Shown in pieces: positions 1-64,000 of a stretch of DNA of 64,000 bases. The notes beneath the pieces are model-generated. The model was not told where the DNA came from, searched no databases, and worked only from the letters and a program-made list of their open reading frames with translations. The stretch lies in the NCBI GenBank assembly GCA_023974075.1, contig CM043800.1, positions 35,156,459 to 35,220,458 of the forward strand, read 5' to 3'. The number at the start of each line of letters is the position of its first letter. Position 1 is the first letter of the stretch. The translations under genes were made by a program, and so were the position numbers. This DNA comes from Chaenocephalus aceratus. Lineage: Eukaryota > Chordata > Actinopteri > Perciformes > Channichthyidae.

Positions 1-315
1 ATTGATTAAGATAGTTAAGGTATTTGACCCTTGCCCCAAGAGTGGAGTAATTAGATTACCCCCAGGCAGTCCCTTTGTTGTATAGGTCTTTTGATGTATT
101 GAATAAGATAGTCTCTTTGACCCCTGCCCCTCAGAGCCCTTTGTTGTCTAATCTAATTAGCCTTTGATGTTTGCCCTTTGATGTGATGTGTAATTTCACA
201 TTGATGAAAGCCTCTGTATAAATGAACCTCATGAGGCTATGGCCGGTGTATAGAGATATGCTCAAAACTAAATTTAAAAAAGACAGACAATTCAGCTTAC
301 CGCCATCGTCAGTGC
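1..315. other. Unidentified AT/pyrimidine-rich flank
   Basis: No gene is visible. The stretch holds short degenerate repeats built on phrases such as 'tttgatgt' and 'gcccttt'. These resemble the degenerate tandem blocks at about 11200-11770, so the two may share an origin. Confidence 0.3.
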
Positions 316-612
316 CTGCCCCGCCCCTGATTGTTTCCACCTGTGCCCACTTACCTCATATATATATTGTCCTGTCTCCCCTTGTTAGTTGTCGGTTCGT
401 CTTGTTCGTTGTCCCAAGAAGCCAGATCCAAGCCATCGCTTAAGAGATTCAGTGTTTTGCCTTTTTCCCTCCATGTGAGCGCTTTACTTTTGTTATTTCC
501 TCTAAAAGAGTGATTTTGTTTTTTGCAAGTAAAGATTATTTTTCTTCAAACCTTTTTTGTCTCTGGGTTGTGCATTTGAGTCCTCTAAACTATTGAGTCA
601 AGGTTCCTAACA
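316..612 (+). mobile_element. Ty3/gypsy-like LTR fragment, 3' part
   Basis: The stretch runs from a CCGCCCCTGATTGTTTCCACCTGTG-like segment through 'catatatatattg' and 'ccagatcc' to a terminal 'gtgcatttgagtcct...cctaaca'. The same order of landmarks occurs in the LTR at 31451-31799, which ends 'gtgcatttgggtcct...cgtaaca'. No internal region lies beside it, so it is a solo or truncated LTR. The 5' edge is approximate. Confidence 0.6.
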
Positions 613-866
613 AAGTCAGGCTATTAAAGTTATCAAAACTCAATTTTCTCACTGAAACATGCTTACAATCACTAACTTGCCAATTAGAATTGGATTATCA
701 AAGAACATCTATTCAGAAAAAGAACTTAATTTGTTACCTGTTAAGTTTTGCACACATTAAAGTGTAACTGAAAGTATCGTAGTAACACAAAAATCAGTAA
801 AGTTATCAAAAGACTGCAATATTTCACTGAAAAAAGTGTTAAAAATCACAAAAACTAGCCATTTAG

Positions 867-868
<2 letters not shown>
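613..868. repeat. Dispersed repeat, part 1 (inverted copy near 42200-42480)
   Basis: Landmarks such as 'aacttgccaattagaattggattat', 'taaagtgtaactgaaagtat' and 'aaaaactagccattta' recur in reverse complement at about 42200-42480. Together with 1370-1475, which recurs inverted at 41410-41530, it defines one dispersed element. In this copy a LINE fragment and a GT microsatellite sit in the middle. Confidence 0.7.

Positions 869-897
<29 letters not shown>
869..897. repeat. (GT)n microsatellite
   Basis: An uninterrupted GT dinucleotide run of about 14 units sits between the dispersed repeat and the LINE fragment. Confidence 0.95.
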
Positions 898-903
<6 letters not shown>

Positions 904-1185
904 GAGTTCCTTGAGGTAGGGAGGGGCAGTTCCATGGATACACTGGTGAGTGAGGAGGGAGACTTTGTATTCAATCCTCAGTTCCACGGGGAGCCAGTGT
1001 AGTGATTTAAGGATGGGGGTGATATGATCATATTTGCGCACCCTCATCAGGTTCCTAGCAGTGCTGTTCTGGATGTACTGGAGCTTCTGGATGCTCTTCT
1101 TAGGGATCGCGATGAGGAGTGCATTGCAGTAGTCCAGCCTGGAGGAGACAGAGGCGTGGACAAGCTTTTCGGCGTCAGACAGTCA
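898..1185 (-). mobile_element. L2-type LINE fragment (RT C-terminal region)
   Basis: The reverse strand reads RVRKYDHITPILKSLHWLPV followed by HQCIHGTAPPYLKELL. This is the segment after the polymerase domain that is conserved in L2/CR1-clade LINE proteins, 'HITPxLxSLHWLPV...YKAL.G.APPYL'. The copy is truncated at both ends and not functional. The plus strand is just its antisense. Confidence 0.75.
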
Positions 1186-1369
1186 GTGTGGATACTATAT
1201 ATATATAGTTTGTTGAAATTGTACCTATAACCTCAGGCTGTTTATCATCTGTTTTGCAAAGGCATTTATTTTGACCATTTTCAGAATGTTAATGCATTTC
1301 TCTACGCTAAAATAACATTTGGAGGTGTTGTTATTTATCATGCAATGGTTTTACTCGTCCACGCCACTT

Positions 1370-1475
1370 GAGATAAGATCGGGATAAATGTGGCTCGTGA
1401 ACAAAAAAGTGTTTAACAATGCTGCTCTCTGCTCGTACATTCTACCATTATTACATAAAAAATGTCTGCTAAAAA
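1370..1475. repeat. Dispersed repeat, part 2 (inverted copy at 41410-41530)
   Basis: The run from 'cgccacttgagataagatcggg' through 'gctctctgctcgtacattctaccat' is matched in reverse complement at about 41410-41530. No ORF is associated. Confidence 0.75.
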
Positions 1476-2520
1476 AAAGGGAGATACACACCACTTTAAA
1501 AAATAGACCCATTTAGGTGGTAGGTGTATAAAATGATCTGTCAAAAACAGAGTACAGGAAGCAGTCTGCAAGGCCAAAACTATGTAAGATGTGACTCACT
1601 TATTAACTGAATACTGAGATTGTGGTCTTCCCTGTTGCACAAAATTATTTTATTTTTCATGGATGTGTCCCATTCTGTTATTTCATGCAAATGAGTAGTT
1701 CCTTTTCTCGTAAAAGTCTGTCCACAATGTCTTTTACTTATAAGTAAATCTTGCAGGCGTGAATCGTATAATCCTTGCTAACATCTTGTATTTCTTACCC
1801 CAAATAAATCCTATTCATAGACCCTTTCATAGCAGACATTCAGCAAGTTATTGCAGAACACATACATGACAGTTCCAGCTATTATTGCAATGCAGCAATT
1901 AGTAATGCTTTGAGTGACACCTTTGTTTGAAAGCCTGGCTAGAAGTTAATATGTATCATTATTTTAAAAATGAAAATGTGTTTAAGAGTTGAGTCAGACA
2001 TTTGAGTACAATCTCTTTGTGTGTGTATGTGCAATAGTGTGGCTCGGACCCTCCAGCCCAGTCAAACAGAGACAAAGACACAAAGAGAGGGAGGAACGGA
2101 GAGCGGGGCTCAGAGAAGACAAATGTGACCTGGAAGAGATGACGAGAAGAATGTCGTCCTGACAGAAGAGCACCTTTGCAAGATAAAGACTCTAAATTAA
2201 AGCGAGAAATAGGTGAAAATCAGCCGTCAGTGAAAGTAAAAATAGATTCTGGTGTCATGTTTAGCTGTAATGAGTGGGTGGGACTGATAGGAAGATTTCT
2301 CACTGAGGCCTCCTACTGTTCAATAATTACACTGCCATTGTCTCAGCAGTAGGTTCAGCACTTATTCTTTATAATTAAAGCATTTTATGAGCCCCCCTTA
2401 AATAATTGGAATTATTGAAATGCTTGACATTATAATTATAACCCTAACCCTTTTGAAAAAGTAAGGGGGCTATCACATGACTGGGGAGAGAAATGTGCTA
2501 CCTCACTGTTTAACCCATAC

Positions 2521-4485
2521 AATGAATAATCCTAGGAAATTTTGGAAAGCCATAAAATCGATTTCCACTGGTGATATCCCAAATGAGCTACCTCCGTGCC
2601 TCACCACAGCATCTGGCATTATATCAGACAGGGCTACTATGCTAAATTGCTTTAATGAGCATTTTGTGTCTTGTGGCTCTCTGTTTGGCTGTGTGGCTCC
2701 TGTGAACGCTCCAATCCTTGACTCTGAACAATGTGGTCTGGAAAACCCTTTCAGTTTTACTCCTTTAACTATTGGTATTGTTCATGAAGCATTATCCAAG
2801 TTAGATCCTAGGAAACCGGCTGGCCCGGACAACGTAGAACCTTTCTTTTTAAAGATAGCTGCAGATTTTATTGCTCCACCTCTTACTTCTCTTTTTAACC
2901 TCTCCCTCAGCACGAACACAATTCCAAAAGTATGGAAGTCTGCTTATGTCTTGCCTTTACTGAAAGGAGGGGAGGCAACTATTTTAAATAACTATAGGCC
3001 AATCTCTAAATTGTCAGTTCTGGCTAAGGTGCTCGAACGACTTGTGAGTGAACAAGTAAAGGAGTTTTTATGTATAAATGATATCCTGTCTAAACATCAG
3101 TCAGGATTCAGAAAGAAACACAGCACCATCACTGCGACAATGAAAGTGGTAAATGACATTACTACTATTTTAGATAATAAGCAGAGTTGTGCAGCTCTGT
3201 TTATTGACCTTTCCAAAGCGTTTGACACCGTTGATCATCGCATTTTAAAGCAGAGGCTACTCAGTATTGGCATATCCAGCAATGCAGTGTGGTGGTTTGT
3301 AAACTACCTCTCTGAAAGATCCCAATGTGTTCATTTTGATGGACTGTCTTCTGAATGGTTAAACATTTCTAATGGTGTACCACAAGGTTCTGTTTTAGGA
3401 CCACTTTTATTCTCCATATATATTAACAGTGTAGGTGATAATGTGGATGAAGCTACTTTACATTTTTATGCGGATGATACTGTGATGTATTGTGCAGGTC
3501 CCTCCATTAAAGAGGCTGTTGTTAAATTACAAGCTGTTTTTAACACTATTCAGACTCAGCTCTCTGAATTAAAGCTTCTTTTAAATGTGGATAAAACCAA
3601 GGTAATGCTCTTTTCAAAAGCTAAAAAGACACCAGAGCCTGTTTTAGATATTGTAACTACGCAAGGAACAAAACTTGAAGTTGTTGCCTGTTACAAATAC
3701 CTTGGTATCTGGCTTGATGATTGTCTCTCTTTTAAACTTCATGTCAATAACCTGCTTAAAAAACTGAGGGTTAGGCTAGGTTTCTTCTACAGAAACAAGT
3801 CCTGCTTCTCGCTTGAGGCCAGGAAAAGGCTAGTCACTGTGACCTTTTTACCTGTGCTGGACTATGGTGATTTGTTGTATATGAATGCACCTGCCAATTA
3901 CCTGAGCAAATTGGATGCTGCGTATCACAGTGCTCTGAGATTTGTCACAAATTGTAAAGCGCTTACACATCACTGTACACTGTATACCAAGGCAGGTTTA
4001 CCATCACTCTCTGTACGGAGGCTCAGTCATTGGTACACGTTTATCTATGAAGCTTTGTTGGGTAAACTCCCGTATTATATCTGCTCTCTGATAACACAGA
4101 GAGTTGCAAGCAGCTATTGTCTGAGGTCATATGATGTAGTCTTGTTAGATGTGCCAAGAGCAAGGACTGTCTTAGGTAAGACAGCTTTTATGTGCGCAGC
4201 TCCACTTGCTTGGAACAATCTTCAGCAAGAATTGAAACTGAGCAATCTCATTCCTCTGCATGTTTTTAAAGCTAGGCTAAATGAAATGCTTGCTGATACT
4301 ATGGGCACTTGTAAATGTCTATAACTATGTATCCTGTAAATATAATGTATAATGTCCTTTATTGTTTTATGTTTCATGTGGAACCTATATGCTGCAGGTC
4401 TCCCTTGAAAAAGAGATCTATGATCTCAATGGGACCAATCTGGTTAAATAAAGGTTTGAAATGAAATGAAATTCATTAGAACAGC
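2521..4485 (+). mobile_element. Rex1-like non-LTR retrotransposon, 5'-truncated, RT ORF open
   Basis: An open frame of about 600 codons gives the C-terminal part of a jockey-superfamily LINE protein. It starts at NNPRKFWKAIKSIS, just before the RT domain. RT motifs are intact: [31 protein letters not shown] and the catalytic FYADDT (about 3466-3483), then the YKYLGIWLDD motif. It stops at 4322. The 3' UTR ends 'caatgggaccaatctggttaaataaagg' and a (GAAAT)-type tail, as in fish Rex1-like elements. The endonuclease half is missing, so it is a dead-on-arrival copy. Copy B of the flanking duplication lacks it and shows the empty site at about 62860. Confidence 0.9.
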
Positions 4486-4648
4486 TTTTAAACCCTCTAC
4501 TGTATATCAAAGCGATATAGCACCATCAAACTGTCTTAAATGGTATTAAATAAAATACATAAACCTGTACCTAACACATACTTGAGCGTAACAAGTGGTG
4601 TATGTGTTCACATTATAGACATGAAGAGACAAGTGAATAGCAAGTTAT

Positions 4649-4654
4649 TTTATT
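4649..4654 (-). terminator. Poly(A) signal AATAAA of AFGP gene 1
   Basis: The reverse strand reads AAATAAAATAA about 275 bases past the AFGP stop codon and about 125 bases past the old trypsinogen stop. The same signal is conserved at 63059-63064 in gene 2. Confidence 0.75.
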
Positions 4655-4778
4655 TAGTTTTCAACATTCTGGCACATGTGTGTTAAGAGTCTTGATTGGC
4701 ACCAGAGAGAAGACAGAACAATAAAAACCAGGGCTGTGAACCAGTGGGAGAAGTGAAGAAAACAAACTGGTAATTTCT

Positions 4779-4931
4779 TTAGGGATTGGCTGCCAGAATC
4801 TCTTCAAACCAGGAGTGGAACTCAAACAGTTTGATGTACACCCCGGGGTAGTTTGGCTCGGCACATGCCTGACCCCATGACACCAGGCCGTGCACCTCTC
4901 CGTCACACACCAGAGGGCTGCCAGAGTCACC
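4779..4931 (-). pseudogene. Trypsinogen last-exon remnant reused as AFGP 3' UTR
   Basis: In the frame GGT-GAC-TCT the reverse strand reads [20 protein letters not shown], then a [10 protein letters not shown] motif, ending ...FEEILAANP and TAA at 4779. This is the final exon of trypsin, which carries Gly193-Asp194-Ser195. Gly197 has become Ser, and a Cys in the 'YTKVC' segment has become Phe. The AFGP frame reads the same bases as ...AGA GGG TGA, so the exon lies downstream of the AFGP stop and should be untranslated. There is no pyrimidine-tract acceptor in front of it: Thr-Ala-Ala repeat sequence runs straight into the exon, as expected if the repeat replaced the upstream trypsinogen exons. 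Confidence 0.9.
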
Positions 4932-7634
4932 CTCTTGCCGCTGTCGCAGCTGTTGCCGCTGTGGCCGCTGTCGCAGCTGTGGCCGCTGTCGCAGCTGTCG
5001 CAGCTGTCGCAGCTGTCGCGGCTGTCGCAGCTGTCGCAGCTGTGGCCGCTGTGGCCGCTGTCGCGGCTGTCGCAGCTGTGGCCGCTGTGGCGGCTGTCGC
5101 GGCTGTCGCCGCTGTCGCCGCTGTCGCAGCTGTCGCGGCTGTGGCCGCTGTCGCCGCTGTTGCCGCTGTCGCCGCTGTCGCAGCTGTCGCAGCTGTGGCC
5201 GCTGTGGCCGCTGTGGCCGCTGTGGCCGCTGTGGCCGCTGTGGCCGCTGTGGCCGCTGTTGCCGCTGTTGCCGCTGTTGCAGCTGTGGCCGCTGTGGCCG
5301 CTGTCGCAGCTGTGGCCGCTGTGGCCGCTGTTGCCGCTGTTGCCGCTGTGGCCGCTGTTGCCGCTGTTGCCGCTGTTGCAGGTGTTGCAGCAAAAATCAA
5401 TGCAGGTGTTGCAGCTGTCGCAGCTGTCGCAGCTGTCGCCGCTGTGGCCGCTGTTGCCGCTGTTGCAGCTGTTGCAGCTGTGGCCGCTGTTGCCGCTGTT
5501 GCCGCTGTTGCAGCTGTGGCCGCTGTTGCCGCTGTTGCCGCTGTGGCCGCTGTCGCCGCTGTTGCCGCTGTTGCAGGTGTTGCAGCAAAAATCAATGCAG
5601 GTGTTGCAGCTGTCGCAGCTGTGGCCGCTGTTGCAGGTGTTGCCGCTGTTGCAGGTGTTGCAGGTGTTGCAGCAAAAATCAATGCAGGTGTTGCAGCTGT
5701 TGCAGGTGTTGCAGCTGGTGCAGCTGTTACAGCTGTTTCACACACAAACAGACACACACACACAAACAGAGAAAGAGATACATTTTTGTTTTAAAGTTAT
5801 CCTCAACCATTCATATTTTTATTTAATATCTTACAATACAGTATGTTTTCTATATACTGTTTACTGTTTGTGTGTGTATCTTTGTGAATGTGTGTATTAT
5901 AGTGTTAATTGCATTGACTAAAACTATGACGAAATATGTTCTACAACGACCTTTTTTTCCGTGACTAAGACAAGACGATGATGAGACGGCACTGACGTCA
6001 GTAAATAATAACTGTAACGAAATCAACATGCAATATCGTTGACGCAAAGTGATGAGACGAAAATGTAGTTTACTAAATAATAACTTTGACAAAATCTCTC
6101 TTTACTTTCGTTGACGAAAAAGGAGGAGACGAAATGTTATCAAAGATAACGTTACATCTGATAGTCAGTTTTTCTCTCAGCAGTTCCATTTCCGGTGCTG
6201 CGGCTGATCAGCAGTTTTGTGTAGTGATGGGAATTCCGTCTCTTTTTAGTGAGCCGGATCATTTGGCTCGGCTCACCAAGAAGAGCTGGCTCTTTCATCT
6301 CCCAAACGGCTGTTCATTTGACCACATATATACCTTTTATAATTTAATCAAATGTAGCCATGTTTTGACAAATGATTTATATGTGAACACATATATCACT
6401 TAAATTATTCAATACATTCTTTGTAATGAATTATTCAAAACTAAAAATTACATTTTTAATATAAATGATTTGCTGTGGCCAATTGTTTTCACTGCATTTA
6501 CAGACCCTTGTAACTCTCTGATACCACCGAATGAATGCACTGACTTGCTTGTAGAACTACGCTACACAAAGCAGATAGCAACACCTACTGTATACAAACT
6601 TTAGCATAGACATTTTAGAAGGACAGCTACTGTATCGACATTTTAAAATTGTATTTAAAGAAAAAGCCAGCAGGGATCTATTTCAGTATTAACCAAAAAG
6701 TCAGCAACAGCTGAAGATAAAGATAATCATAAATAAAAATAACATAGTGAAAATAAATATATTGCAATGCTCAAAACAGCAACATCCAACCGTCTCTAAT
6801 CCATGGATATGACATGTCACTGCATGCATGCAGCATCCGTAGCACGGAGATCATCATATCATTCTGTCTAATATTCCCCCCCCCCGCCCCCACCCCCGTC
6901 AGCGTGAGTGAGTGACGAGTTGTGTACAGTCAAGGGAGATAATAATGATTTATGACGGAAATGTTACGATCCTGTCCGTCAAAATGAATAAAAATGAAAA
7001 AGTCTAACACCACCACTGCTTGGGAGAAAGAAACGAGGCGATATTTGGGCCCATTTTCGCTACAATGACGCGGAGAAAAAAAGTGAATGCATTGTTTTAT
7101 CAGGAGGGAAGCAATGTGGCCATAACACAGCTGGTGAAAACACCACAAACCTGACCAGATAATATCAGCAAAGCTGCATTCTTAATCATTCAACCTGTGT
7201 TTTTCATCAAATAAGGATAAGATATAATCTTGTTGGGAAATACATTTGACTAAAATGACAAATTGTTGGTTTTGGCTAGACAAGTTTGACTGAAGTTAGC
7301 TATATAATCTGATAACTAAAAAAGACTCAAATGTCAACAGTTTTCATTAACAAAAAGTAGACTAAAATGCTCAGACTTTTAGTCGACTAAATCTTGACTA
7401 AAATAGTTACTGTTTTCTTTTACTAAAATAAGACTGAAATGCTCAGACTTTTAGTCGACTAAAACTTGACTAAATAAAAACAGGATGAAGATGACTAAAT
7501 ATGACTAAAACTAACAAGGACATTTGATCCAGGACTAAGACTAAATAAAAAAAGAGCTGACAAAATTAACACTATTGTAATACTGTGTATTTACCAGCAG
7601 CTCCGATCAGCAGCAGCAGAGCCAGGAGTTTCAT
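4927..7634 (-). CDS. Antifreeze glycoprotein (AFGP) polyprotein, gene 1, complete two-exon model
   Basis: The gene encodes a secreted polyprotein cleaved into antifreeze glycoproteins, which adsorb to ice and stop crystal growth in blood and gut fluid. In this family each Thr carries Gal-GalNAc. Exon 1 (7634-7595) is the trypsinogen-type signal peptide [13 protein letters not shown] plus one base, with donor G|GTAAAT. Exon 2 (5732-4927) starts after acceptor AAACAG; the phases match (G+CT = Ala). The model is 846 bp, 281 aa. The mature part begins [17 protein letters not shown], then LIF spacers at 5682-5674, 5595-5587 and 5400-5392 separate units of 17, 26, 62 and about 152 residues, ending ATAARG-TGA. 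Pro follows Thr mainly near the spacers. No stop or frameshift breaks the model. The LIF spacers and trypsinogen ends identify the notothenioid type, not the gadid one. The intron carries a transposon. Splicing is predicted from sequence only. Confidence 0.93.
4936..5730 (-). repeat. 9-bp coding minisatellite of AFGP gene 1
   Basis: The array consists of 9-base units on the pattern GCN-GCN-ACA read on the minus strand, the (Ala-Ala-Thr)n code. It is interrupted three times by the 9-base Leu-Ile-Phe spacer. Thr codons are overwhelmingly ACA. Units near the stop use GCG-GCC or GCT-GCG; units near the spacers use GCT-GCA and CCT. Because 9 is a multiple of 3 and the unit lacks stops, long ORFs appear in several frames on both strands. 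Only the Ala-Ala-Thr frame joins correctly to exon 1. Confidence 0.95.
5900..7574. mobile_element. 1.68 kb TIR DNA transposon (hAT-like, non-autonomous) in AFGP intron 1
   Basis: The ends are inverted: TAGTGTTAATT...TTGAC at 5900 and its reverse complement at 7564-7574. Flanking octamers gtgtatta (5892-5899) and ttgtaata (7575-7582) match at 6 of 8 positions, so the target duplication is weak. Both subterminal regions are rich in 'gactaaaactgactaaa' motifs. No transposase ORF is present. A nested repeat fragment begins near 6224 ('gtgatgggaattcc'), and about 6940-6990 resembles part of the hAT element at 47502-47900. Without the element, intron 1 would be only about 180 bases. Confidence 0.75.
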
Positions 7635-7683
7635 GGTGTCAGGTGAATGTTCAGAAGACTCCTGGACACACACCTCGGCTCAA

Positions 7684-7690
7684 ATTTATA
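7684..7690 (-). promoter_or_regulatory. TATA box of AFGP gene 1
   Basis: TATAAAT on the minus strand lies about 50 bases upstream of the ATG at 7634, implying a very short 5' UTR of roughly 20-25 bases, as in pancreatic serine protease genes. An E-box core (CACCTG on the plus strand, 7721-7726) lies just upstream. About 220 bases of GC/CT-rich proximal promoter remain before the LTR at 7911. Pancreatic expression is inferred from the trypsinogen ancestry. Confidence 0.7.
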
Positions 7691-7910
7691 TCCCAGCAGC
7701 CCCACAGTGCTCGTCCCCCTCACCTGACCGCCCCGCCCCCCGCCTCTTCCTCTCCTCTCCCCCCTATTTCTCTTGACCCAATCTGTCTCCGTACAGGCTT
7801 GGCACTTTCTTATCACACTCCTCATTTTGTGTTTGCCCACTTCGGCCCAATCGTAGTGCAACACCCCGTGGTTATGTAATCTGTGCACCTTATTTAAAAT
7901 GTGGACCAAG

Positions 7911-8305
7911 GTGTTACGGCTGGAGGGCAAGGTACGCAGGACCCAAATGCAGAAAATAGTTTTGAAACCAGAAATCCTTTATTTCCAGAACTAGGCCAGG
8001 CAAAAAAAGTCAAAACTAGGCAAGGCAAAACATAAAGTCACTCAGAACATAAACCCTTCCAACAACGTTAAGAATCTCACCATGACAGACAGAAAAACCA
8101 GAACTTAAATGCACACAAGACTAATCACATGAACAAGACACAGGTGGGGAGGTAGGAGAAAACGCAGGGGCACAAGGTGAACACTATCGGGTAATCAAGC
8201 AGGATGGAACATAGAGACAGGAAGCAACAGACAAGATGGGGGGTGAACACTTTTCAAAATAAAACAGGAAACAAGAGACAGATCTAGACAGGACAAAATC
8301 AAACA
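7911..8305 (-). mobile_element. Solo or partial Ty3/gypsy-like LTR upstream of AFGP gene 1
   Basis: The plus strand starts TGTTACGGCTGG...'acccaaatgcag' and ends '...ggacaaaatcaaaca'. This is the reverse complement of an LTR with TG...CA ends, like that at 31451-31799. AATAAA-like and TATA-like stretches are not clear. It sits about 280 bases upstream of the AFGP start codon, beyond the proximal promoter. Confidence 0.65.
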
Positions 8306-8339
8306 GCTCCGGAGGATGGGCAGGAAGGCGGCGTAGGGC

Positions 8340-8600
8340 GCGATGAGGCCCCTCGGGGGTCAGCTGGATCACAGGAGCTGGTGGGACCCCCGGCGGAGCA
8401 GGAACCGGAGGGAGAGGTGTAGACGGGACCCCGGACGGAACATGGGCCGGTATCAGCGGGACCCCCAACAGGACAGGTGTCGGTGGGACCCCCAACAGAA
8501 CAGGACAAGGAGTTGGCACAACTTGGCAGGATCCCCGGCAGAACAGTAGTCGGCGGGACCCCCAACGGGACAGGACATCGTGTTGGCAGCACCCCCATTG
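8340..8600. repeat. GC-rich minisatellite
   Basis: A degenerate unit of about 30 bases on the theme 'ggtgggacccccaacaggacag' repeats at least eight times. Pro/Gly-rich reading frames across it are by-products of the repeat. It abuts the LTR and may belong to the same retroelement's internal 3' region. Confidence 0.75.
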
Positions 8601-8610
8601 GAACCCCCAA

Positions 8611-9483
8611 GTTTAAGTTTAAGCAGACCACCATGCTTAGCTACTGCCGCTAAAGATTATAAAACCTTTATGAAATAAAAATGAAGAAAAACAACTTGAT
8701 AAAATATTATTATTATGGCCTTCCATAGGTTTTAAATCATAATATAACCAAAGCCTTTAATAAACCATTGAGTAGTGATTGAACAGTAGTTTCTTTACTG
8801 CTGTTACTTCATCTACCTCAGATCCAACAGACCACCATAGCTACTGGCGCAAAAACCTATAAAACCTTTATGAAATAAAACATGTACCAAGAGGAAAAAA
8901 TATAACAGTAAGCAATCATCTAATGCTTAAGACTGTCTCATAAGAATGCATTTGAGAGCAAATGTGATGTATACAGTTTGCTTGAGGACTAACAGAATAT
9001 TGTAGCTCACCCTATGATGAGAGGAAACATTAAAGCACATTTCCCTACCGTTCAAAAGGATTCGCCAAGGTTTTATAATGGCAGCTGGATCCTTTCCCTC
9101 AGTTAGGAACCATCCTAAAAAGCGAGTGAAGCCATTATAATGTTGGCAATGCACTTGATGGCTACATACTGCATGAAATGACTATATACAAAATCCAAAG
9201 CCAAACGGGTCCTAGCTAGTTATGGTTACTGTAGTATGATAGCAATAATTAAAATCTAATAGATGGTGATGTTGGCCATTTAAGGTAAACACATTTACAG
9301 AAAACATGTAATTTGATAAATCAAGCTTGAAAAGAGTGATGCTATATACAGTACAATCAATAATGCATGTTTCTGATAGTCTGGAGTCACTAATACATCG
9401 TTGCATTTTAACACATGATATAAGGCTGAATTGGGGTGTTTTTCTGTGTCCCTCCCAATCATTTTTCTCGCTCTTATCTGCAG
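8611..9483. other. Intergenic stretch with a direct repeat pair; no trypsinogen exons 1-3
   Basis: Two imperfect direct repeats lie at about 8630-8685 and 8829-8878 ('cagaccaccat...tataaaacctttatgaaataaaa'). Reading the plus strand up to 9483, I see no signal-peptide exon, no Ile-Val-Gly-Gly-type exon and no His57 or Asp102 exon for the trypsin fragment that follows. Otherwise unremarkable. Confidence 0.5.
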
Positions 9484-10176
<693 letters not shown>

Positions 10177-10368
10177 TTAGGCTGTGATCTCCCATCACAG
10201 AACTAAGGATGGGGAAATCAGAGCGAGATTGAAATCGAAGGAGACCGGAGGCGGCGGTGGGAAGTGCGAAGAGAGAGGAGGAGAGGGAAGAGAGGCTGAG
10301 TGTGCGACACAAGGAGATGCGAGGGAGAAAGAAAACAACATGTGAGATGTGAGATGTCAAGGCTAATC

Positions 10369-10374
10369 AATAAA
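10369..10374 (+). terminator. Poly(A) signal AATAAA after the trypsinogen fragment
   Basis: 'atcaataaaaat' lies about 190 bases past the MITE. It is a plausible original 3' UTR end for the trypsin gene. Confidence 0.55.
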
Positions 10375-10379
10375 AATAT

Positions 10380-10796
10380 TTTAACATTTTGTGATGCACA
10401 CAGTGTGTTTCTTATTGTCTATCTGTCCCAGTGTAGAATGTACTGTTTTATGAGTACTGGATTTCAATTCAGGGGTGGACATTTCCAACAACAAATAAAT
10501 ATATAAACCACCAGTCAAACAAGAACAGCTAATGTCAATAAACAGAAACATTTCACAAAATTGCATTAGATTTGAGGGCAAAATGAAGTGGGCAACCCTT
10601 GGTTTTTGAAAAGATAAGCTAAAAAAAGTCATTAAATCTTCATTATCTCAATTTGTTTTAAAGATTTCCTAACAAGTTTCTATTTTCAAACACACTTTTT
10701 ATTTAATGTACAGCAAGATGTTCCTTTAGTAATATATGGTCCCATTTAAGTACAATAAAGGAAGTGCATGGCTTCCTCTCCTTAGACCTTAATCCC
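10380..10796. other. Intergenic, nothing recognised
   Basis: AT-rich sequence with short ORFs only; no motif or repeat relation identified. Confidence 0.4.
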
Positions 10797-11090
10797 TTTT
10801 ACAGGTTTATTTAGTTAATTAAGGGTTATTGTAAAATGTCTTGTTTCAGTGTTGGGTTATACTTAGCTTTCAGCCTCTCGTGTCATATCTGCTTCCAAAA
10901 AAAACCGACTTGTCAATAGTCCAAATGCCAAAGTCAAGGCTTATTCTGCAATCCACTGACTGCACAGTGATTATGTCCAATTCTTATCTAAAGTGTATTG
11001 TGCTTTTCCTTAAACCACACGTTGCCAAACAATCTCTCAATAAGATTTCCATCAAAATAAGACACACAAACTGTAGCTTTTACCAGTTAA
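10797..11090 (+). repeat. Direct repeat flanking the tandem array, copy 1 (pair 23543-23822)
   Basis: The tract 'cagtgttgggttatacttagct...cctctcgtgtcatatctgcttccaaaa' to 'gacacacaaactgtag' recurs in the same orientation at 23543-23822 with only small indels. It brackets the 1.6 kb array. Confidence 0.9.
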
Positions 11091-11199
11091 CCTCTGCATA
11101 GATACGGGCAATCTGAGAAGTCTTGTCAACTACAAACATTGACATTAGTTGAAAGACCACTGTTTTGGTCAAAAATTAGATTAAGTACCTGATAAGAGA

Positions 11200-11770
11200 G
11201 ACCCCCATAACCTTAGTCCCACATCCCTTTGATGTGGCACCTGTCACTCTGACATCTCTGACCTTTGACCCTCTTATCTTTTATGACTTGTTGTTTATTG
11301 TTTTATTGCCCCCTCATAAAGGATGTTGCTCAATAGTGGGGTGATAAGGACTTTATTGCCCCGTTGATGTGAAACCTGTCATAGTATCCTTAGGTCATTA
11401 TAGTCATCGATGATGAAACCATTATAGTCAATGATAATAGTTGACTTGTTTAGCTGTTATCGTTTTATTGCCCTCCTCATAAAGGACGTTGCTCAATAGG
11501 GGGTGATAAGACTTATTGCCTCCTTGATGTGACACCTGTTGTAGTATCCCCCTAGTAAGCCATTATAGTCAATGATGATAGTATGACTTGTTTAGGTCAC
11601 TGTTGTGGTTGTAATGCCCTCTATAAGGTAATGTTCTTTAATAGTGGGTTAATATTACTATTTACTCTTTTGTGGTAATATAAGGTTATATGAAATAGTA
11701 TGTCTTTGAAGTTGTATAGTTAGGTAATAATACTTTGACCTTGTTTGTGTTAATATGGGGTTCAAAGGGT
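11200..11770. repeat. Degenerate tandem blocks of about 160 bp
   Basis: Blocks such as 'cctcataaaggatgttgctcaatag' followed by 'tgataag', '...ttgatgtgacacctgt' and 'cattatagtcaatgatgata' occur two to three times at a spacing of roughly 130-170 bases. No coding sequence is seen. Confidence 0.65.
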
Positions 11771-12685
11771 AATCTTTGCTAGTTTATTTAAAACAAATCC
11801 GTTTCCCTTCTCCCCCCTTTTTTTTCTTCCTCCACCCATGCTGTCCCTCCCACCCTGCTGCACCTATGTCTGAGCCCTAAACCCTCACACACCTCCTCAC
11901 ACACCCCCCTCCCACCCCTGCTGCAACCTATGAACACTGAGGGGGGGGCTTTGAGTTTTTACCTGCAACTATGTCTCTGAAATGTGTCCACAGTGTTGTT
12001 TTTATACAAAATAAGTCATCTTTCCAGATAATCTAGTTCCTTTCTCGCAGTAAGGATAAGAATAATTGACAGAGAGGGTGTAAAAATCCCCATACTAGCG
12101 AAAGCCCTTTACTTAAATGTAACAAATCACCCTTTACTCTTAACAAATGTTTTTGAGATAACAGGGTCTCCACTATTAGACCTCAGGGTTGCTCACACAC
12201 AAGACTAGTGCTTGTTTTAAGTTTAGCTTAGAAAATATATTACTTTACAATAGCATCTAAAGCAGGCAGCTATAGGGGCTAGAGGAAGTATTTCCTCTCT
12301 ATAAAACTGATAAGATTATATTCTGTAGCAATGAAGTGTAAAGTGAAGGTTCCCCTTAAAAACTCCAGCAGACAGACAGAGGAAGAATCTATTTCGTGCA
12401 GACCTGAACATGACAGAGAACGGTAAGGAGGGGGGTTCATTTATTTACAAGTCCCAGTTTACCCCTTTACTCTTATCAATGTTTTTGAGATAACTATGAG
12501 CGGCCATGTACGCCAAAATTCAAACTAACCTTGTGCACACACTACTGAAAACATCTGGCCTTGCACACACACTACTGAAATACTCTCACATTCACTACTG
12601 AACACCTCACACACACACAACTGAAAGTTAAACCTCACACACATACTACTGAAAATTAACCTCACACACACGCAACTGCAAATTA

Positions 12686-12744
<59 letters not shown>

Positions 12745-13371
12745 CTTAAAACATCTGGCCTTGCACACACACTACTGAATACTCTCACATTCACTACTGA
12801 ACACCTCACACACACACAACTGAAAAATAACTTCACACACACACTCCGCAAAACATTTTACTGAAAGATTCCCAGTAGGGAATGTGCATGTGTTTCACCT
12901 ATGTGTGTGAGGGGGATTCTTGCTGTAACGGAAGTCATTCTAATGAAACGGAAGTAACAAAGAACAATGCTGCAGTGATACAGTAGGTGGCGATAATTCT
13001 CATCTACTCTGTTTGGAAGTCGCCATTAAAGAAGAAGAATGAAACAGAAGGTCCAATTCAGCATGGATTATAGAGAAACAGCACCGCAGCCGTAGGCTGG
13101 ACCCTGAACCGAGCAGTCTACAAACTGAGACGGTCTGTTCTATGGAGGTGTTCTTGTTTACATCACCTGGCGCAGCTCGTGAGGTGGCCTAGCAACCCGC
13201 TAGCAACATGCACAGCTGCAATAAGCTAACAATAATTAAACCGAAATCGAGACAGAACCTTTTCTTTTTTGTTTTACCATTTATTGAAGTGATTGACATT
13301 TCAGGCTGAGAGGACAATGGCCAGTTAAATATGGTTGATTAAGCTTAAGCATATCCCTTTTACACTGTTTT
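11771..13371 (+). repeat. Tandem 1.6 kb satellite-like unit 1
   Basis: The unit starts at 'aatctttgctagtttatttaaaa'. It contains pyrimidine-rich and (CA)n blocks (about 12690-12745), a 'cagtaggtggcgataattc...gtcgccattaaagaagaag' segment, and ends 'cccttttacactgtttt'. A 68-codon ORF seen in units 2-4 is broken by a base deletion here ('catggattatag' instead of 'catggatttatag'), which argues against coding function. Confidence 0.95.
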
Positions 13372-14975
13372 AATCTTTGCTAGTTTATTTAAAACAAATC
13401 GTTTCCCTTCTCCCCCTTTTTTTTCTTCCTCCACCCATGCTGTCCCTCCCACCCTGCTGCACCTATGTCTGAGCCCTAAACCCTCACACACCTCCTCACA
13501 CACCCCCCTCCCACCCTGCTGCACCTATGAACACTGAGGGGGGGGCTTTGAGTTTTTACCTGCAACTATGTCTCTGAAATGTGTCCACAGTGTTGTTTTT
13601 ATACAAAATAAGTCATCTTTCCAGATAATCTAGTTCCTTTCTCGCAGTAAGGATAAGAATAATTGACAGAGAGGGTGTAAAAATCCCCATACTAGCGAAA
13701 GCCCTTTACTTAAATGTAACAAATCACCCTTTACTCTTAACAAATGTTTTTGAGATAACAGGGTCTCCACTATTAGACCTCAGGGTTGCTCACACACAAG
13801 ACTAGTGCTTGTTTTAAGTTTAGCTTAGAAAATATATTACTTTACAATAGCATCTAAAGCAGGCAGCTATAGGGGCTAGAGGAAGTATTTCCTCTCTATA
13901 AAACTGATAAGATTATATTCTGTAGCAATGAAGTGTAAAGTGAAGGTTCCCCTTAAAAACTCCAGCAGACAGACAGAGGAAGAATCTATTTCGTGCAGAC
14001 CTGAACATGACAGAGAACGGTAAGGAGGGGGGTTCATTTATTTACAAGTCCCAGTTTACCCCTTTACTCTTATCAATGTTTTTGAGATAACTATGAGCGG
14101 CCATGTACGCCAAAATTCAAACTAACCTTGTGCACACACTACTGAAAACATCTGGCCTTGCACACACTACTGAAAAACTCTCACATTCACTACTGAACAC
14201 CTCACACACACACAAAACTGAAAGTTAAACCTCACACACATACTACTGAAAATTAACCTCACACACACGCAACTGCAAATTAACCTCACACACACACACA
14301 CACACACACAACCACACACCACACACCCACACACACACACTACTTAAAACAACTGGCCTTGCACACACACTACTGAAATACTCTCACATTCACTACTGAA
14401 CACCTCACACACACACAACTGAAAATAAAATAACTTCACACACACACTCCGCAAAACATTTTACTGAAAGATTCCCAGTAGGGAATGTGCATGTGTTTCA
14501 CCTATGTGTGTGAGGGGGATTCTTGCTGTAACGGAAGTCATTCTAATGAAACGGAAGTAACAAAGAACAATGCTGCAGTGATACAGTAGGTGGCGATAAT
14601 TCTCATCTACTCTGTTTGGAAGTCGCCATTAAAGAAGAAGAATGAAACAGAAGGTCCAATTCAGCATGGATTTATAGAGAAACAGCACCGCAGCCGTAGG
14701 CTGGACCCTGAACCGAGCAGTCTACAAACTGAGACGGTCTGTTCTATGGAGGTGTTCTTGTTTACATCACCTGGCGCAGCTCGTGAGGTGGCCTAGCAAC
14801 CCGCTAGCAACATGCACAGCTGCAATAAGCTAACAATAATTAAACCGAAATCGAGACAGAACCTTTTCTTTTTTGTTTTACCATTTATTGAAGTGATTGA
14901 CATTTCAGGCTGAGAGGACAATGGCCAGTTAAATATGGTTGATTAAGCTTAAGCATATCCCTTTTACACTGTTTT
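13372..14975 (+). repeat. Tandem 1.6 kb unit 2
   Basis: 1604 bases, nearly identical to unit 1. The CA block is interrupted ('acaaccacacaccacacaccc'). Differences from the neighbours are mostly in microsatellite length. Confidence 0.95.
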
Positions 14976-15889
14976 AATCTTTGCTAGTTTATTTAAAACA
15001 AATCGTTTCCCTTCTCCCCCTTTTTTTTTCTTCCTCCACCCATGCTGTCCCTCCCACCCTGCTGCACCTATGTCTGAGCCCTAAACCCTCACACACCTCC
15101 TCACACACCCCCCTCCCACCCTGCTGCACCTATGAACACTGAGGGGGGGGCTTTGAGTTTTTACCTGCAACTATGTCTCTGAAATGTGTCCACAGTGTTG
15201 TTTTTATACAAAATAAGTCATCTTTCCAGATAATCTAGTTCCTTTCTCGCAGTAAGGATAAGAATAATTGACAGAGAGGGTGTAAAAATCCCCATACTAG
15301 CGAAAGCCCTTTACTTAAATGTAACAAATCACCCTTTACTCTTAACAAATGTTTTTGAGATAACAGGGTCTCCACTATTAGACCTCAGGGTTGCTCACAC
15401 ACAAGACTAGTGCTTGTTTTAAGTTTAGCTTAGAAAATATATTACTTTACAATAGCATCTAAAGCAGGCAGCTATAGGGGCTAGAGGAAGTATTTCCTCT
15501 CTATAAAACTGATAAGATTATATTCTGTAGCAATGAAGTGTAAAGTGAAGGTTCCCCTTAAAAACTCCAGCAGACAGACAGAGGAAGAATCTATTTCGTG
15601 CAGACCTGAACATGACAGAGAACGGTAAGGAGGGGGGTTCATTTATTTACAAGTCCCAGTTTACCCCTTTACTCTTATCAATGTTTTTGAGATAACTATG
15701 AGCGGCCATGTACGCCAAAATTCAAACTAACCTTGTGCACACACTACTGAAAACATCTGGCCTTGCACACACACTACTGAAATACTCTCACATTCACTAC
15801 TGAACACCTCACACACACACAAAACTGAAAGTTAAACCTCACACACATACTACTGAAAATTAACCTCACACACACGCAACTGCAAATTA

Positions 15890-15954
<65 letters not shown>

Positions 15955-16583
15955 CTTAAAACATCTGGCCTTGCACACACACTACTGAAATACTCTCACA
16001 TTCACTACTGAACACCTCACACACACACAACTGAAAAATAACTTCACACACACACTCCGCAAAACATTTTACTGAAAGATTCCCAGTAGGGAATGTGCAT
16101 GTGTTTCACCTATGTGTGTGAGGGGGATTCTTGCTGTAACGGAAGTCATTCTAATGAAACGGAAGTAACAAAGAACAATGCTGCAGTGATACAGTAGGTG
16201 GCGATAATTCTCATCTACTCTGTTTGGAAGTCGCCATTAAAGAAGAAGAATGAAACAGAAGGTCCAATTCAGCATGGATTTATAGAGAAACAGCACCGCA
16301 GCCGTAGGCTGGACCCTGAACCGAGCAGTCTACAAACTGAGACGGTCTGTTCTATGGAGGTGTTCTTGTTTACATCACCTGGCGCAGCTCGTGAGGTGGC
16401 CTAGCAACCCGCTAGCAACATGCACAGCTGCAATAAGCTAACAATAATTAAACCGAAATCGAGACAGAACCTTTTCTTTTTTGTTTTACCATTTATTGAA
16501 GTGATTGACATTTCAGGCTGAGAGGACAATGGCCAGTTAAATATGGTTGATTAAGCTTAAGCATATCCCTTTTACACTGTTTT
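14976..16583 (+). repeat. Tandem 1.6 kb unit 3
   Basis: 1608 bases, near-identical to units 2 and 4, with a longer uninterrupted (CA)n at about 15893-15952. Confidence 0.95.
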
Positions 16584-17497
16584 AATCTTTGCTAGTTTAT
16601 TTAAAACAAATCGTTTCCCTTCTCCCCCTTTTTTTTTCTTCCTCCACCCATGCTGTCCCTCCCACCCTGCTGCACCTATGTCTGAGCCCTAAACCCTCAC
16701 ACACCTCCTCACACACCCCCCTCCCACCCTGCTGCACCTATGAACACTGAGGGGGGGGCTTTGAGTTTTTACCTGCAACTATGTCTCTGAAATGTGTCCA
16801 CAGTGTTGTTTTTATACAAAATAAGTCATCTTTCCAGATAATCTAGTTCCTTTCTCGCAGTAAGGATAAGAATAATTGACAGAGAGGGTGTAAAAATCCC
16901 CATACTAGCGAAAGCCCTTTACTTAAATGTAACAAATCACCCTTTACTCTTAACAAATGTTTTTGAGATAACAGGGTCTCCACTATTAGACCTCAGGGTT
17001 GCTCACACACAAGACTAGTGCTTGTTTTAAGTTTAGCTTAGAAAATATATTACTTTACAATAGCATCTAAAGCAGGCAGCTATAGGGGCTAGAGGAAGTA
17101 TTTCCTCTCTATAAAACTGATAAGATTATATTCTGTAGCAATGAAGTGTAAAGTGAAGGTTCCCCTTAAAAACTCCAGCAGACAGACAGAGGAAGAATCT
17201 ATTTCGTGCAGACCTGAACATGACAGAGAACGGTAAGGAGGGGGGTTCATTTATTTACAAGTCCCAGTTTACCCCTTTACTCTTATCAATGTTTTTGAGA
17301 TAACTATGAGCGGCCATGTACGCCAAAATTCAAACTAACCTTGTGCACACACTACTGAAAACATCTGGCCTTGCACACACACTACTGAAATACTCTCACA
17401 TTCACTACTGAACACCTCACACACACACAAAACTGAAAGTTAAACCTCACACACATACTACTGAAAATTAACCTCACACACACGCAACTGCAAATTA

Positions 17498-17596
<99 letters not shown>

Positions 17597-18235
17597 CTTA
17601 AAACATCTGGCCTTGCACACACACTACTGAAATACTCTCACATTCACTACTGAACACCTCACACACACACAACTGAAAAATAACTTCACACACACACTCC
17701 GCAAAACATTTTACTGAAAGATTCCCAGTAGGGAATGTGCATGTGTTTCACCTATGTGTGTGAGGGGGATTCTTGCTGTAACGGAAGTCATTCTAATGAA
17801 ACGGAAGTAACAAAGAACAATGCTGCAGTGATACAGTAGGTGGCGATAATTCTCATCTACTCTGTTTGGAAGTCGCCATTAAAGAAGAAGAATGAAACAG
17901 AAGGTCCAATTCAGCATGGATTTATAGAGAAACAGCACCGCAGCCGTAGGCTGGACCCTGAACCGAGCAGTCTACAAACTGAGACGGTCTGTTCTATGGA
18001 GGTGTTCTTGTTTACATCACCTGGCGCAGCTCGTGAGGTGGCCTAGCAACCCGCTAGCAACATGCACAGCTGCAATAAGCTAACAATAATTAAACCGAAA
18101 TCGAGACAGAACCTTTTCTTTTTTGTTTTACCATTTATTGAAGTGATTGACATTTCAGGCTGAGAGGACAATGGCCAGTTAAATATGGTTGATTAAGCTT
18201 AAGCATATCCCTTTTACACTGTTTTAATCTTTGCT
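16584..18235 (+). repeat. Tandem 1.6 kb unit 4
   Basis: 1652 bases. The extra length is explained by a CA run of about 45 units at 17504-17595. Flanking sequence is almost identical to unit 3, implying very recent duplication or homogenisation. Confidence 0.95.
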
Positions 18236-18425
18236 AGTTTATTTAAAACAAATCGTTTCCCTCTCCCCCTTTTTTTTTCTTCCTCCACCCATGCTGTCCC
18301 TCCCACCCTGCTGCACCTATGTCTGAGCCCTAAACCCTCACACACCTCCTCACACACCCCCCTCCCACCCTGCTGCACCTATGAACACTGAGGGGGGGGG
18401 GGTTTGAGTTTTTACCTGCAACTAT

Positions 18426-19112
18426 GGCCCATTCCCAAACCGCCCACTACACCCTACCCCTCCGTTTGCGCGTTCACGCGGAGGGTCCGCGATATTGAGG
18501 GCTGTTCCAAAACAACGAGTGTGGAGGGGGAGTGGGCTATCAAGCCCTCAAATAGCGAGTCTGCAGCGGTGCTGACTTGAGACCGGTCTCTACCTGACCG
18601 GAGTCACGCTGTGTGTGTCCGTCAGGAAACACGCTGTTTACAAGTAGTTCCAGCAAACATCCACTGATAAATTGCGATGTTAACAACCTCATGATAACCT
18701 CATATGTTTTTAACTTAGGATCATACCTGTGTTTAGTCTAGAAAAAAGTAAATGTGTGCATTTTATTATAAAGTTGTGTATATTTACAGACCGTTGCAAA
18801 AACTAAGAAGCTGATAAACATCAGGTTTAAAACTAAAAGAGCTTTGAAACACAATGAAAGATGTTTGGAGTTTTATTTGAGTTATTCATTTAAACTTTTT
18901 GTCTAAGAGATGCTGATTTGAAACCGTTGTTACATACAGTTACGGCATTTCCTGTTTCTGCCGGAGAGAGGGGAGGCCGTCCCAAAGCTTGCTGCTGTAT
19001 TTACTCCCTCCATCTGACAGGAGGGAGCCTCGTTGAGCTGCGAGTGTGGCTACAGACGGAGTTCACTCCGTCACGGAGGGGTAGCGTCGAGGGAGTGGTT
19101 TGGGATTGGGCC
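18426..19112. mobile_element. 687 bp non-autonomous TIR element
   Basis: The ends are GGCCCATTCCCAAACC...CTACCCCTCC and the complement of GGAGGGGTAG...GGTTTGGGATTGGGCC. The flanks are TAT (18423-18425) and TTT (19113-19115); the uninterrupted units read aacTATgtctctg, so a 3-bp target duplication with one change is likely. No ORF of note. Confidence 0.8.
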
Positions 19113-19906
19113 TTTGTCTCTGAAAGGTGTCCACAGTGTTTTTTTATACACAATAAGTCATCTTTCCAGATAATCTAGTTCCTTTCTCGCAGTAAGGATA
19201 AGAATAATTGACAGAGAGGCTGTAAAAATCCCCGTACTAGCGAAAGCCCTTATTTAAATGTAACAAATCACCCTATACTCTTAACAAACGTTTTTGAGAT
19301 AACAGGGTCTCCACTATTAGACCTCAGGGTTGCTCACACACAAGACTAGTGCTTGTTTTAAGTTTAGCTTAGAAAATATATTACTTTACAATAGCATCTA
19401 AAGCAGGCAGTTATGGGGCTAGAGGAAGTATTTTCTCTCTATAAAACTGATAAGATTATATTCTGTAGCAATGAAGTGTAAAGTGAAGGTTCCCCTTAAA
19501 AACTCCAGCAGACAGACAGAGGAAGAATCTATTTTGTGCAGACCTGAACATGACAGAGAACGGTAAGGAGGGGGGTTCATTTATTTACAAGTCCCAGTTT
19601 ACCCCTTTACTCTTATCAATGTTTTTGAGATAACTATGAGGGGCCGTGTACGCCAAAATTCAAACTAACCTTGTGCACACACTACTGAAAACATCTGGCC
19701 TTGCACACACACTACTGAAATACTCTCACATTCACTCCTGAACACCTCACACACACACAAAACAGAAAGTTAAACCTCACACACATACTACTGAACCTCT
19801 CACACACACTATTGAAATATTCTTACATTCACTACTGAACACCTCACAGACACACACACACACACCACACACACACACAACACACACACACACACACACC
19901 ACACAC

Positions 19907-19907
<1 letters not shown>

Positions 19908-19954
<47 letters not shown>
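19908..19954. repeat. (CAGA)n microsatellite
   Basis: About twelve tetranucleotide units inside tandem unit 5, flanked by CA tracts. Confidence 0.95.
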
Positions 19955-19957
<3 letters not shown>

Positions 19958-20150
19958 CACACAACTGAACACATTTGGCCTTGCAAACACACTACTGAAC
20001 GCATCTGGCCTTGCACACACACTACTGAAATACTCTCACATTCACTACTGAACACCTCACACACACACAACTGAAAATTAACTTCACACACACACTCCGC
20101 AAAACATTTTACTGAAAGATTCCCAGTAGGGAATGTGCATGTGTTTCACC

Positions 20151-23078
20151 AACACATCCTCACTCCCAGGTCGGCCTATGTTGACGTTATGTCAAGTCCC
20201 CTGCCGGCTTTTTCTAACGCAAGGGGAGGGCCCTTAGCGTCCATTTTCAGCTTTCCGGGATGTCCATATGCTTCTATGGACGCTCATGGAAGCACGGCAT
20301 TCGTTTGTGTCGACTGCCCTTAAAGGCAATGAGAGCGTCCATTCTCATTGGATAACGGAGAATTGTACACCCGGAAGTGAGTATTCCCCTTAGGCCTACT
20401 GTCGATTTATTTTACAGTGATATCTGCACTACTCATCGACTAAAAAACACCAGATTATCCTTGTTAATTACACAACAGTGATTGGTTTAAATTGTGTGCA
20501 ATGCTTTTGTATTTTTCCCCTTCGATTCGGAGAAACCAATCTTTTTTCGGAGTAAAGGATGGCAGAAAACACTACACTACCCAGAATCCCCAGCTATCGT
20601 TTGGACTACACCATGTGCTCTGTTTGACAAACCCCGTGATAGTCCTCAAGCTCTGTGATTGGAGAGTGTGCTCCGAGGGTTACCGAGCCTCGAACAGCAC
20701 TTGAAATGGGATGGAACCACGGCAGACTGTCCAAAACTGGATTTGAACGGGTCCACCGCGTCCCCCCTCCCCCACCCCGTCCCCAGAACCACACATGCTG
20801 GCTATTCTGTTTCGCAACATGTTCTCTATGGCACGTCTCTACTGGGAGTTGTAGTTTTAAAAGACGTTTTCGTATTTCCCATAATAAGAAGTTGCCAGTA
20901 TTAAACTGTGTACATCCCTGGAGGTGTAGGGGATAGGAAACACTCACATTTAACATATAATTAATAAATGGGTGAAAATTGCTCGTGCCCATAATGGGCA
21001 GCATTAATATATATACACACATGCCAGCTAAGGTCAGAAGAGCTTTATTTAACAGCTGGTCTTATGTTTGTGACCCCCCTCTTTTCATTGATAACATTAC
21101 ATTACATTACATTAATTGATAAGCCTGAACATGCACTTGTCAAGGTTCAGAGGCACATTTTGCAAATATGGCAGTAGCCATCGATCAGCTTAAGATAAGA
21201 TATACTTTATTGATCCCAAGTTGGAACATTTGCATTACATCAGCATGTGTAACAGTTAAATATGCAGTGGTGTTTATTTGTAAATCATTTAGTATAATCA
21301 CACAAATTCTGTGTTTTATATTTAACAATTCTGTGTTCTTTATTTATTGATTGTTCAATACCTGACAAGGCCGGAGATGAAATATCTACATACATCTTAT
21401 AAGAGTATAATACATTATGTATAATATCAGTTAAAATAAGTGCTTCAACATAGTTAACATTGCTGGAGGTATGCACACATATTGATAGATGTCTTGTAAT
21501 GCACTGTTGAGGAACCTGCGACCCAAGTTTTTCATTCAGTGCAGAACAACACCATAGTTGTGTAGGCCTATATAATGTCAATAAACCTTAGAACATCTTG
21601 AAATCTTGAAAGGGATGTGCAAAATAGTCATTATATACAGTCTTTAATGAACTATTAGTAGAGAATAACGAGTAATGAATATACTTTATAAGGATCCTAT
21701 TAATATCTAATAATAAAAATAATGAAATTCAATAACATGTTTTAACCACCAGGTGTCCCTTTATATCAGCTGTGCACTGTTATGGTGTAAATACAGCCTA
21801 TCTACCAATTGGATCAAATATAAAAGTCAGCCGAATTAGTGTTGATACTGCAAGGAGACGTATTGTGTGAAAAGAAATGTAAGATGTTGTTTAATGGCTG
21901 ATATATTTATGATCCACGTCACGTTTTCAGTTCCTCATCTTTGTCTACAGGTCTTCTCATCAGGGCTCTATAAATACAGAACTATGGCAGATATGTAATA
22001 TAATGCAGCCGAACCGTGTATTACAATGCCGGTATGTGATGACTTTCAAAGAGAAAAGCAAGCACACTCGGAATAAGGTAGTATTTTATTTTTTAAAAAT
22101 GTTTTCGGTCTGTTTCCGGTATTTGTTAATGACAATGTGCTCTGAGATGTGAAACTGGAATTGCACAGGGGAAAATAACGTATCTTTAGATGCGGATTTT
22201 GTTAAACTAATATGTTTGCGCTGTGGACCAACACTATACATTGAAGGGGAAGGGGGTAGCAATAAAGATAACACCATTAAACAGTTACACAACATAACAG
22301 ACATAATATCGATAGCAGCGTCCCTAGCAACCACCTTGGTAACAATGACGCGATTTCCTGAAGTAATCTTCGTAATAACTAGCAAAATAAAGATCATGTA
22401 CATCCACTGCACACATCATCTGAAATAACAACTCATATTTCTCGCATCAAATGACATCAAAAGGCATTTTAATGGCCAAACTAACTTTAAAACAGGCATT
22501 TTAACCGAGAATAAAACGAAGTTCGGCCATGTTTTTTTTGCAGGGAGAAATTTGAAGATCACGTGACGTCAAACAGAGGACATGGTGCAGTCCAAACGAT
22601 AGCTGGGGATTCTGGGTAGTGTAGTGTCTTCTGCCATCCTTTTACTTCCGAAAAAAGATTTGTTTTTCTCCGAATCGAAGGGGAAAAATACCAAAAGCAT
22701 TGCACACAAGTTAAACCAATCAATGTTGTGTAATTAACAAGGATAATCTGGTGTTTTTTAGTCAATGAGTAGTGCAGATCACTGTAAAATCACTCGTCAG
22801 TAAGGGGAATACTTACTTCCGGGTTTGTACAATTCTCCGTTATCCAATGAGAATGGACGCTCTCATTGCCTTTAGGGCAGTCGACACAAACGAATGCCGT
22901 GCTTACATTAGCGTCCATAGAAGCATATGGACATCCGGAAAGCTGAAAATGGACGCTAAGGGCCCCCCCCCTTTGCATTGAAAATGGACTCTAAGGCCCC
23001 CCCCCTTGCGTTGGAAAAAGCTGGCAGGGGACTTGACATAACGTCAACATAGGCCGACCTGGGAGTGAGGATGTGTTG
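20151..23078. mobile_element. 2.9 kb DNA element with about 500 bp terminal inverted repeats
   Basis: The left arm (20151-about 20635) and right arm (about 22567-23078) are inverted copies. They start AACACATCCTCACTCCCAGG and carry inverted landmarks 'ccggctttttc', 'cattcgtttgtgtcgactgccc' and 'ggggattctgggtagtgtagtg'. GTTTCACC flanks both sides (20143-20150, 23079-23086); the intact tandem units contain it once. The interior (about 20640-22560) has an (ACATT)n stretch and a 'ctttattgatcccaa' fish-repeat tail but no transposase. Long TIRs with a 7-9 bp duplication suggest a foldback or Mutator-like element. A fragment of one end recurs at 56782-56912. Confidence 0.85.
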
Positions 23079-23542
23079 GTTTCACCTATGTGTGTGAGGG
23101 GGATTCTTGCTGTAACGGAAGTCATTCTAATGAAATGGAAGTAACAAAGAACAATGCTGCAGTGATACAGTAGGTGGCGATAATTCTCGTCTACTCTGTT
23201 TGGAAGTCGCCATTAAAGAAGAAGAAATGAAACAGAAGGTCCAATTCAGCATGGATTTATAGAGAAACAGCACCGCAGCCGTAGGCTGGACCCTGAACCG
23301 AGCTGTCTAAAAACTGAGACGGTCTGTTCTATGGAGGTGTTCTTGTTTACATCACCTGGCGCAGCTCGTGAGGTGGCCTAGCAACCCGCTAGCAATATGC
23401 ACAGCTGCAATAAGCTACAAGATAATTAAACCGAAATCGAGCCAGAACCTTTTCTTTTTTGTTTTACCATTTATTGAAGTGATTGACATTTCAGGCTGAG
23501 AGGACAATGGCCAGTTAAATATGGTTGATTAAGCTTAAGCAT

Positions 23543-23822
23543 ATCCCTTTTACAGTGTTTTATTTAGTTAAGTAAGGTGTATTGTAAATGTCTTGTTTCA
23601 GTGTTGGGTTATACTTAGCTTCAGCCTCTCGTGTCATATCTGCTTCCAAAAAAACGACTTGTCAATAGTCCAAATGCCAAAGTCAAGGCTTATTCTGCAA
23701 TCCACTGACTTCACAGTGATTATGTCCAATTCTTATCTAAAGTGTATTGTGCTTTTCCTTAAACACACATTGCCAAACAATCTCTCAATAAGATTTCCAT
23801 CAAAATAAGACACACAAACTGT
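23543..23822 (+). repeat. Direct repeat flanking the tandem array, copy 2
   Basis: Same sequence and orientation as 10797-11090. It ends at 'acacacaaactgtag', where the DIRS element begins. Confidence 0.9.
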
Positions 23823-23825
23823 AGT

Positions 23826-26800
23826 TCTCAATCATAACATTCCGTTCGATGTCTCACTATGGATGCGCCTCATCGCGGAGCAAAACAGAAGCATCAATCT
23901 CATTACGCCAATCCTGATTGGCTGGTGATCTTGACGTCAGCGTCAGGGGAAATCACCCCCTATAAGTAGCTTGCACCACAACGCATGCGTCATTCAAACA
24001 CCTCTTCTCGCTTCAGAGCACATCTCTACAGTAGCCGGGCAAGCTTCACTGTCCACAGACTGAACCCAAATACCCATTTCGGTCGACGGGCGCTCGCCGG
24101 CTACTCCTTCTGCTTCGCAGGAAGACGGTAGTACTAACGCCAGTTAGTATTAAAATCGACCTCGCCCTTCTCTTCCCCGGAAAGTAAGGTAGGTCCGATT
24201 TGTTTAAGCTAGCAGCACACCTGTTGCTAGCTCGCTCCCTCTCTACCGACAGTTTTTTTTCTTTTCTCTCCTCCACGGAGGGGAAAAGGATTAAAAAGGA
24301 GCATACTGCCACACCAGTCAGTATTCTCCGGGAATAAAAGACCCACACTGTCCTTTTCTCCGGATTAAGGACAAGGTGGTTTTATCTTTTCTCCCGTCCC
24401 ACCTGTCGAGAGCGGGCCCTCTCCACGCCACGAGGCAGCCAAGATGGACGCCCCTCTCCCTCACACCAGAGGAGTCAGGGACTCGGTGGCTCGACTCTGC
24501 GGCTGCCGGTTTGAAGATATCGGGCACAGACACACACCAGGTCTGTTCGTCCTGCCTCGGGCTGGAACACGCCCGAGGCGCTATCGACAACCCCGGCTCA
24601 TGCGGACATTGTGTCCGCTTCACTGACGGTTAGCTCGACAAGCTAGCCTGTCGGAACAGACCCCCCCATGTCCACGGACCCGCCGACCGGCAGTCAGGAG
24701 GGGGCGTCCCGCCACAGAGAATGAGCCCCTCTCCGTGTCGGTCTGGGGCTCACTATCTGCTATGGCTATAGACCCGGTGATGGCAAGACACGCGGGAACG
24801 GTTTCCCGCGCTCCACCAAGCTGGGGCTCCCGGTTTAGACCTCACCATGGTCTCGCCGCGGAGGATGTCCCCGGGCCTGATTACGAGGAGGACGAAGAGG
24901 AGGACGCCCTGGCGTTCCTCCTGTCCGAATCGGATGAACAGGAAGAGGACACCTTCATGTCACCGGCTCAGGCGACCAAGCCTGAGGCAAGTGCTGTTCT
25001 CCCGGGCGATAGCACACCAGCTTCGCCCGGTCTGAGCATGGACCTGCAGGCCATGTGTAAACGCGCTGCGGCCAGACTCAACGTCCCGTGGCCCGAAATG
25101 GCCCAAGGAGACCTCCAGGTCCCGCTACGAGGGAAAACATCTTCCCCAAGCAGCGGGGAAAAAGAGACAACTCCTTCCAGTCTTCCCGGAGATGTTGGAT
25201 GAGGTGTCTGTCTCGTGGAGAGACCGGCCCTTCAGCAACAAGGTCCCAATCCAGGGTGCCTCCTGCCTAGACTGTGACGGAATGGAGAAGCTCGGCCTGC
25301 TCTGCATGCCGCCCATGGAACCGCTGGTAGCAGCTCACCTTCTACAAAGGTGGGCCCGTCACCAAGCAGGAACCCCACGCTGCCAGCAAAGTCGGACCGT
25401 TTTTCAGTCAGCAATGACTGAAAAGGCCTACAAAGCGGCAGCGTTGTCCGCCAGGGCCCTGAATGTGTCCTCGCTGTTAACCGCCTACCAAGCGGAGCTC
25501 TGCGAGGACCTGTCGGGTAACCCGGGGGCAGCCACTCTGGACGAGATGGCAGCGGTCACGGACATTTGTCTCTGTGTCCAACGCTGCGCCGTCCAGGCCA
25601 CGGGCAAGGCAATTGGGATCATGGTGGTGCAGGAAAGAGCGAGATGGCTCAACCTCACCACTCTCCCAGACCGGGAAAAGGAGGATGTGCTGGATATGCC
25701 CATCGTTCCCGAGGGAATTTTTGGCTCCGCTCTCGCCCCCATGCAAAGGAGGTGTGAGACGAAGAAGAGGGAGGACGAGGCACTCCACCTCTGCCTCCCT
25801 CGAAGGGTCCAGCCGCTGCTCTAGCAGCAGCAGTCCTCTGCCAAAGCTGCCTCGAACTCTCCTCGGTTTAAAACACCGAAGACGCAGAGGTCGCAGCCCA
25901 CCCCGAGTCCCCAGCCCAGGCTGGAGACAAGGGCAAGTTGGCCGAGAAAATCTCCGGTTCCGGCTGCAGCTCAGGCTCAGCCAACCCAGAATTTCGGCCA
26001 ACAGTCGAGGAAGAAGAAGCGAGCGGTGTGACAGTGACGGTGTGCCTCGAGAGATGCCTAAACACCATCCTCAAGTCCGCACACACACATGTCACATGCT
26101 GATTGATTCCTCTGTCATAAAACATTTGCCGCTGACGCATCCAGGCCGAGGGCCGAGGGCGCAGCTCATAAAAATGAAAAGAAAATCAATAAAACCAATA
26201 AACAGCCCGGCAATTCTTCCCCTTTTGAGAGCAGCTACGGCATCTCTCAAAAGGCGGATTATTGACGGGTCTGTGAAGGCACCACCGCCATGCGCACGCG
26301 CAGTGCCGGCTGGGGCTTTAAGGGCACCACCGTCACGTGCATGCGCAGTGCCGGCTGGGGTCGTAAGGGCTCCACCGTCACTCGCATGCGCTGTGCCGGC
26401 TGGAGCTGTAAAGGCACCACCGTCACGCGCAATCGCAGTGCCGGCTGGAGCTGTGAAGGCACCACCGTCACACGCATGCACAGTGCCGGCTGGAGCTGTA
26501 AGGGCACCACCGTCACGCGCATGCGCAGTGCCGGCTGGAGCGTAAGCGTGACATCTCAGCTGGCTCTAAGGAGCATACAGCAGGAGATACTCACGACATC
26601 TGCCTGGGCTTCTCAAAACAGTTATACTTTATCTGTTTTCACAAGCCCAGAGAGAGTCAACCCATATTCTGGAGAGAGAGGCCCTCTCTCTCCTAGAAAG
26701 AAGGGTTTTATCTATAATGCCCGCCGAGCAGATTCAGATTACGCAGACAAATGTCCTCGTAAAGCACCTGCTCAACATGGGGCTCATAATAAAACTAAAC

Positions 26801-27350
26801 CCCGCGCGCCACGGCGTGCGGAGAGTATTGGTTATTATGTAATGTGTAGTGGCACTACACCCGACTTTTCTAGTGCGGGACGCGCCTACGGGTGCTGTCC
26901 TTTCACGGAAGGTGGTCACCATGGACGCATGTCAGACAGGCTGATAGGGTATTTACGAAGGTCGCCCGGTGAGAGGTATCTAGAGCAGAGACCTCCAGCG
27001 GGCGCACGTATATTACCCGGAGCTTTTAGCGGTTTTCCCCACCCTAAAACGTTTCCTGCCTTCTCTCAGAGGCCACCATGTCCTCGTGAGGACAGACAAC
27101 ACGATATCGCGTATGAACCGCCAAGGGAGGTTGCATGGTCCCCAGTCACACACACTGGCACACAACTGATCCCTTGGAGCGGCAGACGTCTCCTCTCTCT
27201 GAGAGCGACACAGGTACCGGGAGTGATGCACCTAGGGACAGAACTACTGTCCAGAGGTGCACCACTCTATGCAGACTGGACTCCACATCCAAGGATTGTG
27301 AGTCCGCTGTGGGTGCGTTACGGCGGAGCCGCGTTAAATCTGTTCGCATA
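23826..27350 (+). mobile_element. Decayed DIRS-like retrotransposon
   Basis: The element opens with 'ttctcaatcataacattccg' at its left border. A gag-like region runs 24735-25824 in shifted frames: an acidic stretch (EEDEEEDALAFLLSESDEQE), LDEVSVSWRDRP and GMEKLGLLCMPPMEP resemble DIRS gag. Near 27070-27130 one frame reads HHVLVRTDNTISRMNRQGR, the RNase H segment typical of DIRS. LRATQVPGVMHLGTELLSR follows at about 27205-27260. RT is mostly deleted or frameshifted and no tyrosine recombinase is seen. The right end is cut where an L2 LINE begins. Confidence 0.75.
26266..26545 (+). repeat. 45-bp minisatellite inside the DIRS element
   Basis: About six units on the theme 'gcaccaccgtcacgcgcatg' plus 'cgcagtgccggctggagctg'. 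One frame reads repeated VPAGAVKAPPSRACA. The unit is a multiple of 3, so all frames stay open across it. Confidence 0.9.
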
Positions 27351-27355
27351 AAGAA

Positions 27356-27925
27356 AAAATGCTCAATGACAGCTGTTCTGGAAACAGTTTGTCTCCATCA
27401 GTGGCTCAAACTCACCCCCGGCCCCAGTCCCACCACGGTGTACCCCAGGGCTCTGTGCTTGGCCCCCTCCTGTTCACCATTTACATGCTCCCCCTTGGCC
27501 AGATCATCCGACATCATGGACTCATTTTCACTGCTACGCTGATGATACCCAATTGTATCTCAGCACCACTCATCCTCCCAGCTCCCCCCTCAGTCTCTCA
27601 TCAACTGCCTACATGACATCAAAACATGGATGTCTTCCAACTATCTTAAGCTGAACAGCAACAAAACAGAGCTCATGGTTGTGGCACCCAAGGCCCTGCT
27701 CCAGAAGGTTGGTGACTTCGTCCTTGAGGTTGACGGCTGCTCCATCTCCCCATCTCCTGAAGCCCGCAACCTGGGTGTCATCCTTGACTCCACCCTTTCC
27801 TTCCATTCCCACGTAAAATCTGTGACCAAATCGGCCTTTTACCACCTAAGGAACATTGCCAGACTCCGACCGTCACTCTCGGAGTCGGTTGCCGAAACCC
27901 TGGTGCATGCGTTTGTCACCACCCG
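27356..27925 (+). mobile_element. L2-clade LINE fragment, part 1 (RT)
   Basis: The frames carry [20 protein letters not shown], then (shifted) [14 protein letters not shown], then SSNYLKLNSNKTELMVVAPK and EARNLGVILDSTLSFHSHVK. This is the RT palm and following region of an L2-like LINE. It is frameshifted and interrupted after ...HAFVTTR by a solo LTR. Confidence 0.85.
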
Positions 27926-28744
27926 TGTTACGGATGCTGTTTGTCTGCTCATTAATCTGCCTGTGAGTGTTTTCAGCTGTGTGTGTGTGTTCATGTAAAT
28001 GAGCTGTGTGGTTGCGCCAACTTCATTGGCTGCCCATCTCCTGGTCCGCCTCTGAAGATGGGGATTGGATTGACGGCGTCCAATCGCAGCGCATAGCCGG
28101 CGCACATCTGCTGGGGAGGAGTATAAAGGCTGAGCACGGACAACAATCTGGAGGCTCTGTATTGTGTGACAGATGCCTCAACCCTCTCATTGTGACAAAG
28201 CCTTCCTCCTGTGATTCTGTAGACTGACTAGCAGTGTGTATTCTGTAGGGTTCTGTGCGAGCACACTGGTTAGCAGTGTGTCGTGGTATTCTGTGTTTAG
28301 TGTAGGGTTTGTGTGTGTGTGTTGCGTAGATCCAGGTTGCTTAGCTCCTGTAGAACCGCACTTAGGATAGTTACCTTGTGAAACAGCTTAGACCCAGGTG
28401 ATTAGCACCTGTAGATCAGCATTCCTGTGTGTATATTGCGTAGATCCAGGTGATTAGCACCTGTAGACCCGCACCAGCTGTGTTTGCTCACAGTCCCGTT
28501 TTGTTATTGTTTGTTTCCACTTTAGAAGTGAGGTATTTTCTTTCTTTTGTATAGTACTGGGCTACTCTCTTTTGGAGACCCTTTTGTGAACTAGTGACAG
28601 CTTGACCCATTGTTGGGCCAAGCTGTTTGTGTGCAACGTTTTGCTCAGTTTGCCGTTACCAATAAAACCACCGGTAACCAATACCAATTACAAACTGGTC
28701 GTGTCGTTTCCCTTCCTTACCCCTAGCAAAGAGGGAACGTAACA
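27926..28744 (+). mobile_element. 819 bp solo LTR inside the L2 LINE
   Basis: TGTTACGGATGC...GGAACGTAACA has TG/CA ends and is flanked on both sides by ACCCG (27921-27925 and 28745-28749). The LINE frame (TTR|LDYCNS) resumes after the second copy. It includes 'gagtataaaggc' at about 28119 (promoter-like) and 'caataaaacc' near 28660 (poly(A)-like), as expected for an LTR. Confidence 0.92.
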
Positions 28745-29040
28745 ACCCGCTTGGACTACTGCAATAGTGTCCTGTTCGGGGTTCCCAACAAAACCCTAGA
28801 CAGGCTCTAGTATGTCCAAAACTGTGCTGCTAGGGTACTCACGCACACAAAGCCGTGGCAACACATCACTCCCACCCTCATCCACCTCCACTGGTTGCCA
28901 GTCAAGTCCCGCATCACCTACAAAGTTCTCCTCCTTACCTACAAGTCCCTCCATGCCCTTGCCCCCCAGTACCTATCGGACATCCTTCACCCACATGCCC
29001 CACCCCGGAACCTGCGGTCCTCAGACTCTGGCCTGCTTCC
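28745..29040 (+). mobile_element. L2-clade LINE fragment, part 2
   Basis: It continues the interrupted LINE with LDYCNSVLFGVP and then, in shifting frames, [40 protein letters not shown]. The copy ends where the Ty3/gypsy pol begins. Confidence 0.85.
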
Positions 29041-31450
29041 CACTTGGTGAGGATATGGGAGGGGGACGAGTGGAAGACTGGTTTCAACACTCCAAGCGGA
29101 CATTATGAGTATCTGGTAATGCCTTTTGCTCTAACAAATGCACCTGCCGTTTTTCAGGCTCTCATAAATGATGTGTTGAGGGAATTTTTGAATAATTTTG
29201 TTTTTGTCTATCTTGATGATATCCTGATTTTTTCCCGTGATGAAGGTTGACACGTTTTGCATGTTCATCAGGTATTAAGAAAGTTGTTGGACAATCAACT
29301 TTATGTTAAGGCTGAAAAATGTGAGTTCCACGTCAGTTCCACTTCATTTCTGGGTTTCATCCTGGGTGCTGACGAGATAATGATGGATCCTGCTAAAGTG
29401 AGCGCTGTGGCTGAATGGCCCACAACCTCTTCCAGGAAAAAAGTCCAACAATTCCTTGGATTTGCAAACTTCTACAGAAAATTTGTTAGGAATTTTAGTT
29501 CTATTGCCGCTCCTATGCATGTACTCACCTCTCCTTCTGTTCAGTTTGTGTGGACCCCATAGGCAGACCAGGCCTTCCAGAAGTTACAACAAGTTTTCAC
29601 TACAGCTCCAATACTTACCATCCCGGATTCCCAACGGCAGTTCACGGTGGAGGTGGATGCCTCCAACGAGGGCATCGGGGCGGTCCTCTCACAGAGGGCA
29701 GAGAAAGACAGTAAGCTCCATCCATGTGCCTACCTTTCCCGTAAGTTGACTGCGGCTGAACGGAACTATGATGTAGGCAATAGAGAGTTATTAGCCGTGA
29801 AGGTAGCACTGGATGAGTGGAGGCACTGGCTAGAAGGGGCAAAACAGCCATTTATTGTGTGGACAGACCACAACAATTTGGAGTACATACGCAAGGCTAA
29901 GAGGTTAAACTCCAGACAGGCACGATGGACCTTATTCTTCAATAGGTTTAACTTCACTCTCTCCTACCGTCCTGGCTCACAGAACGCCAAACCAGACGCG
30001 TTATCCAGGCTTTTTGACCCAGAGGCTCTTTCCAAGGAGACAGAGTCCATTTTACCGCCCACTCAGGTGATTGGAGGGGTGACATGGCCAATTGAGGCTA
30101 AGGTAAATCAAGCTTTAGAGGGAAAAACCTTACCCAGTGGTGGCCCCCCTAACCGCCTCTTTGTTCCCCCATCTGTCCGCTCTGACGTGATTCACTGGGC
30201 TCACACATCTGTATTAACATGTCATCCAGGTATCAGACGAACTATGTACATGATAAAGCAAAGGTTTTGGTGGCCTAAAATGGAGAAGGAGGTTACTGAG
30301 TCCTCGGAATAAGACCTCAACCCAGTCTCCTATGGGTCTACTGCAACCTTTGTCCATTCCAAGCCGCCCATGGTCTGACATCTCGCTGGATTTTGTCACT
30401 GGACTGCCGCCCTCTGCAGGTAACACCACCATCTGCACTGTTGTTGACAGATTCACCAAAATGACTCACTTTATCCCCATGCCCAAATCTCCCTCTACTA
30501 AAGAGACAGCAGAAGCGCTCTTATCTCATGTTTTCAGGCTGCATGGATTTCCTCGAGATGTGGTGTCAGACCGTGGGCCGCAGTTCGTTTCCCAGTTTTG
30601 GAAGGAGTTCTGCAGCCTGATAGGAGCCACTCCCAGCCTCACATCTGGTTACCACCCACAGGCTAATGGTCAATCAGAGAGGATCAACCAGGAACTGGAG
30701 ACGTGTTTACGGTGTCTGGTGTCCCAGAATCCCACAACTTGGAGCAAGCAGCTGATATGGGTGGAGTATGCCCACAACACCCAACCTACATCTGCCACGG
30801 GTCTCTCCCCTTTTCACTGCGCCTATGGTTACCAACCTCCTCTGTTTCCAGAAGTAGAGAAGGAAGTGACTGTACCGTCAGCACATGCCCTGGTGAGGCG
30901 GTGTCGCAGAGTCTGGGCAGGAGCTCGCCAGGTTCTCCTGAAGACTGCTGCTCGCATGAAAAAGACAGCAGATCGACATCGTCGTCCGGCACCTGCCTAC
31001 AAACCCGGGCAGAAGGTTTGGCTATCTACAAGAGATCTGCCCCTGTGTGTGGCCTCCAGGAAGCTGGCTCCGAGGTTTGTGGGTCCGTTTCCCATAACGA
31101 AAGTTGTTAAACCGGTGGCTGTTCTCCTGCGCCTGCCCAGGTCCTTGAGAGTCCATCCGACCTTTCAGTGTTGCCAAAGTCAAACCGGTTCGGGAGAGTC
31201 GTTTGGTTCCTCCATCCAAGCCTCCTCCCCCCCGGATGTTATACGGCGGTCTGATATATGACGTCAAGAAACTGCTAGCAGTCAGGAAGAGAGGACGCGG
31301 CCGACAGTTCCTTGTAGACTGGAAAGGATACGGTCCAGAACATCGGTCGTGGGTACCAGCAAGTTTTGTTGTGGATCAGAAACTGATAAAGGACTTTTTC
31401 AGACTTAATCCACAGGACTCTGGGCCGTCCGGAGTCGGCCGTAGAGGAGG
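29041..31450 (+). pseudogene. Ty3/gypsy chromodomain retrotransposon pol, 5'-truncated and broken
   Basis: Domain order is RT, RNase H, integrase, chromodomain. RT starts late ([20 protein letters not shown]) and has YLDDILIFS near 29210. A TGA at 29248 and a TAG at 29560 interrupt it. RNase H ([22 protein letters not shown]) and the integrase zinc-binding His residues (HWAH...[10 protein letters not shown]) follow to TAA at about 30310. The N-terminal part of the integrase core is deleted. The second frame carries VVSDRGPQF and SERINQE, the last two acidic residues of the catalytic triad. The chromodomain lies at about 31245-31400 (FLVDWKGYGPEHRSW). No gag or protease is present. Confidence 0.9.
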
Positions 31451-31799
31451 GGGTACTGGTGTGTCTCGTCAGATCTGTTAGTATTATTTCTCTGTGAGTC
31501 TATATTGTCAAGTCCGTGTCTGCCATTTCCTGTTTTACTTCTCATTTCAGGTAGTTCGATTTCTACCTTGCCTGTTTGTCCACGGACCTGATTACCTGCC
31601 CCGCCCTTATTGTTTGCACCTGTGGAGTCCCTTGCTTTTGTATATATTCTGTGTGTTCCCTGTGCCAAGTGCCAGATCGTTTTGAACCTTGTGAATGGAT
31701 TACCTTGTTTTATCATCACAGTAAAACCTTTTTTGAATCATTTTTTGTCTAGAGTCGTGCATTTGGGTCCTATCAGTTTTTGTGTGCTCCAGTCGTAAC
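31451..31799 (+). mobile_element. 3' LTR of the chromodomain gypsy element
   Basis: It follows a polypurine stretch ('gtagaggagggggtac') and ends '...tcagtttttgtgtgctccagtcgtaaca'. A 'tgtatatattct' stretch and 'cagtaaaacc' mark promoter-like and processing-like sites. No matching 5' LTR is in the window. Confidence 0.8.
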
Positions 31800-31886
31800 A
31801 CTCCTTCACCGGCCCACACAATAAATCATGAGATTTCCAAATCCGAACAGACAGAGATCAGTATACATGATATTCAGGGAAAATAA

Positions 31887-32087
31887 ATGTTGGAAATAAT
31901 AATGTCAAATATTGAAAATCTTAAACTGGATCAACAAACCATGTTAGTGAACCCTGCTAATAGGAAGCTAAAACATGCAGGAGGAATAGCAGTAGCTCTG
32001 GAAAAAAGAATAGGCCGCATGCAAGCACATAGTGATAATATGATAAGGACTATTAAACTGTCAGAAGGCAAGGTGGTGATCAGATGA
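31887..32087 (+). pseudogene. Macro-domain-like gene fragment
   Basis: The frame reads MLVNPANRKLKHAGGIAVAL and then ...IKLSEGKVVIR before TGA. 'VNPAN...LKH.GGIA.AL' is the ADP-ribose-binding signature of macro domains (PARP14/PARP9-like proteins). The segment is too short for a whole domain (about 130 residues). A following frame (32084-32413) shows no recognised motif. It may be a stranded exon or retrocopy piece. The source gene is not identified. Confidence 0.45.
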
Positions 32088-33099
32088 CCCACAAATACTG
32101 TTTTTTTTTGCATGTACCTTTAAGAAAAAAACCTATGTGGGAACTATCAGCAGATATCAAACCCCAACAATATCTTCAAAACTCAAATGAGGACGTTTTT
32201 TGCGAAGATAAAGCTCAAATACTTTACCAAAATCAAATCAACTATTTACTCTTGATTTTTTGGAAATGGGATTTTCCATTACACAACAGAAGACTCAATT
32301 CAGGCTTTAAAGAACGCTTTAAAGACAAGTCAGGGAGAGTTAAATGTGGTGCTATTTTGCTCATGAAGGAGCTTACACTTTTGGACAAAATCTCCCCCTT
32401 TCTCTGCTCCTGAGGTGCTGCAGAAAAACGCAGCACACGGGGTCAGAGACAGGTGTGACCTCTGGAGGGGAAGAAAATCTGAGTAGACCACGGAGCGACC
32501 CATTAAAAGTTTTATGGCCTCAGCACAAAGAGGAAGATCTGAAGATTGTAAGGAACTCTCCCAAAGCAGGCTACCCACCCCCACCCCAGCCTAAGGGAAA
32601 TACTGTTCCTCTCACCAATGAACAAATCAAGTCAGATCTAAAATAGACATAGCTCCAGTTGTTAAGAAAAGAGGGAGATTAAAAAAAAACTATCTTAACG
32701 CCAGAACAAAGAATATCAATATAAAAAAATTTAAAAAAAGAGTATGTTGTGACCCATTCTCAGAAACTAACAATGTGAGATATGGAGAAAGCTGGGGAAG
32801 TTCATCTAACCAAAAATGATTTAGGAGCAGGTGTGGAGATAAGGAACCAGGGTGATAGAAAATCTGTGTTGTTCATGTCCATGACTTGATCAGGAACAGA
32901 GGAAAAATTATCTCCTTCTTGCACTTGCATTCAGATTGTATCCAGCCCTGAGGGAAATGTCTCAAGGTACCAACAAAAAAAGTGCATAAACACAACTTAT
33001 TACCAGCTTTGAGATCACTCTCATGATCAATCATTATAAAACACATCATATATATTATTCTGAAATGGACAAATCTGCACAATGACTACCTTTACTGTC
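32088..33099. other. Unassigned stretch
   Basis: Purine-rich, with several modest ORFs and no recognised domain. It could be decayed flank of the macro-domain fragment. Confidence 0.35.
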
Positions 33100-33245
33100 A
33101 CTATTTCCACTATATTTTGATGACAATACTTTTATACTTTTACTTAAGTAACATTTTGAACGCAGTACTTTTACTGTAACATAGTATTCCTACACTCTGG
33201 TATTTCTACTTTTACTCAAGTACAAGATCTGAGTACTAAAGCTAA
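33100..33245. mobile_element. Fish MITE end ('tactttacttaagtaa' family)
   Basis: Text such as 'acttttacttaagtaacattttgaacgcag' and 'ggtatttctacttttactcaagtacaagatctgagta' is the widespread teleost hAT-related MITE sequence. The boundaries are approximate. Confidence 0.6.
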
Positions 33246-33595
33246 CATTAGCCAGAAACATTTGTCAGTGCACATCACGCTCTGCCGCTCCGACAGGGAG
33301 CTCTGCTCTGAACACCTGGACGCCCCGTTCTAACAGCTGTTCACCAGCGGTCCAGTCTGTGCCACAGTCACTCCGGACCACACAGTTAATATTAACGAAC
33401 GCATCCGTAGGTAATATAGCTGCTAAAGCTAGACAGTCTTCACGGAAAAGCAGAGCCTTATTATACATCCAAAAGCAGAGCCGACGGGCAGGAAGACTCG
33501 AGCATTAATTATAATATATAAAAAATAAAAAATAAAACACCATGCGTGTCATGATGGCACATAACAGCTCGCGGCTGCAGATTACTCCGGTTCCC
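33246..33595. other. Intergenic, no gene seen
   Basis: Short ORFs only. AT-rich 'ataaaaaataaaaaataaaac' run near 33515-33540. Confidence 0.35.
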
Positions 33596-34570
33596 AGACC
33601 CCCAGGGGTGGCGGGTGCTGTAGGCTAGGGAAGGCTAAGCCTTCCCAAATATTTGTGTCACTGCATCCTGGTAAAATACAAATATAATGTATAATGTCTG
33701 TGTCTTTGACATTAGCGCTGCTAGCCACCTGTGCCCTGTACTACGAAGCCAGTTCAACATACCCTGGATATGTTTGAGTAGCAAACAAACTAACAACAAC
33801 AAACTAACAAACGAGATCTCGCTAAGCGGTCCTACGACACTGGTTATCAACTTGGTAAATACAAGCCAGGGTTTCTCTCACCAGCTGGGAGCGCATTCAC
33901 GGGGGGCGGGGTCAGCTACATTTGACCAATCACAAACAGGGACAAGTGTACTGACAGGCAGCGTTATACTTAATTAATTAAAAGTAAACTAATATTAGAC
34001 AAATATGAGCTTTAAACATCCATGACTTAAACATATAATCCAGGATACAAGCCACAGAGTTGCACCTGCAAGGTGAATACAGAACAACTGGTTACAAAAA
34101 AAACTAGGCCTACCGAGTGTTTGAAAGCGTATAGTTTTATGATATCAATGCCCCATCTAAGACACGAGTGGATCTGACTTTAATTACATTTGACTCAAGT
34201 GTTTCGTCAACATAATGTGTTGCTTAAAATAATACTTCTGCATACAGTATGTGAGACTGTAAGTGTTGCACGGCCAGATACGGCTGGAGAAGCTGAGTCA
34301 GTTAAGGAGATATGATATATTATGATATTATATGTTCGATGATCTGATTGATGATGTAATGATAAGTGCGACACGTCGGCGTCTTCTCTGCATACGGCAG
34401 TTTAAACTGTATTTCCTTTATCCTGTAATATGACTTGAGAGATTTAAACTCCGCACACTGAGTTGATCTCTTTTCTATAGACGACGGAGGCGGGCAGCGT
34501 CAGGTAAATAAAGTTATTTAGCCTTCCCAAACCTGAGCCTCACGCGCCGCCTATGCCGACCCCCCCCATA
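33596..34570. repeat. Possible TIR element with 'ggctaagccttcccaaa' ends
   Basis: The left side has 'gaaggctaagccttcccaaata' and the right side has 'ttagccttcccaaacctgagcc'. The motif also forms a local palindrome. No transposase is visible, and orientation and borders are uncertain. Confidence 0.35.
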
Positions 34571-35860
34571 CCCCAATAATATTTTATTGTAGATCTACAT
34601 AAACGACCTATTTTGGATTCAAAACGGCAAATTTCGCCAAAAGGTGACAAGTTTGCATCCCTGCTTGTTATCCTTTTCATCACAGAGCTGGGAAAATGGT
34701 GTATTGATTAGATTCTGATCCGTGCAAGTCCAATTTTAACTGACTTTAGTTCTAATGTTAATGATAATTTGATTTCAACCCATAAGTACTTATTTAAATT
34801 AACTCAACATTTCACATGATGGATTAGTGTTCCACATTTTTCCCACTAATTTGTTTTATGATTAAGCCAATAGTAAAGAGAGACATTGATGACCCTGTGT
34901 CCCTTTTGTTGGTACGTGGTTCCATTTTGTCTATGGCCTCGGACGGCTTCACTAAAAGTCACCCAGTGCAGTCACAGAGATGCTACGGCTGCTCTACATG
35001 ACATTAATGGTCTGGTTTGAGAATGGACACCATTTCCTGCTCCCAGAGAGAATGACATTCCTCAAACTGAACTTTACAAGCCATTGATACTGTCTCACGT
35101 GGGTCTGCCCCCCCCCACCGAGCCATGAACTGAAAACTTGACATCTGCTTTGAACACTTGGAAGCCTCCTGTCACACCAGCACCTACCCTTGGGTCAATC
35201 AGATGAGACTAACGGCTTCACTTAGGGCATAAGGGTCAGAAATATGACTCTCGTTACCACGGAGTGGTTTGTTTGTTTTTTTAAGACTATTCATACTGCT
35301 ATGCAGAGGATGCCTGTAAGATTGGCAAGCTGTTAAAAGCCCCTACTATGTTTAGTATAGGCCTAATGTCAGGGGCCTCTTACTTCTACATGTATTCACA
35401 TTATATGGACCATGTTTCCACCTGGTGAAACTAGAGGCTGCACGGAACTCAGGCTACAATACAACCATTCTGTTCTGCTCTAATGATTCAAATTTATAGA
35501 TTCTACATCAAAACAGTTCGTTTTTATTGTTTCCAATGATAACTTCACCTTAAGTGGAGGAATGCAGAACTGTTTTCAAATATAAGGTTTTGAATTTGTT
35601 TGACATTTCTCAGTAATGACACCCTCAGACGCCCACTATCATTCATGCTATGTCTTCAGTGGTAACTCAGATGTTAAAGGGGTTGAAGCTTTTCCTCCCA
35701 AATCGGCTATGCTTTGTTTTTTTTCAACAACGGTGTGCATTTCCTGCATAATATATGTTTCTCACAATTGTTTTTTGTTAGCTGCGCACAGGTGATACTG
35801 AGTCTTCTCGAGTGATGGATTATGACCTCTACCATGCTTACATGGACTCGTATGTTTTAT
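34571..35860. other. Intergenic; short inverted dispersed repeat at 35715-35830
   Basis: No gene is recognised. 'gcatttcctgcataatatatgtttctcacaattg' to 'gtgatactgagtcttctcgag' matches the reverse complement of about 56405-56500. Confidence 0.5.
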
Positions 35861-35879
35861 TTCATATATTTTTTGTGAC

Positions 35880-38800
35880 CAACTTTTTATTGTTGTTTTT
35901 TTTTTGTTTGCCCTCACAAAAGGGACTTATACAGATGCAAATTATATAGACAATACAAAAAGAAAAAGAAAAGAAAAAAATAAAGAAAGAAAAAAAGATA
36001 TATATATATATAGGGAATCCCTTTCCCATGCCACCCCGTCCCCCCCTCTTCCCATCCATCTTGCCATTTCACAGAAAATCCTACCTGATGTTTTTTAGCA
36101 ATCGTCTGAGTTCATCTATATATTATATTATAGCATAACAATGTATAGCATAACAATTTATCCACATAAAATACATTCATTCCTTTTTTTTTTTTTTTTT
36201 CCCACATAACATTTCATCTGTTTAAGCTGAATTGCGATTAACTCCTAATAAACCACAATTGCACCAAGGTGTGCCTATATGTACAATCATCATTTACATG
36301 GATGATATTACCCGATCAGCAGCTCTTTGAATAGCCTCTAATGTTTCCCCCTTAGCCTTATTAGCAGAAGCGATTGACAGCTCTGAAATTAGTAGGTCAT
36401 GGAAGGATGATGTCCATTGCTTAATAAATAAAGTATGTGGGGGTTTCCATCGTATTACTATTATTTTTTTGGCTGCTGTTAGACCAGCGAAAAGCACCCT
36501 TTTCTGATGCTTCTGTAGATCAAGAGAAGAATCATCATTCAACAATACAATATTTGGGAGACAGGGTATGTGAACTCCAATAATCTCAGATACAATGTCA
36601 ATAACCTGTTTCCAGAACGTTCTTACTGCAGTACATTCATAAACCATGTGTACATATGTGCCAATAGTCTTTTGGTTACAGAGAAGGCATATGGGGCTTG
36701 GAATCATCCTTAATTGACAGCATTTTCTGGTTGACAGGTAATATCTGTGTATCATTTTATACTGTATCAATTGGTGATTGTGGTTACGCGATGTTAAGGA
36801 GATATTATTCCATATTCTCTTCCAATCAATAGTCTGCGTATACTTTTTTAGATCTGCGTTCCATACTGCAGAGATGCCAATATATCCGGTTAATTTATCT
36901 TGCAGTTTTTTATATATATATGAAGTAGTGCCGCTCACACTGTTTGGACTTAATATGACCTTAACCAATTGATGTGTTGGCAGAGGTTGATTCCAAGGAA
37001 CTCCATATGTGCGCATGGCAGTACGTAGTTGTAAATAGAAAAAGAAGGAAGAGCCAGGCACATTATACGTATCTTTCAATTCTTGGAAGGACATCAAGCC
37101 GTTGTCGTTGGTTATGTCAGAAAGATAATGTATTCCTCGGGTTTGCCATTGTGGGAATTGGATTGCTTTTTTCCCAATACGTAGTAACAGGTTATGAAAA
37201 ATGGGTATGTTACTATGCCAATCTACAGACCAATTGCACAATTTCTCCACATGTTTCCACACTTTCACGGCTTGCCCAATAATTGGTCCAAATGTTTGCA
37301 TACAGTCATATGGCGACATGGCAGAAAATAAGACATCACCAAGTTTAAGGGGATAGACTATACTTCTTTCAATTTTAATCCAAGGTACATTGGTGCTTTC
37401 ATCAATCCAGTTTTTCAAGGCTCGAAGCGTGAAGGAGTAATAATAGAGCTCGAGATTGGGAACATTAAGGCCTCCACTGTTTTTGTCATATTGTAAAACT
37501 TTGTATCTGATTCTTGGGTATTGGTTTTTCCAAATATATTTGAAATCCTATTCTGAAGTTTGTCGCAAAAACCGTCTGGTGGAGATAAAGGCAACATACT
37601 AGCTAAGAAATTGACTCTTGGTAGAACATTCATCTTTATGATTGAAATTCGTCCTGCTAAAGAAATTGTTATATTAATCCACTTTTTTAGGTCATCTTTA
37701 ATTGTTGTATACATTATTTTGTAGTTTTTTGCTACTATTGTGTCTAATGAGGCATATATATCAATTCCCAAATACTTAAATTGTTGGACAATCTGCAATT
37801 CTGTATTTAAGTTTAGTTCAACCATGGCACTATTGAGGGGTAAAATACATGATTTATTCAAATTGATCTTGTAACCAGATATTGAACTAAATTGGGTAAA
37901 AAATATTTAACAGCTTAGGAAGCGTAGTTGGTACCTCGTCCAAGTACAGTAGTAGATGATCCGCATATAACGAAATGTTGTGGTCTGTGTCTTTTACAAC
38001 TATCTGTTTTACTTCTTTGGATAGTCTTATTTTCTGTGCAAGCGGTTCTAGAGAAATTGCAAACAGAAGCACGGAGACAGGGCAGCCTTGCCGTGTGCCA
38101 CGTACAATTGGAAATCTAGGTGACCACTGATTGCCTGTCAGAACCATAGCACTTGGATTATTATATAGGATCTTCGCCATAATCATAAATGTTGTCCCAA
38201 AACCCATTATTTGCATTGTATGCCACAAAAATGGCCATTCTAGCCTATCAAAAGCTTTTTCAGCATCAACTGATAATACGGCGCAAGGCGATGTTATGTC
38301 TGCTGCAAAATTAATAACATGCAGTAGTCTCCTGATATTGTCTGATGAGAATCGGTTTTTCATAAAGCCTGTTTGGTCATAATGAACTAATGTCGGAAGG
38401 AATTTCTCCAATCGTCGAGCTATTACTTTTGCATAAAGTTTGATTTCTGAATTTATAAGTGATATTGGTCTAAAACTTGTGCATAAGTTTGGGTCTTTCC
38501 CCTTCTTGTGTATGAGAGAAATTATAGCTGTATTGATGTCCTTTTGGAAATGTCCTTCTATAAGTGCTACCTGAATCATTTCCAATAATATTGGTCCTAA
38601 ATCAGGCCAAAACTGGGAATATAATTCCGGAGGGATACCATCTATACCAGGGGATTTGTCAAGGTTCATGTCTTCCAATGCTTCAGATAATTCTTTAAGT
38701 GTTATTTCACAATCCAAGCGATCAATGTCCTCAGGGGATAGATGTGGTAAATTCAGATCCACAAAGAAATGTTCTAACTATGCCTTTGATGTATGTACTT

Positions 38801-38884
38801 GAGATGTATATAAATGTTTATAGAACTGTTCAAATTCATGATTAATACGAACTGGATCATAAAGGACAATGCCATCATTATTCA
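35880..38884 (-). pseudogene. L1-clade LINE (fish L1/Tx1-like), ORF2 RT to C-terminus, broken
   Basis: The reverse strand reads [20 protein letters not shown] and [19 protein letters not shown], then [20 protein letters not shown], the L1 RT palm. The catalytic box is [10 protein letters not shown]: the second Asp of YADD is His. [20 protein letters not shown] is intact. After frameshifts near 37880 and 37415 the C-terminal part continues with the Cys-rich knuckle PICLLCNQKTIGTYVHMVYEC-like at about 36620-36690 and stops at 36294. Poly(A) tracts lie at about 35880-36200. The 5' end is cut at 38885 by an LTR element. Confidence 0.9.
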
Positions 38885-40750
38885 TAAACTAATCTTTTAT
38901 CAAACGGTAAATGGTGAATTAATATAACATTTAGAATCATTGAGAAAGGGTTATATCCACAGGGACTAGCTCACATTTAACTTAAAATAAAATGTCTCTG
39001 CTTTGGAATGATGAGTATATGATTCTTGCATGTTAAATGACTAACACAAACCTTACATTTATGCATGTGCATGTGTCAGGAAGGCTCCCAAATAATTCTG
39101 AGGGGCCTATCCTATTTTTGTAATTAAATGATAATGTGCTAATCCATTACCTTGAGTTGTCTTCACTCAGGAAAACATCCCTATCAAGTGTTAACCCAAT
39201 AACTAGGACAGCTCTGAAGGCCAAGGGTCAGAGAGAGAGGATCACACTCTCCGGCTGCAGAGAGCACCCCCAGCCACGGGCAAGGAGGCACGAGGTCGTT
39301 CGAGATGAGAGGATTATAATCTTCAACTTTCTGATGGGATGGGATGCTTCTTCATCTTTCTGCTTGGGGGGGGCCAAACAGACAACTCTGCAGGACGAGC
39401 GATGGCTTCAGAGGCTTCTATAATACAAGGTTCCATGTTTCTTGGAGGGGCATCTGGATGTGCCACTTGGAATAGGCTCTGCTCTCAAGCAGATAGCAGA
39501 AGGAATGCAGGCAGATGAACCTCTCCATTTCACTGGGGGGATCATAAAGTGCTCACTGAATGAGCCACAAAAGCAGAGCAATTGGGGGTTGAAATATGGC
39601 GCTCTGATGAAGAAGAGTTTTGAGCCAATCAGCACCTCAGTGCTAATCTACAGTATCAGGATGCCTTTAAACACCAGACATTCTGTGTCATAAAGAGAGG
39701 AGGAGAACGAGTCAGAAGGACATGTTTTTCCAGCTCTTGTACAAAGATAACATTTGAATTGAATGACCAGATGTTTACAGATGTACAATTAATGATAGTT
39801 CTTATATTTCCGATGAACAGACATGTGTTAAATAGTGGTGATAAATATGTTTTGTCAGATCAGATTACACTTTCACACTACACGAAATAAATTAATTGAT
39901 ATTTTCAGATTATAAGGTATTGAACAATAAGGTACTTCTAATATTATAACAGATGATGTTAATATCCTTAATTGTCCAGCAATCAGGTTTAACAACACTA
40001 CTCTTCAATGTATATACATGCACAGAAAGACCTATAATGATGTTTCAAGTTTTAAATATTTAAACCTTCCTTTCCAGGTTTTACAAAAGTCTTTGAATAT
40101 TTGCCTAATTTTTCCTTTTCAGATTTTGAACAAATGTATTTGAATGAAATATATGTACTACTAAGTGCCTTACTTTTGAATAAAGCGTAATGAAGTAAAC
40201 GTAAAGTAATGTTAAAGATTGAGGACACTGCAACTTTACAGATTACAGATTGATCGATTCATCACTGTGAATTTATACCTTAACTGGGAATTTTAGCTGG
40301 ATCTCTCATGATTCTGATTTTATACCTCAATTGGATTTCTTATAATCCTAAATTCTAATTGTGTTTTAATAAGTAATTGCCTTGAAGTAAATCTTTGAGA
40401 TGTAAGCTGATTTTGAATTTGTGTTTGATGAATGAGATTAACTGAGTGATAAATGATAAAAGGTCTTATTTTTGAAACATGTATTCTGCTATTATATTTT
40501 TGTATTTCATGTGTTTATTATTGTGCTTTTGACAAAATAAGTCAAACACTGAAGAGAGATGATTTTTCTATTATGATTGACTGTGTTCAATTATGGTGAT
40601 TGAAATGTTTTCAATCTTGTTTTACTTTTTGATGTAATTGATGTATGTGAGCCCACACAACTCTGAAAACGCTTATTGATTTAAGTAGTGACTGAAATAT
40701 TCTTAGACTAATGTTAATTGGTTATCAATAAATTGATAAAAAGAATGGAC
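38885..40750 (+). mobile_element. LTR retrotransposon E1, internal 3' region
   Basis: 38885-39120 and 39120-39870 recur in reverse complement at about 47210-47440 and 44210-44955, the internal region of element E2. The last bases before the LTR ('gataaaaagaatggac') form a short polypurine tract. Short ORFs in 39136-39693 have no recognised domain, so this is probably non-coding 3' internal sequence. Confidence 0.65.
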
Positions 40751-41167
40751 TGTAAGAGAATATTTTAATCCGATCTGTGTATTTAGAGATTCTCAGTCTT
40801 TCTTGCATGTTCCTGCAAGTAACTTCAGGAGGACACAGGTCAAGAGGTCTTCTGCCTTCCTGTGGGTGAGGGGTTTGGGCACATGTGAAGTTGCAATACA
40901 AAGGTGTCTTTGTTCCAAATGTCTGGTAATGATTAGGGTCGGAAAGGGGGGTTTCTAAGTCCCTCCTTGTGGGATATACAGATCCATGATTAACTTTATG
41001 TCTTCAGAGTTGGCTTGGTGTCTCATAATGAAAGTTGTGACTTTACCTTGTGAACTCTCCGGCCGTTATTCTCTCTCAATAAATAACAGTGTTTGACTAA
41101 AGAATTTCCAGCTTCCATCATTTCCTGAGCATTGGTTCTGCATTGCTGCACAGAAGTTTTCATCACA
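40751..41167 (+). mobile_element. 3' LTR of element E1 (417 bp)
   Basis: TGTAAGAGAAT...TTTTCATCACA has TG/CA ends and contains 'caataaataac' (poly(A)-like). It is nearly identical in reverse complement to 59521-59937, also 417 bp. It is followed by CTCAC and then an L2 LINE fragment. Confidence 0.85.
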
Positions 41168-41330
41168 CTCACCTACAAAGCACTCCACCATCTGGCCCCC
41201 CTTATCTCACAAACCTTCTCACTCCTTATCAACTGTATGTGCACAACACAAACACAAATGCCAGCCCTCTGAGAGGAAGATGCGGACTTTGCTTCTGTGA
41301 GATATTCAGCACTGCTTAAAACAGAACAAT
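41168..41330 (+). mobile_element. L2 LINE fragment (right half of a split copy)
   Basis: After CTCAC the sequence reads TYKALHHLAPPLSHKPSHS (frameshifted relative to '...APPYLTNLL'). It continues the LINE motif that breaks off at 59938, on the other side of the matching LTR. Confidence 0.75.
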
Positions 41331-41407
41331 ACTAATCAGAAATAGGTATATACAAATAAACACAATGCAATATTAAATAACAAAGGCATGACAACCACAA
41401 TCTCAAT

Positions 41408-42480
41408 GCAGACATTTTTTATTTAATAATGGTAGAATGTACGAGCAGAGAGCAGCATTGTTAAACACTTTTTTGTTTACGAGCCACATTCATCCCGATT
41501 TTATCTCAAGTGGCGTGGATGAGATGATGGAATCAAAGCTGAACTGTATAACATAAAAAGGCAGACATGCTGAAAACCCAACCCCAGAAGGGGGTCTGGG
41601 GGATTCTCCCTCAGGAGATCTTTATAAATACTAACATATAAACTACACATTCTGGTACACTCTGAGAAGAAAATAAATACATCTGTTGCTACCCCGACTT
41701 AATAATATGTTATGCCATTGTTTGTTGACAGCTTGCTGCTCCACACAGAGAGAAGAGCAAAGAGGAGATAGTCTGTGTGAATTACTGTAAATTGTGGGTA
41801 AGGGTAGATAGCTCCCATTGTTTCTGCGACCTGTCAATCATCAAACCGGGGGTCATATTTCATTATGTGTTCATTTGTATCTGAAGTTGTACCCATGGAT
41901 GTATAAAGAATAGTTACATTACATTACATTGTATTTAGCTGAATGAATAGTTATACCGCAAAGTTATTCTCCGTGGGGACTTCCGGCAACAATCTTGATT
42001 CTGATTGGCCAGAAGACTCGAAAAAACATTAGCAAAGATGTTTTATTGAGAAGATGAGCACTATGTGACAGAAGTTTTCAAAACTGTTTATGGTCTCCGG
42101 AACTTCCAGTCCAACGCCTACTGCATGCACAGCGTTAGAAAATCGGCTTTCAAAATAAGTTTTTCAGCAAACTCACACATCTGCGACCCACTCGAAACGG
42201 GTCTAAATGGCTAGTTTTTGTGATTTTTTAAAACTTTTTCAGTGAAACCTTGCAGTCCTTTGATAACTTTACTGATTTTTGCAGTTTTTGTGTTACTAAT
42301 ATACTTTCAGTTACACTTTAATGCATGCAAAACTTTACAACTGGTAAAAAATTAAGTACTTTTTCTGAATAGATGTTCTTTAATAATCCAATTCTAATTG
42401 GCAAGTTAGTGATTTTAAGGCTGTTGCAGTGAGACCAATTGCAGTTTTGATAACTTTAATAGCCTGACTTTTTTAAATGT
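41408..42480. repeat. Dispersed repeat, inverted relative to 613-1475
   Basis: The two outer blocks (41410-41530 and 42200-42480) match 1370-1475 and 613-868 in reverse complement. The middle (41530-42200) differs between copies and includes an 'attacattacattg' microsatellite. No ORF. Confidence 0.75.
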
Positions 42481-42503
42481 TTTTTTTAGATGCTTTACTT
42501 AAG

Positions 42504-42642
42504 CAATCATACACGAGAGGCCGTTCTTGAACGTCATTATTGGTACGACAGTACTGTTGCAGGATCGAACCGAGCCTCGATCCTGCCGCAGTACTTTCGT
42601 ACCAATAATGACGTTCACGAACGGCCCTCAAGTGTATGATTG
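42504..42642. repeat. Long near-perfect palindrome (65-bp arms)
   Basis: Left arm 42504-42569 'caatcatacac...gaggccgtt...' pairs with right arm 42577-42642 with a few mismatches and a loop of about 8 bases. No coding capacity. As RNA it would form a long hairpin. Confidence 0.9.
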
Positions 42643-43664
42643 CGATTCTATAACACAAACTATCATTGTAATCAACAATATCGTAACATAATTTCATAAT
42701 GTGGGCTAATTTGCTCCCAAACCTACGCTTTCTGCTCGAGTTAATCTCCGTCAGAAAGTAGTTCCTAGAAAAGTAGTTTCCATGGTAACGATAGCCGATC
42801 AATCGAACACTCCTGCTTCCTCGCTTACAGTTATTGATATAGCCTAATTATAGTAAATAATATATTATTAATCAATTATTGAAAACAATTTATTGAAAAC
42901 AATTCTTGAATTAGGCTATTTAAATATCTGAGTAATCACTGTGTGGGATTAGCGGAACAAATCAAATCAGGCTGTCCATGGTGCTGAAACATTTTGGGTT
43001 CAGAATGAAGGTGGATGTTCATGCTGTCATTAAAAGTGCAATTCTTGAAACAGCTCTCCATGAACTCCATGCCAGACTTTTTGGCAGGTGGTGCCATGGT
43101 TGTTCACGGGTAGGATTACGTTATAGGAAGAGCTTTCCTCCAGTGGCCGTTTCATGCGTGTCCCGGACCGGGAAAAAGTGCGTTGCTCCACCTCTTTCTG
43201 TTGTCTAGAGATGGAGCCCAGTAGCTGCGAAGCGATGACTCATTTTTTAATGTCCGCTAACGGACATGATTTCTCTGGCCTCCAACCCTGCCTCCGCCAA
43301 CCGCTGTATGCAGGTGCTTCTGACGCAATGGTTTGTGTAACGCGTAGCAGTGCCAGACTCTTCACTAATGAGAGACAATGTATAACATGGTAACGGCTGT
43401 GTGTCGCTAAACGTCGCTATGGAAACCACACGATGTATGATCATGGAAGTAGTTTTCGGTAGGCTAGTGGCGTGTGTACGCCACTGGATACTTTGTGATT
43501 AGGCACGTTCTATTTGATCGTTGTTTGATCGTGGAATCAACCACGCCTATGGACCAATCAGAGAGCTTGCTCAAACCTATGTGTTATAGAATGTGACTTA
43601 TTTCATGTTATTTTTAACATACCATTACTTTTTTCAACATGCTGTTTTCTTTTTTTCACTCTAT
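42643..43664. other. Unassigned; possible inverted ends 'ttctataacaca'
   Basis: 'gattctataacacaaac' (about 42645) and 'tgtgttatagaatg' (about 43580) are inverted and could bound a DNA element of about 0.95 kb. No transposase. Short ORFs lack known motifs. Confidence 0.35.
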
Positions 43665-44125
43665 TGTAAGGGAAACTTCTGTGTAGCAATGCAGCGGGAG
43701 TCACCGACTCAGGAAAGAGACACGGGAAGAGCAGGAACTTTGATGTCAAACACTGATGATTTATTTGGAGCTTCGGCCGGAGAATTCACATCACAAGTCC
43801 AAGAGCCAGAGATTCTGACTTCACGGTAGAGTTGCCACGTCAATTCTGAAGAACTCTACCCCAGACCCCTGTATTTAGCTAGTTCAGAGAGCATCATCAA
43901 CATGCTGCATGACAAGATAAAATAATAACACCTCTATCAGCTGACGCAACAGGCAGGAAACATAGAATCATAAACACCTCTATCAGCTCACGCCAACAGG
44001 CAGGAACAGGGAGACAGAACACTGAGAGCACAGCAGCCAAGGTTACGAGGTGCGTGTGCTCAGTCAGGACAGTTGAACTGATAAACTGGTTCAAAGTTAT
44101 GGCCTTGGAAAATATTTCCCCAACA
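43665..44125 (-). mobile_element. 3' LTR of element E2 (about 461 bp)
   Basis: The plus strand runs TGTAAGGGAAACTTCTGTG...TTTCCCCAACA (TG/CA ends). 'aacttctgtgtagcaatgcag' matches the corresponding end of the E1/E3 LTRs. The adjoining sequence to the right is the reverse complement of E1's 3' internal end, so the LTR is read on the minus strand. Confidence 0.7.
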
Positions 44126-47100
44126 GTTTCCATCTTTTTATCAATTTTGATAATCTAAAACCTTAGTCTAATAATATTTCGTTTAGTGCGAGAAGTGTAA
44201 TCTGATCCGGCAAAAATATATTAATCACCACTATTCAACACATGTCTGGTCATGGAAATATAAAAACAGTCATTAATTGTACATCTGTAAACATCCAAGG
44301 TATAAAAATCAATTCAAAGTTCATCTTTGTACGAGAGCTGGAAGAACATGTCCTTCAGTCTTTCTGACTCGTTCTCCTCCTCTCTTTATGACAAAGAGTG
44401 TCTGGTGTGTAAAGTTATCCTGATACTCTAGATTAGCACTGAGGTGGGCTCAAACTCTTCATCATCAGAGCGCCATATTTCAACCCCCCAATTGCTCTGT
44501 TTTTTGTGTGGCTCATTCAGTGAGCACTGTAGTTGATCCCCCAGTGAAATGGAGACTCATCTGCCTGCATTCCTTCTGCTATCTGCTTGAGAGCAGTGCA
44601 ACTGCGTATTCCAAGTAGCGCATCCAGGTCTCCCCCCGTGATGGGAGAGGTTAGGAAGACATCTGCTCCTCCAAGAAACAAGGAACCTTGTATGAAGCCT
44701 CCGGAGCCCTCGCTCGTCCTGCAGGGTTGTCTGCTTGAGCCCATCTCCTCAGAAAGTTGAAGATTAGAATCCTCTCATCTCGAACGACCTCGTGCCTCCT
44801 GACAATGGATGGGGGTGCCCTCTGCAGCCGGAGAGTGTGACCCTCTCTCTTGACCCTTGGCCTTCAGAGCTGTCTAGTTATTAGGTTAACACCTGATAGC
44901 GATGTTTTCCTGAGTGCAGACAACTCAAAGTAATGGATTAGCACATTATCATTTACCCTCTGGAGTCGGTGGACGCGCCGGCGCGTCCAGTTGAGCATAA
45001 TTTTACCGTAATGAATCATATATTTTTTGATTATAAGAGTAGAAAACATGATTCAGATATCCGCGGAATCGCTGTAAGGGTAGCTTTCAGCGGGTATCTC
45101 CTGTGAGACTGTAACCAGGGCACAACAGACAATATGGCCGCTCAAAGCAGCTTGACTTTACACTGTGTGGGATTGGTGGATTCGTGTGTCCGTCAAGAAA
45201 TCTCAGCCGGCAGACATCATGGTCTGAAATGACCAATGGACATCGAGAAATCACTAAGGACCTACCCACCAAGTAAAAAAAACATAACCACGTGTCTCCA
45301 TCAGTTTACGTCAGTGTGGAGGAGAGAGAGAGACAGAGAAAATGGCTAAAAAAAGTTGCCAACTTCACTTGAGATCTTTTTCGCTAGCAGCAGTGAATAT
45401 AGAGCCTCATATGTTCAGAACCTGAAAGTCTTCGACTCTTCTGAAGAAGAAGAACACAACTACAACACAAGGATCCATTTGGACATGGGTAAGTGTAAAT
45501 ATTACAGTAATAGTGTACTGGCAATGTGTGGGAATACTGCGAAAATGAACAATAGTTTATTGATATATATTTGACTCCATTAGCAAACGTTTACTCTGTG
45601 TTAACGTTATTTTGGTGTGTAAAAGTGAGATACATGTGTAGATGATTAAATGAATAATTTATTCGTCCCACAACGGAGACATTTACAGTGACATGTTTTT
45701 GCCATCGATTATTTTATCATACTGTTCTGTACAGATGAGACTTTGTCATAGATTTATTATGTGTGCCTGTTATTATTTTACCGTCCTGTTACAGATGAGA
45801 CTTGTCATAGATTTATTTATGTGTGCCTGTTATTATTTTACCGTCCTGTACAGATGAGACTTGTAATCAGATGTAGCCTATGTATATGTGTGTCTGTGAT
45901 TTATACTGAATGTAAGTAACTGGAAATACCTGTGTGTGGTGTGTGCGTGTGTGTGTGTGTGTGGGGTGTGTGTGTGTGTGTGTGTGGGTTGTGGTGTGTT
46001 GGGTGGGTGTGGTGTGTTGTGATCGAGAGAGACTCCCTTTTCCAAACCTCCCAAACTTTCTTTTTATGTGTGCATTGTTATTTGTGCTTGAGCAACATTT
46101 TACTTGAACTTTATTTCAATGAAATTAGTTGTAATTATTGTCCTACATTTTTTATTTGTTTTACAGAGATGTTTCACCGCTTGTCTGGGCCTAGTAGCCC
46201 ACAGGCGGCGTTTATCCAGCAGCCACAACATCCATCTGTGCCGGCCCCCAGGTCAAGATCTACTGTGGCTCAAGGGCCTTCACTAGAGCCATCACCACCA
46301 AGGACCAGCAGACCAGCATGACTACAGCTGCCTCCACCTCCATCTGCGGCTGCCACCAGGTCAAGATACACCTCAGCACAAAGGCTCCCACCACAGCCCA
46401 TCACGATCAAACCAGCCAGCAAGGAGGTCTCGTGGAGGTCTCGTATAGCACTTGTACCCCCCCACCTACACAGCAGGCCCATGCACCATCACCCCCACCT
46501 ACACAGCGGCCAGACCCACTGTCTTGGAAGACAGACAAAGACCTTGACACTGTCTTGACATTTATAATGAATAGTTGGTTGAAAGTTCTGATGTTCAATA
46601 TTGTAAATAGTGAGATTTTCCAGTTTCTTATATTTATATAATAGTTGGTTGAAAAAAACATATTTATAATAAATTGTTGGTTGAAAAAAAAAGGTTGAAT
46701 GCTCAATTTGTATTTGTACACATCACATGAACCTTGGTATGTAATATGAAGTCATTATTCAGTTCTAATGTATCTCAGTCCCTGCTGTGGTGAAAGTAGA
46801 GTGATAAACACTTGTTTTACTCAACATTCGAATTACATTTTTTTCATTTTAGACATGAATTACACATTATATACAGTGTAATTCAAATATTTCACTGCTT
46901 TTGTGATCCTAAGACTTTGGTAACCAAATCTAAAACACCAAAACATTTCGATCACATGAGTAAATTTGTGTTTTCACCAGAGTTTTGAAGATTTTCCGAA
47001 AATCAGATGTAACATTTTAAGCTTTTGAGCTACTTATCTCACCAAACAGGGCTCTAAGGTGAGTAATTTGCATATATAGCAATACCAGAGATTGTCCTGA

Positions 47101-47460
47101 ACATTTTGATATTTAAAACATGGGGTGCCATGTGAGAAGAAATACATTTAAAAGGGGATTTAAGAAAACATCAACAATTCGAGAAAATACCCTTAGACTC
47201 CAGAGGGTTAAATACCAAAATAGGATAGGCCCCAGAATTATTTGGGAGCCTTCTTGACACATGCACATGCATAAATGTAAGGTTTGTGTTAGTCATTTAA
47301 CATGCAAGAATCATATACTCATCAGTTCATAGCAGAGAAATGTTATTGTAATTTAAAGATGAGCTAGTCCCTGTGGATATAACCCCTTCTCAATGATTCT
47401 AAATGTTATATTAATTCACCATTTACCGATAAAATATTAGTTTATCAGAATTTTTTTTTC
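44126..47460 (-). mobile_element. LTR retrotransposon E2, internal 3' region
   Basis: 44210-44955 and 47210-47440 are reverse complements of 39120-39870 and 38885-39120 in E1. The gap between them is exactly the piggyBac at 44956-47207. No pol domain is recognised. Confidence 0.65.
44956..47207 (+). mobile_element. piggyBac-like element, copy 1 (2.25 kb)
   Basis: The ends are CCCTCTGGAGTC... and ...GACTCCAGAGGG. TTAA follows at 47208-47211 and TTTA lies at 44952-44955; E1's uninterrupted copy has TTAA there. Subterminal 'cgcgccggcgcgtcc' is palindromic. Short exon-like ORFs (45356-45574 with FDSSEEEE; 46160-46320 Pro/Ser-rich) could be the acidic N-terminus of a piggyBac protein, but no catalytic Asp domain is present. 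It contains GT microsatellites near 45945-46010. Confidence 0.85.
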
Positions 47461-47501
47461 TTCTCTTCCATAAAACAGGTTTGAGAAATAAATGTTCCAA
47501 T

Positions 47502-47900
47502 CAGAGGTCGCGTTAACCGAATATATTCCGTCTATGACGGAATTCTTTTGACTATGACGGAAAAATCTGAAAGCAGTTCGTCATTTTGACGGATTAGAAC
47601 AAACTCAGAACAGCGCCAAAGTTTCCCCCGCAGCAGGGCTCCGGTGTTATGCCCTTATGTCGTTTCCAGACCCAACTATGCCGTACACATCATTGAAATG
47701 TCTGGGAGTTTATGCTTTACACTGTGGCGCGCTCCCGCGAGGTGCAGTGGGAATGCACAACACGGCATAACACCGGCGCTAATACCCCCCCCCCATTGAC
47801 AGTTGTGTACAGACCGACGGGTAATAATGGATTTTGACGGAAATGTTACGATCCTGTCCGTCAAAATGACGGGCAGCAAAAAAGTCTAGCGCAACCTCTG
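47502..47900. mobile_element. 399 bp hAT-type non-autonomous element
   Basis: Terminal repeats CAGAGGTCGCG and CGCAACCTCTG are flanked by a perfect 8-bp duplication GTTCCAAT (47494-47501 and 47901-47908). The interior 'gacggaaatgttacgatcctg' motif also occurs near 6956 inside the AFGP intron transposon. Confidence 0.92.
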
Positions 47901-48009
47901 GTTCCAATATAAAATCAATTACACAATATAATTGACTCTTCGCTCCCTTTTCTTACATATGTCACATATGAAATAATAACTTAGGAGTCTATTTAAGCAT
48001 GGTGTAGAG

Positions 48010-48158
48010 CAGTGTTTCTCAAACTTTTTTGTGAGAGTGCGGAAAACTTAAATGTATTTATTTATTTCAAATGTGAAATGTTACAAATATACTCACGGAC
48101 CACTAGGGGGCGCTCACGGACCACCAGTGGTCCGCGGACCACACTTTGAGAAGCACTG
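48010..48158. mobile_element. 149 bp hAT MITE
   Basis: CAGTGTTTCTCAAAC...TTTGAGAAGCACTG is flanked by a perfect 8-bp GTGTAGAG duplication (48002-48009, 48159-48166). The interior 'ggaccac..gtggtccgcgg' is a further hairpin. Confidence 0.93.
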
Positions 48159-48635
48159 GTGTAGAGGGCCGTCATTTTATTTGGGGTGTTTCATTTTTTA
48201 TTTTAAATAAACAAAGTCTTGGCTTTCAGAATATGAAACTTTGATTTCCAAAATCACACGATTAATACATGTTTGAAGCTTGTAAAGGGAAGAAGACAGC
48301 TCTCCCTCGCCACTCTGCTCTTCCACAGCGCCATTCCCCCTCCCTCTGCGGACATTATGAATGTAAGGCGTATAGTAATCATAGATAACACGGCAGGGTC
48401 CGTTACAGTTTGTTTTCATCTGATTTCAAATAAACAAAGTCTTGGCTTTCAGAATATTAAACTTGTTTCGGCAAATTCAGATGATAAATACAACTTTGAA
48501 GCTTGTAACGGCATAATTACAAGCGGAGAACGGAGTAACTTGACGTCACAGCAGGCATAACAGCAGCCGGTGTTTCTCGTGAGGATTTTCCCCGGGAAAC
48601 AAACACAATACATACAAACGCAAAAATACACAAAG

Positions 48636-48669
<34 letters not shown>

Positions 48670-48884
48670 GCAAGCTTCCCCCAGACCGGTAATCCAAACG
48701 AAAATATCTTCCCTCCATACTATTTTGATAATTTGCTCCGCTAATCAATCAGATCGATGGATTCCAGAGATTTTTCTGAAAAATGATGACTCCGTAACAG
48801 TCAGTGGGCACCACTTAACAGCCAATCAGAATGAGAATATGTTTCACATGTGACTTATTCAAATTGCGAGTGATTGAGTGACAG
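48159..48884. repeat. Stretch with an 85-bp direct repeat and a (CA)n tract
   Basis: 'aaataaacaaagtcttggctttcagaatat' begins both 48205-48290 and 48427-48510. A (CA)n run lies at about 48637-48668. No gene is seen. Confidence 0.6.
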
Positions 48885-49860
48885 ACTATTCCAAGACAGA
48901 GGAGCTGCGCATCTAAAAGCTGTCTTCCCTAAGACAGTCCTAGCAGTTGGCACATTTAATAAAACCACACGCATTCGATCTCAGGCAGTAGCCACTTACA
49001 ATTCTCCGTGAGATCAGGGAGCAGATATAAGATGGAAGTTTCCCTAACATGGCTTTGTATATAAAAATGTACCAGTGACTGAGCCTCCGTACAGTTAGTG
49101 AAAGCAAACCAGCCCTTGCATACAGGGTACAGTGATGGGTTAATGCTTTACAGTTTGTCACAAATCTTAGTGCACTGTGATAAGCAGCATCTAACTTGAC
49201 CAGGCAATTGGCAGGTGCATTCATATAGATCAGATCCCCATAGTCCAGCACAGGTAAAAAGGTCACAGTGACTAGCCTTTTCCTGGCCTCAAGCGAGAAA
49301 CAGGACTTGTTTTTGAAAAAGAACCCTAGCCTAACCCTCAGTTTTTTTAGCAGGTTATTGACATGAAGTTTAAAAGAGAGACAATCATCAAGCCAGATAC
49401 CAAGGTATTTGTAACAGGCAACAACTTCAAGTTTTGTTCCTTGCGTAGTTACAATATCTAAAACAGGCTCTGGTGTCTTTTTTGCTTTTGAAAAGAGCAT
49501 TACCTTGGTTTTATCCACATTTAAAAGAAGCTTTAATTCAGAGAACTGAGTCTGAATAGTGTTAAAAACAGCCTGTAATTTAACAACAGCCTCCTTAATG
49601 GTGGGACCTGCACAATACATCACAGTATCATCCGCATAAAAATGTAAAGTAGCTTCATCCACATTATCACCTACGCTGTTAATATATATGGAGAATAGAA
49701 GTGGTCCTAAAACAGAACCTTGTGGTACACCATTATAAATGTTTAACCACTCAGAAGACAGTCCATCAAAATGAACACATTGGGACCTTTCAGAGAGGTA
49801 GTTCACAAACCACCCCACTGCAAGGCTGGATATGCCAATACTGAATAGCCTCTGCTTTAA

Positions 49861-51237
49861 AGTGCCAGTGAAGTGCATTTTTTTGCGCCAAAATGAAATG
49901 GCAGTTTCATTCCTTACATATCATTGTGCCTGTTCATGGCTAAAATAATTTTAATTATTGATTAATTCATTATGAAAAATTAAAAAATATTTTTTAATAA
50001 TAACGGCCATCTGAGCCTACCGGAAGTTGCAGGCGATAGCGGCGGTGACGTCACAAGATGGGCCCAGTTGTGATTGTAAACATGGCGGAGACTTTGGAAA
50101 GTGATACAAGTGTGAGAGAAATGATTGATTTTGACAGTTTTTCTCGATTTAATTCCATTTCCTGCCTTTCTACAGATATATTAGGGACTATAGTGTTAAC
50201 AAATCCAAGAAAAATGTGTAATGTACATAATGAGTGTGCACACTTATCTAGTATCCTATCCATGTGAACCTGTTTTATTTGTGATGACCTCACACCCTCA
50301 CCCGGGAAGATGTTTTTCTTTAAATTGAAGTTAAAGGCATCAATCTGGTGCACTTTGAGGGCAACATTAAGAGATTTATGGATACAGCTCTCAACACTCA
50401 TATCAAACATATTTCAATAATCAAAAAACATTGGAAGGATTTCTAAACCTATTTTATACAACTAACATAGATGGAAATATTTGTTTACATAGATGACCAA
50501 ACCAACTGAGATAACTTAGGCTACAGTTTACAATCTAATCACTCAGAGTCCTTTACCTCCCTGAGCTGACATTATCTCTCTCAGTCCAACAGGAGAGGAC
50601 TCTCCCTCTTGAAACAGCTAATCTCCGTTAGCTCCGAGCTGGCACTAGATGCTAACAACAACCCTGTAACTCTCTCAGTCTCTCTTTCTCTCTCTCTCTC
50701 GAATCGACCAGTGGCCTTTATTTGTCATGAACAATCAACGAATCTACGAAACAATGACACCAGCCAGACTCACCTTCATCTTTTGGGAACAGAAACATCG
50801 CCACTTCGGCAGACTTGACATTACTACAGCCAGCGGCAATGCATCGCTTCCCGTGTGTTTTTCCTCTCTTTTTCTTCACTGTCGCCTCCATTGTCAGGTT
50901 TTCTCGATTGGCAATCACTTCCAGTCGACTCCGACACACTTTCCAGTAAAATACTCGCTCAAAAACTTTGATAAATTCGACTTTGAAACAGAGAAACAAT
51001 ACACTGTGATGAATGTAAACACTTCGGAGGCGACCATCTCGTGACGTCACGCAGTAGATCGCAAGCCACGCCCACGAAGGCGGAGGTCAACTGCGGATTT
51101 CACGGCAGCAAATTCAAAACTCATCAAATTAGTTGCTATTCCAACATCTTTTGATATGGGTTTCAATGGACAATTTTGGTCATTACTATATGTATTAGCA
51201 TAACAGATCATGCACAGGCACACACTTCACGGGGTCT
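49861..51237 (-). mobile_element. Kolobok-like transposon with THAP exon remnant, in the LINE
   Basis: The ends AGTGCCAGTGAAGTG and the complement AGACCCCGTGAAGTG are inverted, with TTAA at both sides (49857-49860, 51238-51241). On the minus strand 51050-50718 encodes GKRCIAAGCSNVKSAEVAMF followed by LFPKDE, the C2CH start of a THAP DNA-binding domain. TTAA duplication plus a THAP domain is characteristic of Kolobok. The catalytic domain is missing, so it is non-autonomous or deleted. It interrupts the LINE exactly at 'DHRILKQRL'. Confidence 0.82.
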
Positions 51238-52864
51238 TTAAGATGCGATGATCAACGGTGTCAAACGCTTTGGAAAGGTCAATAAACAGAGCTGCACAAC
51301 TCTGCTTATTATCTAAAATACTAGTAATGTCATTTACCACTTTCATTGTGGCAGTGATGGTGCTGTGTTTCTTTCTGAAGCCTGACTGATGATTAGACAG
51401 GATGTCATTTGTACATAAAAACTCTCCTTACCTGTTCACTCACTAGGCGTTCAAGAACCTTAGCCAGAACTGACAATTTAGAGATTGGCCTATAGTTATT
51501 TAAAATAGTTGCCTCCCCTCCTTTCAGTAAAGGCAAGACATAAGCAGACTTCCATACTTTTGGAATTGTATTTGTGCTGAGGGAGAGGTTAAAAAGAGAA
51601 GTAAGAGGTGGAGCAATAACATCTGCAGCTATCTTTAAAAAAAAGGTTCTAAGTTGTCCGGGCCAGCCGGTTTCCTAGGATCTAGCTTAGATAAGGCTTC
51701 ATGAACAACATTGACAGTAAAAGAAGTAAAACTGAAAGGGTTTTCCAGACCACGTTGTTCAGAGTCACAGACTGTAGTGTTCACAGAAGCAGAGTTAGTC
51801 ACAGAATCAAACATAGAACCGCAGGACACAAAATGCTCATTAAAGCAATTTAGCATAGTGGCCCTGTCCGATATAGAGCCAGATGCTGTGGTAAGGCACG
51901 GAGGTAGCTCATTACGGATCTCACCGGTTGATATCGATTTTATTGCTTTCCAAAATTTCCTAGGATTATTTAGGTTTTCTGTGGTAACTGACAAATAGTA
52001 CTTCGACTTTGCACTTTTGACATTTGAAGTGAAGCTATTCCTTAGCTGCCTAAAACGCAGCCACTCTATCTCTGAGCCTGATTTCCTAGCCTTTGTCCAG
52101 GCCTTGTTTCTCTCATGAAGGAGACTAGACAGCTCAGCAGAAAACCAAGGATTTTCTCGTCCCTTTACTCTAAATTTACGCAGGGTGCATGTCTATCAAT
52201 GATCTCCATAAAACCAAGATAGAAATAAGACCATGCGGTTTCCACATCAGCACACAGATCGATTTTACCCCAATCAAAATCAAACAGATTATGCACAAAA
52301 CCCGCTCCACAAAATGTTTGTTTATGTCTCTCTTGATGATAATGCGAGGTTTAACCTTTTGGACCTTAGTGTCCCTAATTGTGGCTACAACACAGTGATC
52401 GCTCAGATCATTTGCAAATACTCCCACAGATGAATATTTATGGGGAACATTAGTTAAAATGAGATCAATTAGGGAGGATTTATTAGGAGACTTAATATTT
52501 GGGCGAGTAGGACTGTCCACAATCTGAGTAACATTCAATGAGATACAAAGGTTTTTAAAATCCTCTGACACTGCAGTTAACCAGTCCCAGTTAAAATCTC
52601 CAAGTAGGACTATTTCCTTGTAGTCTAGTTGTGATAAAAGATTTGCTAGTGAAGACAAGGAGTCTTTGACAGCTGAGGGGGGGTCTGTAACAACTCACTA
52701 CCACTACCATGACTGTTGACCCTTTGCCACTTCTATATTTAAGGCTAAAAATTCAAATTGCTTACTGATCGATTTGGAAACTAATGTGGTTACACTGAAC
52801 TTATTCTTAACATAAATTGCAACGCCACCACCTTTATTAGGCCGGTCGGTACGATACACATTAA

Positions 52865-55041
52865 CCCTCTGGAGTCTAAGGGTATTTTCTCGAATTTTTG
52901 ATGTTTTCTTAAATCCCCATTTAAATGTATTTCTTCTCACATGGCACCCCATGTGTTAAATACCAAAAGGTTCAGGACAATCTCTGGTATTGCTATATAT
53001 GCAAATTACTCACCTTAGAGCACTGTTTGATGAGATAAGTAGCTCAAAAGCTTAAAATGTTACATCCGATTTTCGGAAAATCTTCAAAACTCTTGTGAAA
53101 ACACAAATTTACTCATGTGATCGAAATGTTTTGGTGTTTTAGATTTGGTTACCAAAGTCTTAGGATCACAAAAGCAGTGACATATTTGAATTACACTGTA
53201 TATAAATGTGTAATTCATGTCTAAAATGAAAAAAAATGTATTCGAATTTTGAGTAAAACAAGTGTTTATCACTCTACTTTCACCACAGCAGGGACTGAGA
53301 TACATCAGGACTGAATAATGACTTCATATTACATACCAAGGTTCATGTGATGTGTAAAAATACAAATTGAGCATTCAACCTTTTTTTTCAACCAACAATT
53401 TATTATAAATATGTTTTTTTCAAAAAACTATTTATATAAATATAAGAAACTGGAAAATCTAACTATTTACAATATTGAACATCAGAACTTTCAACCAACT
53501 ATTCATTATAAATGTCAAGATAGTGTCAAGGTCTTTGTCTGTCTTCCAAGACAGTGGGTCTGGCTGCTGTGTAGGTGGGGGTGATGGTGCATGGGCTGCT
53601 GTGTAGGTGGGGTGTACAAGTGCTATACGAGACCTCCACGAGACCTCCTTGCTGGCTGGGTTGAAGGTGATGGCTGTGGTGAAGCCTTTGTGCTGAGGTG
53701 TATCTTGACCTGGTGGCAGCCACAGATGGAAGTGGAGGCAGCTGTAGTGATGCTGGTCTGCTGGTCCTTGGTGGTGATGGCTCTAGTGAAGGCCCTTGAG
53801 CCACAGTAGATCTTGACCTGGGGGCCGGCACAGATGGATGTTGTGGCTGCTGGATAAACACCGCCTGTGGACCACTAGGCCCAGACAGCTGTGAAACATC
53901 TCTGTAAAACAAATAAAAATGTAGGACAATAATTACAACTAATTTCATTGAAATAAAGTTCAAGTAAAATGTTGCTCAAGCACAAATAACAATGCACACA
54001 TACAAAGAAAGTTTGGGAGGTTGGAGAAGGAGTCTCTCTCGATCTCACACACACCACACACACACACACACACACAACACACACACACACAGGTATTTCC
54101 AGTTACTTTTCAGTATAAAATCACAGACACACATATACATATGCTACATCTGATTACAAAGTCTCATCTGTACAGGACGGTAAAATAATAACAGGCACAC
54201 ATAAATAAATCTATGACAAAGTCTCATCTGTACAGAACAGTATGATAAAATAATCGATGGCAAAATCATGTCACTGTAAATGTCTCCGTTGTGGGACGAA
54301 TAAATGATTAATTTAATCATCTACACATGTAATCTCACTTTTACACACCAAAATAACGTTAACACAGAGTAAACGTTTGCTAATGGAGTCTATTTTGTCC
54401 CAAGAAAAAGTTCATGACTATCGATAACAAATATATATCAATAAACCTATTGTTCATTTTCGCGGTATTCCCCACACATTGCTAGTACACTATTGCTGTA
54501 ATATTTACACTTACCCATGTCCAAATGGATCCTTGTTGTTGTCGTTGTGTTCTTCTTCTTCAGAAGAGTCGAAGACTTCAGGTTCTGAACATCTGAGGCT
54601 CTACTGCTGCTAGCGAAAAAAATCTCGAGTGAAGTCGGCAACTTTTTTTAGCCATTTTCTCTGTCTCTCTCTCTCTCCACACTGACGTAAACTGATGGGA
54701 GAAACGTGGTTTATGTTTTTTTTACTTGGTGGGTAGGTCCTTAGTGATTTCTCGATGTCCATTGGTCATTTCAGACCATGATGTCTGCCGGCTGAGATTT
54801 CCTTGACGGACACACGAATCCACCAATCCCACACAGTGTAAAGTCAAGCTGCTTTGAGCGGCCATATTGGCTGTTATGCCCTGGTTACAGTCTCACAGGA
54901 GATACTGCTGGAAAGCTACCCTTCCAGCGATTCCGCGGATATCTGAATCATGTTTCTACTCCTTATAATCGAAAATATATGATTAATTACGTAAAATTAT
55001 GCGCACTTGGACGCGCCGGCGCGTCCACCGACTCCAGAGGG
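52865..55041 (-). mobile_element. piggyBac-like element, copy 2 (2.18 kb), in the LINE endonuclease
   Basis: CCCTCTGGAGTC...GACTCCAGAGGG is flanked by perfect TTAA (52861-52864 and 55042-55045). It is homologous to copy 1 in opposite orientation throughout, including the Ser/Glu-rich mini-exon (54641-54447) and the Pro/Ser-rich segment (53963-53526). CA-rich tracts lie near 54045-54090. There is no catalytic domain in either copy. Confidence 0.9.
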
Positions 55042-55659
55042 TTAAAACCATTTAAGGCAAGAGGCAGAGGCAGAGGCCAAAATAGACTTATTTAGCCATG
55101 TTTCAGATAAGACAATGACGTCAGCGTCAGTCGATTTTTCCCAGATACGGACAAAATCTAGTTTACCTAACAGACTGCGCACATTCAAGTGGATGAAACC
55201 CAACCCAGACCTAGCTTTAAAATCAGCAGGAGTAGCGATCTGACTATTACTACTGGGCGGACCAGGGTTAGGTTGTACATTTCCTGACAGTAATAACAAC
55301 AACAAAAACAGGCATCTTTTCCTCTTAAATGACACACATACATTGTCATCTAATTTAGAAACACCGGAAAAGTCTGCGAGAGTGTGATTAGAGCTTAAGA
55401 AGCAGTCCTGAAGAACCATCAACGCAGGAAAAAAAAAAGACAAACATATTTTGTCGAGCAGATTGACTGTGACAAGGCAACCGGTAATTGTTTGAGCAAC
55501 ACATCCGAACCTTTGCAGGGGATGCCCACTGCGGGAGGCAGAACAGAACTGAATCCAGTAGTCTTCTCAGAATGACTAGAGATCTTCTCATAGTCCAAAA
55601 CAGTTAACAGGCACAGTAGAATCACGATATGGGCCATTTTCCCAGACCAGCACAGCATC

Positions 55660-56110
55660 CGGATAGGTGTGCAAGCAGGCCCGAAATGTGGAGGCGCTCC
55701 GTTCTCCTCGCAATATCCCCGGTGCAGAACCCCTCAGTACAGCAGGATAGGCGAAGCAGGACCAGCTCGAGGCGTAGAGGCGCTCCGGTCTCTCCGCGAT
55801 ATCCCCGTGGTAAAACGTCCTCGGCACCGTATAGCACGACAGGTGGAGCAGGTGGATACAGGACTCAACTACAGCAGGTGTAAAGCAGGCCGCAGCCCGA
55901 ACGCGAAGCCGCTCCGGTCTCTCCGTTACGCCCCCTGGGGCAAAATCTCGCCAGGACAGCAGCACACGACAAGTGGAAGCAGGTCCCCGCCACAGCACAA
56001 CTGGGCAGGTGGAAAAAGGGGGCCCAAGCAACAACGTGCAGCCGCTCCGTCTCTCCGCGACTTCCCGGGAAAAACCTCCCCACAACAGCACAGGTGCACA
56101 AGTAAACCCC
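55660..56110 (-). repeat. Tandem 5' UTR monomers of the LINE (about 115 bp x 4)
   Basis: 'gctccggtctctccgcgatatcccc' variants recur at about 55700, 55785, 55910 and 56045. Each is followed by a 'cagcaca...gacaggtggagcagg' segment. Their position directly upstream of the LINE coding start suggests promoter monomers. Confidence 0.75.
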
Positions 56111-56259
56111 TATCCACGCCGACGGAAGAGAGGCAGCCCTGCCCCTCACTTTCCACGCTCCGTGAGGCGGATGAGAAAATGCGCTCCGCTCGCTCTGATC
56201 GACGAGTGTAGAGTGACGGCCGAGGTTTGTGTTAATCCACCGAGGATAATGATCATTCT

Positions 56260-56780
56260 CATCTACTGATACCTGGCATTGAGGCTGTTCATGGTGCTCA
56301 ATTAGTGGTGTGTGTGTGTTTAAATAGGGGGCCTACAAAACTTGCCATCAGCCCCAGGGCCTGATAGCAGGTTAAGGCGGGCTTGGGTGTAGTTTATAAT
56401 CTATTACTCGAGAAGACTCAGTATCACCTGTGTGCAGCTTAAAAAAAACAATTGTGAGAAACATATTATGCAGGAAATGTATACCTTTGTTGAAAAACAA
56501 ATGTGACAGGAGGTTTTCTCCGTACCGCTGCACGGCACTGTGCCATGCGCCTCCGCATTTGTCACTGCTGGGTGTGCCGGAAGTATAAATACAGGGGTGT
56601 GGCGTAGCTCGTGACTTACCTGTCAACCCCTTCGCTGGTGGCTGGAGCACGGCGTGGCCCGAATGAATTGTTTGTCGTGGCAGCCGTTTCGGAACACTCG
56701 CATCGAGACAGCGCATCTGACTGCCGGTGCAGTGGCGGAGAAATTGCTCCGCTGAGGACTCCCCTGGGCACAGTGTTGTT
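56260..56780. other. Mixed short repeats
   Basis: It contains a 'gggggcctacaaaacttgccatcag' tract and, at about 56405-56500, the reverse complement of 35720-35825. No gene. Confidence 0.4.
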
Positions 56781-56781
56781 A

Positions 56782-56912
56782 TCCAACACATCCTCACTCC
56801 CAGGTCGGCCTATGTTGACGTTATGTCAAGTCCCCTGTGTCGGCTTTTTCCAACGCAAGGGGGGGGGCCTTAGCGTACATTTTCAACTTTCCGGGATGTT
56901 CCAGTCCTCTAT
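56782..56912. mobile_element. End fragment of the 2.9 kb long-TIR element
   Basis: 'ccaacacatcctcactcccag' to 'ttccgggatgt' matches the terminus of 20151-23078. The rest of that element is absent here. Confidence 0.85.
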
Positions 56913-57062
56913 ACAGATGTAGCGCTTCGTTTCAGACGCCTACCCGTGCGGGTCCGTGATCGGCACGGGGTGGGCCCCTGCTGAAAAGTAAAACCCCCCC
57001 GCAGGACTTGAAACGCCCCCTTGATAAATACATTTAATTATAATGAAACCAGCAGCAATGGA

Positions 57063-57503
57063 TCATGGATCCACCAGGGGGAGCCGTGAAAATAGCTGCG
57101 TTTCAATCATAGCACGGTAAGGATGAGTAGAGCTGGACTGAGAAATTAGCCTGTCCCCTAGAATAACGTTGCATTGGCTAAAAATGGTATTCAGAGGATA
57201 ATTAACCAGGGCCACGGGGGCATCAGCGGCCAGATTAGACCCATCGGCGTTGGTTATTTTGATCCTGAGATGTATCAATGTGTCATTCATATCTAGGTAT
57301 TTATCCCCGTCCCCGGGAATAAAAAATTCAATCGGTCCGTCCTCCGTAATGGCAGACAACGGAAGGACCTCTGTATAGTGTTTTTCGTCGATAGAAAGTT
57401 GTGTCATGGGGGCAGAGAATAAATCCAACTCTGCCATGCTGCATTCAGCAGATTTGTGATGTAAAATAGCCATATTTAACACTCTAAAATATATCTCCCC
57501 CAA
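57063..57503 (-). pseudogene. Polinton/Maverick-type capsid-like protein, N-terminal fragment
   Basis: The frame contains AELDLFSAPMTQLSIDE, ITEDGPIEFFIPGDGDKYLD and NVILGDRLISQSSSTHPYRA. The pattern 'LDLF..P.TQ', 'GPIEF.I.G.G..YLD' and 'YPYRA..ET' is the start of the double-jelly-roll capsid family carried by Polinton elements, often annotated F54H12.2-like. The most likely start is Met at 57474. It ends after about 137 residues at TGA/flank, whereas the family is several hundred residues long. No polymerase, ATPase or integrase of a Polinton is nearby. It is a fragment, assigned from memory of the family pattern. Confidence 0.55.
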
Positions 57504-57536
57504 ATACGTTCCTTCTCCGAGGGTGTTTTTTCCCTA

Positions 57537-59175
57537 ATGATTTTTTTTTCACTGAGTGCTTTCCTACTACAGTTATTCTCTAGGGTAGGCATAGCCAGAG
57601 AGATACTTACTGACTGCGGCACAAACTTCCTCTCCAAGTTACTGAAGCAGGTGTATCAGCTGCTAGGAGTAAAGGGCATTAAGACCACCCCTTATCATCC
57701 CCAAACGGACGGCCTTGTCGAGCGATACAATCAGACCTTGAAGAGCATGCTGCGCAAGTTTGTTTCAGAGACAGGTGCCGACTGGGACCAGTGGTTGCCA
57801 TACCTCCTCTTCGCCTACCGGGAGGTGCCACAATCCTCAACCGGGTTCTCACCTTTTGAACTGCTGTATGGACGTGAGGTGAGAGGTCCCCTGGATCTGC
57901 TTAAAGACCACTGGGAGAATCCGAAGCCTGCCGGTGAAAACATTGTATCCTACGTGCTCAAGATGAGGGAGCGGTTGGAGAAAATGGCAGCCCTGGCCAA
58001 GGGGAACCCGATGAATGCCCAAAAGACTCAGAGAACCTGGTATGACCAGAAGACCAGAGAAAGAGTGTTTCAACCTGGTCAGAAGGTGCTGTTGCTGTTA
58101 CCTTCCAGTGAGAGCAAGCTGCTGGCTAGATGGCAGGGCCCATATGAGGTCACCAGACAGGTCGGAACAGTCAACTATGAAATCCATATGCCGGACAGAA
58201 CCAAGAAGCACCAGACGTTTCATATCAACCTGCTAAAAGGATTCCAAGATCCACCAGACACCGCATCGCAACACTTTTTCATACAGCCAGTGGGGGAAGA
58301 GGAGGTGAGGAGCAGTTTTTCCCCATGGACCTACCTGAACCAGGTCTATTGGATGTAACACATCTCCCATCGGTCCAGCAAGAAGAAATCAATGAGCTAT
58401 TGGATCCAGAGCTTTTCACCGAGCAGCCTGGTTTCACCAATCTGGTCCAGCACAACATCTACCTCAGGGAGACTGCTCCCAGCCGAAAGAAAACTACCGT
58501 ATCCCTGAACGGTTGGTGCTGGCCCTGAAGAAGGAGATAAAGCTGATGTTAGAGCTGGGGATCATCGAAGTGTCAACCAGTGAGTGGTGCAGTCCAGTGG
58601 TGCTTGTACCAAACAAAGATGGCTCCTTACGATTTTGCATTGACTTCAGATATCTTAACAGCATCTCGAAGTTTGACCCATACCCCATGCCAAGAATCGA
58701 CGAGTTGTTAGAGAGGGTGGGACGAGCAAAGTTCATCACCACATTGGACCTCACCAAGGGGTACTGGCAGGTGGCACTGGCACCTGAGGCCAAGCTGCTG
58801 ACGGCCTTTACTACCCCGTTTGGACTGTTCCAGTTCCGGGTAATGCCCTTTGGACTGCATGGTGCCCCTGCGACCTTCCAGAGGCTCATGGACCAAGTAC
58901 TGCGGGAGTTTGCAACATTTTCCGCAGCTTACTTGGACGATGTCGTGATCTTCAGCCAAACATGGGAAGAACACAGGGATCACCTACAACAGGTCCTCCA
59001 TGCGATCCAAGCTGCTGGACTGACCATCAACCCCCGTAAATGCGCCTTTGCCAAGGAAGAGGTGGAGTACCTGGGCTACGTCATTGGGGGAGGTGTCATC
59101 CGCCCACAACTGAGTAAGATCGAAGCGATTACTGCCTACCCCGTGCCAACCACAAAGAAGAAGGTAAAGTCCTGA
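57537..59175 (+). pseudogene. Gmr1-type Ty3/gypsy pol: integrase upstream of RT
   Basis: The first frame (to 58358) is the 3' half of a gypsy integrase: EILTDCGTNF, TTPYHPQTDGLVERYNQTLK, STGFSPFELLYGREVRGPLD, then the GPYEVTRQVGTVNYEI C-terminal barrel. A linker frame follows (58325-58528). Then RT: CSPVVLVPNKDGSLRFCIDF, TTLDLTKGYWQVALAP, FRVMPFGLHGAPATFQRLMD and AYLDDVVIFSQ, to 59175. Integrase therefore precedes RT on the same strand, the reverse of ordinary Ty3/gypsy and as in the Gmr1 group of deuterostomes. Both the N-terminal integrase and RNase H are missing. Confidence 0.85.
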
Positions 59176-59520
59176 ACAGAGTACGGCAAGGCAATATAGG
59201 GCATAAATACGGTAACGGGCGCCTAACATCGGGTCGAGGGGTCGAGGGGTCGAGGGGTCGAGGTCGCGACCCCCGGTAGCGCCGGGACCCCGGCGAGACC
59301 TCGTGGGGTCCGTAGATTTTACAAACTTGGAGGGGCGTGTGTGAAACGGGAGTTAGCGGAGGCTCCGGCAGCAAGTGTCCGACGGCTCCATAATATGGCC
59401 CTTTCGGACATCCCAAGGGTGCAGTCCTGCTACTTTTGGTAAGGCAATCTCCAAATATAGATTTGAAATTACACTTACCAGTCTCTGAAAATCTTTTGGT
59501 ATCCTATCGTGACGCCAATT
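59176..59520 (-). mobile_element. 5' internal leader of LTR element E3 with possible primer-binding site
   Basis: Reading leftward from the LTR, the first bases after CATCACA are AATTGGCGTCACGATAGG, where a tRNA primer site is expected. At 59231-59263 a 10-bp unit 'gaggggtcga' repeats about three times. No ORF continues leftward; at 59175 it meets the oppositely oriented Gmr1-type pol. Confidence 0.5.
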
Positions 59521-59937
59521 TGTGATGAAAACTTCTGTGCAGCAATGCAGAACCAATGCTCAGGAAATGATGGAAGCTGGAAATTCTTTAGTCAAACACT
59601 GTTATTTATTGAGAGAGAATAACGGCCGGAGAGTTCACAAGGTAAAGTCACAACTTTCATTATGAGACACCAAGCCAACTCTGAAGACATAAAGTTAATC
59701 ATGGATCTGTATATCCCACAAGGAGGGACTTAGAAACCATCCTTTCCTACCCTAATCATTACCAGACATTTGGAACAAAGACACCTTTGTATTGCAACTT
59801 CACATGTGCCCAAACCCCTCACTCACAGGAAGGCAGAAGACCTCTTGACCTGTGTCCTCCTGAAGTTACTTGCAGGAACATGCAAGAAAGACTGAGAATC
59901 TCTAAATACACAGATCGGATTAAAATATTCTCTTACA
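59521..59937 (-). mobile_element. 5' LTR of element E3 (417 bp)
   Basis: Reverse complement of 40751-41167 with very few differences and the same length and TG/CA ends. It is flanked on its upstream side (59938 onward) by L2 LINE sequence ending GTCATCAC. Confidence 0.85.
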
Positions 59938-60188
59938 GTGATGACCAGAATGTTGTAGTAGATGCGATGAAAGACAGGAAGCCAGTGGAGGTCTTTGAGG
60001 AATGGGGTGATGTGATGCCATGATTTGTTATGCGTAAGGAGATGTGCAGCTGCATTTTGAACCCGTTGGAGTCTGTTGAGGGATGTAGTGCTGATGCCGT
60101 AAAGAAGTGAGTTGCAGTGGTCGAGGCGGGAGGAAATTAAGGCATGGATTAGTCGTTCGGTTGCGGGGCGGGTGAGAGAGGGTAGGAT
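59938..60188 (-). mobile_element. L2 LINE fragment (left half of a split copy, segment 1)
   Basis: The reverse strand reads HHITPFLKDLHWLPVFHRIY in mixed frame, then NILVI, the conserved region after RT. The same LINE continues at 61724-61890; a sense-oriented L2 lies between them. Confidence 0.75.
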
Positions 60189-61723
60189 GTATGTGGGTAT
60201 GGACCAGGCCTCAATTAGACCCCTCCAGCTAGTTCAGAATGCAGCTGCACGTCTTCTTACGGGCCATAAAAAGCGCGACCATATCACCCCAATTCTGGCT
60301 TCATTGCACTGGCTTCCAGTTCGGGTTCAGAATAGATTTTAAACTCCTTTTATTTGTTTTTAAAGCCCTAAATGGGATGGCTCCTGCCTATATAGCCGAA
60401 CTCCTCCATCGCTACACCCCAGGCAGAGCCTTAAGGTCGGCTGATCAGCTGTTGTTGATAGTGCCTAAGACCAGGCTTAAAACCCGAGGGTATCGAGCTT
60501 TTGCAGCGGCTGGCCCTAGGCTCTGGAATACTTTGCCCCTCCATGTGAGGTCAGCCCAGACCCTGGGGATTTTTAAATCAACACTTAAAACTCACTTTTT
60601 CTCTTTGGCTTTTGTTTAATTATCTATTTATTCATTTATTTATTTAGTTATTTATTTATTTATTCATTTAGTTATTTCTTTTAATATTTATAACATAACA
60701 TAGGATTTCATAAAGTATTTTTAAAATAATTTATACATTATTCAAATATAGGAATAGTAGATAGGATTACTTAAAATATAGTACCTTATATTTCATCTTT
60801 TTTCCCTTTAGACCCTTGCGGTTTATTCTTAAAAATCCTTACCCTTACACACCCCTCATTTTCCCTCTGCTGGTCTATGGCCTTGTAGAGGGTAATGGGG
60901 TACAGAGTCGCTTAGATAAGTGGGGGAGTGCATCTGACGAAGAGATAGGTTGTTGTGCTCCCTATCTCTGTTTCTTATCCTATATCTAATAGAACTGCTC
61001 GGGTCTTGATAGATTGAGTGGGGAAGTTCATGAGATCTTTTTAGAGGGTTATCAAGAATAACTTTTATCCAATGACCTTTTCCCTCTCTGTCTGTGTCTG
61101 TGTATTCTCTTGTTCCGATTAACCCAGCCAAATCTTTTTTCTTGTTTTGTATCTATATCTACGCTGGGAACCGGAGTCGAGGCTGATCCTCTTGCTGTAG
61201 TCCTGTGTCTTGGATCCTCTATCCTGAGTTCTGGATTAAGTCGTGGATTTCGGGGCGTGGCTGAACCTGTCTCTGCGGTCCTGCCTTGGGTCTCGTCATG
61301 CTGCTTCCCTGATGGCTTCCACAGGATTGTAGCTGACATCCTTGTGGATTCATCTTCTTATTACAGACACATGCATTTCCTAACATTCGGTCTATATGCT
61401 GTAAAATGTATTATCTCTTTGATTTACACACGGCATCTATTGCACGTCTGTCTGTCCTGGGAGAGGGATCCCTGCTCTGTTGCTCTCCCTGAGGTTTCTC
61501 CCATTTTTACCCTTTAAACTGTGGGTTTTCTCTGAAAGTTTTTCCTTGTACGATGTGAGGGTCTAAGGATAGAGGGTGTCGTTTTTCTCATACTGATATT
61601 CTGAACAATCTGTGCTGTTGTATTTGCTGTAAAGTGTCTCTACTATAGGCTATTTTTATTATATATATATTTTGGCTCTACCAAAAATCGTTTATAAATG
61701 TGCTATATAAATAAAACTTGATT
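60189..61723 (+). mobile_element. L2 LINE 3' end, nested insertion
   Basis: The frames read LQLVQNAAARLLTGHKKRDH and ITPILASLHWLPV, then FKLLLFVFKALNGMAPAYIA and TRGYRAFAAAGPRLWNTLPL, ending ...FFSLAFV TAA at about 60619. A long 3' UTR ends 'gctatataaataaaacttgat', the usual L2 tail. TAGGAT on both sides (60183-60188, 61724-61729) is a plausible target duplication. Strongly 5'-truncated. Confidence 0.85.
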
Positions 61724-61890
61724 TAGGATTTTTGCAATATTTTGCGGAGGTGTAAAAATGAGGTTTTGACTGTTTGGTGGATGTGAAGTTCGAGGGAGAG
61801 GGTGGGGTCAAAGATTACGCCAAGGTTGCATGCCTGATTGGAGGGGGAAACAATGGTGCCATCGATGGTGAGTGTATAAATATGAGATTA
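61724..61890 (-). mobile_element. L2 LINE fragment (segment 2 of the split copy)
   Basis: Text such as 'gtgaagttcgagggagagggtggggtcaaagattacgccaag' is the antisense of the LINE upstream of 59938-60188. The order fits an interrupted minus-strand copy. Confidence 0.65.
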
Positions 61891-63058
61891 TTCTCCACTT
61901 GAAACATTATGTGTCTCAAAAACTCTAAAATGTCATGATAAGTCTATGGTTCCCTTTCACAGAGCAATACTGTGCATAAATGTCAAGTCTTCCCTGTTGC
62001 ACAAAATTATTTTATTTTTCATGGATGTGTCTCATTCTGTTATTTCATGCAAATGAGTATTTCCTTCTCTCGCAAAAGTCTGTCCACAATGTATTTTACT
62101 TATAAGTCAATCTTGCTGGCGTGAATCGTATAATCCTTGCTAACATCTTGTATTTCTTACCCCAAATACATCCTATGCATAGACCCTTTTCATAGCAGAA
62201 CACATAAATGACAGTTCCAGCTATTATTGCAATGCAGCAATTAGTAATACTTTGAGTGACACCTTTGTTTGAAAGGCTAGCTTGAAGTTAATATATCATT
62301 ATTTTAAAATGAAAATGTATTTAAGAGTTGAGTCAGACATTTTATTACAATCTCTTTTTGTGTGTAGGTGCAGCAGTGTGGCTCGGACCCTCCAGCCCAG
62401 TCAAACAGAGACAAAGACCCAAAGAGAGGGAGGAACGGAGAGCGGGGCTCAGAGAAGACACATGTGACCTGGAAGAGATGACAAGAAGAATGTCGTCCTG
62501 ACAGAAGAGCACCTTTGCAAGATAAAGACTCTAAATCAAAGCGAGAAATACCTGAAAATCAGCCCTCAGTGAAAGTAAAAATAGTTTCTGGTGTCATGTT
62601 TAGCTGTAATGAGTGGGTGGGACTGACAGGAAGATTTCTCACTGAGGCCTCCTACTGTTCAATAATTACACTGCCACTATCTCAACAGTAGGTTCAGCAC
62701 TTATTCTTTATAATCAAAGCATTTTATGAGCCCCCCTTAAATAATGGAAATTATTTAAATGCTTGACATTATAATTATAACCCTAACTCTTATGAAAAAG
62801 GAAGGGGGCTATCACATGACTGGGGAGAGAAATGTGCTACCTCACTGTTTAACCCATACCATTATGTTCCTTCTAACAGCTTTTAAACCCTCTACTGTAT
62901 ATCTCTCTGTATATCAAAGCAATATAGCACCATCAAACTGTCTTAAATGGTATTAAATCAAATACATAAACCTGTACCTAACACAGACTTGAGCGTATAA
63001 GTGATTGGTGTATGTTTTCACATTATAGACATGAACAGACAAGTGAATACCAAGTGAT

Positions 63059-63064
63059 TTTATT
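63059..63064 (-). terminator. Poly(A) signal AATAAA of AFGP gene 2
   Basis: AAATAAAATCA on the minus strand, in the position equivalent to 4649-4654 in gene 1. Confidence 0.7.
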
Positions 63065-63188
63065 TCGTTTTCAACATTCTGGCACATGTGTGTTAAGAGT
63101 CTTGATTGGCACCAGAGAGAAGACTGAAAAATAAAAACCAGGGCTGTGAACCAGTGGGAGAAGTGAAGAAAATAAACTGGTAATTTCT

Positions 63189-63341
63189 TTAGGGATTGGC
63201 TGCCTGGACCTCTTCAAACCAGGAGTGGAACTCACACAGTTTGACGTAGACCCCGGGGTAGTTTGGCTCGGCACATCCCTGACCCCATGACACCAGGCCA
63301 TGCACCTCTCCCTCACACAAAAGAGGGCTACAAGAGTCACC
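63189..63341 (-). pseudogene. Trypsinogen last-exon remnant in AFGP gene 2
   Basis: In the GGT-GAC frame it reads [20 protein letters not shown], then [20 protein letters not shown] and ...AANP, TAA at 63189. The motif has Cys at position 196 and Ser at 197. It keeps the VKLC cysteine that gene 1 lost. As in gene 1 it lies past the AFGP stop, in the 3' UTR. Confidence 0.9.
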
Positions 63342-64000
63342 CTCTTGCCGCTGTTGCCGCTGTTGCCGCTGTTGCAGGTGTTGCAGCAAAAAGCAATGCC
63401 GCTGTTGCAGGGGTTGCCGCTGTTGCAGCTGTGGCAGCAAAATTCAATGCAGGTGTTGCAGCTGTTGCAGCTGTTGCAGGGGTTGCAGCTGTTGCCGCTG
63501 TAGCAGCAAAAATCAATGCAGGTGTTGCAGCTGTTGCAGGGGTTGCCGCTGTTGCAGCTGTGGCAGCAAAATTCAATGCAGGTGTTGCAGCTGTTGCAGC
63601 TGTTGCAGGGGTTGCCGCTGTCGCGGCTGTTGCAGCTGTTGCAGCAAAATTAAATGCAGGTGTTGCAGGGGTTGCCGCTGTTGCAGCTGTGGCAGCAAAA
63701 TGCAATGCAGGTGTTGCAGCTGTTGCAGGGGTTGCCGCTGTTGCAGCAAAATGCAATGCAGGTGTTGCAGGGGTTGCAGGGGTTGCAGCTGTTGCAGCAA
63801 AAATCAATGCAGGTGTTGCCGCTGTTGCTGGTGTTGCAGCTGTGGCAGCAAAATTCAATGCAGGTGTTGCAGCTGTTGCAGGGGTTGCCGCTGTTGCCGC
63901 TGTAGCAGCAAAAATCAATGCAGGTGTTGCAGCTGTTGCAGGGGTTGCCGCTGTAGCAGCAAAAATCAATGCAGGTGTTGCCGCTGTTGCAGGGGTTGCC
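63337..64000 (-). CDS. AFGP polyprotein, gene 2, 3' part of exon 2 (runs off window)
   Basis: The frame is open from the window edge to TGA at 63339-63337, 220 codons so far. It ends ATAARG like gene 1. Units of about 14-23 residues such as [14 protein letters not shown] alternate with spacers: reading 5' to 3' LIF, LIF, LNF, LIF, LHF, LHF, FNF, LNF, LIF, LNF and LLF. The 14-residue unit with Pro after Thr is the known AFGP8 pattern, so this gene encodes the small isoforms, whereas gene 1 ends in one very long unit. The short unit length gives the repeat a higher-order period of about 51-70 bases. The signal-peptide exon lies beyond 64000 and cannot be assessed. Confidence 0.92.

Follow-up and report, generated by a model that had tools for sequence, protein, structure and literature searches.

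The question raised by this locus is whether a long Ala-Ala-Thr repeat on the minus strand of an icefish chromosome belongs to an intact antifreeze glycoprotein (AFGP) gene, from which gene its other parts were taken, and what it would produce. The AFGP gene is a textbook example of a new gene, in which parts of an old gene were combined with coding repeats that arose de novo, and notothenioid AFGP genes retain a trypsin-like remnant at the 3' end. The notothenioid AFGP polyprotein genes were reportedly described by Chen, DeVries and Cheng in 1997, and the D. mawsoni locus is said to have been described by Nicodemus-Johnson in 2011. The window, which is the whole stretch of DNA analysed, comprises 64,000 nucleotides (C16:35156459-35220458), and coordinates given without a chromosome are positions within it. 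The AFGP gene under study is designated g6. We assign a probability of about 0.93 to the reading that g6 is an intact AFGP polyprotein gene of the notothenioid kind, and that it is one of 11 copies or fragments which the icefish carries in its AFGP/trypsinogen locus. The features on which this reading is based, together with the part of a sister copy that reaches into the window, are as follows; TLP denotes the trypsinogen-like protease gene found in the same locus.

7685 to 7690, minus strand: TATA box (TATAAA), common to the TLP gene and the sister AFGP genes
7595 to 7634, minus strand: exon 1, presumed signal peptide (13 residues), with the ATG at 7634 and a phase-1 donor GTAAAT
5733 to 7594, minus strand: intron 1, 1862 bp, with donor GTAAAT and acceptor AAACAG
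4927 to 5732, minus strand: exon 2, AFGP polyprotein with four units and three LIF spacers, ending in AARG and TGA
5674 to 5682, minus strand: LIF spacer 1 (position derived)
5587 to 5595, minus strand: LIF spacer 2 (position derived)
5392 to 5400, minus strand: LIF spacer 3 (position derived)
4930 to 5391, minus strand: largest unit, 154 residues with 50 Thr
4779 to 4931, minus strand: remnant of a trypsinogen-like last exon, now 3' UTR, out of the AFGP frame, with Pfam and PDB matches
4649 to 4654, minus strand: AATAAA polyadenylation signal
63339 to 64000, minus strand: 3' part of exon 2 of sister copy g7, whose ATG lies beyond the window at C16:35224589

When the minus strand was read from 7634 to 4927 and spliced, exons 1 and 2 of g6 joined in phase 1 to give a single frame of 281 residues. 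Exon 1 has the sequence ATGAAACTCCTGGCTCTGCTGCTGCTGATCGGAGCTGCTG, exon 2 begins at 5732, and the TGA stop occupies 4929-4927. The coordinates of the original prediction were exact to the base when the ATG, splice sites and stop were re-read. Its trypsinogen-like signal exon was also borne out, as g6 and TLP share 38 of the 40 bases of exon 1 (2 mismatches), and its phase-1 intron with matching donor and acceptor was found in frame (GTAAAT following 7595, AAACAG preceding 5732). In addition, exon 2 had been described as a stop-free (Ala-Ala-Thr)n exon with LIF spacers. The open frame and the three LIF spacers are present, but freedom from stops is in itself no evidence of coding, because none of the six frames of the AFGP repeat is interrupted (six ORFs of 205-358 residues lie within 4661-5921). 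The gene call is made instead because the ATG, the splice phase, the three spacers and the AARG stop share one frame, and because the end base is the same as in g4 and g7. A protein search with an approximate query of 284 residues, in which the 7,993 best word-sharing candidates were scored, returned only a 401-residue JGI hypothetical protein (E 5.6e-7) with no local alignment, and this protein was set aside as a low-complexity match. As expected, no match to the AFGP query was obtained in a phage search, and there was none in an Rfam search or in a Pfam search of 4927-5790.

At the 3' end, the sequence from 4931 to 4782 read in its own frame matches the Pfam Trypsin family (5.5e-14) and trypsins in the PDB (from 5.1e-15), and 4779-4942 read in another frame gave no Pfam or PDB match. 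The trypsinogen 3' exon that had been predicted is thus real, but it is not part of the AFGP translation; the frame of this exon begins at 4931, in overlap with the AFGP stop, and the exon is therefore 3' untranslated in the AFGP gene. The proposed origin from trypsinogen needs a similar correction. Trypsinogen-like parts are present, but the nearest donor in the locus is the TLP gene (ATG at C16:35399472), with exons that read IIGG and VAHC, and not a plain trypsinogen.

Gene g6 is kin to this TLP gene. The promoter and exon 1 agree at 91.6% over 155 bp, the downstream flank of intron 1 at 87% over 175 bp, and the TLP 3' region, comprising the last exon and the sequence following it, matches 4933-4495 of the window at 91% over 442 bp. 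In the alignment, ATATAAATTTGAG at the TATA box is identical in TLP and eight AFGP copies. The 40 bases of exon 1 precede 8 of the 11 AFGP copies or fragments (seven exactly and g7 by alignment). A DNA comparison of TLP against the full window showed only three regions of TLP that match g6, namely exon 1 together with the beginning of intron 1, the end of that intron, and the last exon; none of the TLP coding exons between the first and the last matched g6. Also, ACAGCTGCA, nine bases encoding Thr-Ala-Ala, spans the TLP intron 1/exon 2 junction at C16:35399189-35399181. Its position across the TLP acceptor is as required by the published origin model, which places a Thr-Ala-Ala founder element at that junction (PMC8622921, in part).

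Intron 1 is 247 bp in TLP versus 1862 bp in g6. The g6 intron contains an extra segment at about 5905-7576 that is absent from the TLP intron, and a segment of about 1.64-1.74 kb occurs at the same point in all eight of the AFGP introns compared. It is probably an old mobile-element insertion, a DNA transposon, and probably arrived after the split between AFGP and TLP. The segment ends look palindromic in g6 (TAGTGTTAATT ... AATTAACACTA), with TTAA at both edges.

At least 11 AFGP copies or fragments and at least one TLP gene were found on one chromosome (C16), the AFGP copies within about 0.4 Mb and the locus at 34.98-35.45 Mb, and the placement of the window in an AFGP/trypsinogen locus was thereby supported. 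The count of 11 is a lower bound in which g10a and g10b are partial copies. The two lie about 5.6 kb apart in opposite orientation (g10b at C16:35366499-35368392) and are perhaps the remains of an inverted pair. Three of the 11 (g4, g6 and g7) are open from exon 1 to AARG, with frames of 1,099 residues in g4 and 984 residues in g7, and the position of the final base with respect to the trypsin remnant is identical in all three. Five others (g1, g2, g3, g5 and g8) leave the repeat frame or stop early, and exon 1 was not found in the stretch examined for g9, g10a and g10b, that of g9 being perhaps too short.

Trypsinogen sequence also occurs upstream of these genes. A fragment at 9550-9859 on the plus strand lies about 2 kb upstream of g6 in opposite orientation. 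Its last exon (9707-9859) matches Pfam Trypsin at 6.4e-18, the 64-bp piece at 9550-9613 matches TLP just before its last exon, and TLP pieces of 64 bp and 99 bp match the fragment at 9550-9802 in the DNA comparison. Two sister trypsinogen fragments have a stop after TYS, which this one has lost. Similar fragments lie upstream of g3 and g5, at a distance of about 2 kb, and upstream of TLP at about 3.4 kb. The upstream blocks are shared at 91-94% with g3 (four longest pieces) and at 92% and 86% with TLP (two longest), which suggests a spread of the AFGP genes as segments.

Other repeats also occur in the window. About four tandem copies (96-99%) of a unit of about 1.6 kb with a CA-rich minisatellite occupy 11770-18426, with partial copies at 19112 and 23071, and about six copies of a 45-bp repeat lie in open frames on both strands at 26271-26546. 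Many frames that by eye have a retrotransposon-like look (reverse transcriptase/integrase) are present on both strands at 2465-4324, 28834-31261, 36294-38777, 48940-52694 and 57480-59175, in agreement with the high repeat content of the AFGP locus in related species (PMC10256766, in part). Outside the locus, weaker repeat-like matches were seen on C3, C7, C768, C2174 and other contigs; those to exon 2 at C3:47437771-47438490 and C7:34684354-34685784 (63-65%) may represent simple repeats or AFGP-like sequence.

The four units predicted for g6 in one precursor were recovered, but not their lengths of 17 to about 152 residues; the units between LIF spacers measure 16, 26, 62 and 154 residues. The first of these is taken to begin at the V that follows the presumed signal part, and the last comes to 151 residues if the terminal ARG is left out. 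The longest uninterrupted repeat runs are 48 and 18. If Gal-GalNAc is assumed on every Thr, the calculated unit masses are 2.8, 5.1, 12.4 and 30.8 kDa, which span the published classes AFGP8/7, 6 and 1-5, the last defined as 10.5 to at least 33.7 kDa in a figure legend of PMC8622921 (in part). A different reading of the long unit is that it expanded by slippage as simple sequence, and that g6 is a young pseudogene whose copy is unexpressed. The long unit is indeed built from few kinds of 9-mer (50 tripeptides, nine kinds, with 38 of 51 belonging to just three), and 8 of the 11 copies or fragments are not whole in the assembly or in the stretch examined. Also, an unspaced run was read as pseudogene decay in Pseudochaenichthys georgianus, where a chimeric pseudogene has 722 repeats and no spacers (PMC10256766, in part). 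However, the signal exon and splice sites of g6 are preserved, as are the three LIF spacers, the AARG stop in frame, the TATA box and the AATAAA, and the largest unit of this copy, at a calculated 30.8 kDa, falls inside the published AFGP1-5 range and is no runaway expansion. We consider decay unlikely, and it is plausible from the sequence that g6 is a functional gene.

The sister copies divide the repeat differently. By spacer pattern, g4 has 52 segments, g5 has 49 and g7 has 50, of which 29, 28 and 27, respectively, are 14 residues long. The longest segment besides the first is 43 residues in g4, 26 in g5 and 32 in g7, some of the longer ones hiding a variant spacer. The frame of g5 is lost near its end, g3 shows 17 segments of this kind and then a break, and g8 breaks after its second segment, its class resting on fragments. 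The repeat runs of g1 are 20, 19, 14 and 9, and no copy besides g6 and g1 has a repeat run above 10. The longest clean run of g2 is 9, and g2 was counted as a long-unit gene because its intron is nearly identical to that of g1 and its pieces show the g1 layout, cut by frame shifts. The g1 and g2 pair lies at C16:34.976-34.987 Mb.

All AFGP gene comparisons were made within one genome and one assembly. The intron-1 tree covered the 8 of 11 copies that have both exon 1 and the acceptor (g1-g8), and it sets g1, g2 and g6 apart from g3, g4, g5, g7 and g8 at 100/100. In a tree with TLP as outgroup (412 columns), g1 and g2 form the first branch (96/91) and the other six AFGP genes, including g6, fall together (93/95), this being a weak tree in which one of six inner branches is starred, four are open and the bootstrap is not settled. 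The long-unit genes, as judged from these trees, appear not to form one clade and to be placed outside the short-unit clade.

Repeat number is what assemblies get wrong, which limits the comparison of long-unit and short-unit genes, and the repeat number of g6 itself could be wrong in a long-read assembly. The difference between g6 and its sisters would not be biological at all if long-read errors had distorted repeat number and intactness. The locus is very hard to assemble (PMC10522714 and PMC10256766, both in part), and g1, g2, g3, g5 and g8 lose the frame yet keep A/P-A-T in the units checked, as would result from indels. In a test confined to clean repeat runs, A/P-A-T is kept by every one of the nine-base units that standard repeats flank in phase (412 of 412), including those of broken copies; the test did not separate intact from broken copies and is no proof of selection. 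Thus, the calls of broken copies may partly reflect assembly error, and intactness is no special merit of g6. Three open frames with the same stop would hardly be expected from such errors, however, and the intron tree parts long-unit from short-unit genes at 100/100. A purely technical difference is in our view quite improbable.

The split between long-unit and short-unit genes might be new. No per-gene unit lengths are described in the available parts of two accounts of the C. aceratus locus (PMC7307600 and PMC10522714), and a literature search, with older AFGP papers outside its reach, gave no pointer to per-gene unit classes. The accounts examined, in their available parts, also do not name the notothenioid genes that encode the large AFGP isoforms. 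These isoforms hinder ice growth more effectively than small ones according to a preprint (PMC13131655, in part), and a four-unit gene with a 50-Thr unit is a direct candidate for the source of one. A speculative extension, to which we give limited credence, is that there are two old AFGP gene classes, with g6 and the g1 and g2 pair dedicated to AFGP1-5 and the short-unit genes to AFGP7/8. Since the long-unit genes lie outside the short-unit clade, and rooting on TLP makes g1 and g2 the first to branch, the earliest AFGPs may have been a small number of long molecules, and the short-unit polyprotein of many spacers may have arisen later. If this were true, g6 would be the sole copy, of those examined in the assembly, with an open frame for the largest antifreeze.

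The steps from g6 to antifreeze can be proposed from published work on the family. In the exocrine pancreas, g6 would be transcribed from its inherited trypsinogen-like promoter, and the conservation of the proximal promoter and TATA box with TLP offers a simple reason for the predicted pancreatic expression. The signal peptide would then direct the precursor into secretion, every Thr would receive Gal-GalNAc, and excision of the LIF spacers would release four AFGPs of about 2.8, 5.1, 12.4 and 30.8 kDa, which would adsorb to ice and halt its growth. As a long-unit copy, g6 would supply large molecules of AFGP1-5 size, and the products of the three sister copies that can be read through most of exon 2 would be chiefly of AFGP7/8 size.

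Four known systems are relevant for comparison. First, AFGPs of codfish have the identical tripeptide, and g6 could in principle be of that type and of independent origin. However, cod linkers differ and cod AFGPs came from noncoding DNA (PMC8622921, in part), whereas trypsinogen-like exons are physically present in g6, and its TLP-like promoter, exon 1 and last exon contradict such an origin, which we regard as extremely improbable. The long-run genes of Microgadus tomcod are predicted to yield a single large AFGP of at least about 32 kDa (PMC8622921, in part); g6 likewise encodes a large AFGP, but the tomcod origin is independent and the linkers differ.

Secondly, chimeric AFGP/TLP genes resemble g6 in having an AFGP run and a trypsin-like 3' part. 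In g6 the trypsin remnant stands behind the AFGP stop, and classification as a chimera was rejected as no TLP exons follow the AFGP run in frame. Given this remnant and the lack of matches to internal TLP coding exons, g6 does not qualify as a chimera containing a TLP part.

Third, the published C. aceratus locus is very probably the same genomic place. PMC10522714 (in part) puts it at 34.92-35.62 Mb on one scaffold and lists 9 AFGP genes, 10 trypsinogens, 2 chimeras and a TLP there, and PMC7307600 (in part) reports 11 AFGP copies, 10 trypsinogens and 2 TLP genes. Chimeras are lacking in C. aceratus according to the preprint PMC13131655 (in part), as opposed to the two in PMC10522714. The position and copy number found here fit this locus, and g6 is therefore very probably already annotated as one of its 9-11 AFGP genes.

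Lastly, notothenioid AFGP genes have two exons, a trypsinogen-like signal exon, (Thr-Ala/Pro-Ala)n repeats, Leu-X-Phe spacers, an AARG terminus and a tandem locus (PMC10256766 and PMC13131655, both in part). Gene g6 is alike in its exons, signal exon, repeats and spacers, AARG terminus and tandem locus, and differs in having four units, the largest of 154 residues, versus the 52 and 50 segments of the open copies g4 and g7. A TLP-like signal exon, (A/P-A-T)n with Leu-X-Phe in frame, an AARG-stop at the edge of the trypsin remnant, the founder element in TLP and a tandem AFGP/trypsinogen cluster were all found. Gene g6 is a member of the known, published AFGP gene family, and it shows every part of the AFGP origin with the likely donor nearby.
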